Assembly (NCBI GenBank): GCA_022710935.1
Contig: JAKLFY010000003.1
Span: 62,001-126,000 of the forward strand
Origin: Verrucomicrobiota bacterium
GTDB taxonomy: Bacteria > Verrucomicrobiota > Verrucomicrobiia > Limisphaerales > J093
DNA length: 64,000 nucleotides
Direction: 5' to 3'
In this document: one piece after another, positions 1 to 64,000 of the stretch
Layout of the letters: each line of letters begins with the position of its first letter
How positions within the stretch are numbered: the stretch's first letter is position 1
Made by a program: the position numbers and the translations under genes
Notes under the pieces: generated by a model
Seen by the model: the letters and a program-made list of their open reading frames with translations, nothing else
What the model was told of the DNA's origin: nothing
Databases searched by the model: none

Positions 1-317
1 CCGCGGAAATGGCCTCAGCGTTCTCCGGTGCTCGCAAGAACCGCCTCGACCTGAGCGTGGGCATCGCCTTGGGCAGCGCATCCCAGATCGCGCTGTTTGT
101 CGCGCCGGTGCTGGTATTGCTCAGTTACGTCATCGGCCCGACGCCGATGGACCTGCAGTTTTGGCCGGGGGCCGTGGTCATGATCCTCATCGCTACGCTC
201 ACCACGGCACTCGTCACGAACACCGGGCGCTCCGTTTGGTTCGTTGGCGTATTACTGCTGATGGTCTACGCCATCTTCGCCCTGACGCTTTACCTCCTGC
301 CGCCGCGATCTCCATGA
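1..317 (+). CDS. Ca2+/H+ antiporter, C-terminal part (partial)
   Basis: C-terminal piece of a Ca2+/H+ antiporter of the Cax/ChaA type, an inner-membrane protein that expels Ca2+ in exchange for protons. The gene enters from the left edge; only about 104 codons are visible, so no start can be assigned. The stretch LDLSVGIALGSASQIALFVA corresponds to the conserved second alpha-repeat helix of the family, where ions are coordinated. Two further hydrophobic helices follow and the protein ends LLPPRSP before TGA. A VIT-like membrane protein begins 45 nt downstream, so the two may form a metal-homeostasis pair (inference). CaxA and ChaA cannot be separated from this fragment. Confidence 0.85.
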   Translation, partial: AEMASAFSGARKNRLDLSVGIALGSASQIALFVAPVLVLLSYVIGPTPMDLQFWPGAVVMILIATLTTALVTNTGRSVWFVGVLLLMVYAIFALTLYLLPPRSP

Positions 318-362
318 ACGCACACTCGCTTGCATCTCACCACTCCCCAACTCGCGCCGCCC

Positions 363-1025
363 ATGATGAACGAACCGATTCAGACCTCCAAGCGGGTTCT
401 CGAACCGAACGAACGCATCTCCGAGGTCCTCTTCGGATTGATCATGGTCCTCACCTTCACCGGCTCGCTGAGCGTCGCCGACGCGGGGCGCGACGACGTG
501 CGCACGATGCTCATCGGCGCCATCGGATGCAATCTGGCCTGGGGCATGATTGACGGCGTGTTCTATCTCATGGGGTGCTTGGCCGAAAAGGGGAAGAACC
601 TGGACACCCTGCGCGCCGTGCGCCAAGCCGGCGATCCCCAGGCGGCACATCGGCTGATTGCCGACGCGGTTCCTTCGCCCCTGGCCGACGTTCTTGACGC
701 GGCGGACCTCGAGCGGCTGCGCCAAAAGTTGAATCGGCTGCCCGAGCCGCCTGGCCGTCCGCGGTTACACCGGGACGAGTGGCTTGGGGCGTTGGCAGTG
801 TTCTTCTGGGTGTTCGTCACGACCTTCCCCGTGGCCGTGCCGTTTCTCTTCCTGCGGAGCGCCCCGGTGGCAATGCGGGTTTCCAACGCCATCGCCATCG
901 CCATGCTGTTCTTGGCCGGGTTTGCCTATGCTCACTGTGTCGGACGGTCGCCTTGGCTGGTGGGCCTGTCGATGGTGGGGTTGGGCGGTGTGCTCGTGGC
1001 CCTCACGATCGCGCTGGGAGGATAA
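363..1025 (+). CDS. VIT-like integral membrane protein
   Basis: About 220-residue membrane protein with five hydrophobic segments: two near the N-terminus, then a charged cytoplasmic stretch of about 75 residues, then three closely spaced helices at the C-terminus. The N-terminal block ERISEVLFGLIMVLTFTGSL, followed by a second helix containing NLAWGMIDGVFYLM, resembles the VIT1/CCC1 iron/manganese transporter family as I remember it. An ion-transport role is therefore inferred and not proven. The reading frame opens upstream at TTG 330, but the ATG pair at 363/366 is the more natural start. It lies just after an antiporter gene on the same strand. Confidence 0.6.
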   Translation: MMNEPIQTSKRVLEPNERISEVLFGLIMVLTFTGSLSVADAGRDDVRTMLIGAIGCNLAWGMIDGVFYLMGCLAEKGKNLDTLRAVRQAGDPQAAHRLIADAVPSPLADVLDAADLERLRQKLNRLPEPPGRPRLHRDEWLGALAVFFWVFVTTFPVAVPFLFLRSAPVAMRVSNAIAIAMLFLAGFAYAHCVGRSPWLVGLSMVGLGGVLVALTIALGG

Positions 1026-1137
1026 GCCTCTGCATGCGTTGTAGATCATCTTGCTCGCTGTGGCGCTCGCCGGTTCGTTCGCCGTGGGCCATCCAAGTCG
1101 GCAGCGCCTGGGCCCGTCCGTGAAACCACTTCCGCCC

Positions 1138-1941
1138 ATGAACCGTCCATCTGCAGTGCGAACGCCCAAGGAAGTCCGAGGTGCGAAGCCCGCGCGGCCC
1201 GTCTGGTGGCATCCTGGGGAAGGCGCGGTACCCAACGTCGGATTGGCTTGGCTTCTCGGCCCTTGGCTCTGGCTCTCATGCTTTCTTCTTCCTTCTTCCT
1301 TCATCATTCCTCTTGCGTCGTGCCTGGTGGCGGCCCTCGCCTGCGCTCAGCCGCCGGGGACCGATGCCGCGCCTCCGGGCGTCGATCAGGAGGTGGACAA
1401 GCGATGGTCCTTTTCAGCCTCGGCCTACGCGTATTTCGTGCCGGACAGCCACGACTATGTGCAGCCCACGGTGACCGCCGACCGCGGCTGGCTGCATCTG
1501 GAGGGGCGCTACAACTACGAAGACCTCGAGACGGGCTCGGTCTGGGTAGGTTCCAACTTCGGCGGAGGCGGGAAGCTCGCATGGGAACTCACGCCCATGC
1601 TTGGCGGTGTGTTCGGTAACACCACTGGCATCGCCCCCGGTTACAAAGGGTCGTTGAGCTGGTGGAAGCTCGAACTGTACAGCGAAGGCGAGTATGTCAT
1701 CGACACCGGAGACACCTCGGCGAGTTTCTTCTACAACTGGTCCGAGTTGACGCTCGCCCCGGTCGAGTGGTTCCGGTTTGGTTTGGTAACGCAACGCACG
1801 CGTCTTTACGATTCGGACCGTGACATCCAACGCGGGGTCCTGGTCGAATTCACCTATCGCATGGCCAGCCTGACGACTTGCCTGTTCAATCCGGACGATT
1901 GCCGTCCGACGGTGGTCGTGGCCGTCAGCCTGGAGTTCTGA
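1138..1941 (+). CDS. Secreted outer-membrane-type protein of unknown function
   Basis: The mature part (about 200 residues) is rich in alternating aromatic and polar residues typical of outer-membrane beta strands and ends in a phenylalanine (AVSLEF), the usual barrel terminus. A hydrophobic export signal (LLGPWLWLSCFLLPSSF...LVAALACA) precedes it. The start is uncertain: the frame is open from TTG 1051, ATG 1138 is the first ATG, and TTG 1246 would give a signal peptide of normal length. The proline-rich 36 residues before the signal look like translated intergenic DNA. I do not recognise a named family. A truncated DUF2254 gene follows after 8 nt. Confidence 0.55.
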   Translation: MNRPSAVRTPKEVRGAKPARPVWWHPGEGAVPNVGLAWLLGPWLWLSCFLLPSSFIIPLASCLVAALACAQPPGTDAAPPGVDQEVDKRWSFSASAYAYFVPDSHDYVQPTVTADRGWLHLEGRYNYEDLETGSVWVGSNFGGGGKLAWELTPMLGGVFGNTTGIAPGYKGSLSWWKLELYSEGEYVIDTGDTSASFFYNWSELTLAPVEWFRFGLVTQRTRLYDSDRDIQRGVLVEFTYRMASLTTCLFNPDDCRPTVVVAVSLEF

Positions 1942-1949
1942 AACGCGCT

Positions 1950-2693
1950 ATGAAACTGACGCGCCAGCGCTGGCTCAAGCTGAGTGGATGGACTGTCCCG
2001 CTGGCATACGCCGTGCTGGCCCTGACCGCGGGGCAAACGCTGCCACGTCTGGAGTACCACTTCCTGCCGCGTCGGGCATCCAGGATGAGCGCCTCGTCCG
2101 CGATTTCGGTGTGTTCGTCCATCGCCGGGGGGATGATCTCCCTGACGGCGATCGTCTTCTTGGCTACGCTGAGCGGACTGCTGACCATGCCGATCTGCCA
2201 TGAAGGAAACAGTCTCGCCGCTGCTTGCCTGACTTCCGCCGTCGCGCTGCTTCCCCTGTTTCGATTCGATCTTGTCTCCCGCAACGGTAAACACAACGAA
2301 GCTGATGGCAACGAGGATTTGGCATCACCGCGGCGGTCTCGCCTCGACGCATCGGTCAGAGACCCGCGGGTGATGCCCGATCCCCGCCCTCGGACGCGTT
2401 GTGGCGGTCTGAACCCCTCGAAAATCCTCAAGAGACAACCCAGTAGTTTTCCCAGGTCACAGCAGATCAGCCCCATGATAGGTTCGCCACCGTCGAGTCG
2501 CGCAATGTCGCTGAGAAGTATGATACTCCGAACTCAGTGTAATCATGTCAGAGTCGGTTTCCTCCTCCCCTCTCCTGTTTCCTGGATTGTGCCCATCAAG
2601 GTGCGGAAGCGGGGTGGCACGGAGGCCCAGGGACGGCCCCTGAAGCTGGGGATTCGGATTGGTCTGCGGCGCGCCTCGCCAGACTCCACATGA
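1950..2693 (+). pseudogene. Truncated DUF2254 membrane protein
   Basis: The first ~80 codons (MKLTRQRWLKLSGW..., then YHFLPRRASRMSASSAIS and SIAGGMISLTAIVFLATLSG) match the N-terminal two-helix part of the DUF2254 membrane-protein family, which is normally over 400 residues. After about position 2190 the similarity stops and the frame continues through sequence with no membrane helices and many Ser/Arg codons to TGA 2693. I read this as a gene that lost its 3' part and now runs into non-coding DNA. ATG 1950 follows the upstream gene by 8 nt with GGAG at 1932-1935. Function of DUF2254 is unknown. Confidence 0.55.
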
Positions 2694-3376
2694 GACAATC
2701 TCGCACCGCGACCGAGAGTCACCCCTCGAATCGCCTCCTCCCGTTGCTTCTGTTCTGCCTCGCCACCGCGCAGGGGCAGAGCGCGGCTGTGTTTGCCCGA
2801 GTGGACCCGGCCAACACCACCAGCGGCTACCTGGCTCGGTTGCTGATTGACGAGGTGCCTTTCCCAGGTGAACGCGCCTACCAAAGCGAGGCCACTTCCC
2901 AGGCCGCCATGATGCAAATCCTCTGGGTGTTGCACTCGCGCACCCATCTCATCCCAAAGGGCTATGCGCAGCAGCATGTCGCGGGCATGCGCACCACAAA
3001 TATCATTGACGTCATTACCGGCACCGGCGAACGACGCCAGTGCGAACAGATCGTGCATTTGGCGCCACTCTCGCCTGTCGCCAACGACACCTGGGTTTTC
3101 TGGGAGGCCGGTCACAAGCTGCTTCACTTTACCTCAGACATCGATTTGGCCAATCCGGTCGTCTGGCAGCACCAGACGCTGATGGTGCGCATCTTCGACT
3201 TGGACCAACAGGTGGTTGTCACTCACGAGGAAGCCCCTGGCAGCAACCGATTCCTCACGCGTTACCAGGTTGGCCGCGCGCTCTTCAACTGCATCGTGCT
3301 CGGCCAGCGCATCACCGTGCCGCCGTACGAATCGCCCGCGGGAGTGCCCGCTGAGGCGTCCCCCGCTCAACGGTGA
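2690..3376 (+). CDS. Secreted protein of unknown function, first gene of the pilT operon
   Basis: 228-residue protein with a signal peptide (hydrophobic core LLPLLLFCLATAQG around residues 16-30) and no other membrane segment, so it is exported. The body contains a conserved-looking block around PGERAYQSEATSQAAMM and ends in a Pro/Ala-rich tail. I do not recognise the family. It ends 7 nt before the ATG of the first PilT-like gene, so it is almost certainly co-transcribed with the motor genes. A periplasmic or surface accessory of type IV pili would fit, but that is context only. The ATG overlaps the TGA of the upstream degenerate frame. Confidence 0.6.
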   Translation: MRQSRTATESHPSNRLLPLLLFCLATAQGQSAAVFARVDPANTTSGYLARLLIDEVPFPGERAYQSEATSQAAMMQILWVLHSRTHLIPKGYAQQHVAGMRTTNIIDVITGTGERRQCEQIVHLAPLSPVANDTWVFWEAGHKLLHFTSDIDLANPVVWQHQTLMVRIFDLDQQVVVTHEEAPGSNRFLTRYQVGRALFNCIVLGQRITVPPYESPAGVPAEASPAQR

Positions 3377-3383
3377 GGCCCCG

Positions 3384-4505
3384 ATGGAACGTCCCGGACA
3401 TCCTTCCATGTCAAACCCAGTCTCGCTCGCCGAACTCCTGAACGTGCTCGTCAAGCACCAAGGTTCCGACCTGCACCTGCAGACAGGCGAAGTGCCCATC
3501 GGCCGCATTCGGGGCCAGTTGGGCCGCTTCGAGATGTCGGCCCTTACGGAGGACGACATCTTGCGTCTGGCGCGCGAGGTCCTGGGCAGTGAACAGAAAC
3601 TCAAAGAGTTCGTGGCGGCCCGCGACTGCGACGCGGCCGTGGCGATCCCGGAGCTGGGCCGGTTCCGGGCCAACTTGTTCTACCAGCGCGACAGGCCGGG
3701 CCTGGTGTTGCGGACCATCGGCACGAAGATTCTCAGCCTCGATACGCTCGAGTTACCGCAGGCGCTCAAAGACATCGCAGGCGCGAACGACGGGCTGGTG
3801 CTGGTAACGGGCGCCACCGGCTCGGGCAAGTCGACCACGCTGGCGGCGATGATCGACCACATCAACGCCCACGAGGCTGTCCACGTGATGACCCTCGAGG
3901 ACCCGATCGAGTTCGTGCACGAGAACAAACTGGCGCTCATCAATCAGCGCGAGATGACGGTGGACTCGGCCAATTTCGCCAGCGCCCTCAAACACGTGCT
4001 CCGCCAGGACCCGGACGTGATCCTGATCGGTGAGATGCGCGACATGGAGTCAGCCTCGGTGGCACTCACGGCGGCGGAGACAGGCCATCTGGTTTTTGCC
4101 ACCCTGCACACCCAAGACGCCCCGGAGTCGCTTGAGCGGTTGATCAACATGTTCCCGACCGATCGCGCCCCCCAAATCCGCATGCAGCTCTCCCTCGGGA
4201 TGCGGGCCATCATCTGCCAGAAGCTCGTCGCCCGTGCGGGCGGGGGACGGGTGGCGGCGCTGGAAATCCTCATCAACTCACCCCGCATCAGGAAGCTCAT
4301 CCTCGAGGGCGACACGACCAAAATCCCGGCGGCCATCCAGGCGTCACGCGCGGAGGGCATGCAAACGTTCAATCAGGCCCTGGTAGACCTTGTCAAGGCC
4401 GGCAAGGTCGAGGAGACCGAGGCCCTCCGTGTTTCCCCCAAACCCGATGAGCTTCGCATGAACCTCAAAGGCGTCTTCTCCGGCACGTCCGGACTCGTGA
4501 GCTAA
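3384..4505 (+). CDS. PilT/PilU-family twitching-motility ATPase (first paralogue)
   Basis: 373-residue hexameric secretion-type ATPase that powers retraction of type IV pili at the cytoplasmic base of the pilus machine. Visible motifs: N-terminal GSDLHLQTGEVPIGRI, Walker A GATGSGKST (residues 143-151), Asp box DPIEFVHE, Walker B DVILIGEMRD and His box AETGHLVFATLHT. The start is set at ATG 3384, 5 nt after GAGG (3375-3378); ATG 3408 is a possible alternative. It is followed by a second PilT 67 nt downstream. Two tandem paralogues recall the pilT/pilU pair; this more divergent copy could be the PilU-like one, which is inference. Confidence 0.88.
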   Translation: MERPGHPSMSNPVSLAELLNVLVKHQGSDLHLQTGEVPIGRIRGQLGRFEMSALTEDDILRLAREVLGSEQKLKEFVAARDCDAAVAIPELGRFRANLFYQRDRPGLVLRTIGTKILSLDTLELPQALKDIAGANDGLVLVTGATGSGKSTTLAAMIDHINAHEAVHVMTLEDPIEFVHENKLALINQREMTVDSANFASALKHVLRQDPDVILIGEMRDMESASVALTAAETGHLVFATLHTQDAPESLERLINMFPTDRAPQIRMQLSLGMRAIICQKLVARAGGGRVAALEILINSPRIRKLILEGDTTKIPAAIQASRAEGMQTFNQALVDLVKAGKVEETEALRVSPKPDELRMNLKGVFSGTSGLVS

Positions 4506-4572
4506 GGCATGTCCCGAGACGTTGGCGCAGAACCCTGAACCTCAATCGTCACCGAAACCAAACTCGTCTTAT

Positions 4573-5676
4573 ATGGACCTTGCTGAACTTCTCAAGTATG
4601 CCGTCCAATACGGGGCCTCCGATCTGCACCTCACGGTCGGGCGTCCCCCGATGGTCCGCATCTCGGGCCGACTCATCGCCAGCGGCTACGAAACTGAAAT
4701 CACTCCGGACGAGTCGAAGGCCCTCGTCTATAGCATCCTCACCGACGACCAAAAAGCGCGGTTCGAGGAAGAGCACGAGCTGGACTTGTCGATCGGGATC
4801 CCGGGCGTTTCACGTTTCCGCGTCAACGTCTTCATGCAACGCGGTTGCGTGGCCGGTGTGTTCCGCGCCATCGGCGAGAACATCCCGACCGTGGACATGC
4901 TCGGTCTGTCCGAGACGATTTGCCAGTTGGCCTTGCTCCCCCGCGGCCTGGTCGTCGTGACGGGTCCCACCGGTTCGGGCAAATCGACCACGCTGGCGGC
5001 GATGCTCAACTTGGTGAACCAACAGAAGGAAGCGCACATCGTCACGATCGAAGACCCCATCGAGTTTGTGCATCCCCACCTCCGCTGCACGGTCAATCAG
5101 CGAGAACTGGGACACGACACCCATTCATTCCCGCGCGCGCTCAAAAGCGTCCTGCGCGAGGATCCCAACGTCATTCTCGTCGGGGAGATGCGCGACCTGG
5201 AGACCATTGCGGCGGCGCTCACCCTCGCGGAAACCGGGCACCTCGTCCTGTCCACGCTCCACACGCAAGACGCGGCGCAAACGGTGGACCGCATCATCGA
5301 CGTCTTCCCGCCCTACCAGCAGGAGCAAATCCGCGTGATGTTAGCCTCCAGTCTCAAGGGGGTGGTTTCGCAAATCCTGCTGCCCCGCGCGGACGGCGAA
5401 GGGCGAGTGGCGGCACGCGAGATCATGGTGGTTACGCCCGCCATCGCCGCCATCATTCGCGAAGGCAAGACGCATCAGATTTACTCGGCCATCCAGACCG
5501 GCACGCGGGACGGCATGTGCACGATGGAGAAATCGCTGGCCGACCTGCAGGCCGCCGGGTGGATTACCGAGGAAGACGCCTTGAGCAAGGCCAACCATCC
5601 GCAGGAGGTGCGGGCGCTGATCCAGCCCCACCAGGAATATCGGCTCGAGGGCCAGGACACCCAGGAGGCCCAATGA
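4573..5676 (+). CDS. pilT: Type IV pilus retraction ATPase PilT
   Basis: 367-residue PilT. The N-terminus MDLAELLKYAVQYGASDLHL aligns with canonical PilT starts, which decides ATG 4573 over the in-frame TTG 4522. Walker A GPTGSGKS is at residues 131-138, followed by IEDPIEFVHP, Walker B NVILVGEMRD and the His box AETGHLVLSTLHT. These elements let the hexamer depolymerise the pilus and drive twitching. The stop TGA overlaps the ATG of the next gene by 4 nt (ATGA), indicating translational coupling to a cyclic-nucleotide-binding protein. Length and motifs are normal for the family. Confidence 0.92.
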   Translation: MDLAELLKYAVQYGASDLHLTVGRPPMVRISGRLIASGYETEITPDESKALVYSILTDDQKARFEEEHELDLSIGIPGVSRFRVNVFMQRGCVAGVFRAIGENIPTVDMLGLSETICQLALLPRGLVVVTGPTGSGKSTTLAAMLNLVNQQKEAHIVTIEDPIEFVHPHLRCTVNQRELGHDTHSFPRALKSVLREDPNVILVGEMRDLETIAAALTLAETGHLVLSTLHTQDAAQTVDRIIDVFPPYQQEQIRVMLASSLKGVVSQILLPRADGEGRVAAREIMVVTPAIAAIIREGKTHQIYSAIQTGTRDGMCTMEKSLADLQAAGWITEEDALSKANHPQEVRALIQPHQEYRLEGQDTQEAQ

Positions 5677-6629
5677 AGATCGACACCCTCAAACGCATCG
5701 CCGTGCTCCAAACGATGGACGCGGAGGCCTTGGCCCGCTTGGCTGCCGTCCTCGAACCCCGCGCCTTTGCCGATGGCCAGCGGATCTTCCAGGAAGGCGA
5801 CCCCGGCGATGCCATGTATTTCCTCGCGTCCGGCGTCGTGCGGATCGAGAAGCGCACCGGCGCCGATGCGGGCGCGGTCAAGACCCTGACCATCCTCGAG
5901 CCGGGCGACTATTTCGGAGAGATGGCGCTCTTTGATCAGAAGCCCCGGTCCGCCTCGGCAGTGGCGTCCGGCGCGACGGAGACGTTCCGGCTGTCGACCG
6001 AATCGTTTGGCGAACTCCACATCAGCGCCGGACATGCGGGCCTGAGTGTGCTCTTCGCCATGATCCGCACGGCAGGCGACCGCATTCGCCGCCTCAACGC
6101 TCAGGTGGTCGTATACGACGAGATTGGCAAAGCGATTGGTGAATTCAAGGCGCTCGATCAGTTGCTCGAAATCGTGCTGCGCCAGCTTCTCCAAGCCACC
6201 CTGGCGGATTGGGGGCTGATCGTGCTGCGCTCGCAGTTCGCCGACCGCTACGAAGTGCGTGGGACGGTCAACCTCACGCTGACCCCAGGACAGAGGGAGG
6301 ATCTGGCCAACGGCTGCGGATTCCTCGCGCCGGCTCGATGCGAAACCCAGGGTCGCCTGGTGCCCAACCTCGACGCCGAGGAACCGTACAAATCCACTGC
6401 ACGACTCGGCTTCGAGACCGCGTCGCTGCTCCTGATGCCGGTGACCCTCGAGAACCAAGAACTCGGGCTGATCGCCTTGGGCGGCCCCCAACCGGGCCAG
6501 TTCGACCTGAACGACCTCAATCTGGCTCGCGGCGTGGCGCGCCAAACCGCGCAGGCCATTCTCAACGCCCGCCACCGCGAGGAAGAGCAGGCCCGAGCGC
6601 GGCACGGGCGGCAGTTTGTGAGGTTCTAG
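5673..6629 (+). CDS. Cyclic-nucleotide-binding and GAF domain protein
   Basis: 318-residue cytoplasmic protein. Residues ~5-125 form a cyclic-nucleotide-binding domain: the FQEGDPGDAMYFLASGVVRI strand pair and the phosphate-binding cassette GDYFGEMALFDQKPRSASAV, which retains Glu and Arg at the ligand positions. Residues ~160-300 resemble a GAF domain. No DNA-binding helix-turn-helix is seen, so it is not a CRP-type regulator. A cAMP receptor acting on proteins is more likely. It is translationally coupled to pilT upstream and lies before a hybrid kinase and an adenylate cyclase response regulator, suggesting it reads the cAMP made by that cyclase (inference). Confidence 0.82.
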   Translation: MKIDTLKRIAVLQTMDAEALARLAAVLEPRAFADGQRIFQEGDPGDAMYFLASGVVRIEKRTGADAGAVKTLTILEPGDYFGEMALFDQKPRSASAVASGATETFRLSTESFGELHISAGHAGLSVLFAMIRTAGDRIRRLNAQVVVYDEIGKAIGEFKALDQLLEIVLRQLLQATLADWGLIVLRSQFADRYEVRGTVNLTLTPGQREDLANGCGFLAPARCETQGRLVPNLDAEEPYKSTARLGFETASLLLMPVTLENQELGLIALGGPQPGQFDLNDLNLARGVARQTAQAILNARHREEEQARARHGRQFVRF

Positions 6630-6704
6630 CGAGGCGCGCATCAGGCCATGTTCGATTCTTAGCCGGTGCGTCGAGCTCCGAAAAAGGTCTCTGCGAACCA
6701 CACA

Positions 6705-9700
6705 ATGACCATCGCCAAGCGCTTGATCATCCTGCTGGCCGTGCCGCTCGTGGCGCTGCTGGGGCTGGGCCTTTTCACGCGGCTGGAATTGGCCACAGTC
6801 GAGGAACGCAGCCGCTTTGTAGCGGAATCGCGGATCGTCGCGTTGGCGACATTGGGCAGTCTCTCCCGAAGCTACGCGGAACTGCGGGTGCATGCGTCCA
6901 GCTATCTGCTCGCCACCGACGACGCGCAGCGCACCAACGCCCGGAAGCTGTTCGACCAGGAGGAGCGGGATGTGACCAGCCTCTTGAACCAGTACGCCGA
7001 TGGTCTGCTCACCAGCGATCGAGGCCGACGGTTGCTCAGGACATTCCAGTCGCTGAGCCGGGATTGGCTTGCGGGCGCGAAGCAGGCCATGGCACTCACC
7101 GATGACCAGCGCCGCGACGACGCGGTCGCTTTGCTGGAGGGGAGGCTGGCGGAAGTGGCTGCCCAGCTTGGCGCCGTCTCGGGCGAGTGGATTGAGTACA
7201 ATCGGCAAATGGCCAGCGACGCGGGCCAGGAAGCGGTCACGGCGATCGGCGCGTTCAAAACGCGGATGTTGTTGGCCAATTCGACCGCCCTGCTGGTGAC
7301 TGGGCTGCTCGGCTACCTGACGTTTCGGCGGATCGTCAAACCGATCCAGGCGCTGGAAGCCTCGGTGACAACGATCGCCGCTGGCGACTATTCGCAGGGT
7401 GTTCCGTTCACCGCGGCGGCGGATGAAACCGGCGGACTGGCCCGCTCGATCGAGGTGCTCAAGCAAGGCGCCGCCGCGATGGAGGAGCAGCGCTGGGTGA
7501 AATCCAGCGCCGCCAGAGTCACGGGACAATTACAGAGTGCAGCTTCATTCGCTGAGTTCGGGGAGCGGCTCCTTTCCGGCCTCGTTCCTCTGCTGGGCGG
7601 CGGGGTCGCGGGCTTCTACCTGCTGGATGAGAAGGCCGGACGATTCCGCCGTGTCGCCGCGTATGGGTTGGATGAGGCGGCGCGGGGTGCCGATTCCTTC
7701 GGTTTAGGTGAGGGCCTGGTCGGCCAGTGCGCCCAGGAGCGCAGAGGAGTCACGCTGACGCATCTGCCTCCGGACTATCTGCGCATTGCGTCCGGGTTGG
7801 GCACAGCGGCCCCCGTGGAAACTGTGGCGTCACCGCTGTTGTCCCATGACGCCTTGCTGGGCGTGTTGGAGACGGCTTCGTTCCGCGCCCTCAACGCGCG
7901 CGAAAGAGCGCTGCTGGAGGAAGTGCTGCCGGTGGCCGCGATGAGCCTGGAGATCTTGCAGCGCAACCTTCGCACGCAGGATTTGCTCGCCCGGACGCAG
8001 GAGCAGGCCCGGCAGCTTGAAGAACAGACCGAAGAACTCACGCAGTCGCAGGAGGAGTTGCTGGCGCAGAAGGAGGAACTGCTGAGCCAACGGGCCGAAC
8101 TGACGGCCCACCGGGAGCAGCTTCAGGTGAGCGAGGAGCGCTCGCGGCTCATCCTCGAATCGAGTGCCGAGGGCATTTTTGGCACGGATGCCGGCGGGCG
8201 CATCACGTTTGTGAATCCGGCCGCCTGCCGAATGCTCGGGTTTGCCGCCGAGGAACTCCTGGGGCAACCATCCCACGCCGCATTTCATCACCATCGGCCG
8301 GACGGCAGCGAGTATCCGATGGAGCAATGCCCGATGTTCGCCGCGTACACACACGGGCGGAGCAGTCGGATCGACGACGAGTTCCTCTGGCGCAAGGACG
8401 GCACCGGTCTGCCGGTCGAATACGGCGCGACGCCGATATTGAAGAATGGCATCGTGGTGGGCTCCGTCATCAGCTTCACCGACATCAGGGAGCGTAAGGA
8501 GATCGAGGAGCGAATCGGGGCCTACTTCAACAACTCGGCCGACGGTCTGCTCATTCTGGTGCCCGAACGCGGGTTCATTCACGCGAACCAGGCGGCCGCG
8601 ACCATGTTCGGGTTTGCCCGCATCACCGAGTTGGTCAAGTGCGGCCCGCTGGATCTCTCGCCGGAACGCCAGCCCGATGGGCGGCTTTCGAGTGAAACGG
8701 CTCGGGAACGCATCCAGACGGCCATGCGCATGAGCACCCCCTTGCGTTTCGATTGGGTGCATCGGCGCCAGGACGGCCAGGAATTCCCCTGCGAAATCTC
8801 CCTGATTCGGCTCACCCTGGGGGGCCAACCGGCGTTGCTCACCTGCATTCACGACATCTCCGAGCGCAAACGGCACGAGCAAGCGCTAGCGGCCAGCGAA
8901 CGCCGCAATCGCCGCATCCTCGAGACCAGCGCCGAGGGCTTCTGGCTCATTGACAACGACGCTGTCACCCTCGAGGTGAATGACGCCATGTGCCAAATCC
9001 TTGGCCGGACGCGGGACCAGGTTGCCGGGCGCCGCATCTTTGATTTCACCGACGCGGAGAACACCCGCGTTTTCAAGGAGAACGTCGCGCGCCGGGACAA
9101 GGGAGAGAAGGGCGCTTACGACATCTTTCTGCAACGACCAGACGGCGGCCTCGTGCCCTGTCGGGTGAGCGCTACGCCCCTTTTTGACGAGCAGGGGGTG
9201 AAGTATGGCTCGTTTGCGATGTTCACTGACATCACCGAACAGAAGCGGGCCGGGGATGCCCTCCGCGACCACGCCGCCTTCCTGCAGGCGCTGGTGGACA
9301 CGATCCCTTACCCGGTCTTCTACCGCGGGGCGGACACCCGGTTTCTTGGCTGCAATCGCGCTTACGAACACGCCTTTGGCGTTCGCCGGGAGACGCTCCT
9401 GGGCAAGCGGTTGGTCGAGTTGGATCTCCTGCCCGAGGCGGAGCGGTTGGCCTTCCAGGCGGAAGACGAGTCCATCCTTGCCACGGCAGGGTTCATCGAG
9501 AAGGAAATCTCCATTCCGATGGCGGACGGTCGGGTGCATGATCTGCTCTATTATGTGTCGAGCTTTCGGAGGGCCGACGGCTCGGTCGGGGGACTCATTG
9601 GCACGATGGTCGATGTTTCCGACCGCAAGAAGGTCGAGGAGATCGAACGCTTCAACCGTCTGGCACTGGGACGCGAGCAGCGGGTCATGGAACTTAAGCG

Positions 9701-12700
9701 CCAGGTCAACACCCTCGCGGTCGAGCTCGGCCGTGGCGCGCCCTTTTCCTCCGTCGAAGTGAGCGGGGAGACGGCTTTCGAGAGAACGCACGTTGACCTG
9801 CAACCAGCGCTGCTCGATGCCACTACCGTCAAGTCGAGGTTTGTCGAATTGGTGCGGGAGAACGAACTGCGGCAACTGGTCGCGGACTTCTGCGAGGGGG
9901 TGGGCGTGGCCGCCGCGATTATTGACTTGGAGGGGAACATCCTGGCCGCCGCCCGCTGGCAACGCGTCTGCACGGACTTCCACCGCGCCAACGGAACGAG
10001 TTGCGCGCGGTGCCTCGAGAGCGACACCGGTTTGGCCCTCAACCTGCAAGCGGGCAAGGACTACGCCATCTATCGCTGTCGCAACGGCATGACGGACTGC
10101 GCGTCGCCCGTTAAGGTCGCGGGTCACCATGTGGCCAACGTCTTCATCGGCCAGTTCCACCTCTCACCCCCTGACGAAGCCTTCTTCTCGGCCCAGGCGG
10201 AGGCACTCGGGTTCGACCACGCCGCGTACCTGAAGGCGGTGCGCGAAGCGCCGGTGATCGACGAGACTCGGCTGCCCTCCATTCTGGGATTCCTGAGCCG
10301 CTTCGCCCGGCTGGTGGGGTCCTTCGCCGTCGAGCAGTGGCGCGCGCGGCAGGCGGAGTTGGGCATCCGAAACCAAGCGGTCGAGCAGCAGCGCCAGCGC
10401 GTGGCGGCCGTCAGCCTGGCCGAGGACGCGGAGCGTTCGCGGGCCGAAGTCACGGCCTACAAGGACCATCTGGAAGAGTTGGTCACGGAACGCACCGCCG
10501 AACTCGCCGTGGCCAAGGCGAAGGCTGAGGAAGCGACGCAGATGAAGTCCATGTTCTTGGCGAACATGAGTCACGAAATCCGAACGCCGATGAATGCGAT
10601 CATCGGTCTTTCGCATCTCGCCCTGAAGACGCCGCTCAACGCCAAACAGCGCGACTACATCAGCAAGGTGCACAACGCGGGCACCTCGCTGCTGGCCATC
10701 ATCAATGACATCCTCGACTTCTCGAAGATCGAAGCAGGCAAACTGGACATCGAGGCCACCGATTTCCAGCTCGACGAAGTGATCGGCTCCGTGACCACGG
10801 TCACGGCGCAGAAAGCGCACGACAAGGGGCTCGAGTTCTTGGCGGACGTGGCGGCCGCGATCCCCGAACAGTTGCGCGGCGACCCGCTTCGGCTGGGGCA
10901 GATCCTCACCAACTTGGTCAACAACGCGATCAAATTCACCGAGCGCGGCGAGATTCGGCTCAAGATCGAGTTGCTCGAACGAACTGGCGACAAGGTGCAG
11001 TTGAAGTTCTCCGTGTGCGACACGGGCATCGGCATGACCAAGGAGCAGGCGGCCAAATTGTTTCAGCCGTTTTCGCAGGCCGACATGTCCACCACGCGCA
11101 AGCACGGGGGCACGGGTTTAGGGCTGACGATTTGCCGGCGGCTCGTGGATTTGATGGGGGGCCAGATTTGGCTCGAGAGCGAGCCAGGCGTGGGCACCAC
11201 CTTCCTGTTCAGCATCTGGCTGGGCGTCGGCCAGGCTACGCCCTCAGGCCAAATCGTGCCCAACCAGTTCCAGAACCTCCGTGTCCTCGTGGTGGACGAC
11301 AACGCGGCCGCGCGCGAAATCCTCGTCGAATCACTCAAATCGCTGGCCGAGCGGGTGGACGCAGTCAGCTCGGGACACGAGGCCCTGGCGGCGATCAAGG
11401 AGCGCGACGCGGACGCGCCTTACGATGTCGTCTTCATGGACTGGCGGATGCCGGGCATGGATGGCCTCCAAGCCACGCGACTGATCAAAAACGACTCTTC
11501 ACTGCGCCAACAGCCGGCGGTCATCATCGTGACGGCGTTCGGGCGCGAAGAGGTGCGTGAGGAGGCGGAGAGACTGCACGTGGACGGATTCCTTGTGAAG
11601 CCCATCACCAAGTCGATGCTCGTGGACTCGTTGGTGAACGTCTTCGCGACCTCAACTGGCGAAGCGACCGCCGTAGCAGCCGCAACGGCCGAGGAGAGCG
11701 CCCGCCTTCGCGGGCTGCGCGTCCTGTTGGCTGAAGACAACGAGATTAACCAGCAGATCGCAGTCGAGTTGCTCGAAAGCGTCGGCGCAACGGTCAAAAC
11801 CGCCAACGACGGGCGCGAGGCGGTCGAGACACTCTCCGGCGGCCCGCAACCGCCGTTGTTTGACGCGGTGTTGATGGATCTTCAGATGCCGGAGATGGAC
11901 GGCTATCAGGCCACGGCGAAGTTACGCGCCAATCCGCGTTTCGCGAAACTGCCGATCATCGCCATGACCGCCCACGCGACGATCGAGGAACGCCAGCGCT
12001 GCCTAAACGCCGGCATGAACGATCATGTCGCGAAACCGATCGACCCGGCGATGCTGTTCGAAACCCTGGCGCGGTTCTACAAACCGGTGGCTGTCGATGC
12101 GCCCTCGGATCAGGGCGTCCCCTTCAGCCCGCAGCCACGCGCGCCGGATGCCAGCCCCGAGACTCCTCCGTCACTCCCGCCCACTGCGGAATCGCCACGA
12201 AGTCAGGTTCGGGTGCCGGAGCCGGGCGATCTTCCCGCGATCGAGGGCCTGGACACACAGGACGGCCTGACCCGCACGGCTGGGAATCGAAAGCTCTATC
12301 TGAAGCTCCTGCGGGAGTTCATCGAGCAACAGGGCAGCGCGCCCGCCCGGATCGGCGAAGCCCTGGCCAAGCACGATTTCACGCTGGCGGAGCGACTCGC
12401 TCACACGGTGAAGGGCGTGGCAGGGAACCTCGGCGCGCGGGAGGTGCAGCACGTGGCGGCTGCGCTCGAGCGGGCCATCGGCGCGGGAACCGCCGCGGAC
12501 GAACTCGCGCCGACGCTCGAGGAGTTCCGCGCCGTGCTGGACCGTCTCGCTTCACGGCTGCGCGCGGCTTGGGGGCCATCATCCGCGGTGCCGGCGTCCC
12601 CCGCTCCGGTGGTGGCGATTGACCCCGGGCACGGCCGGCGCGTCGTGGGCGAAATGCTCGAGCACTTGAACAATTTCGATCCGTCCGCCGAGGGCTGTTT

Positions 12701-12839
12701 CGAGGCGAACCGCGCGGTCTTTCAGGCGCTGTTTCCGGCAGAGGCGTTGGGCGCGTTCGAGCAGCAGCTCGCCGGCTTCGCCTTCGCCGAGGCGCTGCTG
12801 GCGCTGCAACAGGCCGCGACGGCGAAAGGATGGCTATGA
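6705..12839 (+). CDS. Multi-sensor hybrid histidine kinase with PocR and HPt domains
   Basis: 2044-residue inner-membrane kinase. Order (approximate residues): TM helix 6-24, periplasmic four-helix region, TM helix 188-208, HAMP 209-260, GAF 275-420, coiled coil 425-470, four PAS domains between 473 and 978, PocR ligand domain 1053-1218 with CARC and YRC..DC cysteines, HisKA with [10 protein letters not shown] (His about 1290), HATPase ending [17 protein letters not shown]1 (Asp about 1579), REC2 (Asp about 1725) and a C-terminal HPt ([10 protein letters not shown], His about 1900). ATG 6705 is preferred to GTG 6666 because it starts a clean membrane signal. Its stop overlaps the response regulator ATG. 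All phosphotransfer residues are present. Confidence 0.9.
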
Positions 12840-13864
12840 GCACCCCGACTCCCACGAGCGGCAGCCGCATCCTCATCGTCGAGGACACGCCGGCCAACAT
12901 CCAGACACTGACCGCCATCCTCAAGGAGCAGGGCTACCAACTCAGCGTCGCCACCAATGGCCGGCAGGCCCTCCAGGTCATTGAAAAAGTGCACCCCGAC
13001 TTGGTGCTGATGGACGTGATGATGCCCGAGATGGACGGCTACGAGGCCTGCCGCCACATCAAGGCTTCGCCAGTCTGGCGCGACCTGCCGATCATCTTCC
13101 TCACCGCCAAGACCGAGACGGCGGACATCGTGCGCGGCTTTGAACTGGGCGCGGTGGACTACGTCGGCAAGCCGTTCAACCCCCACGAACTGTTGGCGCG
13201 AGTCCGGACCCACTTGACTATCGACCGGTTGAACAAGGAGAACATGCGACTGCTGCTCAACGTGCTGCCGGCGCCCATCGCCGAGAAGCTCAAGCGGCAG
13301 GCGGGCGTGATCGCCGAACGCTTCGATGAGGTTTCGGTGCTGTTCGCCGACATTGCGGGTTTCACGACCCTCTCCGGGGCCATGCAGCCCGAGCCGCTCG
13401 TGGAAATGCTCAACGACCTCTTCACCCGTTTTGACGAACTGGCGCGCGCTCACGGCGTCGAGAAGATCAAAACGATTGGTGATTGTTACATGGCCGTCTG
13501 CGGCGTGCCGGAACCTAGTGTCGACCACGCCGCCCGGTTGGCCAGCATGGCCCTCGAGATGATCGAGAGCGTGCGCGCCTTTAACCAGGCCCGCCAGGCT
13601 GACCTCCAAGTCCGCGTCGGCCTTAACACCGGCCCGGTGGTCGCCGGCGTCATCGGGTGCAGCAAGTTCATCTACGACCTGTGGGGCGACACGGTGAATA
13701 CAGCAAGTCGCATGGAATCCACCGGCCTGCCCGGACGCATCCAGGTCACCGATGCGACCCGCCAGGCGCTGCCGCCTGCCTTCGAGCTCGAGGATCGGGG
13801 TGAGATCGAGGTCAAAGGCAAGGGGCGGGTGCGGACTTGGCTCCTGCTCCGACACCGTGCCTAG
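12836..13864 (+). CDS. Response regulator fused to class III adenylate cyclase
   Basis: 342-residue protein: REC domain (residues ~10-125, phospho-acceptor Asp60 in [11 protein letters not shown]) joined to a class III nucleotide cyclase (~160-340). Catalytic elements are intact: first metal Asp in [12 protein letters not shown], second metal Asp in [10 protein letters not shown], and the Asn/Arg pair in DTVNTASRM. The Lys before TIGD and the Asp in YDLWGDTVN are the adenine-specifying pair, so cAMP is the expected product. Start ATG 12836 is chosen for AAAGGA at 12825-12830 and its ATGA overlap with the kinase stop; ATG 12830 is also in frame. Phosphorylation by the upstream HPt is the obvious input. 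The stop TAG lies inside a dispersed repeat motif. Confidence 0.9.
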
Positions 13865-14051
13865 CCCGTATGTTTAACACCCCATCTGTGCACAGGGAGG
13901 TCAGACTTCGCAAGAGGACTGCTATGCGGGCTTGCCCGGTAACGGTTGAGCCTTCCCACCCGGATTTGGCCGGGGCCGGCCCCGTTTTCTGGGCTCCAAT
14001 CTGTGTCTCTGAGGCAAATCGTGGTCTGCGGAAGGGGTCTGCGGAAAGTCT

Positions 14052-14080
14052 TGCCGAGGATTGCCGAGTCAGCCTCGGCA
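14052..14080 (+). promoter_or_regulatory. Hairpin just upstream of the sugar isomerase-like gene
   Basis: TGCCGAGG (14052-14059) and CCTCGGCA (14073-14080) are perfect 8-bp inverted arms. A second TGCCGAG at 14062-14068 offers a competing 7-bp stem with the same right arm. The structure ends 15 nt before ATG 14096, where it could affect ribosome access. No ligand class is recognised, and it may be only a leftover palindrome. Confidence 0.3.
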
Positions 14081-14095
14081 TGCTTGAATGGGCTC

Positions 14096-15037
14096 ATGCA
14101 AACCCAATCGCTGTCGCGTCGGACCTTTCTGCAGCACACCGCGCTGGCCGGCGCTGCAGCGCTCGTGACTGCGCCGCCCGTGAGTCTTGCCGCCCGTGGG
14201 GATAAGCTTCACCTGGCCACCAACGCCTATTCCTGGCAGGTGTTTTACCAGCGCGAGGGGCGCAACTTTGGCGGCTCGCTGGACGCGGGTTTGAAGGACG
14301 TGGCGGCGAGCGGCCTCAATGGATTTGAACCGGGTGTCGGGGGCACCGAAGACCTCAGGGCGCTGCTCCCCTTGCTCAAGAAGCACGGGCTCGAGATGCG
14401 CTCCATCTACGTCAACAGCAGTCTGCATGAGCCCGCCGAGGCGGACCGCAGCATCGAGCAGATCCTGGCGACGGCCCGTGCCGTGAAGCCGTTCGGCACC
14501 CGGATCATCGTCACCAATCCCAACCCGCTTCGCTGGGGTGGGCCTGAGAACAAGACCGATGACCAACTGCGCACCCAGGCGGCGGCCATGAACCGATTGG
14601 GCAAGGAACTCGGCGCCCTCAAGATCACGCTCGCCTATCATTACCACGACATCGAGCTGCGCATGGCCGCGCGCGAGTTCCATCACATGCTGGCCGGAAC
14701 CGACCCGCGCCATGTCACGCTCTGCCTCGACGCCCACTGGATGTATCGCGGTGCCGGCAACTCCCAGGTCGCGCTCTTCGACGTGATCGAACTCTACGGC
14801 GATCGGATCAGCGAGGTCCACCTGCGCCAGTCGCAAGAGGGCGTCTGGTCCGAAACGTTCGGACCCGGCGATATCGATTACGAAGCGCTGTCGGCGGCGC
14901 TCATCCGGAAGAAGGTCAAGCCCCACATCGTCCTCGAGATCGCCGTCGAGACCGGCACGCCCAAGACGCTGGATCCCGTCGAGGCGCATCGGCGCAGTGC
15001 CGAGTACGCCCGCCGAATCTTCGAAAAGATGGCCTGA
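14096..15037 (+). CDS. Sugar phosphate isomerase/epimerase-like TIM-barrel protein (Tat-exported)
   Basis: 313-residue xylose-isomerase-like TIM barrel (AP endonuclease 2 superfamily). The N-terminus SRRTFLQHTALAGAAALV is a twin-arginine export signal, so the enzyme probably works in the periplasm. Metal-site candidates are visible: LAYHYHD, LCLDAHWMYRG, SEVHLRQS and the late Glu in PHIVLEIAVE. ATG 14096 gives the Tat signal directly; the longer frame from 13946 is discarded. It converges with a Gfo/Idh/MocA gene 20 nt away, a common pairing in sugar-degrading planctomycetes and verrucomicrobia. The substrate cannot be told. Confidence 0.78.
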   Translation: MQTQSLSRRTFLQHTALAGAAALVTAPPVSLAARGDKLHLATNAYSWQVFYQREGRNFGGSLDAGLKDVAASGLNGFEPGVGGTEDLRALLPLLKKHGLEMRSIYVNSSLHEPAEADRSIEQILATARAVKPFGTRIIVTNPNPLRWGGPENKTDDQLRTQAAAMNRLGKELGALKITLAYHYHDIELRMAAREFHHMLAGTDPRHVTLCLDAHWMYRGAGNSQVALFDVIELYGDRISEVHLRQSQEGVWSETFGPGDIDYEALSAALIRKKVKPHIVLEIAVETGTPKTLDPVEAHRRSAEYARRIFEKMA

Positions 15038-15057
15038 CGGTCTTCCCGCGAATGCGA

Positions 15058-16473
15058 TCACGCCAGCCTGTAAGGCGGGCGATACTCGCGGCTGAGAAGC
15101 TTCGTGGCCTCGGCGTCTCCGGCAATGACCTCGGTCTTCGGATCCCACTTGACCTTGCGTCCGACAAGCATCGCGATCAGGCCCAGATGACCCGGAATGG
15201 CCGAGCGATGCGCGGCCTCGACGGGCGTGATGGTCGGCTTTCGGGATTTGACGCAGTCGAGGAAGTTCCGCTGGTGGTCGCGCGAATGATAGACCTTCAC
15301 CTTGCGGAGGCTCTCCGGCAGCCGGGAGATGTCCTTGAGCTCTTCGTTCGAGCAGTCGAAGCCGCCGCGATCGACCCAGACCCAGCCATCGGTCCCGATC
15401 CATTTCGTGCCGCCGCGGATGTCGCCATGACCGCCGGCAATGATCATGGTCACGCCCTCGGCATAGGTGCATGTGATGCGGTACCTGGTGCAGGTGTTCC
15501 AGATGGCATCCTTGGCCGGAAACTCCCCCTGCCCTTCGACTTCGACCGGGCCGGTGTTGTCGAAGCCCAGGCCCCAATGCCCGATATCGCAGTGATGTCC
15601 GATCCAATCGAGCAACTGTCCCCCTCCGACGTTGTAGTTCCAGCGCCAGTTCATGTGAACGCGCGTCTTGACGTATGGTTCCATCTGGGAGGGACCGAGC
15701 CATGTCTCGTAGTCGAGTTCAGGCGGAGGAGCCGACACCGCGGCGTCCCAACCCGGGGTGGCGGGAGTCAGGCGCGCGAGGTTCCTCGGCGCGCCGGCAA
15801 TCCCTTCGAGTTTCTTGAGCAGTTCCGGGGCCGTGCCTGCGAAGTCATGATGGCCGGCGGGCAGGCCGACTTCGACACGCGTGACCTTGCCGATCAGGCC
15901 GTTCTGCACGATCTCGACCGCTTTGTGGAAGTTCTCGACTGACCGTTGCCATGACCCGGTCTGCCAGATGCGCCCGTGCTTCTGAACCGCGCGCACGATG
16001 GCCTGCTGCTCGGCAATGGTCCGGGCCAGCGGTTTCTCGCCGTAAATGTCCTTGCCGCTTTCGGCGGCGGCCACCGCGGCAAGCGCGTGCCACGTGTCGG
16101 GCACGGCCAGCATGACCGTGTCGATGTCTTTTCGGGCCATCAGCTCGCGATAATCCCAGTAGGCCTTGCAGTCCTCATTGCCATACTTCCTGTTGATCGC
16201 GTTGACCGCCGCAGCCAGGTGGTTCTTGTCCAAATCGCAGGCGGCAACAACCTGGCAGTCCTTCTGATTCATGAATGCGCCCGTGTTGCCGGGACCCTGC
16301 ATGCCCCAGCCGATGGCGCCCAGCGTGATGCGCTCGGATGGCGCGACAGCGCCATCGGCGCCCAGGGCGCTGGCGGGAATGATCGTGGGCGCGGCGAGCG
16401 CGCCGGCGGTGATGGTGAGGAACTGGCGGCGGGAAAGACCGGGATGAAGCGAACGTGTTGTCATGAGCGGCAT
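15058..16473 (-). CDS. Gfo/Idh/MocA family oxidoreductase (Tat-exported)
   Basis: About 471-residue NAD(P)-dependent oxidoreductase. A Tat signal (SRRQFLTITAGALAAP) is followed by the Rossmann fold with LGAIGWGMQGPGNTG, the GEKPLA motif carrying the catalytic Lys, and a C-terminal alpha/beta domain with GHHCDIGHWGLG. It belongs to the large exported Gfo/Idh/MocA group of this phylum, usually tied to sugar or polyol turnover. Starts at ATG 16473 or ATG 16464 are both possible; neither has a clear ribosome site. It faces the isomerase-like gene tail to tail and lies downstream of the hydrogenase operon on the same strand, after an ~130-nt gap. Confidence 0.82.
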   Translation of the reverse strand: MPLMTTRSLHPGLSRRQFLTITAGALAAPTIIPASALGADGAVAPSERITLGAIGWGMQGPGNTGAFMNQKDCQVVAACDLDKNHLAAAVNAINRKYGNEDCKAYWDYRELMARKDIDTVMLAVPDTWHALAAVAAAESGKDIYGEKPLARTIAEQQAIVRAVQKHGRIWQTGSWQRSVENFHKAVEIVQNGLIGKVTRVEVGLPAGHHDFAGTAPELLKKLEGIAGAPRNLARLTPATPGWDAAVSAPPPELDYETWLGPSQMEPYVKTRVHMNWRWNYNVGGGQLLDWIGHHCDIGHWGLGFDNTGPVEVEGQGEFPAKDAIWNTCTRYRITCTYAEGVTMIIAGGHGDIRGGTKWIGTDGWVWVDRGGFDCSNEELKDISRLPESLRKVKVYHSRDHQRNFLDCVKSRKPTITPVEAAHRSAIPGHLGLIAMLVGRKVKWDPKTEVIAGDAEATKLLSREYRPPYRLA

Positions 16474-16602
16474 GGTGGAATGCAGCAGCCGGGATTTCGA
16501 GCAGAAAAAGAACAGCAAAAAACCGCCTTCTCATGCATCGCGACGGGGCATCCCCGCCGTGAATGTTGCACAGGGCTTTCCGCGGTCCGGTATCCGGGCT
16601 TC

Positions 16603-18024
<1,422 letters not shown>

Positions 18025-18058
18025 AGGACAAGAATGTGACGGTGAAGAGTGCGCCCGA

Positions 18059-18601
18059 TCAGCCGAAGCGGATGTTCTCGCCCGACAAAAGGGATCCCTT
18101 GCCGGCGATGACGTCCTGAAGCAGGGTGCGAATGCGGTCCGCCGGAGGCGGACACCCCGGCAGGAAGGAATCCACGGGCACCACCTCGTGCACCGGGAGC
18201 ACCTGGTCGAGCAGCGGCGGCACAATGCCCCGCGCCTGGGGAATGCGCGGACGCAGGTTCGCGGTGTCAAGGTAGGCCCGCTGCAACACCGGCTCCGCCG
18301 TGCGGAGCGGATTGCGCATGGCCGTCACATTCCCCGTGACGGCACAATCCCCGAACGAGACAAGCAGGCGGGTCCGGGCGCGGATCAGCTTCACCTGTTC
18401 GAGGTTATCCTCGTTCGCCACGGCTCCCTCGATGAGGCAAACCGCCACGTTCTCCGGGTATTCCTTGCGATCGACGATCGGGCTGTAGACGACCTCGACC
18501 ATGTCGGCGAGGTCGACCAGCCATTCGTCGAGGTCCAGAAACGACATATGGCAGCCGGAACAGCCGCCCAGCCAGACAGTCGCGAAAGTCAGACGATCCA
18601 T
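18059..18601 (-). CDS. hoxY: NAD-linked [NiFe] hydrogenase small subunit HoxY
   Basis: 180-residue small subunit of the hydrogenase module. It holds the proximal [4Fe-4S] cluster that passes electrons from HoxH to HoxU. Ligands are visible in [21 protein letters not shown] and [10 protein letters not shown]. The protein is short and lacks a Tat signal, as expected for cytoplasmic bidirectional enzymes. The ATG at 18601 lies inside the 3' end of hoxU (13-nt overlap), so the genes are translationally coupled. Confidence 0.94.
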
Positions 18602-19305
18602 TGCTTCTTCTCCCGTGCGGTGACGATGAACTCGAGGCGCGAGCGATCCCGTTCCATCTCCGCCACCGTCGAACCTTTGTGAAACTTGGCCCCCGTGGGA
18701 CACGCCTGAACGCACTTGCCGCAGGACGTGCATGTCTCCGATTTCCCCCACGGTTGACTCAGGTCGGTGATGATGCGCGCGCCCGCGCCGCGGCCAGCCA
18801 CGTTCTTGGTCGCAGCGCCCTCGATGAACCAGCACACCCGAACACACCGGCTGCAAAGCACGCACCGGTTGTGATCCATGCCGAACATCCGATGCGTGAT
18901 GTCGACCTCGTACGGCGGAAACCGATAGGCGAATCGCACATGGTCCATTCCCTGCGCGACCGCCAGATTCTGCAGCTCGCAGCGCCCGTTGGACACGCAG
19001 ACGGCGCAGACGTGATTGCGTTCGGCAAAGAGCAGCTCGAGAATCATCCGGCGATACCGCTTCAGCCGCTCGCTTTCCGTCCGCACCTCCATGCCCTCGG
19101 TCACCTTGGTGACGCAGGCGGGCAAGAGCCGCGACACGCCGGTGACCTCGACCAGACAGAGCCGGCAGGCGCCGACATCCGACACCCCATCCAGGTGACA
19201 GAGCGTCGGGATGGTAATCCCCGCGTCCTGCGCCGCGTCCAGCACGGTCTGGCCCTCGACCGCGCTGACCGGTTTGCCATCGATCGTGAGTGTTCTGACA
19301 GGCAT
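18589..19305 (-). CDS. hoxU: Hydrogenase diaphorase electron-transfer subunit HoxU
   Basis: 238-residue iron-sulfur subunit related to the N-terminal part of complex I NuoG. Residues ~1-80 form a plant-type [2Fe-2S] ferredoxin ([20 protein letters not shown], then LPAC). A His-Cys3 [4Fe-4S] region follows ([12 protein letters not shown]). Two further [4Fe-4S] sites are seen in [13 protein letters not shown] and [16 protein letters not shown]. It links HoxY to the NADH-oxidising HoxF. It starts 56 nt after hoxF ends, the only sizeable gap in the operon, and overlaps hoxY by 13 nt. Confidence 0.94.
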
Positions 19306-19361
19306 AATGCGATTTCCCGTTGCTCAACCCAATCGTTTTACACAGCGCGCCTCTTCGAGAC

Positions 19362-21011
19362 TCAACGCGTCGGATTCGCGTCGGGCTTGGGAGCGTTGCC
19401 GGGACCGGCCGGCGCGCCGATCTCGGGTTGCAGTAATTCGAGATACTCGTTCCTGAAAAAGCGCAGCGTGCTCAGCACCGGGTTGGGCGCCGTCTGGCCC
19501 AGGCCGCACAGGCTGGTGTGCTTCACCAGGTCGCAGAGTTCTTCGAGCAGTCCCAGATCGCGGGCCGTGGCCTGACGGCGCAAAATGCGGTCCAGGAGAG
19601 CGTGCAACTGCACCGTGCCGGCCCGGCACGGGATGCACTTGCCGCACGATTCGTCCATGCAGAAGTCCATGAAGAAGCGCGCCACGTCGACCATGTTCGT
19701 GGTCTGATCCATGACGATCATGCCTCCCGATCCCATGATCGATCCCAGTTGCTGCAGCGACTCGTAATCCACCGGCGTGTCCAACTCGGACGCCGGCACG
19801 CAGCCGCCGGATGGGCCGCCCGTCTGGACCGCCTTCACCTGATTGCCGTCGGGCGCGCCCGCCCCCATCTCCTCGACGATCGTGCGCAGCGACGTGCCCA
19901 TGGGCACCTCGATCAGACCGGTGTTGGTGATCTTGCCCGCCAGAGCGAACACCTTGGTGCCTTTGCTCTTTTCAGTCCCGATGCCCGCAAACCACTCCGC
20001 CCCTTTCCGGACGATCGACGGCACGTTGGCGAAGGTCTCGACGTTGTTGATCAGCGTCGGACTGGCATAGAGGCCGCGCTCCGCCGGGAACGGCGGACGG
20101 GGGCGGGGTGTGCCCCGCTCGCCCTCGATCGACGCCATCAGGGCGGTCTCCTCACCGCAGACGAAGGCCCCGGCGCCAATCCGGATTTCGACGTTGAATG
20201 TGAACGCGGCTTCGAGCACGCCACTGCCCAGCAACCCATGCTGTTTGGCCTGTTTGATGGCCGTCTGCAGCCGGCTGATGGCCAGCGGGTACTCGGCCCG
20301 GACATAAATGAAACCCTGGTCGGCGCCGACGGCATAGGCGGCAATGGCCATCCCTTCGAGCAGGCGATGGGGATCGCTTTCGAGGACGCTTCGGTCCATG
20401 AACGCTCCCGGATCGCCCTCGTCCGCATTGCAGATCACATACTTCTTGGGGCTCTGCATCTTCGCGACGGTGGCCCATTTCAATCCCGTGGGGTAGCCCG
20501 CCCCGCCTCGCCCGCGCAAACCGCTCTTCAGGATGGCGTCGATCACCTCCTTCGGCTCCATCTCCACCAGGGCGTCGTTGAGCGCCTGGTAGCCGTCGGC
20601 GGCAATGTACGATTCGATCCGCTCGGGATCGATTTCACCGCTGTTCTCGAGCACGATCGACATCTGCTTGGTGAAAAACGGATGGTTCAGATCGCCCCGA
20701 CTGACTTGGGTCTCGCCCCCTTTCAGGGCGGCGACGATCGACGCCGCATCTTCCGGGGCGACCTTCTGGTAGAGGATGCCGGCCGGATCCACCGCCACCA
20801 GCGGCCCCTCGCAACACAATCGCATGCAGCCGACCCCCCGCACCTCCACCTCGTCCGCCAACCCCGCCTCCTGCACCGCTTTGTCAAGGCTGTCCTTGAC
20901 CGCCTGGCCATTGGACGACATGCAGCCCGCCGCCAGACAGCACCGCAGGCGGATCGGCTTGCGCGTCCGCAGTTCCTTCTCCTTGATTTCCAGCAAGTCA
21001 GCGAGATCCAT
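19362..21011 (-). CDS. hoxF: Hydrogenase diaphorase NADH-binding subunit HoxF
   Basis: 549-residue flavoprotein homologous to NuoF, exchanging electrons with NAD(H). The N-terminal ~95 residues are a thioredoxin-like [2Fe-2S] domain ([23 protein letters not shown]). The main domain shows the FMN/NAD signatures [29 protein letters not shown] and [14 protein letters not shown]. The C-terminal [4Fe-4S] motif is [13 protein letters not shown] with a distal SLCGLGQ. It overlaps hoxE by 14 nt. Having both an N-terminal ferredoxin-like domain and a separate hoxE matches the cyanobacterial HoxEF arrangement. Confidence 0.95.
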
Positions 21012-21531
21012 TGGTCCATCCTTTCACGCGTTCAAGCGCGTCTTCCGGGCTCTGCCGCGCCGTCACCGCGCCATCGTAAACCACCGCCGGGGCGATCCCG
21101 CACGCCCCGATGCAGCGCGCCGTCAGCAGCGACAACTGATTGTCGGATGTGGTCCCGCCGGCCTTGATCCCGGCATGTTGCTCGATCGCCGCCAGGACCC
21201 GATCGGCCCCTTTCACATAGCACGCCGTTCCCATGCAGACCACACAGGTGTGCGCGCCCTTCGGCTTGAGGGTGAAGTAGTGATAAAACGTCGCCACGCC
21301 AAACACGCGGCTGGGCGGCAGGCGCAGTTGCTGCGCCACATAGATCAACAGGTCGTTATCGAGAAAACCGAAGAGCTCCTGTGCCTTGTGCAGCACTTCA
21401 ATCAACGTGTCCTGCCGGTGCTGCAGGCGCTTGATGAACACCTCCAGCATCTTGAAACGTTTGTCCCCGCTCGGGTGTTCGAGCGGCTTGCGGGGGGGCG
21501 CTTCACTCCGCGCCGTCACAGTTGTTTCCAT
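20998..21531 (-). CDS. hoxE: Hydrogenase diaphorase subunit HoxE (NuoE-like)
   Basis: 177-residue NuoE-like thioredoxin-fold [2Fe-2S] protein, first gene of hoxEFUYH. Cluster ligands lie in [13 protein letters not shown] and [11 protein letters not shown]; the block [18 protein letters not shown] is the NuoE/HoxE family signature. ATG 21531 ([10 protein letters not shown]) is chosen because the preceding 44 codons in frame look untranslated. Presence of hoxE indicates the pentameric bidirectional (group 3d) type and not the four-subunit HoxFUYH. The operon promoter should lie in 21532-21700, but I see no convincing box there. Confidence 0.9.
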
Positions 21532-21699
21532 AAGAGAAAACGCCGCGTGCGGGACATGTCCGTGGTTCGACAGCACGGCCAGAACCGTCATCCGGGTCCC
21601 AGACGCAACAGCCGTCAGCTTAGCGCGCCGGCCCAAACGCGCTTTGCCGAAATTGTCATTCACTTGCCGCCAATTGGCTCGCCGCGGGAGTGGACGCCC

Positions 21700-22485
21700 T
21701 CACGTCTCGCGCGGCCTGTTCATCGCGCCGACAATTCTGCGTGACAGCCAGCGGGGCACGAGCCGCACGGAAAAAGTCAGCAGCCGGTTCCACACCCCTG
21801 GAATCACCACGGCCCGTCTGCGCCGAAACCCGCGGTGCCCGGCCTCCGCCACACTCGATGCCGACATCGTGAGCAACCGGAACATCGGCGTTCTTCGCAT
21901 TTGTGCCGCCTCGCCAAATCCGGTCGCGGTCGGCCCCGGACAAAGCGCCGTGACAGTCACTCCCGTTCCGGACAATTCCTCCGACAGCGCTTCGCTGAAC
22001 GAGAGGACGAAGGCCTTGGACGCGTAGTACACGGCCATGTGCGGGCCGGGCTGGAAGGCCGCCGTCGAGGCGATATTCAGGATCCCGCCGCGCCGACGCG
22101 CGATCATGCCGGGCAGGAAGGTCCGGGTCAGGTGGGTCAGGGTCGTGGCGTTGAGCTGGACCATCTCGAGCTGCCGATCCAGGGGCAGTTGGGCAAAGAG
22201 ACCTTGCGCGCCGAACCCGGCGTTGTTGACGAGAACGTCCACTTCGAGCCCGTCGCGTTCGATCTGGCTGAAGACCCGCGCGGCCCCCTCGGGACACGCC
22301 AGGTCGGCGACGAGGACCACGGCCTCGATGCCGCTGGCCGGACGCAACTGGGTGGCCAGCACTTCGAGCGGATCCCGTCGCCGCGCCACCAACACGAGCC
22401 GGCTTCCGTCCCTGGCAAAGCACCGGGCAAGTTCCTTGCCGATGCCCGACGACGCGCCGGTGATCAGGACGGTCTCAGGTTTCAC
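21700..22485 (-). CDS. Short-chain dehydrogenase/reductase (DltE-like)
   Basis: 261-residue classical SDR. The NAD(P)-binding motif GASSGIG opens the protein, LVNNAGFG supports the fold, the catalytic Ser is in NIASTAAF and the YYASK pair supplies Tyr and Lys. The family acts on varied alcohol/ketone substrates; none can be assigned. The family normally begins near KPETVLITG, favouring GTG 22485; the frame runs on to ATG 22533, but those 16 extra codons cross a tRNA-like repeat and a 14-bp duplication, so they look acquired. It probably once lay directly downstream of tRNA-Gly. Confidence 0.82.
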   Translation of the reverse strand: MKPETVLITGASSGIGKELARCFARDGSRLVLVARRRDPLEVLATQLRPASGIEAVVLVADLACPEGAARVFSQIERDGLEVDVLVNNAGFGAQGLFAQLPLDRQLEMVQLNATTLTHLTRTFLPGMIARRRGGILNIASTAAFQPGPHMAVYYASKAFVLSFSEALSEELSGTGVTVTALCPGPTATGFGEAAQMRRTPMFRLLTMSASSVAEAGHRGFRRRRAVVIPGVWNRLLTFSVRLVPRWLSRRIVGAMNRPRET

Positions 22486-22487
22486 GC

Positions 22488-22517
22488 GAGGATCGGAGCG
22501 GGTGATGGGAACTGAAC
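22488..22517 (+). repeat. Left copy of the tRNA-Gly 3'-end repeat (possible att site)
   Basis: This 30-bp stretch matches 28320-28349 at 27 of 30 positions, with a perfect 17-bp core GGAGCGGGTGATGGGAA (22495-22511 and 28327-28343). The right copy is the 3' end of the tRNA-Gly gene plus its flank. Direct duplication of a tRNA 3' end on the side of that 3' end is the footprint left by tyrosine-recombinase islands. No integrase gene is present between the copies. Confidence 0.7.
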
Positions 22518-22531
22518 TGTGGCAAGCGTAC

Positions 22532-22559
22532 ATCGAAGACCTAAAATCGAAGACCTAAA
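22532..22559 (+). repeat. 14-bp perfect tandem duplication
   Basis: ATCGAAGACCTAAA occurs twice head to tail (22532-22545 and 22546-22559). It overlaps the last codons of a truncated PIN gene and the ATG of the extended SDR frame, and sits 15 nt inside the left repeat of the putative island. It looks like a scar of slippage or deletion at the island edge. Confidence 0.8.
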
Positions 22560-22672
22560 CCCCGATACTGGCATGCAGCTTGGCGCACCGCATGAAGCAA
22601 GTGCTGGCCCTCGTGATGCAGCTCGCCTTTGATACGGAGCGCAATCCAGAAGCTGGTATCCGGGTAGATCAT
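22541..22672 (-). pseudogene. Truncated PIN-domain toxin
   Basis: The 43-codon frame begins MIYPDTSFWIALRIKGELHH, the typical first strand of a VapC-type PIN ribonuclease with its first catalytic Asp. It then stops at TAG after CQYRGLGLRF. Full PIN toxins are about 130 residues with three further acidic residues, all missing here, so it cannot be active. The ATG overlaps the stop of the upstream antitoxin gene (ATGA). Truncation coincides with the 14-bp tandem duplication and the island boundary, suggesting that excision or deletion removed the rest. Confidence 0.75.
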
Positions 22673-22902
22673 CTCAGCGTTCGGAGGAGGGCGACACCGT
22701 CAAACGGCGTCCGCTTTCCGGGGAAGATCTCTTCCGTTTCCTCCCGGATGTCCGCGGCTTTCTTGCCCGGTTTGGCGTGCTTGGCCTTGGTGACCACAAA
22801 AGCGGGCTTGCCCTTCGTGGTGACAAGCAGCGACTCGCCTGGCTTGAGGGCGTGGACCGCGTCCGAGTCGGCGTAGAACTTCCGATTCGTGATCGTCTTC
22901 AC
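22669..22902 (-). CDS. Phd/YefM-like antitoxin
   Basis: 77-residue protein, GTG start at 22902 (MKTITNRKFYADSDAVHALK). The pattern of a short N-terminal region, then PGESLLVTTKGKPAFVVTKA, resembles Phd/YefM/VapB-like antitoxins, whose N-terminus binds DNA and whose C-terminus neutralises a toxin. It overlaps the following PIN gene by 4 nt, the usual toxin-antitoxin layout. Because the toxin is truncated, this is probably an orphan antitoxin. The longer frame to 23025 has an Arg-rich N-terminus unlike the family. Confidence 0.65.
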   Translation of the reverse strand: MKTITNRKFYADSDAVHALKPGESLLVTTKGKPAFVVTKAKHAKPGKKAADIREETEEIFPGKRTPFDGVALLRTLR

Positions 22903-23536
22903 GGCGTCTAACGTAGCCGTCGGCGGACGGACAGCAAGCCTTCCCGATACGTCGTTCAGGCTGCGCTGTCGTCGCGAAACGATCCGCCTCGCTCCGCGGC
23001 GCCGGCACAGCATGTTCTCCTGCACTGCGGCCCGACTTCGGTTAGGAATTCACCACGAAGAACCAAGGGACACGAAGGAGCGTCGATGAGCGGACCCGCT
23101 GCTGTCTTATGGGGAATAGCCGAAATGTCCATCCAGACCTCGGTGCTCGCCTTCGTGCTCTTCGTGCTCTTCGTGGTGAGCCCGGACGAGGATTTGGATT
23201 CGGGACTGGGACCGCTGACGTCCAACGAGGCCTTAGCCCGCCATTGGCCGCCCTGGCGCAACGTCACCGCGAGTCTGACCCGAGGTTGACGCCGAGGCGA
23301 TCATGGCCGGACGTGCCTTGGCCCCGCCGCTTTTTGCGAACAGCCGGCGGCGCGGGTTGCAGGGTAAACCGAAGGTGGCGGTGTGAAGGCTCTGAGGGGG
23401 GGTGACGGGAAGGGTCCGTTCCATGATCCGGCGTGTGTCCGCGTGAGGGTGTGATGTTCGTGCGGGGCAAGGAACGCGTGCGTGCTCTCCTGGCCGCGCG
23501 GTTTCTTCTTGCTCCCGCCTCTCGTCAGAAGCCATC
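22903..23536. other. Intergenic region in the putative island
   Basis: No convincing gene in 634 bp. It contains a long inverted repeat at 23051-23178 and, at about 23265-23285, a short stretch (GAGTCTG...CCGAGGTTGACG) that recurs in degenerate form near 27930-27955 close to the other edge. Open frames here are short and lack family resemblance. Confidence 0.5.
23051..23178. repeat. Imperfect inverted repeat (CACCACGAAG element)
   Basis: The left arm begins CACCACGAAGAACCAAGGGA (23051 onward) and the right arm ends CTCTTCGTGGTG (to 23178). The arms are about 28 nt, imperfect in the middle, and enclose ~70 bp of unique DNA. The right arm itself holds two tandem CTTCGTGCT units. This is the layout of a non-autonomous palindromic element or REP pair. 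Confidence 0.6.
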
Positions 23537-24736
23537 ATGCCAGTATTAGCGGCAGGCAGTTCGGACGCCTGCGACGCGATGGTGACTGGGCGCTGCCGGC
23601 TCAACGAAACCGTTGTGAAACCGAGAAACGTAGTGATGCTCGTTGCTGGTCTCTGCGCGGGCATAATCCTCGTGGGTTTGGGTATCTACATAGGGAGTAA
23701 GCGCCACATGGTCACCGGCTCGACCAACGCATCCCCGGCGAGCGATGGAGCATCTCGCCCGGCATCGTCTTCTGCGGAATCCAAGTGGAGGATAAGAGCT
23801 ACTCCTGACACAATCAACGACTGCACCAACTACTTCATCTGGGTGCGCTCCGAGGAGAAAGTGGTATTCCAGCGGTCCGAGGCCGGCTACGCGCGGTACA
23901 ATATCATGTTGGATGAGGATGGCTTGACGGACTCGGTCTGGTTCCCTGGGCGTACGGGAGCTGGGGAATCTGACCCCTACCAGTATCGGGTCGACAAGAA
24001 CGAGGCCGAAACCATGTACCTGGGAGTATCGAAGGGGCGAGATGGCGATGATGTTTTGTTGTACTTGTTCTCGCCAACGGCGGCATACAAAGACTGGAAG
24101 GTGCTGCGGGTTCGCGTCGGCAGCGCTGAGGCCACCTTCGATCTCACAGGTCTTGGGGAGGCAGTCAAGGGTCTCGACGGCGAATGGCGAAGGCGCTTGG
24201 CAGTCGAGCGGGCTGAACACGAGGAACAGCAGAGCAGTCGCAGGGCGCAGCCCGCGACGCAGGCCGCGGACGAGCGGAAGCCGATGACCGAGCAAGAAAG
24301 GGTGGACCAGTTGAAGAGGCAGAGCACATCGCTCCCTTCGGCACAGTATGATCTCGCACTGCGTTATCTCGAAGGCCGCGGCGTTCAACAGGACACGAAT
24401 GAGGCGCGCCGTCTGTTGAAGCTCGCGACTGCCGGCGGATACAAACCTGCCGTCGAGTTGGCGACGGTCGAGTTTTTGAAGGAACGCGCTCGCCAGGGTT
24501 CGGCGTGGGCGGCCCATGAACTTGCGCTTTGCTATCTCGAAGGCCGCAGTGTCGAGGCGGACAGCAAAGAGGCGATCCGCCTATTGAAAGCTGCGGCTGC
24601 CGCCGGCCACGAGGCCGCTGCCAGGAAGTTGAAGGAACTGGAGGCTGCGCGAGCTGCAACGCCCGTCCAGACGAACGTTCCTGGCCCCACAGCAGCGCCG
24701 GAGCCTAGCGCGGATGGGCGCAAGGACGGTACCTGA
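23537..24736 (+). CDS. Membrane-anchored Sel1-repeat protein
   Basis: About 399 residues with one membrane helix (NVVMLVAGLCAGIILVGLGI, residues ~31-50), then a ~170-residue domain of unknown type, a charged linker, and two Sel1-like helical repeats: AQYDLALRYLEGRGVQQD with ARRLLKLA, and AAHELALCYLEGRSVEAD with AIRLLKAA. Sel1 repeats mediate protein-protein contacts. Start candidates are ATG 23537, 23579 and 23636; the first is kept with low certainty. It lies inside the putative tRNA-Gly island and has no obvious partner; function unknown. Confidence 0.7.
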   Translation: MPVLAAGSSDACDAMVTGRCRLNETVVKPRNVVMLVAGLCAGIILVGLGIYIGSKRHMVTGSTNASPASDGASRPASSSAESKWRIRATPDTINDCTNYFIWVRSEEKVVFQRSEAGYARYNIMLDEDGLTDSVWFPGRTGAGESDPYQYRVDKNEAETMYLGVSKGRDGDDVLLYLFSPTAAYKDWKVLRVRVGSAEATFDLTGLGEAVKGLDGEWRRRLAVERAEHEEQQSSRRAQPATQAADERKPMTEQERVDQLKRQSTSLPSAQYDLALRYLEGRGVQQDTNEARRLLKLATAGGYKPAVELATVEFLKERARQGSAWAAHELALCYLEGRSVEADSKEAIRLLKAAAAAGHEAAARKLKELEAARAATPVQTNVPGPTAAPEPSADGRKDGT

Positions 24737-24886
24737 CACGTCCAGGATGCTGCGCTCGGTGGCAACCGCTCAAAACCCCTCCGGGACACCCTGCGCCGGC
24801 GGCGGGTGTCCTTTCGAACCAGGCGACCCAATCGACACCCAGGATCGTCCTTTACGGCTTTCTGCGTTTCTGGCTAGCTGTTCATC

Positions 24887-26266
24887 ATGAAGTGGATCCG
24901 ATTCATCGCCACCGGTGTGTTCATCGCGTCCACCTTCGCCGCGTTCGCGCAACCGACAACACCGCCTGTGAACGTTTGGGCTTGGGGAGACAAAACGAGT
25001 CTTCTGGTGAGTGAAATGCCAAAGGACCTGACCAACGCGATCAGCGTTTCGCTCGGAGAAGGTCCCATCGGACTCGCGGCAAGAGCGGACGGCACCGTAG
25101 TGGCGTGGGGTTCGTTTCCACAGGTTCCCGCTGAGTTGACGAACGCGCTTGCGGTTGCGGCAGGGGCCAATCACTGTGTCGCACTTCGCAGCGACGGAAC
25201 GGTCCTGCACTGGGGTCAGAAGGATTACCAAGGCTGCGACGTGTGCGACGTTCCCCCAGGGTTGAGCAACGTGGTCGCCATAGCCGTCGGCCACGGGCAC
25301 AACCTCGCTCTCAGAATCGACGGAAGCGTGGTCGCTTGGGGCCGGAACGGAGACTACGAATGTGACGTGCCGCCGAGCCTCACCAATGCCGTCGCAGTGG
25401 CGGCAGGCGGGTATGCGAGCTTGGCCTTGCGCGATGACGGCACTGTCGTGGCGTGGGGGAATAACGTGGGCCACCGAAATGAAGTGCCTCCCGGTTTGAG
25501 TAACGTTGTCGCTATCGCTGCTGGCTATCAGCACAACCTCGCCGTTCGAGCTGACGGCAACGTCGTCGCTTGGGGCGACAACAATACGGGCGAATGCGAT
25601 GTGCCGTCGAATGCGACGAACGTTGTGGCCGTCGACGCGGGCCATTACCACAGTCTCGCGCTGCGGGCTGACGGGACTGTCGTTGCGTGGGGTTGGAACG
25701 CTGACGGCCAATGCGACGTGCCTCTGGACTTGCCGAGGGCGCTGGCGGTCTCGGCGGGAGGGTCCAGCAACATGGCACTCGTTGATCCGACACAGGCTGG
25801 CGCACCGCCAACCATTCTGGTCCAGCCGAGGAGCCAAACCGTAGCCATCGGCTCCACTGTCTACTTCTCGGTGGGCACCATTGCCTCCGGACTCCTCAGA
25901 TTTCAGTGGTACTTTGACGGAAACCTCATCCCCGAGGCAACGACTCGCGTGCTCTCGATACCGAGCGCGCAGACGTTCCATTCCGGCGCCTACTCCGTCA
26001 CGGTGTCGAACGCGGCGGGTGACACCGTTAGCGTCCCCGCCATGCTGAGTGTTTTGCCGGGTTTGACCGTCACGATGGTTCCCGCGATCAGCCTCGCCGG
26101 AACGGTTGGACTGTCTTACCGGATCGAGTACGTCAATGCCGTCGGTCCCGTTGGCGACTGGAAGGAACTTGCGACCGTCACCGTTACGAACACAGGCCAG
26201 TTCTACTTCGACGTGTCCGCCATCGGCCAGCCCCTGCGGTTCTACCGGCTGGTGGAATTGCCGTAA
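24887..26266 (+). CDS. Secreted RCC1-repeat and immunoglobulin-like domain protein
   Basis: 459-residue exported protein with a clean signal peptide (FIATGVFIASTFAAFAQ). Residues ~28-305 hold about seven RCC1-type beta-propeller repeats, each built around ALRxDGTVVAWG and GLSNVVAIAAG. An Ig-like domain (PPTILVQPRSQTVAIGSTVY...GAYSVTVSNAAG) and a C-terminal segment ending YRLVELP follow; that ending is common in exported proteins of this phylum. Probably cell-surface. It ends 13 nt before a zinc-ribbon membrane protein on the same strand. Confidence 0.85.
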   Translation: MKWIRFIATGVFIASTFAAFAQPTTPPVNVWAWGDKTSLLVSEMPKDLTNAISVSLGEGPIGLAARADGTVVAWGSFPQVPAELTNALAVAAGANHCVALRSDGTVLHWGQKDYQGCDVCDVPPGLSNVVAIAVGHGHNLALRIDGSVVAWGRNGDYECDVPPSLTNAVAVAAGGYASLALRDDGTVVAWGNNVGHRNEVPPGLSNVVAIAAGYQHNLAVRADGNVVAWGDNNTGECDVPSNATNVVAVDAGHYHSLALRADGTVVAWGWNADGQCDVPLDLPRALAVSAGGSSNMALVDPTQAGAPPTILVQPRSQTVAIGSTVYFSVGTIASGLLRFQWYFDGNLIPEATTRVLSIPSAQTFHSGAYSVTVSNAAGDTVSVPAMLSVLPGLTVTMVPAISLAGTVGLSYRIEYVNAVGPVGDWKELATVTVTNTGQFYFDVSAIGQPLRFYRLVELP

Positions 26267-26279
26267 CCGTCGCAGAGCA

Positions 26280-26873
26280 ATGAAAACCGAATGCACTCAC
26301 TGTGGCGGCCAAATCGAGTTTGAAGAGGATTCCAGCGGCCTGGACGCGCCCTGCCCGGACTGTGGCCAGATGACCCGCCTGACACCTGGACTCCACAAGG
26401 TGAATCCGCCGCGAACTTCGCCAGCACCCCCACCCATTCCGCAGCCCACGCCGCCGCCCCTGTCGTTATCATCGGTAGAGCAGGTTTTCCTGGAGGAAGG
26501 CGGCGTCGTTTTTACGAGAACTCGGTTCGTTTGTGGAAGAGGGACCTTTTTGCTGTCAGGCGTCACGTCCATTCGAGAGTACATGATCCGGCCAGAGAAA
26601 GGGGGGGTGATCGCCCTACTCCTACTCGGCTTTCTGCTCCTCTCGCTCGGCGTGATGTTGTTCTCCTCGCACTGGCTCGCAGGCGCTGTCCCTACACTCA
26701 TCGGGTGCGGAATGATCGTTCTCGGTATTGTTTACGATAAACGTCTGAAGCCAAAGTACGCGGTGATGCTGACGACTGCGGCACAAGAAGTCCGAACGCT
26801 CGAAAGTCGTGACCGGGCCTTCATTGCGCGCGTGCTCGCTGCTCTGAATCAAGCTGTCATTGCTCGCGGCTAG
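26280..26873 (+). CDS. Zinc-ribbon membrane protein (DUF6232-like)
   Basis: 197 residues. Two CxxC pairs (CTHCGGQIEFEEDSSGLDAP, then CPDC) form an N-terminal zinc ribbon. A proline-rich linker follows, then a domain beginning VFLEEGGVVFTRTRFVCGRG that resembles DUF6232. It carries two membrane helices (VIALLLLGFLLLSLGVMLF and VPTLIGCGMIVLGIV). Function is not known. ATG 26280 is chosen because it opens the zinc ribbon; the upstream frame lies within the RCC1 gene. It is probably co-transcribed with that gene. Confidence 0.7.
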   Translation: MKTECTHCGGQIEFEEDSSGLDAPCPDCGQMTRLTPGLHKVNPPRTSPAPPPIPQPTPPPLSLSSVEQVFLEEGGVVFTRTRFVCGRGTFLLSGVTSIREYMIRPEKGGVIALLLLGFLLLSLGVMLFSSHWLAGAVPTLIGCGMIVLGIVYDKRLKPKYAVMLTTAAQEVRTLESRDRAFIARVLAALNQAVIARG

Positions 26874-27192
26874 GCCCGTCCGATTGGGACGGCGGAGAAG
26901 CCGGTCACGTCGCGTAACCCAATTCGCCAGCAACGCGTCCAACAGTCAATGAGCTTAGCGTGACCAAGCGTGGTTGGGTGGTTCTGATCGAGACCGTCAC
27001 CCGAGGCGCTGGACTTGCTGCCTGGCAGGCGCGCCGGCGCGTTGTTCCGAACCGTCTGGTGGGGGGGACACCCGGCGCAACTGCGGCGCGCCACAGGCGA
27101 CTCTGGCGGCCCGGTTCGCCGCCGCCTTGGCTTCAACGGCGCCGTGCCTGGCATTGACAGCGGCGGCTGATCGCCCGACATTGCGCCCGGTT
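26874..27192. other. Intergenic region before a toxin-antitoxin locus
   Basis: About 320 bp with no gene I can support. The frame running into the small antitoxin ORF from 26974 is Arg/Pro/Ala-rich and looks like translated non-coding DNA. No strong palindrome or promoter is evident. Confidence 0.4.
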
Positions 27193-27393
27193 ATGCGTGA
27201 GCACGTCGCCAAGAACAAGACCGAGTACCCGGACCGCACCCACGGCAGCGTGGTGGCCGCCAAGGTCCGCAAGCTCGCCAACCGGTTGACGGCGGACGCG
27301 CGCCGCGCTCATCTGGACGCCGCAATGGCGAAAATCTATGGCGGCTCCAATGCCGAGAAAACAGCTCTCGCTCGACGCGAATCTGGTGTTTGA
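27193..27393 (+). CDS. Small putative antitoxin paired with a PIN toxin
   Basis: 66-residue basic protein (MREHVAKNKTEYPDRTHGSV...). It contains VAAKVRKLANRLTADARRAH and AMAKIYGGSNAEKTALA. It does not match an antitoxin family I can name. It ends inside the following PIN-domain gene (44-nt overlap), the arrangement expected for an antitoxin upstream of its toxin. ATG 27193 is chosen because the conserved-looking part begins there. Role is inferred from position, size and charge only. Confidence 0.55.
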   Translation: MREHVAKNKTEYPDRTHGSVVAAKVRKLANRLTADARRAHLDAAMAKIYGGSNAEKTALARRESGV

Positions 27394-27841
27394 CCTCGCT
27401 GAGGAACGGGACTTCGCCCACGAGTTCCGCGAAGTGTTCCTGGGTCGGGGTTATCGGTTGTTCCTGCCTCCCACCGCTCTGATTGAACTGGACTTTCTCA
27501 GCGCCGAGGGCGGCACGTCTGCCGAAAGAGCCCTGGCGCGTGAGGGGTTGCTGAATCTGAGACGCTGGGGCATCCACCCGTTCGATCTTGACTCGACAGC
27601 CGAAGGTGTCGCCCGGCGGTTTGCGGGCCGCATTCGCGAGCTGCGGTTGGTCCCCGAGGAGGAGGTAAACGACGGGCTCATCCTCGCCGAGACTTCGCTG
27701 GCGGACATCCCCTTGCTCATCACGTCTGACCGACACCTGTTGGACGCGGACGAGGAAACGCTGCTCCTGGCTTTTCACGACGCCGACCTGCCGCCCGTCC
27801 ATCCAGTCCACCCCAGGAGGCTGTTGCGCGCGCTACGGTGA
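27350..27841 (+). CDS. PIN-domain protein (probable ribonuclease toxin)
   Basis: 163-residue PIN domain with the four acidic residues of the active site apparently present: Asp9 (SLDANLVFD), Glu46 (ALIELDFL), Asp108 (EVNDGLILAE) and Asp127 (ITSDRHLL). PIN toxins cleave tRNA, rRNA or mRNA with Mg2+. ATG 27350 opens at the first strand; ATG 27338 adds four residues. It overlaps the small ORF upstream, so the two probably form a toxin-antitoxin module. Located inside the putative tRNA-Gly island, where such modules stabilise DNA. Confidence 0.75.
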   Translation: MPRKQLSLDANLVFDLAEERDFAHEFREVFLGRGYRLFLPPTALIELDFLSAEGGTSAERALAREGLLNLRRWGIHPFDLDSTAEGVARRFAGRIRELRLVPEEEVNDGLILAETSLADIPLLITSDRHLLDADEETLLLAFHDADLPPVHPVHPRRLLRALR

Positions 27842-28319
27842 GCTGCGGGGGCTCAATGTTGGACGCGCCTCGGGGGTGTGACTCTTCCCCTGGATCAAAA
27901 CGCGTCCTGGGGCATCCTGGAGCAACCTCAATGTGAGTCTGGCCGAGGTTGACGGCGAGGTCCACCACCGCAACCGTTGGCCAACCGCCCGCCGGAAGTG
28001 GAAACCGTTCGCGCCCCAAGGCGAAGAAACCGGCGGTTCGGCGCGAAACCGAAGGCCGCCCTGGCCGAATGAAGGCCCGACCGGGAGAGGTCCGCATCCG
28101 CATCCAAAGCCCATCATTGCCGCCAAACACGGCCCCCGGCTGGCCCGTGGCGCGATTCCTCTGACCCGCGCGGTATCCTGACACCCCCCCGAAATCCCGA
28201 CTGTCACAGGGACTTCGCGAGCTTCAAACACGGGTGAACATGTTAGCATTTGGCGTTAGCAGTTTGCCTTTTTGCGAGCCGGCAACATGCAGCAAACCCT
28301 TGATTTTATTGGCGATTGT
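27842..28319. other. Intergenic region between the PIN gene and tRNA-Gly
   Basis: About 480 bp without a supportable gene. The plus-strand frame near 27933-28181 (AEVDGEVHHRNRWPTARRKW...) resembles degenerate repeat-type sequence common in this phylum and is not a known protein. The last ~100 bp before the tRNA are more AT-rich (around 28240-28320) and would hold the 3' flank of the tRNA gene. No integrase remnant is recognisable. Confidence 0.4.
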
Positions 28320-28325
28320 GAGGAT

Positions 28326-28399
<74 letters not shown>

Positions 28400-28461
28400 A
28401 ACAGCCCGACCATACCGGCCGCGCTTGCGTTGTCAATTCGGGAGCGTATAAGCTCCGCCCG

Positions 28462-29907
28462 ATGAACTCGCTGCTCCTGCTTCAAGGTCGCGTGATCGAT
28501 CCCAGCCAGGGCCTGGACGCAGTCACCGATATTCTGATCCGGGACGGCGAAGTGGCGGCCCTTGGCCCGGATGCCGCCGCCCAGGCGCCGCCCGACGCCG
28601 AGCGCCTCGACGCCACCGGCAAGGTCGTCTGTCCCGGGCTCATCGATCTGCACGTGCATCTGCGCGAGCCCGGACAGAACAGCAAGGAGACCATCGCCAC
28701 CGGCACGGCCGCGGCAGCCAAGGGCGGATTCACGTCGGTGGTCTGCATGCCCAACACGGTGCCGCCCATCGACAGCCCCAGCACAGTCGCCCTGGTCCAT
28801 GAACGCGTCGCCAGCGAAGGCCGTGTCAACGTGTACGTGGCCGGCGCCATCAGCAAAGGGCTGGCCGGCGAGGAACTGGGCCCGATGGGCTCGCTCAGAG
28901 GGGCCGGGGTGGTCGCCGTCACCGATGACGGACGCTGCATCCAGAATAACGAGCTGATGCGCCGCGCCCTCGAATACTCGACCATGTTCGACCTGCTGGT
29001 GATGGACCACTGCCAGGACAACTCGATCGTCACCGACGGCGTCGCCCACGAAGGCTATTACAGCGCCATGCTCGGCCTGCGCGGCTGGCCGGCCGCCGGC
29101 GAGGAGTTGATCGTGGCGCGCAACATTCTGCTGGCCGAGCGCACCGGCGCGCGCGTCCATTGCCAGCACATCAGCAGCGCCGGCAGCGTCCGCCTCCTGC
29201 GCAAGGCCAGGGAACAGGGCCTGCCCGTCTCCGGCGAGGCGTGTCCGCACCACTTCACGCTCACGGACGCAGCCCTCGCCGGGAGCGAGGAGTTCTGGCG
29301 CGAGGACGGCCAGGAGGTGCTGATCTCGCGCAAGACCTCCGCCGCCCTCCCCTTCTGGCCGGCGTACGACACCCATGTCAAAATGAACCCGCCGGTCCGC
29401 TCGGCGGCGGACCGCGAGGCGCTGCTCGAAGCGCTGGCCGACGGCACCATCGAGGTGATCTCGAGCGACCATGCGCCGCACTGCAACTACGAAAAGGACG
29501 TCGAGTTCGACTACGCGCCGTTCGGCATCACAGGCCTCGAGACCGAGCTGGCGCTGGCCCTGATGCAGCTTTACCACGCCAAACGCCTCGCCCTAAACGA
29601 TCTCATCGCGCGGTTCACGACCGGCCCGGCCCGATTGTTGAAATTGACCGGGAAAGCGTCGCTCAAACCGGGCAGCGACGGCGACGTCACCGTCTTCGAT
29701 CCGGATGTCGAGTGGGAGTTCCGCCGCGAACACACGGCCAGCAAATCCTGCAACAGCCCGTTCTACGGCTGGCCGATGAAGGGCAAGGCGCTCGCCACAA
29801 TCGTCGCCGGACGGATCGTCTGGCGCGACCCCGACAGCGCCGCCTCTGGATCGATCCAACAGCAGAATCAGACAACCCCCACCTCAAAGAGAAAGAAACA
29901 AACATGA
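28462..29907 (+). CDS. pyrC: Dihydroorotase PyrC
   Basis: 481-residue class I dihydroorotase of the amidohydrolase superfamily. It interconverts carbamoyl-aspartate and dihydroorotate, third step of pyrimidine synthesis. Zinc ligands are visible: DLHVHLREPGQ, the HCQHISSAGS region, and VISSDHAPHCNYEKD with the catalytic Asp. ATG 28462 starts directly at the fold (MNSLLLLQGRVIDP); the longer frame crosses the tRNA and is false. The tail after WRDPDSAASG is Ser/Gln/Thr-rich and unusual; it ends in ATGA, overlapping a thioredoxin-like gene by 4 nt. Confidence 0.92.
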   Translation: MNSLLLLQGRVIDPSQGLDAVTDILIRDGEVAALGPDAAAQAPPDAERLDATGKVVCPGLIDLHVHLREPGQNSKETIATGTAAAAKGGFTSVVCMPNTVPPIDSPSTVALVHERVASEGRVNVYVAGAISKGLAGEELGPMGSLRGAGVVAVTDDGRCIQNNELMRRALEYSTMFDLLVMDHCQDNSIVTDGVAHEGYYSAMLGLRGWPAAGEELIVARNILLAERTGARVHCQHISSAGSVRLLRKAREQGLPVSGEACPHHFTLTDAALAGSEEFWREDGQEVLISRKTSAALPFWPAYDTHVKMNPPVRSAADREALLEALADGTIEVISSDHAPHCNYEKDVEFDYAPFGITGLETELALALMQLYHAKRLALNDLIARFTTGPARLLKLTGKASLKPGSDGDVTVFDPDVEWEFRREHTASKSCNSPFYGWPMKGKALATIVAGRIVWRDPDSAASGSIQQQNQTTPTSKRKKQT

Positions 29908-30344
29908 TCCGATCCCTACTGATCCTGAGCGCTTGCGTGACGCTCGTGGGCGGCCGCGCCGCCGAGCTCACCTGGCTCACCAACCTCGAAAAGGCCCAGG
30001 AACGGGCCAAAACGGACAAGAAAGTCGTACTGATCAACTTCACCGGATCCGACTGGTGCGGGTTCTGCAAGAGGCTCGACAAGCAGGTCTTTGCGACCCA
30101 GGAATTCGCCGACTACGCGAAGGATAACCTCGTGTTGGTGAAAGCCGATTTCCCGCGCACCACCCCGCTTCCCGAGGATCTCAAGCAGGCCAACGCCAGG
30201 ATCAAGAACCGCTACGAGGTCAGAGGCTTTCCGACTCTCGTCATGATCGACGGCGACGGACGCGTGCTCGGCAAGAAGGTCGGCTACGGCGGCGACAGCC
30301 CAACGGCGGTCATCAACGAGTTCAAAGGCTGGCGCAAGAAGTGA
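29904..30344 (+). CDS. Exported thioredoxin-like protein
   Basis: 146 residues with a signal peptide (LLILSACVTLVGGRAAE) and a thioredoxin fold with active site TGSDWCGFCKRLDKQVF (WCxxC) and the cis-Pro region GFPTLVMIDGDG. It resembles the Thioredoxin_7/DUF255-like exported group that reduces or handles periplasmic disulfides. It is translationally coupled to pyrC (4-nt overlap), which is odd functionally and probably reflects gene packing. It ends 15 nt before a fragment of the dispersed AGCCCGCATG motif. Confidence 0.85.
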   Translation: MIRSLLILSACVTLVGGRAAELTWLTNLEKAQERAKTDKKVVLINFTGSDWCGFCKRLDKQVFATQEFADYAKDNLVLVKADFPRTTPLPEDLKQANARIKNRYEVRGFPTLVMIDGDGRVLGKKVGYGGDSPTAVINEFKGWRKK

Positions 30345-30470
30345 CCGCGCTCAGCCCGCATGTTGATTTGGTCTGAGCCGCGCCTTGTAGGTCTGTGCAA
30401 TCACGACTTCAGAGTGTGGCGGAAACGCTGCCCACGGACGCTCCCCGTCTTCATTGCCCCTCCCTCTCCC

Positions 30471-31607
30471 ATGAGCAGACTTCTTCGCGTTGCGATCGTC
30501 GGCTGCGGCGGCATCACGCTCCAGAACCACCTGCCCGGGCTCGCCCTGTGTCCCGGCACGCGTGTGACGGCTCTGTGCGATGCGAACCCCGCCGTGCTCG
30601 AACGGGCTCGAGGACAAACAGGAGTCTCGGTGCTGAGCACCCGGTTCGAGGAGGTGGTCGGACGTGACGATGTCGATGCCGTCATCATTGCGACGCCCAA
30701 CCACACCCATCCCCAGATCGCCCTGGCCGCGGTCGCCCAGGGCAAACACGTCCTTTGCGAGAAGCCACTCGCCCTGAACGCCGCCGACGCCTTGGCCATG
30801 GCCGAGGCCGCGGAGCGGGCCGGCGTGCGCCACATGACGGCATTTACCTACAGGTTCGTGCCCGCCATGCGCTACCTGCATGACCTGGTCAAGCGCGGCG
30901 ATCTCGGCCAGCCCTATCACTACCGTTCCTGCCGCCTTCAGGATTGGGGCACGCGCAATCTGGGTTGGCGCCAGGTCCGCGCCCTGGCGGGCACGGGCGA
31001 ACTGGGCGACATGCTCAGTCACCGCATCGATTTCGCCCATCTCCTCATTGGCCCGATGCGACGGCTCGTCGCCCAGCTCAAGCGCATCCACCCCATACGC
31101 GGTGACGCGCCCAGCGACCTGGACGATTGGGTGGCTCTGCTGGCCGAGTTCGAGTGCGGCGCGACCGGCGTGCTCGAGAGCAGCAAACTGGCCTCCGGAC
31201 GCAACGAGAGCTGGCGCAGCCTCGACTCGGTCGAGGTCAACGGGAGCGAACGCAGCTTCGTCTTCATCACCGGCCGATGGAATCAACTCGAGACCGGCCG
31301 GGCCGGCGGCCCGGGCCTCGAGACGATTCCCGTCCCTGAGGAATACTGGCGCTGGCCAGGCAGCCCGCGCGATCCTCGAGTCGGCGATCCGCTGGTCACG
31401 TTCCGCTATGACCAGGCCTGGGAATTCGTCGATGCCATCCGCCAGCAACGCCCGTGCATCCCCGATTTGTTCGACGGCGCGCGCGTCCAGGCGGTGATGG
31501 ACGCCGCCGTGCGAAGCGCCGGGACAGGGCAATGGACGGACCTCGCACCTGCCCCGCGTGTTTCACGGATCGGCGACCACCGCGAATCGGAAGACTCCGA
31601 AATGTAG
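30471..31607 (+). CDS. Gfo/Idh/MocA family oxidoreductase (cytoplasmic)
   Basis: 378 residues. The Rossmann motif VAIVGCGGITLQNHLPG binds NAD(P), LCEKPLA carries the catalytic Lys, and the C-terminal domain includes GDMLSHRIDFAHLLIG with a His typical of the active site. Unlike the other family member near 15-16 kb, it has no export signal. ATG 30471 is used because it opens the Rossmann fold. The substrate is probably a sugar or inositol derivative but cannot be named. A PHP-domain gene follows after ~45 nt on the same strand. Confidence 0.85.
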   Translation: MSRLLRVAIVGCGGITLQNHLPGLALCPGTRVTALCDANPAVLERARGQTGVSVLSTRFEEVVGRDDVDAVIIATPNHTHPQIALAAVAQGKHVLCEKPLALNAADALAMAEAAERAGVRHMTAFTYRFVPAMRYLHDLVKRGDLGQPYHYRSCRLQDWGTRNLGWRQVRALAGTGELGDMLSHRIDFAHLLIGPMRRLVAQLKRIHPIRGDAPSDLDDWVALLAEFECGATGVLESSKLASGRNESWRSLDSVEVNGSERSFVFITGRWNQLETGRAGGPGLETIPVPEEYWRWPGSPRDPRVGDPLVTFRYDQAWEFVDAIRQQRPCIPDLFDGARVQAVMDAAVRSAGTGQWTDLAPAPRVSRIGDHRESEDSEM

Positions 31608-31652
31608 ACTGCCGCCCTCATCCGGGCGCTTGAACCAGAAAGGAAAATGACG

Positions 31653-33074
31653 ATGCGAAGATCCCTGACACTTCTTGCGGCAACGGCCCTGGCGGCTCCG
31701 CTCACGATGGCGGCGTCCTCGCTGCTCTGTCCGAAACTGCCCAGCGGGGCGCAGGTGCGGCAGGAAAACAGATTCTTCGACGTGCGCCCGCGCATCGTGC
31801 CGGCGAACCGGGAATCGACGGTCGAGATCGTTCCCCTCCACGAGCATGTCCAGTTCCAGCAAGGCTGCACCTACGAGTTCACGTATGCGCCCATGCTCTC
31901 CCTTCCGCAACACGGCGGCTGGGCTCCCGGCAGGAAGATCGCGGTCGTTCCCGAAAACGGACGGCTTCGCTTCACGGCCTTCTTCGAGGGCGAACAGGAA
32001 CACGCCCTCGTGCTCGAGTCGACCTGCAACGGGAAAAAACGCACCGTCGGGCATTTCCGCGTCTACTCCCTTGCGGACGACCTCTACGGGCTGCGTCCGT
32101 ACAAGGGCGATTTCCACATGCACAGCCATTACTCGGACGGAGTGGAGTCGCCGGCCTACGTCGCGGGCGCATGTCGGCGCGCCGGCTTCCACTTCATGGC
32201 ATTGACAGACCACCGCAACTACGCCGCGTCCATCAAGGCCAAAGAGGCCTTTTCCAGCGTGGCCGCCGATTTGCGCATCTATCCGGGCGAAGAAGTCCAT
32301 TCACCCGACAACCCCGTCCATATCGTCAGCTTCGGCGCCGACGCCGGCATCACTGAATTGTACCGGAACGACGATGCGGCCTACCGCAAGGAGGTCGCGG
32401 CGCTGATGGAATCGCTGCCGGCGACCCCGGCGGGGGTGAACCGGTTCCAGTACGCCGCCTGCAAATGGGTGGGGGACCGCATCCGCGAGCGCAACGGTTT
32501 GGCCATGTTCTGCCACCCCTATTGGGTGACCGGGAATCGCAACAACGTCGACGAAGCCCTGCTGGATCACATCTTCGCAACCGGGATCTTCGATGCGCTC
32601 GAACTGATCAGCGGCGACAGCCGGGAGTCCATGGTGGCAAACGACATCAACGCGCTCCAGGTCGCCCGCTACGCCGAGGAACGCGCCAAGGGCCGGCGGG
32701 TCGCCGTGTGCGGCATCAGCGACACACACGGCATCGAGCACAGTGATGCCTTCGGACGCTTCTTCACGGTCTGCTTCGCGGCGTCACTCGATTTGCCCGA
32801 TCTCATTGGCGCAGTCCGCGACCTGCGTTCCGTGGCCGTCGAGTGTCCGGCCGGCGACATCCAGCGATCCTACGGCCCCTTCCGCCTGGTGCGGTACACG
32901 CACTTCCTGCTGCGCGAGGTGTTTCCCCAACACGACGAACTCTGCTTCGAGGAGGGCCGTCTCATGATCCAGCACGCCTCGGGCGACACCCAGGCCGCCG
33001 CGCAGATTGCCGCGCTGCATGGCCGAACGACCGCCCTCTACGATCGGTGCTGGGCGACAATTCCCGCACGCTAG
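31653..33074 (+). CDS. Exported PHP-domain metal-dependent hydrolase
   Basis: 473 residues. A signal peptide (MRRSLTLLAATALAAPLTMA) is followed by an N-terminal beta domain (~30-145) and a PHP phosphoesterase domain. Metal ligands are visible: DFHMHSHYSDG, ALTDHRN, YPGEEVHS, MFCHPYW and GISDTHG. Such exported PHP proteins are phosphoesterase-like; the substrate is unknown. AGGA at 31641-31644 lies 8 nt before ATG 31653 but only 2 nt before ATG 31647, so 31653 is preferred. The TAG stop is part of the palindromic CTAGCCCG element that follows. Confidence 0.82.
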   Translation: MRRSLTLLAATALAAPLTMAASSLLCPKLPSGAQVRQENRFFDVRPRIVPANRESTVEIVPLHEHVQFQQGCTYEFTYAPMLSLPQHGGWAPGRKIAVVPENGRLRFTAFFEGEQEHALVLESTCNGKKRTVGHFRVYSLADDLYGLRPYKGDFHMHSHYSDGVESPAYVAGACRRAGFHFMALTDHRNYAASIKAKEAFSSVAADLRIYPGEEVHSPDNPVHIVSFGADAGITELYRNDDAAYRKEVAALMESLPATPAGVNRFQYAACKWVGDRIRERNGLAMFCHPYWVTGNRNNVDEALLDHIFATGIFDALELISGDSRESMVANDINALQVARYAEERAKGRRVAVCGISDTHGIEHSDAFGRFFTVCFAASLDLPDLIGAVRDLRSVAVECPAGDIQRSYGPFRLVRYTHFLLREVFPQHDELCFEEGRLMIQHASGDTQAAAQIAALHGRTTALYDRCWATIPAR

Positions 33075-33118
33075 CCCGCATGTTTCACACGCTTCGCGAG
33101 GAACCGTAACCGGGCTAG
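33071..33118. repeat. CTAGCCCG/CGGGCTAG hairpin at the 3' end of the PHP gene
   Basis: Perfect 8-bp inverted arms at 33071-33078 and 33111-33118. The left arm contains the TAG stop of the upstream gene. The sequence CTAGCCCGCATGTTTCACAC recurs as CTAGCCCGTATGTTTAACAC at 13861-13880, again including a stop codon, and partially at 30353-30365. It may act as a terminator-like structure between convergent genes. Confidence 0.65.
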
Positions 33119-33120
33119 TC

Positions 33121-33234
33121 GGCAAAACCGCGCCCAGATAGGGATCCAGGGGCATCTTGCCGGTCCTGAAAGCGCTTTGTCATGAGAAGAGTGTGTTTCA
33201 TTTCTCTGACTCACGGACCCGGCGCGGTTTTGCT
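33121..33234. repeat. ~114-bp palindromic element, copy 1
   Basis: Terminal inverted repeats GCAAAACCGCGCC (33122-33134) and GGCGCGGTTTTGC (33221-33233), 13 bp perfect. The internal sequence matches the element at 48585-48700. Read on the minus strand from ATG 33183 it encodes a 22-residue peptide ([20 protein letters not shown] plus two residues) ending at the TAG of the neighbouring hairpin. It lies between the 3' ends of two convergent genes and could fold as a bidirectional terminator. No transposase is nearby. Confidence 0.85.
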
Positions 33235-33238
33235 TTTG

Positions 33239-36200
33239 TCAGTACTCGACCCTCACCCGAACGGGCCCGGCGGATGGGGCCATGCGGACAACCTCGATCG
33301 TGTTGTCGAAGGTCGCCTGGGCCCCCGCATCGAGTTGCACGGATTTGATCGGACGACCTTCCGGATGACGCAACCGCAGCACGATGGCTTTCGGCGCGGA
33401 CCACGTCGGCGGATCGATCATGGCATCGATATGCCCGCGACCGACCGACGAGGCGATCTGGTAACTCACTGGCCCGAAGAAAGTCGGCGCATTCGCCACG
33501 CGGATCTTCATCCCGTCCTCGAGCCAGTTGTCGGTCACCAGGGGCGCCAGCCAGAGTTCATCGCCCCGCTCGGTCAGGAGCATTGTCCGCGATTGGTGGA
33601 GGAAGTAACCCGTCTCGTGGGTCTTGTTATAGCACCAATTCGAGAAATGCTCGTAGATCGACAGGCAGGACCCGTCGATGAGCGATGCCAACGTGTTGAA
33701 GTAGCTGCGCACAAACGGCTTGACGTCGTCGCGCAACGCGCAGATCTCGGCGTTGCGCGTATAGTACGGCTGAACCTTGGCAAAGCCGCCCATGTCGAAC
33801 CAGTCGGCACGGTTGCGATCGGCCGGATACCCGCCCCAGCCGCTTTCGAGGAATTGCACGTCCTCCATGTGGTCCATGATCCAGTCGACCTCGGGTGCAT
33901 CGGGCCGCATGGCGCCCAACGGGACCATGTGATGCGGCCCGAGATCGACGTCGTAGGCCCAACTGCGGTTGCCATCCTGCCCGGGGTAGAAATCGGCCAT
34001 CGGCCCGGGTGTGTAAACCGAGGCCGGGTAGTAGGGCACCCAGGTTCCATCTTGCAGCGGCACGACAGGCGCCAAGGCCTGCGCCTGCCCGTACGCACGC
34101 CGCACGTCCCTGCCCAGTTGCGCGGCGGCGGCCAGGGCGGCATCGGCGTCGGGATGCCCGATCAACCCGAGGGCGTGCCCCATCGCGTCGAGACCGGCAT
34201 GGAAGTAGCTGTTGGCGTAAAAGTAATAGGCATACGCATTCCAATCCGCCTGGACACCGGGCGGCATCAAGCCGAACTCGGGCACCGGACGCCCATCGGG
34301 CTTGAGCCTGCGCGTCTTGGCAAGCTGAGCCGTGACCCAGCGACACATCCCAGCCGGCTTGTCGGCCACCGCCCGGAACCAGGCGTCGTCTCTGGCAAGG
34401 CGCATGTATTCGCCCAAGGCCCAGAGATGCCAACCGCTCCCCATGACGGTATAGCCCATGGTCATGAAGCCCTCCGGTTTGTAGTGGCTGAACGAGTATT
34501 CGAAGGCCCGTTGGGCATAATCGAAGTGGCCCCAGTACTGCATGCCGCGGATGGGGGAGTTGCCTTCGCTGTCGATCGCCACCAGGTAGCGATCCGACGC
34601 GATCCAGGGCTCGACCTGTCTGCCCTGCTGTTCGTTGCGGGCGGCCAAGAGCACATGGACCTGGTTAGCGCGGATGACGTCGGCCAGCCAGGCGTCGGGC
34701 AATTCGATCTGCATGGCCGGGGCCATGATCGCCTCCCAGTAAGCCTTGAAGCGGCCGAATAACTCGTCACCACCGCCAAGCTCGGCCTCCCCTTCGGATT
34801 TCGCTTTCCACGCCGGCAGGTAGAAACAGCAGCGGGCGCTGCCGTTGGCCGGCAACCGACCGCTGATCGAGAAATGGCCGTTGTCCGACCGGCCCGTGCC
34901 GGACGGAAACCCGGTGCTGTCAAACACCCCCACGAGCCGGCCATCGGCGATGATGGTTGTCCGCTGGCCGGTCGTTTTGCAGACCGGCGGCCCGCCACGG
35001 CCGGGATCCGTCGCAAGGACAAATGACGCGCTTGCGTCGGCCGGCTCGGGTTTATGGTTCGTCATCGTCAGTTCGAGAACACCGCACGGTTTCGCATTGA
35101 GCCAGCGCGGAGCCGTCGGGAGGTTCTCTCCCTCGAGCGGCGCGACATATGTCCGCTGGCGATACTCGATGCCCCCGATGTTCACAACCGTCACGGGGGC
35201 AGGAAGCCATCCGCCCTGGAGATGCCGCTTGAACCGCGGAGTCGGGGTGAACAACTCGGTGAGATAGACCGGCTCAGCGGCGTCCGCGCGGATCAGACGC
35301 GCATCGCACCAGTTGCCCGCGTCGAACCCGATGCCGTCGTTTGCATCGGCCAATCGGAGCGCGAGCATGCGGGCCCCGATCAACGGAACATTGACCCGCT
35401 TGGGATCATCCCTCTCGCGCATCACGCCGCTGTCGAACCGCTTCTGGCCGTCCACCAACACCTGAAAGACCACGCTGCCCGGGGCTTTGCCCCCCTGCCA
35501 TTGCAGACCGACCTCGGCCTCGAACCCGGCATAGCCTTCGCTGACATCGATCACGATGTCGCCCGAGGCGTGATGCCCGAGACCCCTGGCAAAGTCCTTC
35601 TCATTGATCCGCAGCGCCAGAGCCGCGGCCGGATCGGCATGCGCCGCCTTGTCCAGTCCCAGCAGGCCCCACGCCTGCGATTGGCCCAGCACGCGCCGAT
35701 CCCCAAACATCGGCGTCAGGGTGTAATTGGGCCGATGCCCCTTCTCGTCGCTGTCGAAGTTCTCGAAAAAGAAAACCGTTCCGTTCGCCTCGGTCACGAA
35801 CTCGGCGTTGTCACACGCCAGCGAAAGCATCATCCGCCCCGCATCGAGTCGCGGATCGCAGTGCGTGACCTTCATTGCCCGCTCGCGAGTCTGGTCCGGC
35901 ATCGCCCGCACCCGCTCGAGGACAGTCCGTTTGTCCGCAATCTGCCGTTTATACTCGTCGAGGCTGGGCGCCGCCGGGAACCGGCTGACAAACAGACCCG
36001 CGTGTGGCACGTAGACCGGACCGCGCTCGAGGACGTCGTCGATGGCCACCGCAAAAGCGCCCCCGGGCACGCGAAAACGGATCATGGTGCGATCGGCGCG
36101 GACCTGACGAAGCGCCTCGCACGCGACATGACGCACGGCCAACTGCAGAGGCGATCCCATATCCCAGGATCGCTGCGTGCCCTCGATCCCGATGATCGAG

Positions 36201-36865
36201 CCGTTGTAGACCTCGATCTCGGCCTTTTGCCCCGGCCTGGCAGGATCGCTCTGAATCAAGAGGTCTGAAGCCGTTATGGTCGAGCTGGTGATCGCCTCGA
36301 AACCCGTAACCGCGACCGATTGACCGCCGGCAGGAACGATCCAGCGGACTTTCCAGTACAGCGCGCCGGCCTTGGCGGGCGTGAATGCCCAAATGCTGCC
36401 GTTCGCATCCATTGCACCGTCGATGGATACCCATCGGCCCTGCCAGACGGTCTCGCCCTGCCAGAATTGAATCCTGACCGGACGCGCGGGCGCCGTCTTC
36501 AATCGGATCTGCAGCCGCGTGAGCGGTCTGGCCTCGATCCACTCGAGTCCGATGCAGGCCTCGCCGTTGGCCGCGGGCTCGACGCTGTAATCCCCCTCGA
36601 GACCAGGCATCAGATCCTTCGCCAGGAAAAGATCGTCAGCCGCGATTTCCTCGAGACGATTGGCCCGGACGCCGACGTCACGCCGCGGATCCCAGGTGCA
36701 CACCCGGGCAAAGGGAGCGGCGTCGAAGAAGCGGCCGTCACCCTCGGCGGGTCGAGCCGACCGGCTCAACCCCAAAACCAGCGCCAACGCCAAAACCATG
36801 ATGAAAGGACCGCGCCCCGAAAGGGAACCAAGAGCTTCCTGCCGGTTCTGACGGAGTTGTGCCAT
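33239..36865 (-). CDS. Very large exported NPCBM and six-hairpin glycosidase-like protein
   Basis: About 1208 residues. A signal peptide (FIMVLALALVLGLSRSARPA) is followed by a ~330-residue beta-rich region, an NPCBM carbohydrate-binding module (INEKDFARGLGHHASGDIVI ... FQVLVDGQKRFDSGV), and a large alpha/alpha six-hairpin domain (WLADVIRANQVHVLLAARNE onward) ending in a beta sandwich. The catalytic domain resembles GH95/rhamnosidase-like families; the exact family is unsure. Start is uncertain: ATG 36865 lies inside a dispersed repeat whose translation forms the first ~20 residues, while ATG 36799 begins directly at the signal peptide. It probably degrades an extracellular polysaccharide. 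Confidence 0.8.
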   Translation of the reverse strand: MAQLRQNRQEALGSLSGRGPFIMVLALALVLGLSRSARPAEGDGRFFDAAPFARVCTWDPRRDVGVRANRLEEIAADDLFLAKDLMPGLEGDYSVEPAANGEACIGLEWIEARPLTRLQIRLKTAPARPVRIQFWQGETVWQGRWVSIDGAMDANGSIWAFTPAKAGALYWKVRWIVPAGGQSVAVTGFEAITSSTITASDLLIQSDPARPGQKAEIEVYNGSIIGIEGTQRSWDMGSPLQLAVRHVACEALRQVRADRTMIRFRVPGGAFAVAIDDVLERGPVYVPHAGLFVSRFPAAPSLDEYKRQIADKRTVLERVRAMPDQTRERAMKVTHCDPRLDAGRMMLSLACDNAEFVTEANGTVFFFENFDSDEKGHRPNYTLTPMFGDRRVLGQSQAWGLLGLDKAAHADPAAALALRINEKDFARGLGHHASGDIVIDVSEGYAGFEAEVGLQWQGGKAPGSVVFQVLVDGQKRFDSGVMRERDDPKRVNVPLIGARMLALRLADANDGIGFDAGNWCDARLIRADAAEPVYLTELFTPTPRFKRHLQGGWLPAPVTVVNIGGIEYRQRTYVAPLEGENLPTAPRWLNAKPCGVLELTMTNHKPEPADASASFVLATDPGRGGPPVCKTTGQRTTIIADGRLVGVFDSTGFPSGTGRSDNGHFSISGRLPANGSARCCFYLPAWKAKSEGEAELGGGDELFGRFKAYWEAIMAPAMQIELPDAWLADVIRANQVHVLLAARNEQQGRQVEPWIASDRYLVAIDSEGNSPIRGMQYWGHFDYAQRAFEYSFSHYKPEGFMTMGYTVMGSGWHLWALGEYMRLARDDAWFRAVADKPAGMCRWVTAQLAKTRRLKPDGRPVPEFGLMPPGVQADWNAYAYYFYANSYFHAGLDAMGHALGLIGHPDADAALAAAAQLGRDVRRAYGQAQALAPVVPLQDGTWVPYYPASVYTPGPMADFYPGQDGNRSWAYDVDLGPHHMVPLGAMRPDAPEVDWIMDHMEDVQFLESGWGGYPADRNRADWFDMGGFAKVQPYYTRNAEICALRDDVKPFVRSYFNTLASLIDGSCLSIYEHFSNWCYNKTHETGYFLHQSRTMLLTERGDELWLAPLVTDNWLEDGMKIRVANAPTFFGPVSYQIASSVGRGHIDAMIDPPTWSAPKAIVLRLRHPEGRPIKSVQLDAGAQATFDNTIEVVRMAPSAGPVRVRVEY

Positions 36866-36888
36866 GGGAACAGTCTGTTGCATTTGTG
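36808..36888. repeat. Palindromic element, copy 3 (internal part only)
   Basis: About 81 bp aligned with the middle of the 114-116-bp elements near 33.1 and 48.6 kb (shared CTGCCGGT and GCCATGGGAACAGT), but without the outer inverted repeats. On the minus strand it encodes MAQLRQNRQEALGSLSGRG, homologous to the peptide in the other copies, and forms the first codons of the large glycosidase frame. Confidence 0.7.
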
Positions 36889-36972
36889 GTGAATCCCTGC
36901 CCCGCAAGTGCCCGACCTGGTGATCATCGCCCAGTCTCTGCGGGCGAATCCAGCTCGAATGGTGTCGGCTAA

Positions 36973-37353
36973 TCAGGCCAGATACGCGTCGAGCACGCGC
37001 CTCAGCTCCTTCATCTCGACCGGCTTGGCCACGAAAGGCAGCCCGCCCACGAGGCCGCCGCAAGCAGACACCTCCGCCTTCTTGATGGCCGCGGTGAGGA
37101 AGATGATCGGAACATGCCGCAGGGCAGGGTCGGCCAGCAGTTGGGCCGCCACGTCTCCGCCGGGGAGATCGGGCATCATGACATCGAGCAGAATCAGCTC
37201 TGGCTGGAACCGCCGCGCCTCGGCCAAAGCGGTCAACGGGGCGTTCACCGTCTGAACCTCGTACCCGTCGCTCTGCTCGAGGTTGAGTTTCAACAACCGC
37301 GTGAAGCTGACCTCATCGTCCACAATCAGCACTCGTTTCTTGGCTCCCTTCAT
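36973..37353 (-). CDS. Single-domain response regulator
   Basis: 126-residue CheY-like receiver. RVLIVDDEVSF supplies the acidic Mg2+ pocket, LILLDVMMPD the phospho-acceptor Asp, FLTAA the switch Thr and VAKPVEM the conserved Lys. There is no output domain, so it must act by protein contact. Its ATG overlaps the stop of the upstream PAS histidine kinase by 4 nt, giving a clear cognate pair. Confidence 0.9.
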   Translation of the reverse strand: MKGAKKRVLIVDDEVSFTRLLKLNLEQSDGYEVQTVNAPLTALAEARRFQPELILLDVMMPDLPGGDVAAQLLADPALRHVPIIFLTAAIKKAEVSACGGLVGGLPFVAKPVEMKELRRVLDAYLA

Positions 37354-38666
37354 CGGGCCTCCAGAATCGCTGCCTTCCGAGACGCCGGGCGAATGGCAGT
37401 GCGTTGACGTTTGGGGGCGTCCGGAACCGGCATAACGGACGTTGTCGGAGATCGGGCGCGAAACCGCATCGCCACACGAACACCGCCCTCAGCCCCGTTC
37501 GCGAGGTCGATCGTGGCCTCATGCAAATCGATGATCTTCCGGACAACCGCCAGCCCCAGCCCGGTGCCGACACCGACCGGTTTGGTCGAGAAGAACGGAT
37601 CGAAAACCTTCGGGAGCAGTTCTCGGGGAATGCCCGGACCGTTGTCGCGCACCTCGACTGCGACGAACTGGTGTTCGCCGCCCTCGCCGACCGTCGATGC
37701 CCCGTTGCTCCGGACCGCATCGCGCGCCCTTTCGACGCGTGTCGAGACGGTCAGCCGCCCCCCTTGAGCCATGGCTTGGAGGGAATTGAGAAACAGGTTG
37801 ATCAACACCTGCTCGATCTTGACGGTATCGATCAGCACCGGCGGCAAGGACGGCGCCAGATCTCGCACCACTTGCACGCGCGCCGCCTGGGCCTCGTAGT
37901 GAACCAGCGTCAAAGACCGCTCGACCACCGCATTCATGTCCGCCTCCCGTCGATCCAATCGAGCAGCTACGGAAAGCTCGAGGATCTCGCGAATGATCGC
38001 GTTGGCGCGCCGGGCGGCTTCACGAATGTCGCCCACGACACCAGCGAGATCGCCCGACTCCGGCGGAAGATTGGCGTCGAGATAGTCGACCCCCATCAGA
38101 ATGATCTGAAGCGGATTCTTGACCTCATGCGCCACCCCGGCGGCAAGCGTCGCCACCGACTCGAATCGCGCGGCTTGTATCAATCCAAGCTGGGCCTGTT
38201 CGAGTTGGTCACGCGATGCCAGAAGTTGTCTCATGGTCGACTTCAAGGCCTTCTGGCTCCGCGCCAGCTCAGCGCAGGCCCGGCGTAAGTCGGCCTCCGC
38301 CCGCTTGCGCTCCGTGACGTCCGCAATCACACCGTCGATGTAAAGCTCGCCCCCCTTGTCCCGCTTGAGCGTGGCGTTGACCTCGGCCAGTAGCCGCCGC
38401 CCCTTCAAGGTCTTCAGTTCCAGCTCGTGCTCTCGCACGAATCCGTGCCTGAGAATCTTTTCGCAAAAGACCTTCCGCTGTCCGGGATCGACGTAGAGAT
38501 CGTTCACGCGACACCCCAGGAGTTGCTCCCTCGATTCGGCTTCGAACATGGCCACAAGCTCAGGGTTGGCCTCAAGAAAACGCCCCTCGTCCCCTGGCGT
38601 GTTCCGATAGACTCCCACCGGAAGATGGTCCATCAACTCGGCATATCGCTTTTCAACTTCAGTCAT
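37350..38666 (-). CDS. PAS-domain histidine kinase
   Basis: 438 residues, no membrane segment, therefore cytosolic. A PAS domain (~1-120, with DVTERKRAEADL at its end) is followed by a coiled coil and a NtrB/AtoS-like kinase core: H-box LAAGVAHEVKNPLQIILMGV, N-box NLFLNSLQAM, G1 VRDNGPGIP, and VGVGTGLGLAVVRKII. It phosphorylates the overlapping downstream single-domain regulator. The C-terminal ~25 residues are basic and lie outside the fold. Signal unknown. Confidence 0.9.
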   Translation of the reverse strand: MTEVEKRYAELMDHLPVGVYRNTPGDEGRFLEANPELVAMFEAESREQLLGCRVNDLYVDPGQRKVFCEKILRHGFVREHELELKTLKGRRLLAEVNATLKRDKGGELYIDGVIADVTERKRAEADLRRACAELARSQKALKSTMRQLLASRDQLEQAQLGLIQAARFESVATLAAGVAHEVKNPLQIILMGVDYLDANLPPESGDLAGVVGDIREAARRANAIIREILELSVAARLDRREADMNAVVERSLTLVHYEAQAARVQVVRDLAPSLPPVLIDTVKIEQVLINLFLNSLQAMAQGGRLTVSTRVERARDAVRSNGASTVGEGGEHQFVAVEVRDNGPGIPRELLPKVFDPFFSTKPVGVGTGLGLAVVRKIIDLHEATIDLANGAEGGVRVAMRFRARSPTTSVMPVPDAPKRQRTAIRPASRKAAILEAR

Positions 38667-39210
38667 CGGCTGCCCCAGAGCGACAGGGGAATCCCGCCGC
38701 GTGGAAAACTCTCACGCCGGTCGTCACCCGAGAGCACGGCGGCGCGGCGTGAGGACGTACGGTTCATGGCAAGCGAAGTTCCCGTTTCAGAACAGAGCAC
38801 TGAGCAAGAGCCTCAAGAGACGGTCAACCCCCGCACGCTCCCGCTTCGCGGGACGTCGCAACCTCGCCACTCGCGTGCGAAGAGGCGAAGCCTATGGAGT
38901 GCGCGCGCTTCAGCGCCGCTTTGCATGTCGGGTTCATGGATAGCGTGTGAGGGAAACCATGCCAGCACAGATACATTTTCCTACTTATCACTATTGTGAT
39001 TTCTGAAGTCAAGGTGGAGCGGCTGGCGGTCTTTGTCAAGGGGTCGGGCACTCTTTGTCGCTGCCCTCCTGTTTGCGAGGATTCTAAAGAGCGAAGGGCG
39101 GAAGAGAGGGGGACTGTTCGGAAGTTGAGAATCTCAAACGGGCTGAGGGCGCCTCGCTTGATCCTTCGCTCGACAAACGGGTCGGTGGATGCGATGAACA
39201 CCAGACAGCC
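38667..39210. other. Intergenic region with REP-like sequence
   Basis: About 540 bp without a supportable gene. Around 38898-38925 the sequence AGTGCGCGCGCTTCAGCGCC contains a short GCGCT/AGCGC hairpin and resembles dispersed palindromic repeats common in this phylum. The stretch 38970-39010 is AT-richer and could hold a promoter for the downstream Tat-signal gene, but no clear boxes are seen. Frames here are short and Arg/Ser-rich. Confidence 0.4.
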
Positions 39211-39798
39211 ATGAACGCCTTGGATCACAGCATGACAACAGACCAGATCAGTCGACGCGATTTCCTGGTGTCCGTGGGCATCGGAACAGCCGGCGCGGCC
39301 TGCGCCGGCGAATCGCCGCGACCCGCGGGTCCGCCGCCTCTGCAGGGCGCCATGGTCATCGATCCTCGACCCAAGTTCGAACTTTCGCCCTACCTTTACA
39401 TGCAGTTCATGGAGCCGCTGGGCGTCACGGACAGTTCGGTGGACGCTGCCTGGGACTTCGGGCGGGACGTCTGGCGTGAGGACGTGATCGAGATCACGCA
39501 GGAGCTGGCGCCGACGCTTCTGCGCTGGGGCGGATGCTTCTGCTCGTACTACCGCTGGCGAGAAGGGGTGGGGCCGCAGAACCGGCGCCGACCGATGCTC
39601 AACCAACTCTGGGGCGGCATCTACAACAACCAGGTCGGCACACACGAGTTCGTGGACTTCTGTCGGCGGGTTGGAGCCGACCCGCTGTTCGTGGTGAACT
39701 TCGAGGCGGACGGCCGAAAGTACTGGGCGGTGTCACCGAAGGGTGATGTGCGCTCGGGCACGGCCCTCGAGGCGGGGGAGTGGGTGCGTGCGTTCTGA
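39211..39798 (+). pseudogene. Alpha-L-arabinofuranosidase-like protein, N-terminal fragment
   Basis: 195 codons: a Tat signal (SRRDFLVSVGIGTAGAACAG), then a GH51-like N-terminus (FELSPYLYMQFMEPLGVTDS, LRWGGCFCSYYRWREGVGP, NQVGTHEFVDFCRRVGADPL). After GEWV the frame is lost and ends at TGA 39798. The overlapping downstream frame resumes with the C-terminal part of the same family, so ~300 residues including the catalytic acids were deleted, with a frameshift at about 39779-39790. The product cannot be an active glycosidase. Confidence 0.75.
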
Positions 39799-41147
39799 AT
39801 GTGCACGAGCGAAACGGCGACGTGCTCAAGATCGCCACGCTGGCGGACTTCTGCGGCACCCGCTGGCAGAACAATGCCGTCATGATTCCCGTGCCTGGCG
39901 GCAAATCGTTCCTCATGCCGGTCGGCATGGTCATGAGGCTCTACCGCAGGCACACCGGAACCCACGCGGTGGACATCTCGGGCGTTCCGGATGGATTGGA
40001 TGCGACCGCGAGCTGCAAGGGCGACCGCGTCTTCCTGCACGTGGTCAACACCCGCCGGGACCGGTCGATCGAGGCTACGTTCCAGATCCGCGGACGGACC
40101 ATCGCGTCGGGCCGCGTCTTTTGGCACGCACTCGAACCGGAGTTCGAGATCCTCGAGTACTCGCCCGAACAGGCAGCGAAAATCAAATCCTCGAAACAGC
40201 AGTTCGCCTACTTGGATCCGGGCGAGACGTTCGCCTTCCAGCTTCACGACGGAACCGAGCGGCAGATCCGCCTGGTGTCCGTTGCCGAGGAAAAGGATCC
40301 TGTCATCGGCCTCATTCGCCGGGCCCAAATCGGGCTTGAAATCGACGGACAGCCCCTCTCACTCGTCTGCGCGCCGTATGTGATGCCGACCGAGATCGCG
40401 GGTCTGCGGATCCAGGCCGATACGACATCCGGCTGGGTGACGATGCCGAAGCGGGTGCAGTGTTCCGTCTGGGACGCGGCGGATCCGATCGTGGACACCC
40501 CATCGTTCAGCTTTCCGCTGCCCGGGTACCGTCTCTTTTCTCATGGCCTGCAGGCCTACAACGAGCCTGTGCACCTGGGCGACCGGGACGGCGATCCCGC
40601 CGGCCAGCGCTTCTATCACAACTACGGCGTCGATCTGGCCGGGTACGAAGGACGCCAGAAAGTCGTCAGCGCAATCGACGGCGTCGTGGTCCAGTCCGAC
40701 CCCCGCGAAGGCAATCTGTGCATCCGGGACGATCGCGGACTGATCCTCCATTACGGACACCTCGAGTCGATCCTGACTGGAATCCGATCCGGCACTCGAG
40801 TCCGACGGGGCGAATGGGTCGGGATGCTCGGGCGCCGGGGCGCCTCGGGCAATTTCTCACATCTGCATGTCGGGGTCTACCTGTCGGAGGCGGCCCTGGC
40901 CGATGACCACCCGTGCCGCAACCTGAATTTGTATCCGTGGCTGGTCGCCGCGTACCAGGCCAAACGCGGCAGCGAACTTCATGCCATGGCAGGACCTCAT
41001 CAGACGACGGTCGTGGGCGATCCGGTGTCGCTGGACGGACGGAACTCGATTCCCGGCCGGGCCGACATCGCGTCTTATCGGTGGGACTTCGACGATGGAA
41101 CGAGCATGGCCGGACCGGTCGCGGAGAAGGCATTCGAGAATATCGTC
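39780..41147 (+). pseudogene. Arabinofuranosidase C-terminus joined to M23 peptidase-like and PKD domains, cut by a MITE
   Basis: It begins with the GH51-like C-terminal block (VHERNGDVLKIATLADFCGT...) and a beta domain. An M23/LytM-like peptidase fold follows, with HNYGVDLAG, LILHYGHLES and SHLHVGVY supplying the expected His/Asp/HxH zinc ligands, then the start of a PKD domain (DIASYRWDFDDGTSMAGPV). The frame then runs straight into a 316-bp inverted-repeat element. The M23 part looks intact, but the gene lacks a proper start and end. Whether the joining of glycosidase and peptidase is ancestral or a deletion artefact is unclear. Confidence 0.65.
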
Positions 41148-41463
41148 CTTAGGGTCTGTGCAAAAACTACTTCCGGTTTTGGCGGGAGCGCCACCGGGTC
41201 AGATGCGAGGCCCGAGGGAGGGAGTGTATCCGCAGAGATACTCGACCGACCGAGGAACGAAGCAGATGGCCCGGTGCCGCCCCGCCCCGCAGGGCTGGGG
41301 GGGCTTTGGCTCGCTGGTCCCGCCGTCGCGGGATTGCTCCTCAGTCACAGAGGTCAAGGCTATGCTCCTTCGTCGCGCGGCTCGGCTGAGCTCGCCGAAG
41401 TCCTCGCCAGCGAGCCAAATCCCCTCCAGCAAAATCGGAATTAATTCTTGCACAGACCCTAAG
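41148..41463. mobile_element. 316-bp MITE-like element
   Basis: Perfect 16-bp terminal inverted repeats CTTAGGGTCTGTGCAA (41148-41163) and TTGCACAGACCCTAAG (41448-41463), extended imperfectly inward to ~35 bp. There is no room for a transposase. It interrupts the PKD domain of the upstream gene. A partial second copy lies at 54100-54202. The TTAG/CTAA ends could include a short target duplication, so the exact borders are uncertain by a few bases. Confidence 0.85.
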
Positions 41464-41557
41464 ACCCCAAACCGAGCTCGTTTCGTGCACATCTGCCTCC
41501 GCTTCTCAGATGCCTGGGTGACACGACCAAGACCTGATGTACCGATCCCGGCAGAAG

Positions 41558-42508
41558 TCAGCGGTCCGCCGGACGTGGCAGGGGTTGGTCGAGGACATGG
41601 CGGGCGATGGCATCCACCGTGTCCAACCACAAGCCGTTCGCAGGGTCGGCGGCGAAGGTGCAGATTTGCTCCAGCGTATTCGTCAGCACCGTCTGGGAAC
41701 CGCCACCGCCGATTTCGTGGCCGGCCAGCACCAGCCAGCGTCCCCGTTCCAAGGTGCGTTCGAGGAGCGGGCGTATCTGCGCAAACGACTTGCCGTCCAA
41801 TTCGACGCCCAACAGTTGCGCCGGATCGCCGTGGACCGGGTCGTTTGCCTCCTCGGCCAGCCATAACCGGCCGGTCCGGAACATCCGCGCCACCACCGGC
41901 ACATAGCTGCGGACGCCTTCACCCCGCCCGACAAAGGTCTGGCCGCACGGATAGGCGAAACTCGTCGGCTTCACGCCCAGGCGCGACACGATGAAGGCCG
42001 AGGCCAACTCAAGTTCCTGCTGCATGCGGTCGAGGGTGAAATCCTCCAGGGCGTTGGTGCGTGCCCAGACGAAGTTGCCCGTGCAGGGGTGAGTCAGGCT
42101 ATGGTTGCCGATTTCGTGCCCCTGCGCGACGGCCTGCTTCCACTGGGGCAACCGTTCCTCCAACGCCCGCGGCGAGATGTAGAAGGTCGCCCGCACCCCG
42201 TGACGGTCGAACAGCGGCAGGCCCACACTCACCTGGCTGAGCCGGGCATCGTCGAAGGTCAGACTGAGCGCGGCTCGCTTGCCTTCAGGCCAGGAAAACG
42301 AACGGGCGGGAACCTCCAACGAAGGGCTTGCGTACTGGGCGCGGGCGGGCAGCGTCCCCCAGGCCGCGCAGGCGACAACCAGCGCCGCCAGTGTGCCGCC
42401 CCGCGCCCTACCCCGACGTCCGACCTCCGGCCAGAACCTCCGCCACGGTGCCGCGAGAGCCCCGGCACGGGGCAAAACAACTCCGCTGTCCTTAGTCGTG
42501 CGCCTCAT
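41558..42508 (-). CDS. Exported polysaccharide deacetylase
   Basis: About 316 residues. Signal sequence (GTLAALVVACAAWGTLPARA) then a NodB-homology domain: motif 1 LSLTFDDARLS (catalytic and metal Asp), motif 2 GNHSLTHP (metal His pair), motif 3 FAYPCGQTF, and late VLAGHEIGGG. Such enzymes remove acetyl groups from chitin, peptidoglycan or other sugars outside the cytoplasm. ATG 42508 (MRRTTKDSG) is chosen; the frame runs to 42574 with no clear ribosome site. The upstream region is gene-free. Confidence 0.85.
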   Translation of the reverse strand: MRRTTKDSGVVLPRAGALAAPWRRFWPEVGRRGRARGGTLAALVVACAAWGTLPARAQYASPSLEVPARSFSWPEGKRAALSLTFDDARLSQVSVGLPLFDRHGVRATFYISPRALEERLPQWKQAVAQGHEIGNHSLTHPCTGNFVWARTNALEDFTLDRMQQELELASAFIVSRLGVKPTSFAYPCGQTFVGRGEGVRSYVPVVARMFRTGRLWLAEEANDPVHGDPAQLLGVELDGKSFAQIRPLLERTLERGRWLVLAGHEIGGGGSQTVLTNTLEQICTFAADPANGLWLDTVDAIARHVLDQPLPRPADR

Positions 42509-42997
42509 GGAATCAGCGTGGCACCACGCCATCGACACGCAATCCAAATTGCGCGCGGACGCGCCAGACCTCACTGCCTTTCAAAGGTCAGCGGCATACC
42601 GCCTTCGGCGCGAGGCTTCACCCAGAGGCGTTTCCCCTGACTCGGATGTCAGCCGATGCCAATTCCTGCTCGCGTTTGCCGCGCGCCGGCTGCAACCGCA
42701 CGCTCACCCGAGCCGCCCGTGCCGGGAGATCGAGTGTGTTCTGGCGAAGGGACTCAACAGCTCGCTCTCGAACACGAATGGGTGCACGGACGGAACATCA
42801 CTCATGACACTCTCCTTCCCCCAGGCGCGCTGAGCCGGCCAGCGCTCAGGCGCCGCGGCGGCGCCGCTTAACAAGGCGTCGACTGTCCATTGTCATGACC
42901 AAAGCCCATCGCAAACAAACTGGTGACATGCCTCATTGGTCTGAGGCGGAGCTTCGCGCCCTATTGCCAGTTCGCGATGCCGGCCCCGAGGCCGTGA
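42509..42997. other. Intergenic region
   Basis: About 490 bp between two minus-strand genes. Short frames exist on both strands, including a 33-codon minus-strand frame near 42700-42806 (MSDVPSVHPFVFESELLSPF...), but none resembles a family I know. No strong repeat is seen. Confidence 0.4.
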
Positions 42998-44653
42998 TCA
43001 TGGTGGTAACAAGTTTGTCACCCGCTCGGCCAATCGCGACACGATTTCTCCGACGAGTTTCTCGCCCAGGTCCCGGGATGCCGTGGTTCGCGGGTCCTGA
43101 CCGTGAATCGCGTAGAGCGGATGCGCGGGATTGTGAGTCGACGCCTCGTTCCGCGGCGTCTCCGGCAGCGTGACTCGATTCGGATCGCGTCCGGCCGTCA
43201 GTTGCCCCAGATGGACCCAATCTGGATTCAGCGCCAGGGCGATGCTGGTTTCGTACTTGGCGGCGTGATCGCCCCCGTAGGGATCGCCCGGCTGTGCCGT
43301 GGTGATCTCCGGCTCGGTCAATCCGATGAAGCGCGCCTTCGGATGCCGCTTCTGGGCCTCCGCGGCCAGGCGATGGACCATGTCCACCTGCTCCTTTGGA
43401 TAATGCCCGGTCAGCAGCACCACGACCTGGAAGCCTTGGCGGGCCAGGTGGTCCAGGGTTGCCTCGATCAGCGGCGCGATCTGGGCCTCCGGCAACATCA
43501 CCGTCCACTTGTAGCCGACATGGCCGCCGCCGGTGCCATAGAAAAACGCGGGCAGCACCGTGCCCCCGGTGCGTTCGGCCACCCGTTCGCACAAGGCGTG
43601 GGCTTTGATGCCGTCGAAGCAGACCGGCAGATGCCAGCCGTGATGCTCGAAGGTGCCGACCGGCACAAACGCGATCGGCGCAGTGTCCAACACCCTTTCC
43701 AACTCGTCCGGCGACATCTCCTCCATACGCCCGTGCGGTTTCGCGATCCCCGAGAACTTGGCCGGCCGCGCCCACTTCTGCCTCGACGCTAACGTCTGGC
43801 GATCCGTCTTCAGGCGCTCTTCGAATTCTTCCAGCGTTCCCTTGGCGAGGTAGAGGCGGCTGACGGTGGTGCTGGCCTCCCCCGGACCGATATCGCCGAA
43901 GCTGGGCGCGGCGTGCAGGCAGCAGCGGTCGAGGTTGTCGAAGAGAAAGGCGGTCTGCATCGCCGCGGCCGCCATGTAGGACCCCGCCGGCTCGGAGAGC
44001 GTCACGATCCATGAACCGTCAGTGCGATCCGGGCTCGTGGCGCCGAAGCCGCGCACAAACACCGATTCCGTTCCGGCGGCGACTTGCTCCGGCAGATAGA
44101 AGCCCACCGTGGGCATGTGGCCTTCGACGCGCGCTGTCTCCGACATGCGGAAGGGCCGGCCCTGTTTGCTCATATAGGTCCGCTCGAGTCTCCAGTCCTT
44201 GAATGCCGGGGCGTCGATGGGATTGAGGCAGTTGAAAGCGAAGACCTCGCGCCAGAGAAACTCGGTGTGGTTGCGTATGGTCATGTCCACGTCCACGAAA
44301 TCCCCGGACGGAACCAACCGCAGCGAGTAAGAGATGCGTCCCCCGGGACCCCAGGAACAGGAGACCACGCCCTGGGCGTCCGGACCTTGCCACTCGACGC
44401 GGGCTTCGGGAAAGTTGACGAGGAGGGCCTCGCGACAACCGATCGTCTCCGGGATGCCCAGGGCGAACACCGGGTTGCCCAGCGCGGGCACACGCGCCCG
44501 CACCTGCATGGCGCCCGCTTCCGGCTCGAGGACGATGCGCCCGGTCGCGCCCCCCTCCGCCCCGGCCGCAAACCGGACACCAGCCATCGTTAAGCACCCG
44601 ACGAGGAGCCATGCCTTCGGACGTTGATCAGTGACCATAAGAGAGAATTTCAC
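42998..44653 (-). CDS. Exported protein with creatininase-like C-terminal domain
   Basis: 551 residues. Signal peptide (~10-32), a ~280-residue N-terminal beta-rich domain I do not recognise, and a C-terminal creatininase-family amidohydrolase domain (~330-551). Metal-ligand motifs are seen in GTFEHHGWHLPVCFDGIKA, LTGHYPKEQ and GGDHAAKYETS. Creatininase-family enzymes open cyclic amides or formamides using Zn/Mn. Exported creatininase fused to a large N-terminal domain is unusual; the N-terminal part may bind a carbohydrate substrate (inference). Alternative start ATG 44638. Confidence 0.75.
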   Translation of the reverse strand: MKFSLMVTDQRPKAWLLVGCLTMAGVRFAAGAEGGATGRIVLEPEAGAMQVRARVPALGNPVFALGIPETIGCREALLVNFPEARVEWQGPDAQGVVSCSWGPGGRISYSLRLVPSGDFVDVDMTIRNHTEFLWREVFAFNCLNPIDAPAFKDWRLERTYMSKQGRPFRMSETARVEGHMPTVGFYLPEQVAAGTESVFVRGFGATSPDRTDGSWIVTLSEPAGSYMAAAAMQTAFLFDNLDRCCLHAAPSFGDIGPGEASTTVSRLYLAKGTLEEFEERLKTDRQTLASRQKWARPAKFSGIAKPHGRMEEMSPDELERVLDTAPIAFVPVGTFEHHGWHLPVCFDGIKAHALCERVAERTGGTVLPAFFYGTGGGHVGYKWTVMLPEAQIAPLIEATLDHLARQGFQVVVLLTGHYPKEQVDMVHRLAAEAQKRHPKARFIGLTEPEITTAQPGDPYGGDHAAKYETSIALALNPDWVHLGQLTAGRDPNRVTLPETPRNEASTHNPAHPLYAIHGQDPRTTASRDLGEKLVGEIVSRLAERVTNLLPP

Positions 44654-44938
44654 GGTTTCTTTGACGGGGAAAGCAGTTGTTGTCGCAGCAAGGAGACGAT
44701 GGCGGCGACATCGGCCTCCGGGTCTTTGCCAACCTCAGGACCGATCCGCCAGGTTTGCCGGGGTGACTGTTCAGGCGTGGAACCGCGCGAATGAGCGCGA
44801 ATCGAGCGGCGGTCTCGTGCTGTGCGCTCGCGGCTCCAGCATTGCATTCGCGTGCATCCGCGGTTGACCTGAATAGTCACGCGATACCAAGCCAAGCCAA
44901 TGTTCTCGTGTGACCCCATTTTCGCGGCTGACTCGTTT

Positions 44939-46183
44939 TCAGAGGCAGAACCACGGCAGCGCGGTGACCTGGTCGTGGATCCGCTGCGGGTGGGAACACC
45001 GGCAAATGACGAAACCGCGCTCCGCCTGCTTGGGGTGCTCGCTGAGAAACGTCAGGACATGCCGCGCATCCTGAACCGTCGGGCGCTCGCTCCACTTCAC
45101 TTCAATCGGCATGAGCGCGCCGCAATGCTCGACGATGTAATCAACCTCCATCCCGTCGCGAGTCCGCAGGTAATGCAAACGGGCCTCGCCAAGGTACTGC
45201 AATCGCTTCCATAACTCGATCCCCACCCATTGCTCGAAAAACGCGCCTGGATTGACCTGCACGATTTCCCGCGACGCCCGCAACCCTGCCGCCGCGTGTC
45301 TCACGCCCAAATCGAAGAACAGGAACTTCGGCGTCGAAAGCAGGTTCTTGCGCTTGCTCCCCGAATACACCGGCACGCGCAGTCCGATGAACATGTCCTC
45401 CAACAACTGGTAGTGCGACTTGACGGTCGGCTGAGAAAGACCTGTCTCCTGGGCGATTCCGGCGTAGTTGAGGATTTGCCCCGACTCCGCCGCGGCCAAT
45501 TCCAGGAACCGCACAAACGCCCCCCAGTCCTTCACCAGCGCCTCCCGGCGGATTTCCTCCTCCAGGTGCACCAACGCAAAGCCGGTGAGCATCCGCGCCC
45601 GATCTGTTTCCTCCGCGGCCACCACGCCTGGCAACGCACCGTAGGCCAGCCGCTCTTCCAAGCCCCACGCCGGGAAAGGACTCGTCGGCGCCGTCCCCGC
45701 CTTCCATTCCAGCGGTACAGGCGACACCGCATGCTCGATCCGCTTCGGTTCCGGCGGATGCTCGATCATCGTCAACGGATAAAGGCGATGGTAGAAGCAC
45801 CGGCCCGGAAGCAGGTTCGCTCCGGTCTTCCGCAGCTTCCGCGCCGAACTGCCGCACAGCACGAACCGCCAGCGCCGCTTGTCGTTGTCGTAGAGATGCT
45901 GCACCGCGTCGAACACGGTCGGCACCGCCTGGGCTTCATCCACGAACACAAATCGCCCTTCCGGGGCCGCAGGCTGATCGCGGCACAGTCTGACGAGCAG
46001 TCCAGGATCGGCCAGATGACGCGACCGCTCCTCTGGGATGGCCAGGTCGACCCGCAGCGTCTCGGGGGGCAACAGCGCATTGAGCAACGTCGTCTTGCCG
46101 GTCTGACGCGCCCCGAAAACCAGTTGGACATACGGTCGCTCCAGACTCGCCTTTAACTCGGCTGCATACCATCGGTCGAACAT
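44939..46183 (-). CDS. AAA ATPase with DUF4143 domain
   Basis: 414 residues. Walker A GARQTGKTT (residues 24-32), Walker B FVFVDEAQAV, sensor-like LCGSSARKL, then the DUF4143 winged-helix/nuclease-like C-terminus (GLSQPTVKSHYQLLEDMFIG ... EVDYIVEHCGALMPIEVKWS, which has the E-V-D...E-x-K pattern of a PD-(D/E)XK nuclease fold). The family is widespread and often found near mobile DNA; its role is poorly known. An AT-rich 100-bp leader (46184-46282) precedes it and contains an inverted repeat that could be its operator. Confidence 0.9.
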   Translation of the reverse strand: MFDRWYAAELKASLERPYVQLVFGARQTGKTTLLNALLPPETLRVDLAIPEERSRHLADPGLLVRLCRDQPAAPEGRFVFVDEAQAVPTVFDAVQHLYDNDKRRWRFVLCGSSARKLRKTGANLLPGRCFYHRLYPLTMIEHPPEPKRIEHAVSPVPLEWKAGTAPTSPFPAWGLEERLAYGALPGVVAAEETDRARMLTGFALVHLEEEIRREALVKDWGAFVRFLELAAAESGQILNYAGIAQETGLSQPTVKSHYQLLEDMFIGLRVPVYSGSKRKNLLSTPKFLFFDLGVRHAAAGLRASREIVQVNPGAFFEQWVGIELWKRLQYLGEARLHYLRTRDGMEVDYIVEHCGALMPIEVKWSERPTVQDARHVLTFLSEHPKQAERGFVICRCSHPQRIHDQVTALPWFCL

Positions 46184-46240
46184 GATCTCCAGTCTACCAG
46201 CATTGCCTCAAAATGCACTTTAGTTTTGTAGCAATTATCT

Positions 46241-46263
46241 AAACCGTTATTCACAAACGGTTT
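46241..46263. promoter_or_regulatory. Inverted repeat in the AT-rich leader of the DUF4143 gene
   Basis: AAACCGTT (46241-46248) and AACGGTTT (46256-46263) are perfect 8-bp arms with a 7-nt spacer. They sit in the most AT-rich stretch of the area, about 60 bp upstream of the DUF4143 start and ~20 bp after the end of a DUF4380 remnant. It could be an operator for the former or a weak terminator for the latter. Confidence 0.45.
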
Positions 46264-46282
46264 TCTTGGCGTTTATCCGACT

Positions 46283-46723
46283 CTATACCAGCGCCTTCCA
46301 ACACTGAAGATCCGCAGCCCCCCCGCCTGTCAGACCCGCAATCTCCCAAATCAGCAGATCGGCGAGCCGGGAGCGGCGAGTGGCGAGCGGCGCCTTGCTA
46401 ACCGCACCAACTCTCCACAACCCCGGTGCCTCGCCCATCCCCACCTGGTACATATACTGGACCCGCATCAACTGACGCCGCGGGTCGGGTCGGAAGGACG
46501 GATTATCCGGCGCACCAAAGATCACGGCATAGCCATTGGTGAAGTGACTCCGCGGGCTCAGGGGACACCATGACTTGAGCCAAGTGTTTGGCGTGGCGGG
46601 GTCGCTTCCTGCTCCATCGAGTTGCGTGTGCGTCCAGATGCCCCAGCGGCGCGGCTTCACGTCGATGTTCCGCATCGTCGCCTCGAATCGCACCCGGGTG
46701 CTGCCTGGGAAGAGGCGGACCAC
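46283..46723 (-). pseudogene. DUF4380-like remnant
   Basis: The frame starts inside a conserved block (LFPGSTRVRFEATMRNIDVK, RRWGIWTHTQ, PLSPRSHFTNGYAVIFG, LMRVQYMYQVGMG) that I recognise as part of DUF4380-like proteins of this phylum, then decays after WRVGAV. Both the N-terminal two thirds and the C-terminus are missing. The coding part begins right after the stop of the GH5-like gene, so the fragment probably fused there by deletion. Confidence 0.6.
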
Positions 46724-46732
46724 GCGCGAGAA

Positions 46733-47839
46733 CTAAAGGCCGCCCGTCGGGAGCTTTCCAGTGGTTACTTTGATGAACCGGACCTCGGTCGCACAGTAAG
46801 GCGTGCCATCCGCCCGGAAGATGTCGTGAAACCAGAGCTTCGGCTCAGGCGCGTCCTTGGGTGAACCCCACGGGTAATAGGTCTGCGTGCGGCCGGCGAC
46901 GAGGCCCCAGTTCCAGCAGCCGATCTGGTTGAGCTTCAGATAAGGCAGGTGCGTCTCGAAATGGCTGCCAAGGGTTCGCGCCATCCATTCCGTGCACCAG
47001 ACGGGCCGGCCATACTCGCGGCACACCCGGTGCTTCGCCTGCAGTCCCTCGAGCCCGTCGTAGCTATGGAACGAGACAACATCGGACAACTCCATCAGGC
47101 GCCGGGAGAGAGGCGACTGAAAGTCCGCCCATGCCCCCATGGTCAGCGGTTGCACTGGCTCCGCTGCCCGCGCCCAGGCGAACGCCGCCTCCGCCAGCGG
47201 GAGGCTCTGCTCCGCCAGACCTGAATTGCCCGGCTCGTTGTAAAGGTCCCAGGCCACCACCCGCTGGTCCTTGCCGAACGTGCCCACCAGGTCGCGCACG
47301 TACCGCTCGAGCCGCGGCCAGGCAGCGCGATTGGTCACCAGCGCGAGGGGGGGGCTGGACACCCATTGGCTGTTGTGAACCCCGGGAACCGGGTGAGGCT
47401 GCGGCTCGGCCACCGCCACGCGGCCGGCGAAGTTGCAGTCATCAAACAGAATCGGCAGGGTCAGAATGCCGTGCTTGTGCGCGATCTTGAGGAAGTGTCG
47501 GAAGTTCTCCTTGAGTCGTTCCGGCTCGGCCTCCCAGACCACAAAATTCAGAAACACGCGCACCGTGTTGAAGCCGAGCGCGCGCGCCCAACTCAGTTCC
47601 CGATCGATGGTCTTCGCGTCGAACGTTTCGTCCCGCCACATTTCGACATCGTTCACGGCGGTGCTGGGCAGGTAATTGCAGCCGACCAGCCACGGCTGGG
47701 AGTTGTACCATTCCCAGGCGCGGTGAGCCGACCAGCGCTCAGGCGCCGCCGCGGTGCCGGCGTGGGCGGTCGCGGCCGCCAAGGGCAGCAGCAGGTGGAA
47801 GATCACGCGGAACAGGGAGGCGCGCTGGAGAGGGTTCAT
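46733..47839 (-). CDS. Exported GH5-like glycoside hydrolase
   Basis: 368 residues. A signal peptide (FHLLLPLAAATAHAG) is followed by a TIM barrel of the cellulase/GH-A clan: GFNTVRVFLNFVVWE, ILTLPILFDD, VVAWDLYNEPGN with the acid/base Glu, SFHSYDG, and RPVWCTEWMAR with the nucleophile Glu. Both catalytic acids are present, so it is probably active on a plant or algal glycan. Substrate not determinable. It ends next to a DUF4380 remnant and is preceded by a broken prepilin gene. Confidence 0.82.
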   Translation of the reverse strand: MNPLQRASLFRVIFHLLLPLAAATAHAGTAAAPERWSAHRAWEWYNSQPWLVGCNYLPSTAVNDVEMWRDETFDAKTIDRELSWARALGFNTVRVFLNFVVWEAEPERLKENFRHFLKIAHKHGILTLPILFDDCNFAGRVAVAEPQPHPVPGVHNSQWVSSPPLALVTNRAAWPRLERYVRDLVGTFGKDQRVVAWDLYNEPGNSGLAEQSLPLAEAAFAWARAAEPVQPLTMGAWADFQSPLSRRLMELSDVVSFHSYDGLEGLQAKHRVCREYGRPVWCTEWMARTLGSHFETHLPYLKLNQIGCWNWGLVAGRTQTYYPWGSPKDAPEPKLWFHDIFRADGTPYCATEVRFIKVTTGKLPTGGL

Positions 47840-47995
47840 AGGATGGTTCGTGCGTGTTGGTGTTTCGTATTACAGGTCCCGGTGCAAGTCGAAAAGCGGT
47901 GTGCGCCCTGCTCACCGTGGGTCTCCTTGCGTGCAGGCGGGAATCGACCGTCGCATGGTCAAAGCCTTTCTAAGCCCATCCCACGGCGGCTTTCG

Positions 47996-48579
47996 TCACC
48001 TGGGGTCGGGCTGATCTTCCCGTCGCCGATCGACGGTCCACGTGACTTCGTTGTGAGGCTCGTTGTCGTTGTTCCACCGCGGGCGCCAGAGGTGGTTGAT
48101 CGCCGGGTTGACCAGGTCTTTGCGCCGCGGCGCCTCCGCATGCCCATCCCCAAACATCAGGGCGGTCCGTTTCGCGTGCCGGTTGGCGGGCCACTGGCCA
48201 CTGGTCTTCGTCCATGTTGGCTTCCCCGGTCGGGTCCTGCTGCATCCCGCGGCCCTCTCCCACCGCAATCATGTTCGCGGGCGCCACGACCGTGGTATCC
48301 TTCACCAGCCCTTCGTTAGTCGGTCACGTACATGGCCATCCCGATTCCAAGTTGCCGGAGATTGCCCACACACTGCGTCTGCTTGGCCTTTTCCTTGGCT
48401 TTGCCCAGCGCGGGCAGCAGCATGCCGGCGAGAATCGCGATAATCGCGATGACCACCAACAATTCAATCAGCGTAAAACCCGCCGGCCCTCGGCGGCGGA
48501 TCCTGAAGGTTTCGGTGCCGGATCGCCCTCCTTCCCCAACACTCGCGCGCGCAACCGGGGTGACAGCTTCCGGTCTCAT
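47996..48579 (-). pseudogene. Broken prepilin-like (DUF1559 / H-X9-DG) gene
   Basis: ATG 48579 opens a prepilin with [40 protein letters not shown] and [14 protein letters not shown], where it stops (TAG region at 48316). The C-terminal parts continue in other frames: KDTTVVAPANMIAVGEG (about 48240-48305), then AKRTALMFGDGHAEAPRRKD ... RPRWNNDNEPH to 47996. So one internal deletion/stop and at least one frameshift have destroyed it. The longer frame to ATG 48648 is translated from a palindromic repeat. Confidence 0.8.
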
Positions 48580-48584
48580 CGCGT

Positions 48585-48700
48585 TGGCAAAACCGCGCCC
48601 AGCAAGGGATCCAGGAGCATCCTGCCGGTCCTCAAGGCGTTTTGCCATGGGAACAGTGCGTTGCAGTTCTCCGTCTCTCTAACCTGGCGCGGTTTTGCCA
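48585..48700. repeat. 116-bp palindromic element, copy 2
   Basis: Perfect 15-bp terminal inverted repeats TGGCAAAACCGCGCC (48585-48599) and GGCGCGGTTTTGCCA (48686-48700). The interior matches copies near 33.1 and 36.8 kb. On the minus strand it encodes [20 protein letters not shown], in frame with the start of the broken prepilin gene. Confidence 0.88.
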
Positions 48701-48730
48701 CAGCCCCGATTTCCGCTACACCTTTCCATT

Positions 48731-48815
48731 GGTGAGAAATCCGGGCATAGACCCGGAAATCTCACCCGCGGACCGTCAGGAAGGCCGCGACCGCCCCACC
48801 GGTGAGATTTCCGGG
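48731..48815. repeat. Three-armed palindrome at the edge of an LRR remnant
   Basis: GGTGAGAAATCCGGG (48731-48745), CCCGGAAATCTCACC (48752-48766) and GGTGAGATTTCCGGG (48801-48815). The middle arm can pair with the left arm (one mismatch region, 6-nt loop) or perfectly with the right arm (34-nt loop). Coding sequence of the LRR remnant resumes right after the right arm. Confidence 0.8.
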
Positions 48816-49237
48816 TTAGCAGCATTGGGATGGGCGCATTCTCGTTCTGCATCAAGCTGACAGACCTGTGTTGTGAAGGTGATGCCCCTGCTGTAGGCCT
48901 CAACCCGTTCCGCCCCTCCTGCCCAGCGACGGTCTATTACCTCCCGGGGACTGCAGGCTGGGGACCGACCTTTGGTTGTCGGCCGACAGCGCACTGGATG
49001 CAGCCGCAGCCGACGATCTTAGCCTTTGGCGAGCGCTTTGGAGTGCGGGCCAACCAGTTCGGGTTCACCATCTCCTGGGCGACGAACGCCACCGTCCTCG
49101 TCGAGGCCTGCACGGACCTTACGAAGCCGACCTGGTCGGCGGTGGGAACGAACACCCTTAGCGACGGCTTTGCCTGCTTCAGCGACGCTGACTGGGCGAA
49201 CCACTCGGCTCGGTTCTACCGCGTGCGGTCAGAGTGA
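48816..49237 (+). pseudogene. C-terminal fragment of a BspA-type leucine-rich-repeat surface protein
   Basis: The frame opens right after a palindrome with SSIGMGAFSFCIKLTDLCCE, the end of a BspA LRR unit, then the family's closing block CPATVYYLPGTAGWGPTFG. The tail SFGVRANQFGFTISWATN-like segment ending SARFYRVRSE is typical of exported proteins of this phylum. The whole N-terminal part (signal peptide and most repeats) is missing. The first ATG is at 48830, but this is unlikely to be a real start. Confidence 0.7.
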
Positions 49238-49538
49238 CGCCCCCCACGCCTCCAGCACCTCCCACACACCTCCGCCGGCGTAGCGCTTGATGTGGCCGGG
49301 GGGCACGTTCCAACTCGCGGAACACGGCTGCTTTGCTGACGTCGTTCAATCGGCTGGGGGCGATGGTGCTCATGTCTTCCGGAGGTCGATCTCGCTGGAC
49401 CGGAGTTGCCCTTCACGTCAGCTCCCGTGCCGAACGTCATAGCAGCGGAATCCGATCCCGCCCAACCCCCCGCCCGGTTACCGCCCTCTGTTAGTTTACG
49501 CCTTTACTTCCCAGTGCCGCAGGGCTGGAATCCGGCTC
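49238..49538. other. Intergenic region with a degenerate minus-strand gene end
   Basis: On the minus strand, about 49245-49315 reads WNVPPGHIKRYAGGGVWEVL, and a similar end (LNVTTSHTKRHAGAYVWKIP) is found at 51964-52050. Frames around it are broken. The remainder up to ATG 49539 contains no gene and should carry the promoter of the FucI-like gene; I see no clear boxes. Confidence 0.45.
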
Positions 49539-51038
49539 ATGAACACTGATCCTGATTCATCGCTCGGGATTTCTACCTCATTCTGCGCCTCCCCGCCCCA
49601 GAATATTAGCTTGAACCGCCGGGCGTTTCTGCTCCGTTCGGCGACCGCGTTGGGCGGCTGCGCCTATTGCCTTGGCTGTTCCCCCGTGTGGGCGGCCCGC
49701 GCCGAGCCCAAAGGTTCCCCGTTGCTCAGCCCTGGTTGCCGGCGTTCAAGAGTGAAGGTCGCCCGCGTTTACCTGGGCAAACCGGACGCGCATTGGCCGA
49801 CGCCCAAGCTCGATCTCAACGCCGAGCGTCGAAGCTACGAGGCCGACTTCGCAAAGATGCACGACGCCTTCGCCGATATCGGGTTTACGGTCGACGAGTT
49901 GGTCACCGACAAGAAGCAGGTCGAAGGGTTAGCGGAACGGCTGAAATCGGCGGATGGCATCCTGCTGATCCATCTTTCGATGGGAATGCAGGAAACCATC
50001 GAAGCGATCCTGGCCTGCGGACGGCCCACCGCCTTGTTCGCGGCGCCGTATTCGGGCCATGAGTGGTCGCAGCTCGGTGCGATTCGACAGAAGCCTGTCG
50101 GCAAGCGCCTCGAGTGCTTTCTCACGAGTGACCGATCACAACTCGCGGCGGCGGTCCGGCCTTTCCGGGCGATCCACCACCCTCGCGAGGCGAAGATTCT
50201 GAATGTGACTGAACGGGCGCGAGATGAGGCGAAGACGCAGGCCTGGCAGGCTAAGTACGGGACGGAATTCAAGACCCTGGACCGACAACGGATGCTGGCG
50301 GCCTATGAAGCGGTGAGCTGGGAGGACGCTGCGACCGAAGCGCGCCGCTGGGTTCACCAAGCCGCGAAGGTCGTTGAACCGTCGCGTGAAGAGATCATTC
50401 GTTCGTGCCGACTGGCGCTCGCGTTCGAGAACTTGTTAGCCGAGGAGAACGCGACGGTCATCACGGTGGATTGCTACGGCACCATGTACCGAAAGCTCCC
50501 GGCGTTTCCGTGCGTGGGGTTTGTTCGGTTGAACGACCTGGGCTTGGGCGGCATCTGCGAATCGGATCTCACCAGCGCAATGACCTACATCATTCTGCAA
50601 GGGCTCAGCGGACGGCCGGGGTTTATCAGCGACCCGACTGTGGACGAAGCCACCAACAGCTTGATTCTGGCGCATTGCCTCGGCACGCGTAGGATGGACG
50701 GACCCAGAGGCAAGGCGGCGCCCTATCGGCTGCGCACCATCATGGAGCGTCAGGAAGGCTGCGTGCCGCAGGTCTTCATGCGGCGCGGGCAACGGGTGAC
50801 CCAGGCCTGGTTGGCCACGGCCGAGACACTGTCGTATTTTACCGGCGAGATTATTGCCGTCCCGGACTCGGACCGGGGCTGTCGCACCCAGATCAAGGTG
50901 CGGGTGGATGGCAACGTCACAAAGGTCTGGCAGAATTGGGCGCACGGGCTGCATCGGTTGACCTGTTACGGCGATCTCACTGGAGATCTTGAGCGGTTCT
51001 GTCGGTACACGGATCTCGCGTTCGTGAATGAGGCGTAA
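49539..51038 (+). CDS. Tat-exported FucI-like sugar isomerase family protein
   Basis: 499 residues. A twin-arginine signal (NRRAFLLRSATALGGCAYCL) is followed by a fold resembling L-fucose/L-arabinose isomerases: N-terminal region with ADGILLIHLSMGMQETIEAI, and a C-terminal part with TVDCYGTMYRKLPAFPCVGF, GGICESDLTSAMTYI and the DPTVDEATNSLILAHC block. These enzymes need Mn2+ to convert aldoses to ketoses, but an exported version is atypical, so a different sugar-related activity is possible. Flanked by decayed genes; itself intact. Confidence 0.7.
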   Translation: MNTDPDSSLGISTSFCASPPQNISLNRRAFLLRSATALGGCAYCLGCSPVWAARAEPKGSPLLSPGCRRSRVKVARVYLGKPDAHWPTPKLDLNAERRSYEADFAKMHDAFADIGFTVDELVTDKKQVEGLAERLKSADGILLIHLSMGMQETIEAILACGRPTALFAAPYSGHEWSQLGAIRQKPVGKRLECFLTSDRSQLAAAVRPFRAIHHPREAKILNVTERARDEAKTQAWQAKYGTEFKTLDRQRMLAAYEAVSWEDAATEARRWVHQAAKVVEPSREEIIRSCRLALAFENLLAEENATVITVDCYGTMYRKLPAFPCVGFVRLNDLGLGGICESDLTSAMTYIILQGLSGRPGFISDPTVDEATNSLILAHCLGTRRMDGPRGKAAPYRLRTIMERQEGCVPQVFMRRGQRVTQAWLATAETLSYFTGEIIAVPDSDRGCRTQIKVRVDGNVTKVWQNWAHGLHRLTCYGDLTGDLERFCRYTDLAFVNEA

Positions 51039-51157
51039 ACCACCGATTGACGCAGGCCAAAGCGGCGCCGATCCGCTTCATGCAGGAGTCGGTTCCTGAC
51101 TCTGAGACCGTCGGCTGCCAGCGCGGGCACAGGGGTGCCGCCATACCCTCCGCTTGA

Positions 51158-51410
51158 TCATGCCCAACTCGAACGGCGCGCTCGATCTCCTCGGAGCGGC
51201 GTCATCGCCGCGACCAGGATGACGACCAAGCCTGCATACACCCAGCGTCCCAGAAAGCGCACCGAAGGCGGGGTGTTTCGTCGCCGGCAGCCTTCCTTGC
51301 CGCAACACAAACTGAAACGCACCTGCCACCGGGGGCCACCGGCCACCCCGGGGCTTGCGTTCATAATCGCTCCGGTAGAGCTTGCCCTCACAATGGCGGC
51401 AGTCTTACTG
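51158..51410 (-). pseudogene. Remnant of an insertion-sequence-associated ORF
   Basis: The minus strand begins CRHCEGKLYRSDYERKPRGG, then shifts frame to RWQVRFSLCCGKEGCRRRNT, PPSVRFLGRWVYAGLVVILV, and ends at RRSSWA. I recognise this zinc-finger-like pattern from transposase-associated ORFs of planctomycetes and verrucomicrobia. At least one frameshift and both ends are lost. It marks an old insertion in this decaying region. Confidence 0.55.
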
Positions 51411-51538
51411 ACGCGCCTCCTCGACTAGATCGCCATCGTGGCGGGGGCATCAGTGAACCGTGAAGTTCACATCATCCCCGTTGAACAGCCCAGCACTTGA
51501 AGTGTCAAACCTGCCAACTGTGCAACGGCTGAACTCTG

Positions 51539-51862
51539 ATGAAGACAACCAAGGTTATTGTCCCCTGGCGCGAGGGACTGCATGCGAGGCCGGCGGCAGG
51601 ACTGGTGCGTCGGATTCAGAACCTGCGGTCGCGAATTCTGCTTCGCGTCGGTCAGCGCGTCGCGGATGGCAGGAGCATCCTCGCGGTGTTGACGCTTTGT
51701 GCGGTGTGCAACACAGCGATTGAAATCCAGGCTTCGGGCGAAGACGAAGACCTCGCCATCAAGGTCGTAGAGAGCATGTTCGTAGACGTGGCATGTGATG
51801 ATCAGCAGGCCGCTGAAGGAGAGGGACCGGCTGAGACAGGGGCCTTGCCTGAATCCAATTGA
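51539..51862 (+). CDS. ptsH: HPr-like phosphocarrier protein
   Basis: 107 residues, an HPr fold plus a ~20-residue acidic tail. The active-site block EGLHARPAAGLVRRIQ places the phospho-acceptor His at residue 15 and the supporting Arg at 17, exactly as in HPr. The regulatory site GRSILAVLTL puts Ser at position 46, the residue phosphorylated by HPr kinase. It carries phosphate in the PTS or works as a regulator. No other PTS gene is in the window and neighbours are gene remnants, so it stands alone. The tail is atypical. Confidence 0.82.
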   Translation: MKTTKVIVPWREGLHARPAAGLVRRIQNLRSRILLRVGQRVADGRSILAVLTLCAVCNTAIEIQASGEDEDLAIKVVESMFVDVACDDQQAAEGEGPAETGALPESN

Positions 51863-51963
51863 GTCGAGCCTTTGGCAGGGCAGAACCTTCATGGGGGCGT
51901 CTGGCACCCTCCTGCAAGCCGTTCGTGACGTCGCAGGCCGACGCGCCAGTCTGAGTGGCGTGC

Positions 51964-52095
51964 CTACACCTCCGGAATTTTCCACACGTACGCGCCGGCG
52001 TGGCGCTTGGTGTGGCTGGTGGTGACGTTCAGGATGAAGTAGCCGGTCGGGATCGTGCCTGATGACGTGTCCGCGGTGACCGCCGCGGGCCTGAT
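51964..52095 (-). pseudogene. C-terminal remnant of an unidentified exported protein
   Basis: The frame ends SSGTIPTGYFILNVTTSHTK then RHAGAYVWKIPEV before the stop at 51964. It is similar to the broken end near 49.25-49.31 kb, so two decayed members of one family are present. Upstream in frame the sequence becomes Arg/Pro-rich and meaningless. Confidence 0.4.
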
Positions 52096-52182
52096 CTGCA
52101 TCCACGTCGCTGGCGGCCTTGTTCCCGCCCTCCAGCAAGATGAAAAGGGAGCAATGGGGTCGCATCTAAATAGACACCGGCT

Positions 52183-52479
52183 CTGAGCAGCGGGCGCGTC
52201 GCCGGCCTGCATGCGGACCGCGCGGGCTCGCTCTGCGTGGTCACCGAAGGCGGCGGCGTGGCTCGATACCAGCAGGGCGTCTTCCGGAAGCTGCTGCCTG
52301 AAACCACTCCCGCCAGGACTGAAGAAGTCCGCCCGGCCTTCTACGAGTCTCGTTGCGGTCAGCTTTGGATCTCGCTGAAGTACGGCTGCGTCCACCGCTG
52401 GGATGGCCACACCCTGGACGCCCTCGAGGCGCCCCCGGAATGCGCGGAGTCTGTCCTCGTCCCGGTCGGCCTTTCCTGA
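52183..52479 (+). pseudogene. Fragment of a two-component regulator propeller protein
   Basis: The frame LSSGRVAGLHADRAGSLCVV, TEGGGVARYQQGVFRKL, GQLWISLKYGCVHRWDG matches the repeating GLxxDRxGxLWVxTxGGGVxRY units of the sensor propellers found in hybrid kinases. Only two blades remain, with no start, membrane segment or kinase. It is preceded by a short repeat (GCAATGGGGTCGCAT, 52151-52165) shared with 58069-58083. Confidence 0.55.
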
Positions 52480-52502
52480 GCATTTCGCCAGGGCAAGGGC
52501 AA

Positions 52503-52889
52503 TCAGCTTCCCGGTGTGCGAGTCCGCACATCGCGCGATTTGCTCCGGGGGCCCTCAGGCACGATCCGGCCTCCGTCCTCAATGACGGACAGGACGGGAT
52601 AAGCAGCGTTGTAATGCTTGTGCAGGAAGAGCGGGTTGTGCTCGCGGTAGAGTCGCCGGCCAACTCGGTCGGCGATCGGCAACAGCATCTGCTCGTATCG
52701 ACAGAGGACGGCGGGAACCTCGTTGAGATTGATCCCGAGGAACAGGCCAACAGCGCTACCCAGGGCGGGAATCCTGGTCCAATTGGACGGGATGTGGTTC
52801 AGCAAGAGCGAGGGATCAGAGAGGACCTGAAGCCGCGTGGGATACCCCGGGCGACGGCCCTGTCGAACCGGTTCGGGTTTCACGCCCAA
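52503..52889 (-). pseudogene. Hypothetical fragment
   Basis: An open frame of ~128 codons with plausible protein-like composition (PSNWTRIPALGSAVGLFLGI, CRYEQMLLPIADRVGRRLYR, AYPVLSVIEDGG) that also continues upstream without a start (DENIETFYALGVKPEP). It looks like a piece of a longer exported protein with a hydrophobic segment. I cannot name the family. The opposite-strand frame over the same span is Arg/Gly/Pro-rich and is probably a shadow. Confidence 0.35.
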
Positions 52890-53068
52890 AGCGTAAAACG
52901 TCTCGATGTTCTCGTCAAGGTGAGGGAGGAACGGTGTCGAGACTCACGCACGGCTCCGGCTGCCAGATCATCGATTTCGACGCTTCATGAAGCCGGGCGA
53001 TTCCCTCGTCTCGGGCATCGGGCAAATGAAGATAGTCTCGAGACGGCCCGGATGGTAGTCTTCACGGC

Positions 53069-54103
53069 ATGAAACACTTCTCCTCGTTCAGCCGGCGCCA
53101 GTTCCTGGGAATCACCGCCGCCGCAGCCGGCGCGGCACCGTTCCTGACCCGGGCCGCGGAATCCTCTCGAGGCCAGCCGGGCACGATCCAGCTCAGCAGC
53201 GTAAGCTGGAACTTCCATGGCCTGGGCCCGGGCGCCGACCCTGAAGCGGCCATCGACACCATCGGCGGACTGGGCTTCGACGGGATCGAACTGATCGCCA
53301 ACTCGGGCGGCGACTTCAAGACCTTCTGGACGGACGACCGGGTGGACCGGCTCAGGCGGAAACTGGAGCAGAACAAGCTGCGGGTGCCCCAGTTCGCCAT
53401 GTTCCAACCGGTCGTCGAGAACCTTTCGAGTTCACGGCGCGATGAGCGCGAGCAGGCGCTGGACCATTTCGAGTCCGGCTGTCGCCTCGCCTCCAGGTTC
53501 AACGCGCCGATCGTGAACATCGTCGCGCCCTGGGCTCGGGAACTCGAAGGGCCAACATCCTACCTGCCGCGGTACTACGAAGTCGCCAGCGGCGCCCCGC
53601 AAACCAAGTTCCACATCGACATCGCCGATGGATTCGATTGGGACCTGGTCTGGAACGGCTTCGTGGAGACGGTCAAGGCGTGCGTGGCCCGGGCCAAGGC
53701 CCACGGCTTGAAGTTCACGATCGAAAACCACACCCACACCCTCCTGCCCGACACCGGCTCGATGTTGCGTCTCTGGGACGCGATTCGCGATCCCGCGCTC
53801 GGCTTCAACCTCGATGCGGGCTGGATTCAGTTGAACCGCGAGTACGCGCCTCTGGCGATCCACAAACTCAAGGGCCATCTCCTGCATCTGCATCTGCGTG
53901 ACATCGACGGCCTGATGCGCAGTTTCTCGCCCATCGGCCTGGGTGTCATGGATTTCCCGGCGATCGCTCAGGCCCTTCGGCAGACGGGTTACCAAGGCTT
54001 TGCCTCCCTCGAGCAGGATGGGCACCCCGGCGACCCCGACATGAGGGACACCTGCCGCAGGTACCTCGAGACGCTGAGGGCGTGCCTCGAAGCCGCAGGT
54101 TAG
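53069..54103 (+). CDS. Sugar phosphate isomerase/epimerase-like TIM-barrel protein (Tat-exported)
   Basis: 344 residues with a Tat signal (SRRQFLGITAAAAGAAPFL) and a xylose-isomerase-like TIM barrel: GLGFDGIELIANSGG, FTIENHTHTLLPDTG with Glu/His ligands, LGFNLDAGWIQLNREY, LLHLHLRDIDG and the final FASLEQDGHPGD. Second exported member in the window (the other is near 14 kb). Periplasmic sugar epimerase or isomerase activity is likely; substrate unknown. Its TAG stop is contributed by a partial MITE that begins at the last codon. Confidence 0.8.
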   Translation: MKHFSSFSRRQFLGITAAAAGAAPFLTRAAESSRGQPGTIQLSSVSWNFHGLGPGADPEAAIDTIGGLGFDGIELIANSGGDFKTFWTDDRVDRLRRKLEQNKLRVPQFAMFQPVVENLSSSRRDEREQALDHFESGCRLASRFNAPIVNIVAPWARELEGPTSYLPRYYEVASGAPQTKFHIDIADGFDWDLVWNGFVETVKACVARAKAHGLKFTIENHTHTLLPDTGSMLRLWDAIRDPALGFNLDAGWIQLNREYAPLAIHKLKGHLLHLHLRDIDGLMRSFSPIGLGVMDFPAIAQALRQTGYQGFASLEQDGHPGDPDMRDTCRRYLETLRACLEAAG

Positions 54104-54202
54104 GTTCTGTGCAAGAATGAACTCCGTTTTTGCTGGAGGGGATTTGGCTCGCTGGCGAGGACTTCGGCGAGCTCAGCCGAGCCGCGCGACGAGAGAGCAT
54201 AC
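54100..54202. mobile_element. Partial copy of the 316-bp MITE
   Basis: TTAGGTTCTGTGCAAGAATG and the next ~85 bp match the reverse complement of the right end of the element at 41148-41463, including GGATTTGGCTCGCTGGCGAG and CTCAGCCGAGCCGCGCGACG. Similarity ends at about 54202; the other terminal repeat is absent. The TAG at 54101-54103 is the stop of the upstream TIM-barrel gene. Confidence 0.8.
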
Positions 54203-54256
54203 CCGAAGCGGTCTCTGGCCGAGGAACAAGGATGCCAGACAGCTCTGCCCCTCAGC

Positions 54257-54383
54257 CTAGAGCGTATCGAAGGCGAAGGAGGATTCTCCTGAACCGCTCA
54301 CGCCAGTGAAGACGACGAGGCGGTTCTTGGGGAACGAGAGGTCGTCGACCTTCAGGTTGTGCTGCCGCGCCCCGACGGGTTCT
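54257..54383 (-). pseudogene. uvrA: Fragment of the UvrA N-terminus
   Basis: 42 minus-strand codons: [41 protein letters not shown], then TAG. This is the first Walker A region of the excision-nuclease ATPase UvrA (normally GLSGSGKSS). The invariant Lys is Glu here, and stop codons lie on both sides. It is a dead piece of a duplicated or captured uvrA gene, directly next to a partial MITE. Confidence 0.8.
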
Positions 54384-54474
54384 TATCTCCGAAACCTCGC
54401 GCATGTCTCACCAGCAAGAATGTGCATTGTCGACGTGGCCCGAGTGAGAAGTCCGCGGCGAGTCCAGGCGGAGT

Positions 54475-55869
54475 TCATGGCTTGGCCAATTCGTTAAGAA
54501 TGTCCACGGCTTCGTCCACCAGACGTTCGCCCGTGCCGGGCTCGGCGTAACTGTGATAACCGGTCCAAACCTGATAGCCGCCCAGCTTGTGCGCCGTTTG
54601 GTCGGGCAGATAACCGATCCAGTCGTTGGCCAACTCGGCGACAATCGTGTGGCGAAACGGCGAGCGGTTCTTGATGTCCAGGCCCAATTGCGTGAAGCAT
54701 TCCGCCGGCACGCCCACCAGGGCCACATCCCCAATGCGCATCCCTTGCAGCCACGTTTCCCGTTCCTGGCCGCGTTGCGGCGCCAGCTTCGCGCGCATGT
54801 CGCGGAAGACGTCGATGACCGACTGCCCGTACGCGCCCACATAGCGCTGGCAATACTGCGTCACCGCGGCGTGTTCTTGCGCTTCGTCGAACTGACGCAC
54901 GCGATAGCGGAAGGGGCGCTTCACCGCGCCCAGACGATCCACGGACCGCGGTTTGGCCTGTTGCAGCGCGTCGCGCACCGCCTGGGAGATTCGTCGGGCG
55001 CATTCGGCGCCGGACAACGTCAAGTTATGCGTCGAACCGGAGGCGCCTTCCAGAAAGCACACCGGACCGTCGAGTTCGGCTTCCAGATCCTGGGCGGCCA
55101 ATCCATAGAATCCCGGCGAGCGTTGGCCCGGCGCGCGGCTGCCGATGGTGTGTGTCGAGTGATTGAAGATCAGGGCCCGCAGCCTGGCGGACGTGTCGCG
55201 GAATGCCAGCACCGGCAGCTCGGGATCGAACGGGCCAGTGGGCCGCACGAACTGGTCGTGGGGTCCCACCCAGTAAATCGAGCCATCGGCAAGTCGAATC
55301 CGGCTGTTCTGCCCCACGGTCTTCTCTTCGCCCAGATGGAACAGCAACTGGCAGTCTTCCGCGGAGAGATTGGCATGGGCGGCCTGCACGGCCTGCACGA
55401 GGCCGCGCTGCACGCGTCGGGTGAAGACTTCGTCCGCGCCATACCCGTGCACCCTCATGGTGCTGGGGGCATGATGGGTGTGCGTGCAATTGATCAGGAT
55501 GTTCGCCGCGGGAAGGCCCGTGCTCTGCTCGATCTCCCGCACCACGGGATCGAGGTGCTCACGGGTGATCATGAGAATGTCGCAGGCGGCAATGGCCAGC
55601 TTGCCGAACGGTTTCTGCTCCAGCACCACCGCGACCGCGCGCAGTTTCCCTTCTTGCCCGCTGGCAGTCCCAGCCGTGATTCCACCGGCGATGACCATCG
55701 AGTCGTCCGCAGCCAACTCGATCGCCGCCGCGCCGACCCGCAGGCCGGCGGTCTCGGATTGGGCGGCCTTCGCCGTGGCCAACGGACTCGAGAGGCACCC
55801 GCCGCAGAGAACCCCATACACGCTCGTCCAAAACCATCGATTCCGTAGCGTCTTCATACTTCGGCGCAT
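54475..55869 (-). CDS. Neutral ceramidase-like exported hydrolase
   Basis: About 464 residues. The N-terminal signal (WFWTSVYGVLCGGCLSS) may be a lipoprotein-type signal. The body resembles neutral/alkaline ceramidase-like proteins: VGAAAIELAADDSMVIAGGI, LINCTHTHHAPSTM with metal His residues, IFNHSTHTIGS, CFLEGASGSTHN and VGVPAECFTQLGLDIK. Members of this group in the phylum are usually annotated by similarity only; the substrate may be a lipid amide or something else. ATG 55869 or 55857 are possible starts; the frame to 55962 is Arg-rich and unlikely. Confidence 0.75.
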   Translation of the reverse strand: MRRSMKTLRNRWFWTSVYGVLCGGCLSSPLATAKAAQSETAGLRVGAAAIELAADDSMVIAGGITAGTASGQEGKLRAVAVVLEQKPFGKLAIAACDILMITREHLDPVVREIEQSTGLPAANILINCTHTHHAPSTMRVHGYGADEVFTRRVQRGLVQAVQAAHANLSAEDCQLLFHLGEEKTVGQNSRIRLADGSIYWVGPHDQFVRPTGPFDPELPVLAFRDTSARLRALIFNHSTHTIGSRAPGQRSPGFYGLAAQDLEAELDGPVCFLEGASGSTHNLTLSGAECARRISQAVRDALQQAKPRSVDRLGAVKRPFRYRVRQFDEAQEHAAVTQYCQRYVGAYGQSVIDVFRDMRAKLAPQRGQERETWLQGMRIGDVALVGVPAECFTQLGLDIKNRSPFRHTIVAELANDWIGYLPDQTAHKLGGYQVWTGYHSYAEPGTGERLVDEAVDILNELAKP

Positions 55870-56001
55870 GGTAGGCGCAGGCCACAGCCAAGAAAAGAAC
55901 AGAGGCGGACGTCTTTGGACGCGGAGCAACGCCCGTGAACTGGGGTCTTGCCGCTGTGTCAACCCGGTATTACCTCTTCCTCAACCGCAACGACCGGTGG
56001 C

Positions 56002-58039
56002 ATGACTGGTCTGCTCCGCTCGAACACCCGCTCTCGCTGGCTCCTGCTCGGGCTGTGTCTCGCCCTGGGCCGGGGCGCCCTGCACGTTTCCCTCGCGGCC
56101 CCATCCGGCATCGGCGCGGTCGTGGTCGACGGCTCCGCCCCGTCCCTGCAACACCTGGCTGCCCGGGAAATCCGCCGCTATGTTTACCTGCGCACCGGCG
56201 AACGCTGGGAGTTGACCGACAAACCACCCACCGACGGGCCAGGACCCCGGCTCGCCCGCGGCCAAACAGGCCGTCTACGAAGGCACGTTCCGCCGGATCA
56301 TGGCCAGTCATCCGCTGGATTATTATTGGATCTGGACCCCGGAAGGCTGGACCTGGGAAGGCAACCAGCCCGCGCAATACTCGAATACGGTGGCGGACAT
56401 TCAGTTGGCTCTGGATGCCCTGCGGCGCGTGAATGCTCCCTTCCAGCTCGCTACCGCGGGTTGGGTGCTCGGACCGGTGCACGATCGCGCCGCGTTCGAC
56501 CGCGACCTGCCCAAGCAGGTGCCCCTGAGCGCCATCAACCGCAGCACGGGAGCGACCGAGGTCGACCCCGCCTTCGGACGCATCGCCGGCCGCGAAACCT
56601 GGGCGATCCCGTGGCTCGAGAGCGACAATCGCGAGGGACTGGCCGCCGTCCAACTCGAGGCGGGCCGCATGCGCCGTGACGCCGTTGACGCCCTGGCCTA
56701 CGGCTGCACCGGCCTGATGGGCCTGCACTGGCGCACGGACATGCTCTCGCCCAACGTGGCCGCCCTCGCCCAGGCCGCCTGGGAGCAAGCCTGGAAGCAG
56801 CCCGCGCCGGCTCGCCGGTGGACCGTGCCGGGCCAGGTTGCCCAGTATGCGGACGCCGCCATCGCGGGCACGGCCGACGCGCCACTCTACCGCACTTGCC
56901 GTTATGATCTGGGCACGATCCGGTTGACGGCGCCCAATGGCTCCTACCGCGTCACTCTCAAGTTCTGCGAACCGCACTTCAAATCGCCCGGCGAACGCGT
57001 CTGCGATGTGCGCGTGCAAGAGGCCACTGTCCTGACCAACCTCGACATTTTCGCCCGGGTCGGCGCGTTCGCGGCCCTCGATTTCACGTGGCTGGACGTC
57101 ACGGTCACCAACGGCACGCTCACGATTGAACTGGTCCCCCGCAAATCCCTGCCCTGCCTCTCGGCCGTGGCCGTTGAAAATCCCGATTTCACCGCCAAAA
57201 TCAACTGCGGCGGCCCGGCCTATCGCGACTGGGAGGCCGACACGGGGCCCGCGCGCGGGCTGCCCTGCGATGATTTCTACGCCGATTGGGCCGAGGCCAA
57301 TTTCGGCCTGGCGGAGGCCGGCCGGGTGTTCACCGCGCTCGACGGCCGCGTGCCGCAAGTCACCGATGGCGGCTGCCCCTCCGGCAGCCTGACCCCGGTC
57401 AAAACGCCCTGGAACGAGGTGGCGCCGCAGTTCGCGTTCGTGGACGAGTTCGAGCAATTGAGGCCGCGCGTCCGCGGCGCAAGCAACATCGAGCGTTTTG
57501 ATTACTGGCTGAGCGCGTTCAAGTATCTTCGGTCGCTGGCGCAACTGCGTTGCGCACTGGCCCAGCCCGAGCCCGACGAACTCACGCGGCTCTTCGCCGA
57601 GGTTTACCGTCATTTGCTGGCCACCGTGAACACGCCGGGCGGCCTGGCGATGGTCGTAAACTTCGAGAACCATCCCGGCTGGGGCCTGGCTGTGGCCGCC
57701 CAGGCCAGAACCCCGTGGCCCAAGACCTACGCGGGCGAGCCGCGCCTCATCGTGCCCACGGTGCGCAGTATGGTGAACCTGGGTGAGTCCCTGACGCTGA
57801 AGATCATCGCGCTCGACCGGCAACCGGTTCCATCGGTCAGTGTGAAGCTGCGTCCGCTGGGTCGCGGCACATGGCGGACCGTGCCGGCCGCGCACCTTGT
57901 CCGCGGCGTTTGGCAGGCGAAATTGCCGGTCGCGACGGACGACTTCGAATACCACATCGAGGCGCCGACCGCCGGCGCACAAACCCTCCGCTGGCCCGTC
58001 ACCGCCCCCGCCATGAATCAAACCGTGGTGGTGCGTTGA
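56002..58039 (+). pseudogene. Frameshifted exported protein with malectin-like domain
   Basis: ATG 56002 opens a signal peptide (RWLLLGLCLALGRGALHVSL) and a domain start (LQHLAAREIRRYVYLRTGER) that breaks at about 56240. The second frame, from about 56238, continues AVYEGTFRRIMASHPLDYYW, then a glycosidase-like barrel part, two malectin-like stretches (APLYRTCRYDLGTIRLTAPN; KINCGGPAYRDWEADTG) and a C-terminal beta domain to TGA 58039. The N-terminal catalytic portion is mostly deleted. The long downstream frame (first ATG 56300, 579 codons) is well kept, so the damage may be recent. Confidence 0.7.
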
Positions 58040-58110
58040 GTGGGCTTGGGGTCGGGTCTCTTGATTACATGCGACCCCATTGCGCCCCATCGGTCCGCGG
58101 CGGAGCCTCG

Positions 58111-59760
58111 CTAATCGTCCGGCGGCTTGGGGCGGCGTTCGAGGTAGGTCTTCCAGCAGTCGAACGCGACGTAGAGTTCAAAAAAGACGCGGGGGCGATG
58201 CTCGAACAGCCCGATCATGAGCCACTTCTTTTCGGACCGTTCGTCCAGCTCAGCCTCGAAGCTGGAACTGACGACCATCAGCGTCCCGTAGGGATCCTCG
58301 GGCACCCGCGGATACCACCCGACGTTGGCATGCTGCCGCAAGTACCACGGGAGCGGCCAGTAATCGCCGCCCGGCGCCATCACCTTGATGACCTCCGCGT
58401 CCCCCCGCGGGGCGTACCGCGTGATGTCCCGGATGGTGGCGACCAGACGCAGCAGATCGCGGGATGTATGCGCGTAGACGTGCGGGTTGCGTCGATCCGT
58501 CGCATAAGGAAACGCGCCCCGCCACGCCTGCGCGGCAAGCTGTCCCGCCGCCAGGGCAAGCACGGCAAAGACCGCCAGGCGCACCCCTCTCCATGTCCGC
58601 GGAAGATCCCACAGGATTGGCAGGGCGGCCCCGGCGAGGAGGATGTAGCCGTGGTGAAAGCCGACCAGGCACCACGGTGTCTTGTAAGGAATGACGGTGT
58701 AAACCGCCGTCAGCCCGAATGCATAGAAACCCGCAAAACGCAGGAATCGCACGCAGCCGTCCGCGGGTTTTCGACCCCACAAGGCCGCGATCCAGCCCGC
58801 GACGGCCAGCAGGAAGATGAGCGCCTCGGTCCAGACCGGTCCTTTGGGGAAATGAAACCAGAGAAGCCGTTCGAAGTAGAAGGTCCAGGGATGGATGTGG
58901 GGCGATTCCCCGCCGGCGCGTCCGAACCAAGGCAGATACGTGCGCACCGAATCGATCGGGCCGTTCCAGTTCGTGAAGAACGAGGTGAACAGGACGATCG
59001 AGACCGTGAGTGCCGCGGCCACCGCCGCCAGACTGGGCTGCCATCGGAGGCGAAGCCGCGCCCGGTCTCGCCATTCGCGGGAGACGAACCGACGGCCTTC
59101 ACCGCCAGGCGCGCGAAGCGCGCCAGGTGACGGGACCCATCGTTCCCACAGGACGGTGGCCGCGGCGGCTCCGGCCAATGCGAAGAGCGCAAAGACGAAG
59201 GTTTCCTTGGTGGCGTGCATCGCTCCAAGGGCGGCGCCGGAGAGAATGGCCCACGCAATGGTCCCGGACTTCCAGTACCGCCACGCGGCGGCAAGAAAGA
59301 GCAGCGTGAAGAAGACGAGCAGCAGCTCGTGGATGTAGTAGCGGGAATAGAAGACGAAGGCTGGCGAGAGGGCGGTGAAGAGCCCGGCGCCGAGCACACC
59401 GCCGCGGCCGAGAGCGTCGCGCAGGAGCGGGAGCAGGAGGATCAGGCCCAGACCGAAGGCGAGGGGAACCAACCGCAATGTCCCTTCGCGCAGGCGGGAA
59501 GCCTGGGGCTGGTCGTGGCCGTCGGGCGCCTGGGAAACGAACGTGCTCAGCCAGGCGAAGGGGAGGCTGGCGTAATAAAGAGTGGGGCCGTGGTACTCGT
59601 CGGGGTCATAGCGGTAACCCCGGCCTTCCCACAGCCCCAGGAACTTGATGGCGTGAACCGATTCGTCGGCGTGCAGCGGGCGCTCGTCCAGCCTGGGCAG
59701 CCGCAAACCCAGCGCGATCGCGGCGATCAGGAGCAGGCCGAGCGTCGCGGCGCGGGTCAT
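58111..59760 (-). CDS. TIGR03663-type multi-pass membrane glycosyltransferase-like protein
   Basis: 549 residues with about ten membrane helices, of the GT-C type. The first lumenal loop carries LDERPLHADESVHAIKFLGL and YDPDEYHGPTLYYASLPFAW, the conserved acidic patch of the TIGR03663 (Agl23-like, flippase-associated) family. The C-terminus is a soluble domain ending LERRPKPPDD. It is thought to take part in surface glycan assembly. Its start overlaps the stop of the discoidin-like gene by 4 nt, so both are co-translated, and the helicase gene may share the transcript. Confidence 0.85.
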   Translation of the reverse strand: MTRAATLGLLLIAAIALGLRLPRLDERPLHADESVHAIKFLGLWEGRGYRYDPDEYHGPTLYYASLPFAWLSTFVSQAPDGHDQPQASRLREGTLRLVPLAFGLGLILLLPLLRDALGRGGVLGAGLFTALSPAFVFYSRYYIHELLLVFFTLLFLAAAWRYWKSGTIAWAILSGAALGAMHATKETFVFALFALAGAAAATVLWERWVPSPGALRAPGGEGRRFVSREWRDRARLRLRWQPSLAAVAAALTVSIVLFTSFFTNWNGPIDSVRTYLPWFGRAGGESPHIHPWTFYFERLLWFHFPKGPVWTEALIFLLAVAGWIAALWGRKPADGCVRFLRFAGFYAFGLTAVYTVIPYKTPWCLVGFHHGYILLAGAALPILWDLPRTWRGVRLAVFAVLALAAGQLAAQAWRGAFPYATDRRNPHVYAHTSRDLLRLVATIRDITRYAPRGDAEVIKVMAPGGDYWPLPWYLRQHANVGWYPRVPEDPYGTLMVVSSSFEAELDERSEKKWLMIGLFEHRPRVFFELYVAFDCWKTYLERRPKPPDD

Positions 59761-60452
59761 TGCGCCGGCAGGGCCCAGACCTCGACCTCGGTGTACCGGT
59801 TGAGCGCGCTGTAGGTGCTGCCTTTGCTGTACAGGCGCACGTAGCGGCCCTCGACGCCTTTGGCGTTCATCAGACGGCCTTCGTAATTCTCGAAGTACTC
59901 CTTGTCGGTGCCGATGCCCAGGCCGGAGCTGTTGTCCTGGTCGTTGTTGTAAACGACCTGCACGCCCTGGGTGAAGTCCGGGTCATCCGAGACCTGCACG
60001 ATCACGTCGTGATAGACCTGATAGGTGTTGTGGGCGTGCCAGACGATGATGGCGTAGATCTTGTGTTTCTTCTCGAGATCGATCTGGACCCACTGGGTCT
60101 TGCGATGAAGTTCCACGAAGCTGTTGTCGTTGGCCTCCTTGTCGCCGTCGGTCACCAGCTCGAGCGTGCCGGTGATGGGCGACTTATCGCTGCTGGTCAC
60201 CTTCTTCTTGAACGCGACGTTCTCGACCCCTTTCGGGGCCATGAAGGGCGCGCGCGGTTTCTCCGAGGGCTTCTCGACCAGATTCTCGTCCAGCGGCATG
60301 TCGGTCGGTGTGCCCATGAACGCGGGGATGGGCAGTTTCAGGGGCAGGGGAGCCATCTCGACGTCGGCGCTCGATGCCGTGGTGAGTGTCAGGGCGGCGC
60401 CCGCCGCGAGGAGCACGGTGCAATGTCTAGCGAAGTCAGACCAGGATTTCAT
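59757..60452 (-). CDS. Exported discoidin-like (F5/8 type C) domain protein
   Basis: 231 residues. Signal peptide (CTVLLAAGAALTLTTASSA), a Pro-rich segment, and a beta-sandwich resembling discoidin/F5/8C carbohydrate-binding domains: LVTDGDKEANDNSFVELHRK, TQWVQIDLEKKHKIYAIIVW, GVEGRYVRLYSKGSTYSALN and RYTEVEVWAL. No catalytic residues are evident. It is translationally coupled to the TIGR03663-type protein, so it may bind or present a glycan made by that enzyme (inference). ATG 60461 is an alternative start. Confidence 0.8.
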   Translation of the reverse strand: MKSWSDFARHCTVLLAAGAALTLTTASSADVEMAPLPLKLPIPAFMGTPTDMPLDENLVEKPSEKPRAPFMAPKGVENVAFKKKVTSSDKSPITGTLELVTDGDKEANDNSFVELHRKTQWVQIDLEKKHKIYAIIVWHAHNTYQVYHDVIVQVSDDPDFTQGVQVVYNNDQDNSSGLGIGTDKEYFENYEGRLMNAKGVEGRYVRLYSKGSTYSALNRYTEVEVWALPAQ

Positions 60453-60537
60453 GTTCGTCATTTCGTGTTTTAACCGTTTAGATTGGAAAAGCGTCGCCGT
60501 ATTCATCTCAAAAGGCAAATCCAAAGGGTCAAGGATT

Positions 60538-61773
60538 CTAGCGACGACGCCGCGATGGACCGCAGAAATAGCCGCGTCCGATCCGCGCGCCGCGGGCGCG
60601 GCGCTCATGCAGGGCGGGGCGCCCCCCCTGGCCCTCGTCGAACAGGGCGGTATACTGGTAGTTGAAGTTCTCGAGCTTGGTTCGAGGGATTTTCCGGCTG
60701 ATGAAACGCTCGATGGCATGGACGTGGGTGGCGTCCTCGGCGGTCGTGATGGTGATCGCGTCGCCGAGGGCCTGGGCCCGCCCGGTGCGGCCAATGCGGT
60801 GGACGTAATCCTCGGGGTGCTGGGGGACGTCGTAGTTGATGACATGGCTCACGCTCAAAATGTCCAACCCGCGCGCCGCGATGTCCGTGGCCACCAGGAC
60901 GTCATAGCGCCCGTCGCGGAATCCGCGGAGGGCCTGTTCGCGCTCGCTTTGGGTGCGATTGGAATGCAGGACGGCGACCGAATGCCGGGCGTTCTTGAGG
61001 GTGTGGGCGGCGCGATCGGCGCCATGTTTGGTGCGGCAGAACACGATCACCGAATCCCAATCGAGCCGGCGCAGCAACTCGAGCAGCAGTTCGGACTTCT
61101 GGTTCGCGGCGACGGGGTAGATGGCATGGCGGATGGTCTCGGCGGGGGAGCGGCGGGTGCCGATCTGCACGACCTGCGGGTCCTTCATCGCCCATTGGAT
61201 GAGGGTCTCGATTTCCGGCGGAATGGTGGCGGAGAAGAGGGAGGTGTGGCGCTGCGTCGGACACTGCTTGAGGATCCGGCGCACATCGGGGAGGAACCCC
61301 ATGTCGAGCATCCGGTCCGCCTCGTCGAGCACGAGGTACCGCACACCGTTCAGACGGCAGTTGCCCCGCCCGAGATGATCGAGCAATCGTCCCGGGGTGG
61401 CCACCAGGACATCCACGCCGCCGCGCAACGCCGAGGTCTGAGCGGCGTATCCCACTCCGCCGAACACCACGGTGATGCGCAAATCGGTGAACCGCGCGAA
61501 ATCGCGGAACGCGGTCTCGACCTGTGCGGCGAGCTCGCGGGTCGGTTCGAGCACAAGGACGCGCGGGCCCGGGGCATGGCTCTCGAGGCGCGTGAGGATG
61601 GGCAGGGCGAAGGCCGCGGTCTTGCCTGTGCCGGTTTGGGCGCTGCCGATGAGATCCCGGCCGTCGAGGATGAGTGGAATGGCCCGCAATTGAATGGGCG
61701 TCGGCTCCGTGTAACCCACGGCCCGCACACCTTCGACGATCTGTTTTGAGAGCCCCAGTTTCGTGAATGGCAT
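60538..61773 (-). CDS. DEAD-box RNA helicase (RhlE-like)
   Basis: 411 residues. All DEAD-box motifs are present: Q-motif TEPTPIQLRAIP, Walker A SAQTGTGKTAAF, PTRELAAQ, TPGRLLDHL, LDEADRMLDMGF, FSATI, ATDIAARGLDI and HRIGRTGRA. It unwinds short RNA duplexes, probably in ribosome assembly or RNA decay. The short basic tail (RRARGARIGRGYFCG...) fits RhlE-like enzymes. It lies 85 nt upstream of the discoidin-like gene on the same strand. Confidence 0.92.
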   Translation of the reverse strand: MPFTKLGLSKQIVEGVRAVGYTEPTPIQLRAIPLILDGRDLIGSAQTGTGKTAAFALPILTRLESHAPGPRVLVLEPTRELAAQVETAFRDFARFTDLRITVVFGGVGYAAQTSALRGGVDVLVATPGRLLDHLGRGNCRLNGVRYLVLDEADRMLDMGFLPDVRRILKQCPTQRHTSLFSATIPPEIETLIQWAMKDPQVVQIGTRRSPAETIRHAIYPVAANQKSELLLELLRRLDWDSVIVFCRTKHGADRAAHTLKNARHSVAVLHSNRTQSEREQALRGFRDGRYDVLVATDIAARGLDILSVSHVINYDVPQHPEDYVHRIGRTGRAQALGDAITITTAEDATHVHAIERFISRKIPRTKLENFNYQYTALFDEGQGGRPALHERRARGARIGRGYFCGPSRRRR

Positions 61774-62042
61774 GGGGGGATGCTAGCAGGTGCGGAGCCT
61801 GACTTCACTTGTTTTCTGGCTCGAAGCGCGGGCGCGAAACACGAAAAGCCGGCAAAAGCGGGCTTGACACACCTTGACTTTGCCCATACCAACCTCGCCA
61901 CATTGCGCGGATTGGAGCATCGACCCGAAGGTCCGGTCGCGCACACGGGAGCAGAGAAAGGACTGTGCATCGCGCCAGAAGCGCGATGGACGCCAAACCG
62001 GGAAACAACTGGGAATGCTTGGAAGAGCGTAGTTAATTGATT

Positions 62043-62798
62043 ATGAACGAAACGACAATACGGAACGTATGCAGGATCGTCCTCGGCGCGAGTGCGCTGG
62101 CTGGCGGATGTTACCTCACCTCGGCGGCCGATCCGCTGGCGGATCCCACGGCGTGGAAATCCTCCGCTGCCATCAGTGCCGCACTGACGCGGGGCAACAG
62201 CGAGACCTTGATGGTCAACGGCAACGTCCTGAGCGAGAAGAAATGGGGCCGCAACGAACTCTCGCTCGGCGCCGGCGTGACCTACGGCGAAGATGAAGAT
62301 TCGGTCAACGCTTCGGCGGTCAACGGGTTCGCCCAGTACAACCGCCTGTTCTCCGACCGCTTCTACGGCTATGGCCGCGTCGATGCGCTGCACGACGACG
62401 TCGCCGATGTTGACTACCGCGTCGCCCTCAGCCCTGGTGTCGGCTACTACTTCATCAAGAATGAGAAGATCACCCTGAGCGGGGAAGCCGGCCCGGGCAT
62501 CGTGTTCGAGAGGCTCCACAACATGGACGACGAGGCCTACTGGACAGCCCGCTTCGGTGAGAAGTTCACGTGGCAGATCAACGATCGCTCTCGTTTGTGG
62601 CAGACGCTCGATTACGTCCCCCGCGTGGATGCTTGGGACGAAGACTATGTGCTGACCGCCGAAGTCGGCATCGAGACCGACATCACCAACCACCTGTCGC
62701 TGCGCGTCGTGGCCCAGGATGTCTACCGCAGCCTTCCCCCCGAGGATCGCAAGGAAAACGACTTCCGTCTGATGGCGGGCGTGGCCTACAAGTTCTAG
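62043..62798 (+). CDS. DUF481 outer-membrane protein
   Basis: 251 residues with a signal peptide (VLGASALAGGCYLTSAA) and a DUF481 beta-barrel: WKSSAAISAALTRGNSETLM is the family signature (salt-induced outer-membrane-like proteins), followed by regular strands ending MAGVAYKF with C-terminal Phe. ATG 62043 is used; TTG 62037 is in frame. The physiological role is unclear. It is transcribed divergently from the helicase and is followed by a strong terminator. Confidence 0.88.
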   Translation: MNETTIRNVCRIVLGASALAGGCYLTSAADPLADPTAWKSSAAISAALTRGNSETLMVNGNVLSEKKWGRNELSLGAGVTYGEDEDSVNASAVNGFAQYNRLFSDRFYGYGRVDALHDDVADVDYRVALSPGVGYYFIKNEKITLSGEAGPGIVFERLHNMDDEAYWTARFGEKFTWQINDRSRLWQTLDYVPRVDAWDEDYVLTAEVGIETDITNHLSLRVVAQDVYRSLPPEDRKENDFRLMAGVAYKF

Positions 62799-62830
62799 AG
62801 CGGCCCGTTTCCACGCATCACCTTTGCCCA

Positions 62831-62856
62831 GGGGCGGACTTCGGTCCGCCCCTTTT
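62831..62856 (+). terminator. Rho-independent terminator after the DUF481 gene
   Basis: GGGGCGGAC-TTCG-GTCCGCCCC followed by TTTT: a perfect 9-bp GC-rich stem with an exceptionally stable TTCG tetraloop, 32 nt after the DUF481 stop. The clearest terminator in the window. Confidence 0.93.
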
Positions 62857-62901
62857 CGCTGCCCGATCGGGAGCTTCGCGGGGTGAGTCCCGACGCCCAT
62901 T

Positions 62902-64000
62902 TCAGGGCGTCACGCGCCCGAGGATTCGTCCAAACCCGGGATCGCGTCGAAGGGGGCTGACGAGCGCGAGACTGAGGCGTTCGGGGCGGAAAAAGGCGCG
63001 GGCTGCCGTGCGAAGATCGGCGGGTTGGACCCTGGCAACGCGCCGCTTGACGGTCCGCGGCGAGACCGGCCTGCCGTAACCAAGGACTTGCTCGCCGACG
63101 TTCAACATCTGGTTCTCCGTGTTCTCGAGGCCGAGGTCGATCTGGCCCAGGGCGTAGTCCCGGGCCCTCTGAAACTCGGCGCGCCCCGGCATCTCCACCG
63201 CCAGCCGCCTCAACTCCGCCACGATGAGGCGCAGCACGCGATCGAGATGCTCGGTGTCGAGCCCGGCCGAGATGACCAGATCCCCTGTATCGGCGAAGAA
63301 GCTGACGCTGCTGTAGATCGAGTAAGCCAGGCCGGCATCCTCACGGATTCGCTGAAACAGGCGCGAACTCATGTTCTCACCCAGGATGACATTCAGCAGG
63401 CGCAGGGCAAACCGGCGCTCGTCATGGCGAGAGCAAGTCCGGATCCCCAACGCCAAATGCGCCTGTTCGACCCGCCGGGTGGCCAGTCGCACCGCCGGTC
63501 CGTGGTTGCGGGTGGTGACCGGCGGGAAGGCATCCGGCGCACCGGTTGGCCAGCCGCGCGTCAGTCGTCCAATTGTCCGAAGGGTTGGCTGTGGATCGAA
63601 ATGCCCGGCGACCGCAATGACGGTCGTGGCCCCGACATAATGCTGGCGGTGGTAGGCTTGGAGTTGCTTGCGCGTCAGGGCGCCGACCGTGCGCTTCGTC
63701 CCCGTCAACGGGCGCCCGAGGGGATGCCTGGGCCAGGAGACGGCATTCAAGAGCTCCTGGACGTGCTGCTGCGGTTGGTCGAGGTACATCGCGATCTCGT
63801 CCCGGATCACATCGCGCTCGGTCTCGATGTCGTCGGGGGCGAATCGCGAATGGAGGAGCATGTCCGCCAGGACATCGAGCAATTCCGGGAAACGGTCGTG
63901 CCGCGCCTTCGAGTAGAAGCAGGTGTGTTCCTCGCTGGTGAAGGCGTTGAGATACCCGCCGATGCCCTCGACCGCCTCGGAGATCTGGCGGGCGGAGCGG
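62902..64000 (-). CDS. M16-family zinc peptidase, C-terminal part (partial)
   Basis: The gene enters from the right edge; about 366 C-terminal codons are visible, including a block like GGYLNAFTSEEHTCFYSKAR that normally follows the HxxEH zinc motif, which is outside the window. The rest (FAPDDIETERDVIRDEIAMY with the downstream metal Glu region, YVGATTVIAVAGHFDP, LGENMSSRLFQRIREDAGLA) is typical of the pitrilysin/processing-peptidase family. It degrades peptides or matures proteins. The C-terminal inactive-like domain seems complete. No signal for location is visible. Confidence 0.9.
   Translation of the reverse strand, partial: RSARQISEAVEGIGGYLNAFTSEEHTCFYSKARHDRFPELLDVLADMLLHSRFAPDDIETERDVIRDEIAMYLDQPQQHVQELLNAVSWPRHPLGRPLTGTKRTVGALTRKQLQAYHRQHYVGATTVIAVAGHFDPQPTLRTIGRLTRGWPTGAPDAFPPVTTRNHGPAVRLATRRVEQAHLALGIRTCSRHDERRFALRLLNVILGENMSSRLFQRIREDAGLAYSIYSSVSFFADTGDLVISAGLDTEHLDRVLRLIVAELRRLAVEMPGRAEFQRARDYALGQIDLGLENTENQMLNVGEQVLGYGRPVSPRTVKRRVARVQPADLRTAARAFFRPERLSLALVSPLRRDPGFGRILGRVTP

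Follow-up and report, generated by a model that had tools for sequence, protein, structure and literature searches.

A probable mosaic of miniature palindromic elements, often ending at stop codons, in a Verrucomicrobiota genome

The window analysed here is a stretch of 64,000 nucleotides from a Verrucomicrobiota bacterium (assembly GCA_022710935.1, contig JAKLFY010000003.1), and coordinates refer to it throughout. It holds three copies of one repeat family. Positions 33118-33233 and 48583-48698 (copies 1 and 3) are 83% identical, and a third, weaker member lies at 36800-36915 (copy 2; 61% ungapped), where the truly matching part is 36809-36885, with 83% identity to copy 3. Copies 1 and 3 each form a minus-strand element of 112 bp from one terminal inverted repeat to the other, at 33122-33233 and 48587-48698, and the exact 13-bp ends of both read GCAAAACCGCGCC. 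The only exact matches to GCAAAACCGCGCC in the window are the four ends of these copies, and tolerating up to two mismatches gave 10 matches versus 4.98 expected. Copy 2, likewise on the minus strand, is truncated and has no intact ends. The first-pass annotation had reported these copies, inverted ends of 13 to 15 bp in two of them, and minus-strand peptide readings of 39 and 20 residues; copies, ends (13 bp exact, with a 15-bp self-match in copy 3) and all three translations were confirmed.

We refer to the 112 bp between these ends as M, and to two hairpins found beside it as L (~72 bp) and R (~46 bp). Copy 1 sits between two convergent genes. An R-class palindrome located by palindrome scan (CTAGCCCGC...ACCGGGCTAG, 33071-33118) adjoins it, and the first TAG of this palindrome (33072-33074) provides the stop codon for a gene that ends at 33074 and was identified by gene call and Pfam as encoding a PHP domain. 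A few bases from the other end of M lies the minus-strand stop codon (33239-33241) of a gene for an NPCBM-domain protein, with which copy 2 is in frame. In copy 1 the peptide frame spans 22 codons and is closed by the R palindrome's TAG. Copy 3 is adjoined by an R-like palindrome at 48703-48746, read by eye and missed by the HMM scan, and then by a 72-nt L-like palindrome at 48748-48819 (TAGACCCGGAAATCTCACC...GGTGAGATTTCCGGGTTAG, also by eye). The R-like palindrome is on the side where an L is usually found. Near-identical copies of 48746-48819 exist elsewhere in the source genome and in a congener.

The view that these are members of a dispersed palindromic family proved right, with matches at 40 places in the source genome (E 4.3e-57 to 1.4e-3, several partial). 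A further 16 M copies were obtained from the congener, where a composite match covers ~240 bp. The 13-base end, with A or G at base 5, occurred 60 + 60 times, whereas the reversed control gave 1 and 3. M occupies the centre of a mosaic whose modules nearly always follow the order L-M-R. Loci L001-L064 include 46 near-full M copies, classed there as subfamily M1 throughout although L039 later proved M3. An L-class hairpin lay at the 5' side in 35 of them, an R-class hairpin at the 3' side in 30, and both in 22. The HMM scan gave no case of a 5' R among the 46, but by eye copy 3 of the window has its R-like hairpin there. Each module combines conserved inverted ends with several sequence subfamilies, and M is exactly 112 bp long in 62 of the 75 near-full superfamily copies gathered; its arms are conserved (diversity 0.088 and 0.080 versus 0.285 in the interior).

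Compensatory changes, scored in cells that represent copies rather than events, exceeded the permuted level in the R arms (18 cells versus 5.3, with none of 1000 shuffles reaching 18; 22 copies) and in the L arms (11 versus 5.6, P 0.003; 18 copies). The share of paired cells in L was not significant (P 0.07), and the M arms showed little covariation (2 cells, P 0.06). Distances among L, M and R were uncorrelated across 22 copies (Mantel r -0.27, -0.03 and 0.11), so the composite has not just travelled as a single unaltered block. The family was found in 3 of 293 genomes of the order, a narrow range that rests on two scored candidates per genome and may miss weak matches.

The first-pass annotation proposed a mobile translation-initiation module, in which a conserved leader peptide would donate start codons and N-termini to genes. 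Indeed, the three window copies share a frame, and a stop interrupts it in only 1 of 27 full-length copies of the source genome and 3 of 16 from the congener, leaving 26 and 13 stop-free. Stop-bearing copies in the source genome were more numerous in frames +1 and +2 (6 and 7), and of the 42 exact-length M1 copies 39 had the peptide frame open, versus 29 and 33 for the other two frames. Translations of sibling elements are also alike (R-x-x-x-R-x-[DE]...SLxGRGF), keeping a similar ending. However, synonymous changes, the comparison the annotation had called for, revealed no coding selection, numbering 60 of 210 in the source genome (61.9 expected at random, n = 27) and 98 of 374 in both genomes (106.1 expected, 27 + 16 copies). 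The ATG persisted in 20 copies of the 27 and in 8 of the 16, and was lost in 15 of 43, with NTG at the start site in 23 of 27 and 10 of 16. A stop was reached within 39 codons of the site at 30 of 56 loci. Sibling elements with the same ends and other interiors mostly lack the peptide ATG; in subfamily M2 it is absent from all 14 copies, the three frames are open in 14, 14 and 13 copies, respectively, and diversity by codon position (0.184, 0.175, 0.201) carries no coding signal.

We therefore rejected a selected coding peptide, given the chance level of synonymous change and the missing ATG in M2. Deep protein conservation across siblings was rejected as well, given the equally open frames of M2 and its lack of codon-position signal; we judged the likeness of sibling peptides to be a DNA-level echo, which is our weakest rejection, with only three subfamilies comparable. 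We attribute the rarity of stops in the peptide frame to the small number of indels and to a G+C-rich sequence, since the other frames are often open too. The peptide is very probably a by-product of copying, the alternative that the annotation itself had offered and the better of its two readings. The annotation had named random frame disruption and a lack of in-frame enrichment with genes as contrary to its proposal: the frame is not randomly disrupted, and in-frame enrichment was not shown.

On this last point, a start codon within M ran in frame into a gene at 4 of 56 loci (L001, L009, L027 and L030), given here as a raw count. This weighs toward an initiation module, whereas the preference of the L side for gene 3' ends weighs against it, and we regard such a module as very improbable. 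At least one gene start is nevertheless probably formed by a truncated copy of the repeat, as the annotation had suggested. The NPCBM-domain protein (33239-36865, minus strand; locus L027) is predicted to start either at 36799 (MVLALALVLG...), as the gene caller chose, or at the M-derived ATG at 36865 (MAQLRQNRQEALGSLSGRGPFIMVLALALVLG...), and the beginning of its signal peptide plausibly derives from the truncated M copy. Its earlier description as a large glycosidase is supported only in part: Pfam identified the NPCBM domain and no catalytic domain at E ≤ 0.001. Upstream of its orthologue in the congener there is a clear R hairpin (0 of 2000 shuffles). A decayed M at that place was discarded as suggestive only (17 of 2000 shuffles, P 0.12 without the 3' end, and invisible to the HMM). 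At locus L001, an open reading frame runs from the ATG of copy 3 into a prepilin-like N-methylation motif (48316-48648, minus strand), with an alternative ATG just outside M at ~48582. At only 110 aa this frame, described earlier as prepilin, may be a fragment. A small number of copies may have supplied the start of an adjacent gene.

The outer ends usually read CTAR. Where the nearest upstream gene is on the same strand (35 copies), L starts at the stop codon of that gene in 20, and an end coincides with a stop codon in 19 of 26 strict palindromes. Twelve of these 26 lie between convergent genes, against a background of 40 of 277 gene pairs, and none lies inside a called gene. We considered whether L-M-R is a portable 3'-end cassette, selected as a transcribed three-hairpin 3' UTR that supplies a stop codon and acts as terminator, RNase barrier or mRNA stabiliser. 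The flush stop codons, the convergent placement, the coordinated changes in the arms of R and L, and the near-fixed module order and M length all favour this. However, 26 of 58 noncoding CTAG sites in a 422-kb sample are themselves stop codons (some sites possibly being element ends), so that much of the association is explained by the choice of target combined with loss from genes. A consensus scan of four loci found two terminator-like sites, about the shuffle level, and Rfam gave no match above the gathering score at seven loci. We consider the cassette unlikely whichever role it is assigned, and equally so when cast as a mobile, combinatorially shuffled 3' UTR that is retained for ending or stabilising transcripts and spreads by stop-codon insertion, duplicating the stop trinucleotide.

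Of nine composites with script-readable ends, eight had the same outer CTAR on either side (L020 disagrees), a reading that took in only copies with TAR ends; by eye, L003 agrees, whereas L017 and L008 disagree. The element was absent from the orthologous ends of two genes: the NPCBM gene in the congener, where homology ends at the stop codon with no M after it, and the PHP gene in genome G004. At locus L024, homology to the congener stopped with no matching right flank, and no empty site flanked on both sides was recovered. Ends of the form TAAC...GTTA also suggested integrons, whose attC sites have RYYYAAC/GTTRRRY cores and are served by an integrase; the TAGC...GCTA ends of many copies are at odds with this.

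With 13-bp terminal inverted repeats, a length of 112 bp, no transposase gene, copies at many dispersed places and absence from two orthologous gene ends, M resembles a miniature inverted-repeat transposable element (MITE). The genome contains 7 PF01609, 2 PF13358 and 12 PF01797 (Y1_Tnp) transposase matches. Searching every one of these loci, some of them truncated by contig ends, with module HMMs and end motifs revealed nothing bordering a transposase gene; one end-like motif near a transposase lay inside its coding sequence. DDE_Tnp_1 (PF01609) and DDE_3 (PF13358) parents were rejected for want of matching ends. A 1.4-kb end-motif pair (L086:10609-11976) was rejected as an autonomous element, since the enclosed gene was by eye not recognisably a transposase. 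At L160, an L-M copy lies ~0.9 kb from a Y1 gene.

The Y1 matches raise the possibility that the repeats are REP elements mobilised by REP-associated tyrosine transposases (RAYT), and 3'-end palindromes supplying TAG have been reported for GTAG REPs (PMC3733652). That source also places the palindromes of GTAG and CGTC REPs and BIMEs close to 3' ends, frequently in the space between convergent genes, and in clusters of units, as here. In contrast to a 20-40 bp palindrome tagged GTAG or CGTC at one end, our modules have CTAR ends and fall into longer classes of 46, 72 and 112 bp. None of the 12 Y1 genes is bordered by L, M or R, and six (L155-L158, L160, L161) are by eye bordered by a different, GGGTCA-like sequence. 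We thus rejected this origin as improbable. Within the phylum, O. terrae is described as rich in repeats of another kind, the GTAG type (PMC3733652).

Similar in architecture is BOX of Streptococcus pneumoniae, described in PMC3049150 as an ordered-module composite that is foldable, dispersed, MITE-like and narrow in species range, with some copies holding ORFs that read out beyond the element. Unlike BOX, L-M-R showed no variable number of middle modules, has several subfamilies per module and is often flush with stop codons; its likeness to boxA-boxB-boxC is one of architecture alone. Rickettsia palindromic elements also carry an open frame able to fuse to genes, and nearly half of those first reported lay inside genes as possible fusions (PMC10969869). 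Here, by contrast, no strict palindrome lies in a called gene and the frame gives no signal of selection. Together with enterobacterial repeat units (PMC2759123), they provide precedents for repeat-derived gene starts, although RU-1 and RU-2, compared by description rather than sequence, differ in host and architecture.

We consider it likely that the repeat is a new mosaic of miniature palindromic elements, BOX-, BIME-, REP- or MITE-like, that enter at (C)TAR sites. L, M and R would be non-autonomous elements transposed in trans by a putative transposase, perhaps with a 3- or 4-bp target duplication, weakly indicated by the matching ends, and shuffled through recombination or separate insertion. 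Because (C)TAR sites are frequent at stop codons, many copies would lie flush with gene 3' ends, the first TAA or TAG of the element serving as the gene's stop codon. The peptide would be an incidental open frame of subfamily M1, and copies abutting the 5' edge of a gene could join its N-terminus.

These results illustrate how a dispersed palindromic repeat can mimic a conserved coding module within one window, and which test tells the two apart. Within Verrucomicrobiota, the family clearly exemplifies modular palindromic elements with ends that also serve as stop codons. Finally, the starts of the NPCBM protein and, at locus L086, of an apolipoprotein N-acyltransferase may derive from the element and offer concrete, testable candidate cases of genes capturing repeat DNA.

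The 112-bp repeat M is the central part of a mosaic. In the flanks of 40 loci, M was mostly preceded by L, a palindrome of ~72 bp (CTARCCCGC...GCGGGYTAG), and mostly followed by R, a palindrome of ~46 bp (GCCCGG...CCGGGCTAR). HMM scans for these hairpins covered 61 near-full M elements, comprising 46 at loci L001-L064 and 15 siblings, which share the ends of M and have other interiors. Among the 46, we found L and R at 22, L only at 12, R only at 8, L on both sides at 1, and neither hairpin at 3, with degenerate hairpins escaping the scan (e.g., L001, the third copy in the window, scored as "neither" despite visible hairpins). The siblings had both hairpins in 3 cases, L only in 1, R only in 2, neither in 6, and reversed patterns in the rest (L only at the 3' side in 2, R 5' and L 3' in 1), as oriented by a heuristic that was wrong at least for L191. 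Both L and R are also present apart from M: for L, the pattern TARCCCGSA-N38-66-TSCGGGYTA matched 60 palindromes versus 0 in the control. The R pattern gave 46 forward and 52 reverse matches versus 4 and 1 in the control, where a perfect palindrome can score on both strands, and part of the pattern-matched L and R palindromes belong to M-bearing composites. Palindromic elements of the window's genome (G000) fall into about three size classes of 46, 72, and 112 bp, each having several interior subfamilies.

M was placed, whole or in part, at 40 or more loci of the 7.52 Mb, 259-contig G000 genome, with 40 of 108 first-look candidates scored; the surplus among the 73 underlying match rows represents inverted arms of the same copies. 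A further 16 copies were taken from the congener G001. When 40 genomes (G000 and relatives) were searched, the composite part of the query matched only G000, G001, and G004 among the matches listed, the remainder being to the adjoining gene. An order-wide search of 293 genomes, which scored two candidates in each, matched these three again. The M-R junction pattern, whose matches may leave out records of the window's own genome, matched 10 stretches: 8 in MWFF01 (Verrucomicrobia bacterium ADurb.Bin006) and 2 in JAKQDD01 (Verrucomicrobiota bacterium isolate USDE_maxbin.037), a third MAG with this junction.

The 13-base end of M occurred 60 + 60 times versus 1 and 3 in the control. Fetching 20 further places with this end yielded the 15 siblings, near-full elements of 108-113 bp. 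Eleven were 112 bp, and when their 86-base interior was compared with that of subfamily M1, 10 of these were 45-53% identical in the chosen orientation, compared with 42% for the best of 2000 shuffles; the other, L191, had 50% interior identity in the opposite orientation. The frame homologous to the M1 peptide contained a stop in 0 of 15 siblings, and one (L184, orientation uncertain) had ATG at the peptide start site. Over all loci in hand there were 75 distinct near-full superfamily elements, of which 62 were exactly 112 bp (42 M1, 14 M2, 3 M3, and 3 other, including L068 of G004 and L170 of the third MAG). G004 and the third MAG also held elements that share these ends but differ in length, and by our own reading the M1 peptide was in none of the elements printed from these two genomes. 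Diversity was 0.088 and 0.080 at the ends of M versus 0.285 in the interior, and the arms of R and L hairpins change together. M keeps to a length of 112 bp as its interior varies.

The first-pass annotation had noted that the peptide frame of M is kept despite nucleotide changes, and had read this as either a possible mobile translation-initiation module or a by-product of recent copying. Across full-length copies (27 from G000 and 16 from G001), synonymous changes occurred at the rate expected by chance in G000 (60/210 versus 61.9 expected, P = 0.66), G001 (31/140 versus 35.6, P = 0.86), and both genomes (98/374 versus 106.1, P = 0.86), as well as when distinct changes were counted once each (27/96 versus 25.8, P = 0.42). 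A selected peptide would fit the slightly lower diversity at codon positions 1 and 2 than at 3 in G000 (0.244, 0.227, and 0.301), where 1 of 27 copies has a stop in the peptide frame versus 6 and 7 in the +1 and +2 frames, and would fit the 42 M1 copies, 39 of which are open in this frame versus 29 and 33 in the other two. However, stops in G001 were rarer in frame +2 (2 copies) than in the peptide frame (3 of 16), two reverse frames were about as open (stops in 2 and 2 of 27 in G000, 2 and 0 of 16 in G001), and M2 is open in all three frames with ATG absent. G001 diversity was 0.249, 0.317, and 0.305 at the three positions, and two of its copies carry a one-base gap within the frame. ATG was retained in 20/27 G000 and 8/16 G001 copies, and NTG in 23/27 and 10/16. 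We concluded that the M peptide frame is not maintained by selection.

It had also been noted that in two of the three window copies the peptide runs in frame into a gene start; these are the NPCBM gene (33239..36865, minus strand; L027, window copy 2) and the prepilin-like gene at L001. Translation from the M model ATG site met a stop within 39 codons at 30 of 56 loci. Several long open runs sit opposite genes on the other strand. Three in-frame genes were picked out by script, one of them (L038) spuriously, and printed translations added L001, L009, and L027. By raw count, 4 of 56 loci (L001, L009, L027, and L030) had a start codon at the M site in frame with a gene. The start at L009 is GTG, and a GTG inside R fits too; L030 carries a separate ATG directly after R, and the M site of L054 reads AGG, not a start codon. 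The frame at L009:1551-3113 passes M then R and encodes a protein without a Pfam match; the GTG start offered by R (MPSSRHEIPGLGLALALCLATLA) resembles a signal peptide.

The NPCBM gene is the best case of a gene reading out of M: judged by eye as a signal peptide, MVLALALVLG alone is without a charged n-region, which the M-derived GSLSGRGPFI would supply. Its counterpart start region in G001 reads MPCRLSVRGALGRGSFSMVLALALVLG and holds an evident R hairpin and what may be a degraded copy of M, and the G005 NPCBM protein has its own, unrelated leader. The apolipoprotein N-acyltransferase gene at L086:9502-10626 (minus strand, LNT_N domain) likely starts at a GTG within an R-type hairpin adjoining an M2 element.

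All gene contexts come from a simple in-house codon-score gene caller, not a published program, and its starts are unreliable. Flanking genes at 56 M loci, in peptide orientation, were ++ at 21, +- at 14, -+ at 9, -- at 10, and undetermined at 2, with M inside a called gene at none. The same-strand upstream gene ended 68-75 nt before the M model start in 20 of 35 copies, a set that keeps a few partial copies and leaves L033 (66 nt, left half missing) unscored. Since this gap is the length of L, L starts with the upstream gene's stop codon in these 20 copies. On the other side, 8 of 24 convergent genes ended 39-50 nt beyond M, a distance close to the length of R; the eight include L022, where R is not visible. 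Among 26 strict palindromes, 19 had a stop codon at one end, 12 lay between convergent genes (versus a background of 40/277 gene pairs), and none was inside a called gene. In a 422-kb sample, 26/58 noncoding CTAG sites and 50/211 noncoding YTAR sites were stop codons. Stop-codon enrichment beyond target choice is therefore modest, as many such sites are stop codons and some may be element ends.

The outer flanks of composites are mostly CTAR. The outer tetramer was the same on both sides in 8 of 9 script-read composites (CTAA/CTAA in 4, CTAG/CTAG in 4), with L020 differing; by eye, L003 agreed, and L017 and L008 disagreed. The element is absent after the stop codon of the NPCBM gene in G001 and the PHP gene in G004. 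Between-copy distances for L, M, and R were uncorrelated (22 copies), implying that the modules were probably shuffled or inserted separately. No transposase with L, M, or R ends was found among the three transposase families searched.

The window contains other repeats. A further inverted-repeat element spans 41148-41463, with arms CTTAGGGTCTGTGCAAAA... and ...TTGCACAGACCCTAAG, and the 105-nt stretch at 54100-54204 is 93% complementary to 41358-41462. A 47-nt direct repeat (42820-42866 and 47713-47759) is 91% identical. Inverted 23-mers at 52147-52169 and 58065-58087 are 91% complementary, and their GGGGTCGCAT sequence is similar to the border of a Y1 transposase gene at L161, recalling the TIR-bordered Y1 transposases of PMC3733652.

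Parts of this phenomenon are already known. REPs are located at 3' ends and give genes TAG stop codons (PMC3733652), BOX elements are modular (PMC3049150), and RPEs fuse in frame (PMC10969869). In open-licence literature, judged mostly by title or abstract, we found no account of the L-M-R family. What seems to be new is the repeat family itself, together with its L-M-R design.
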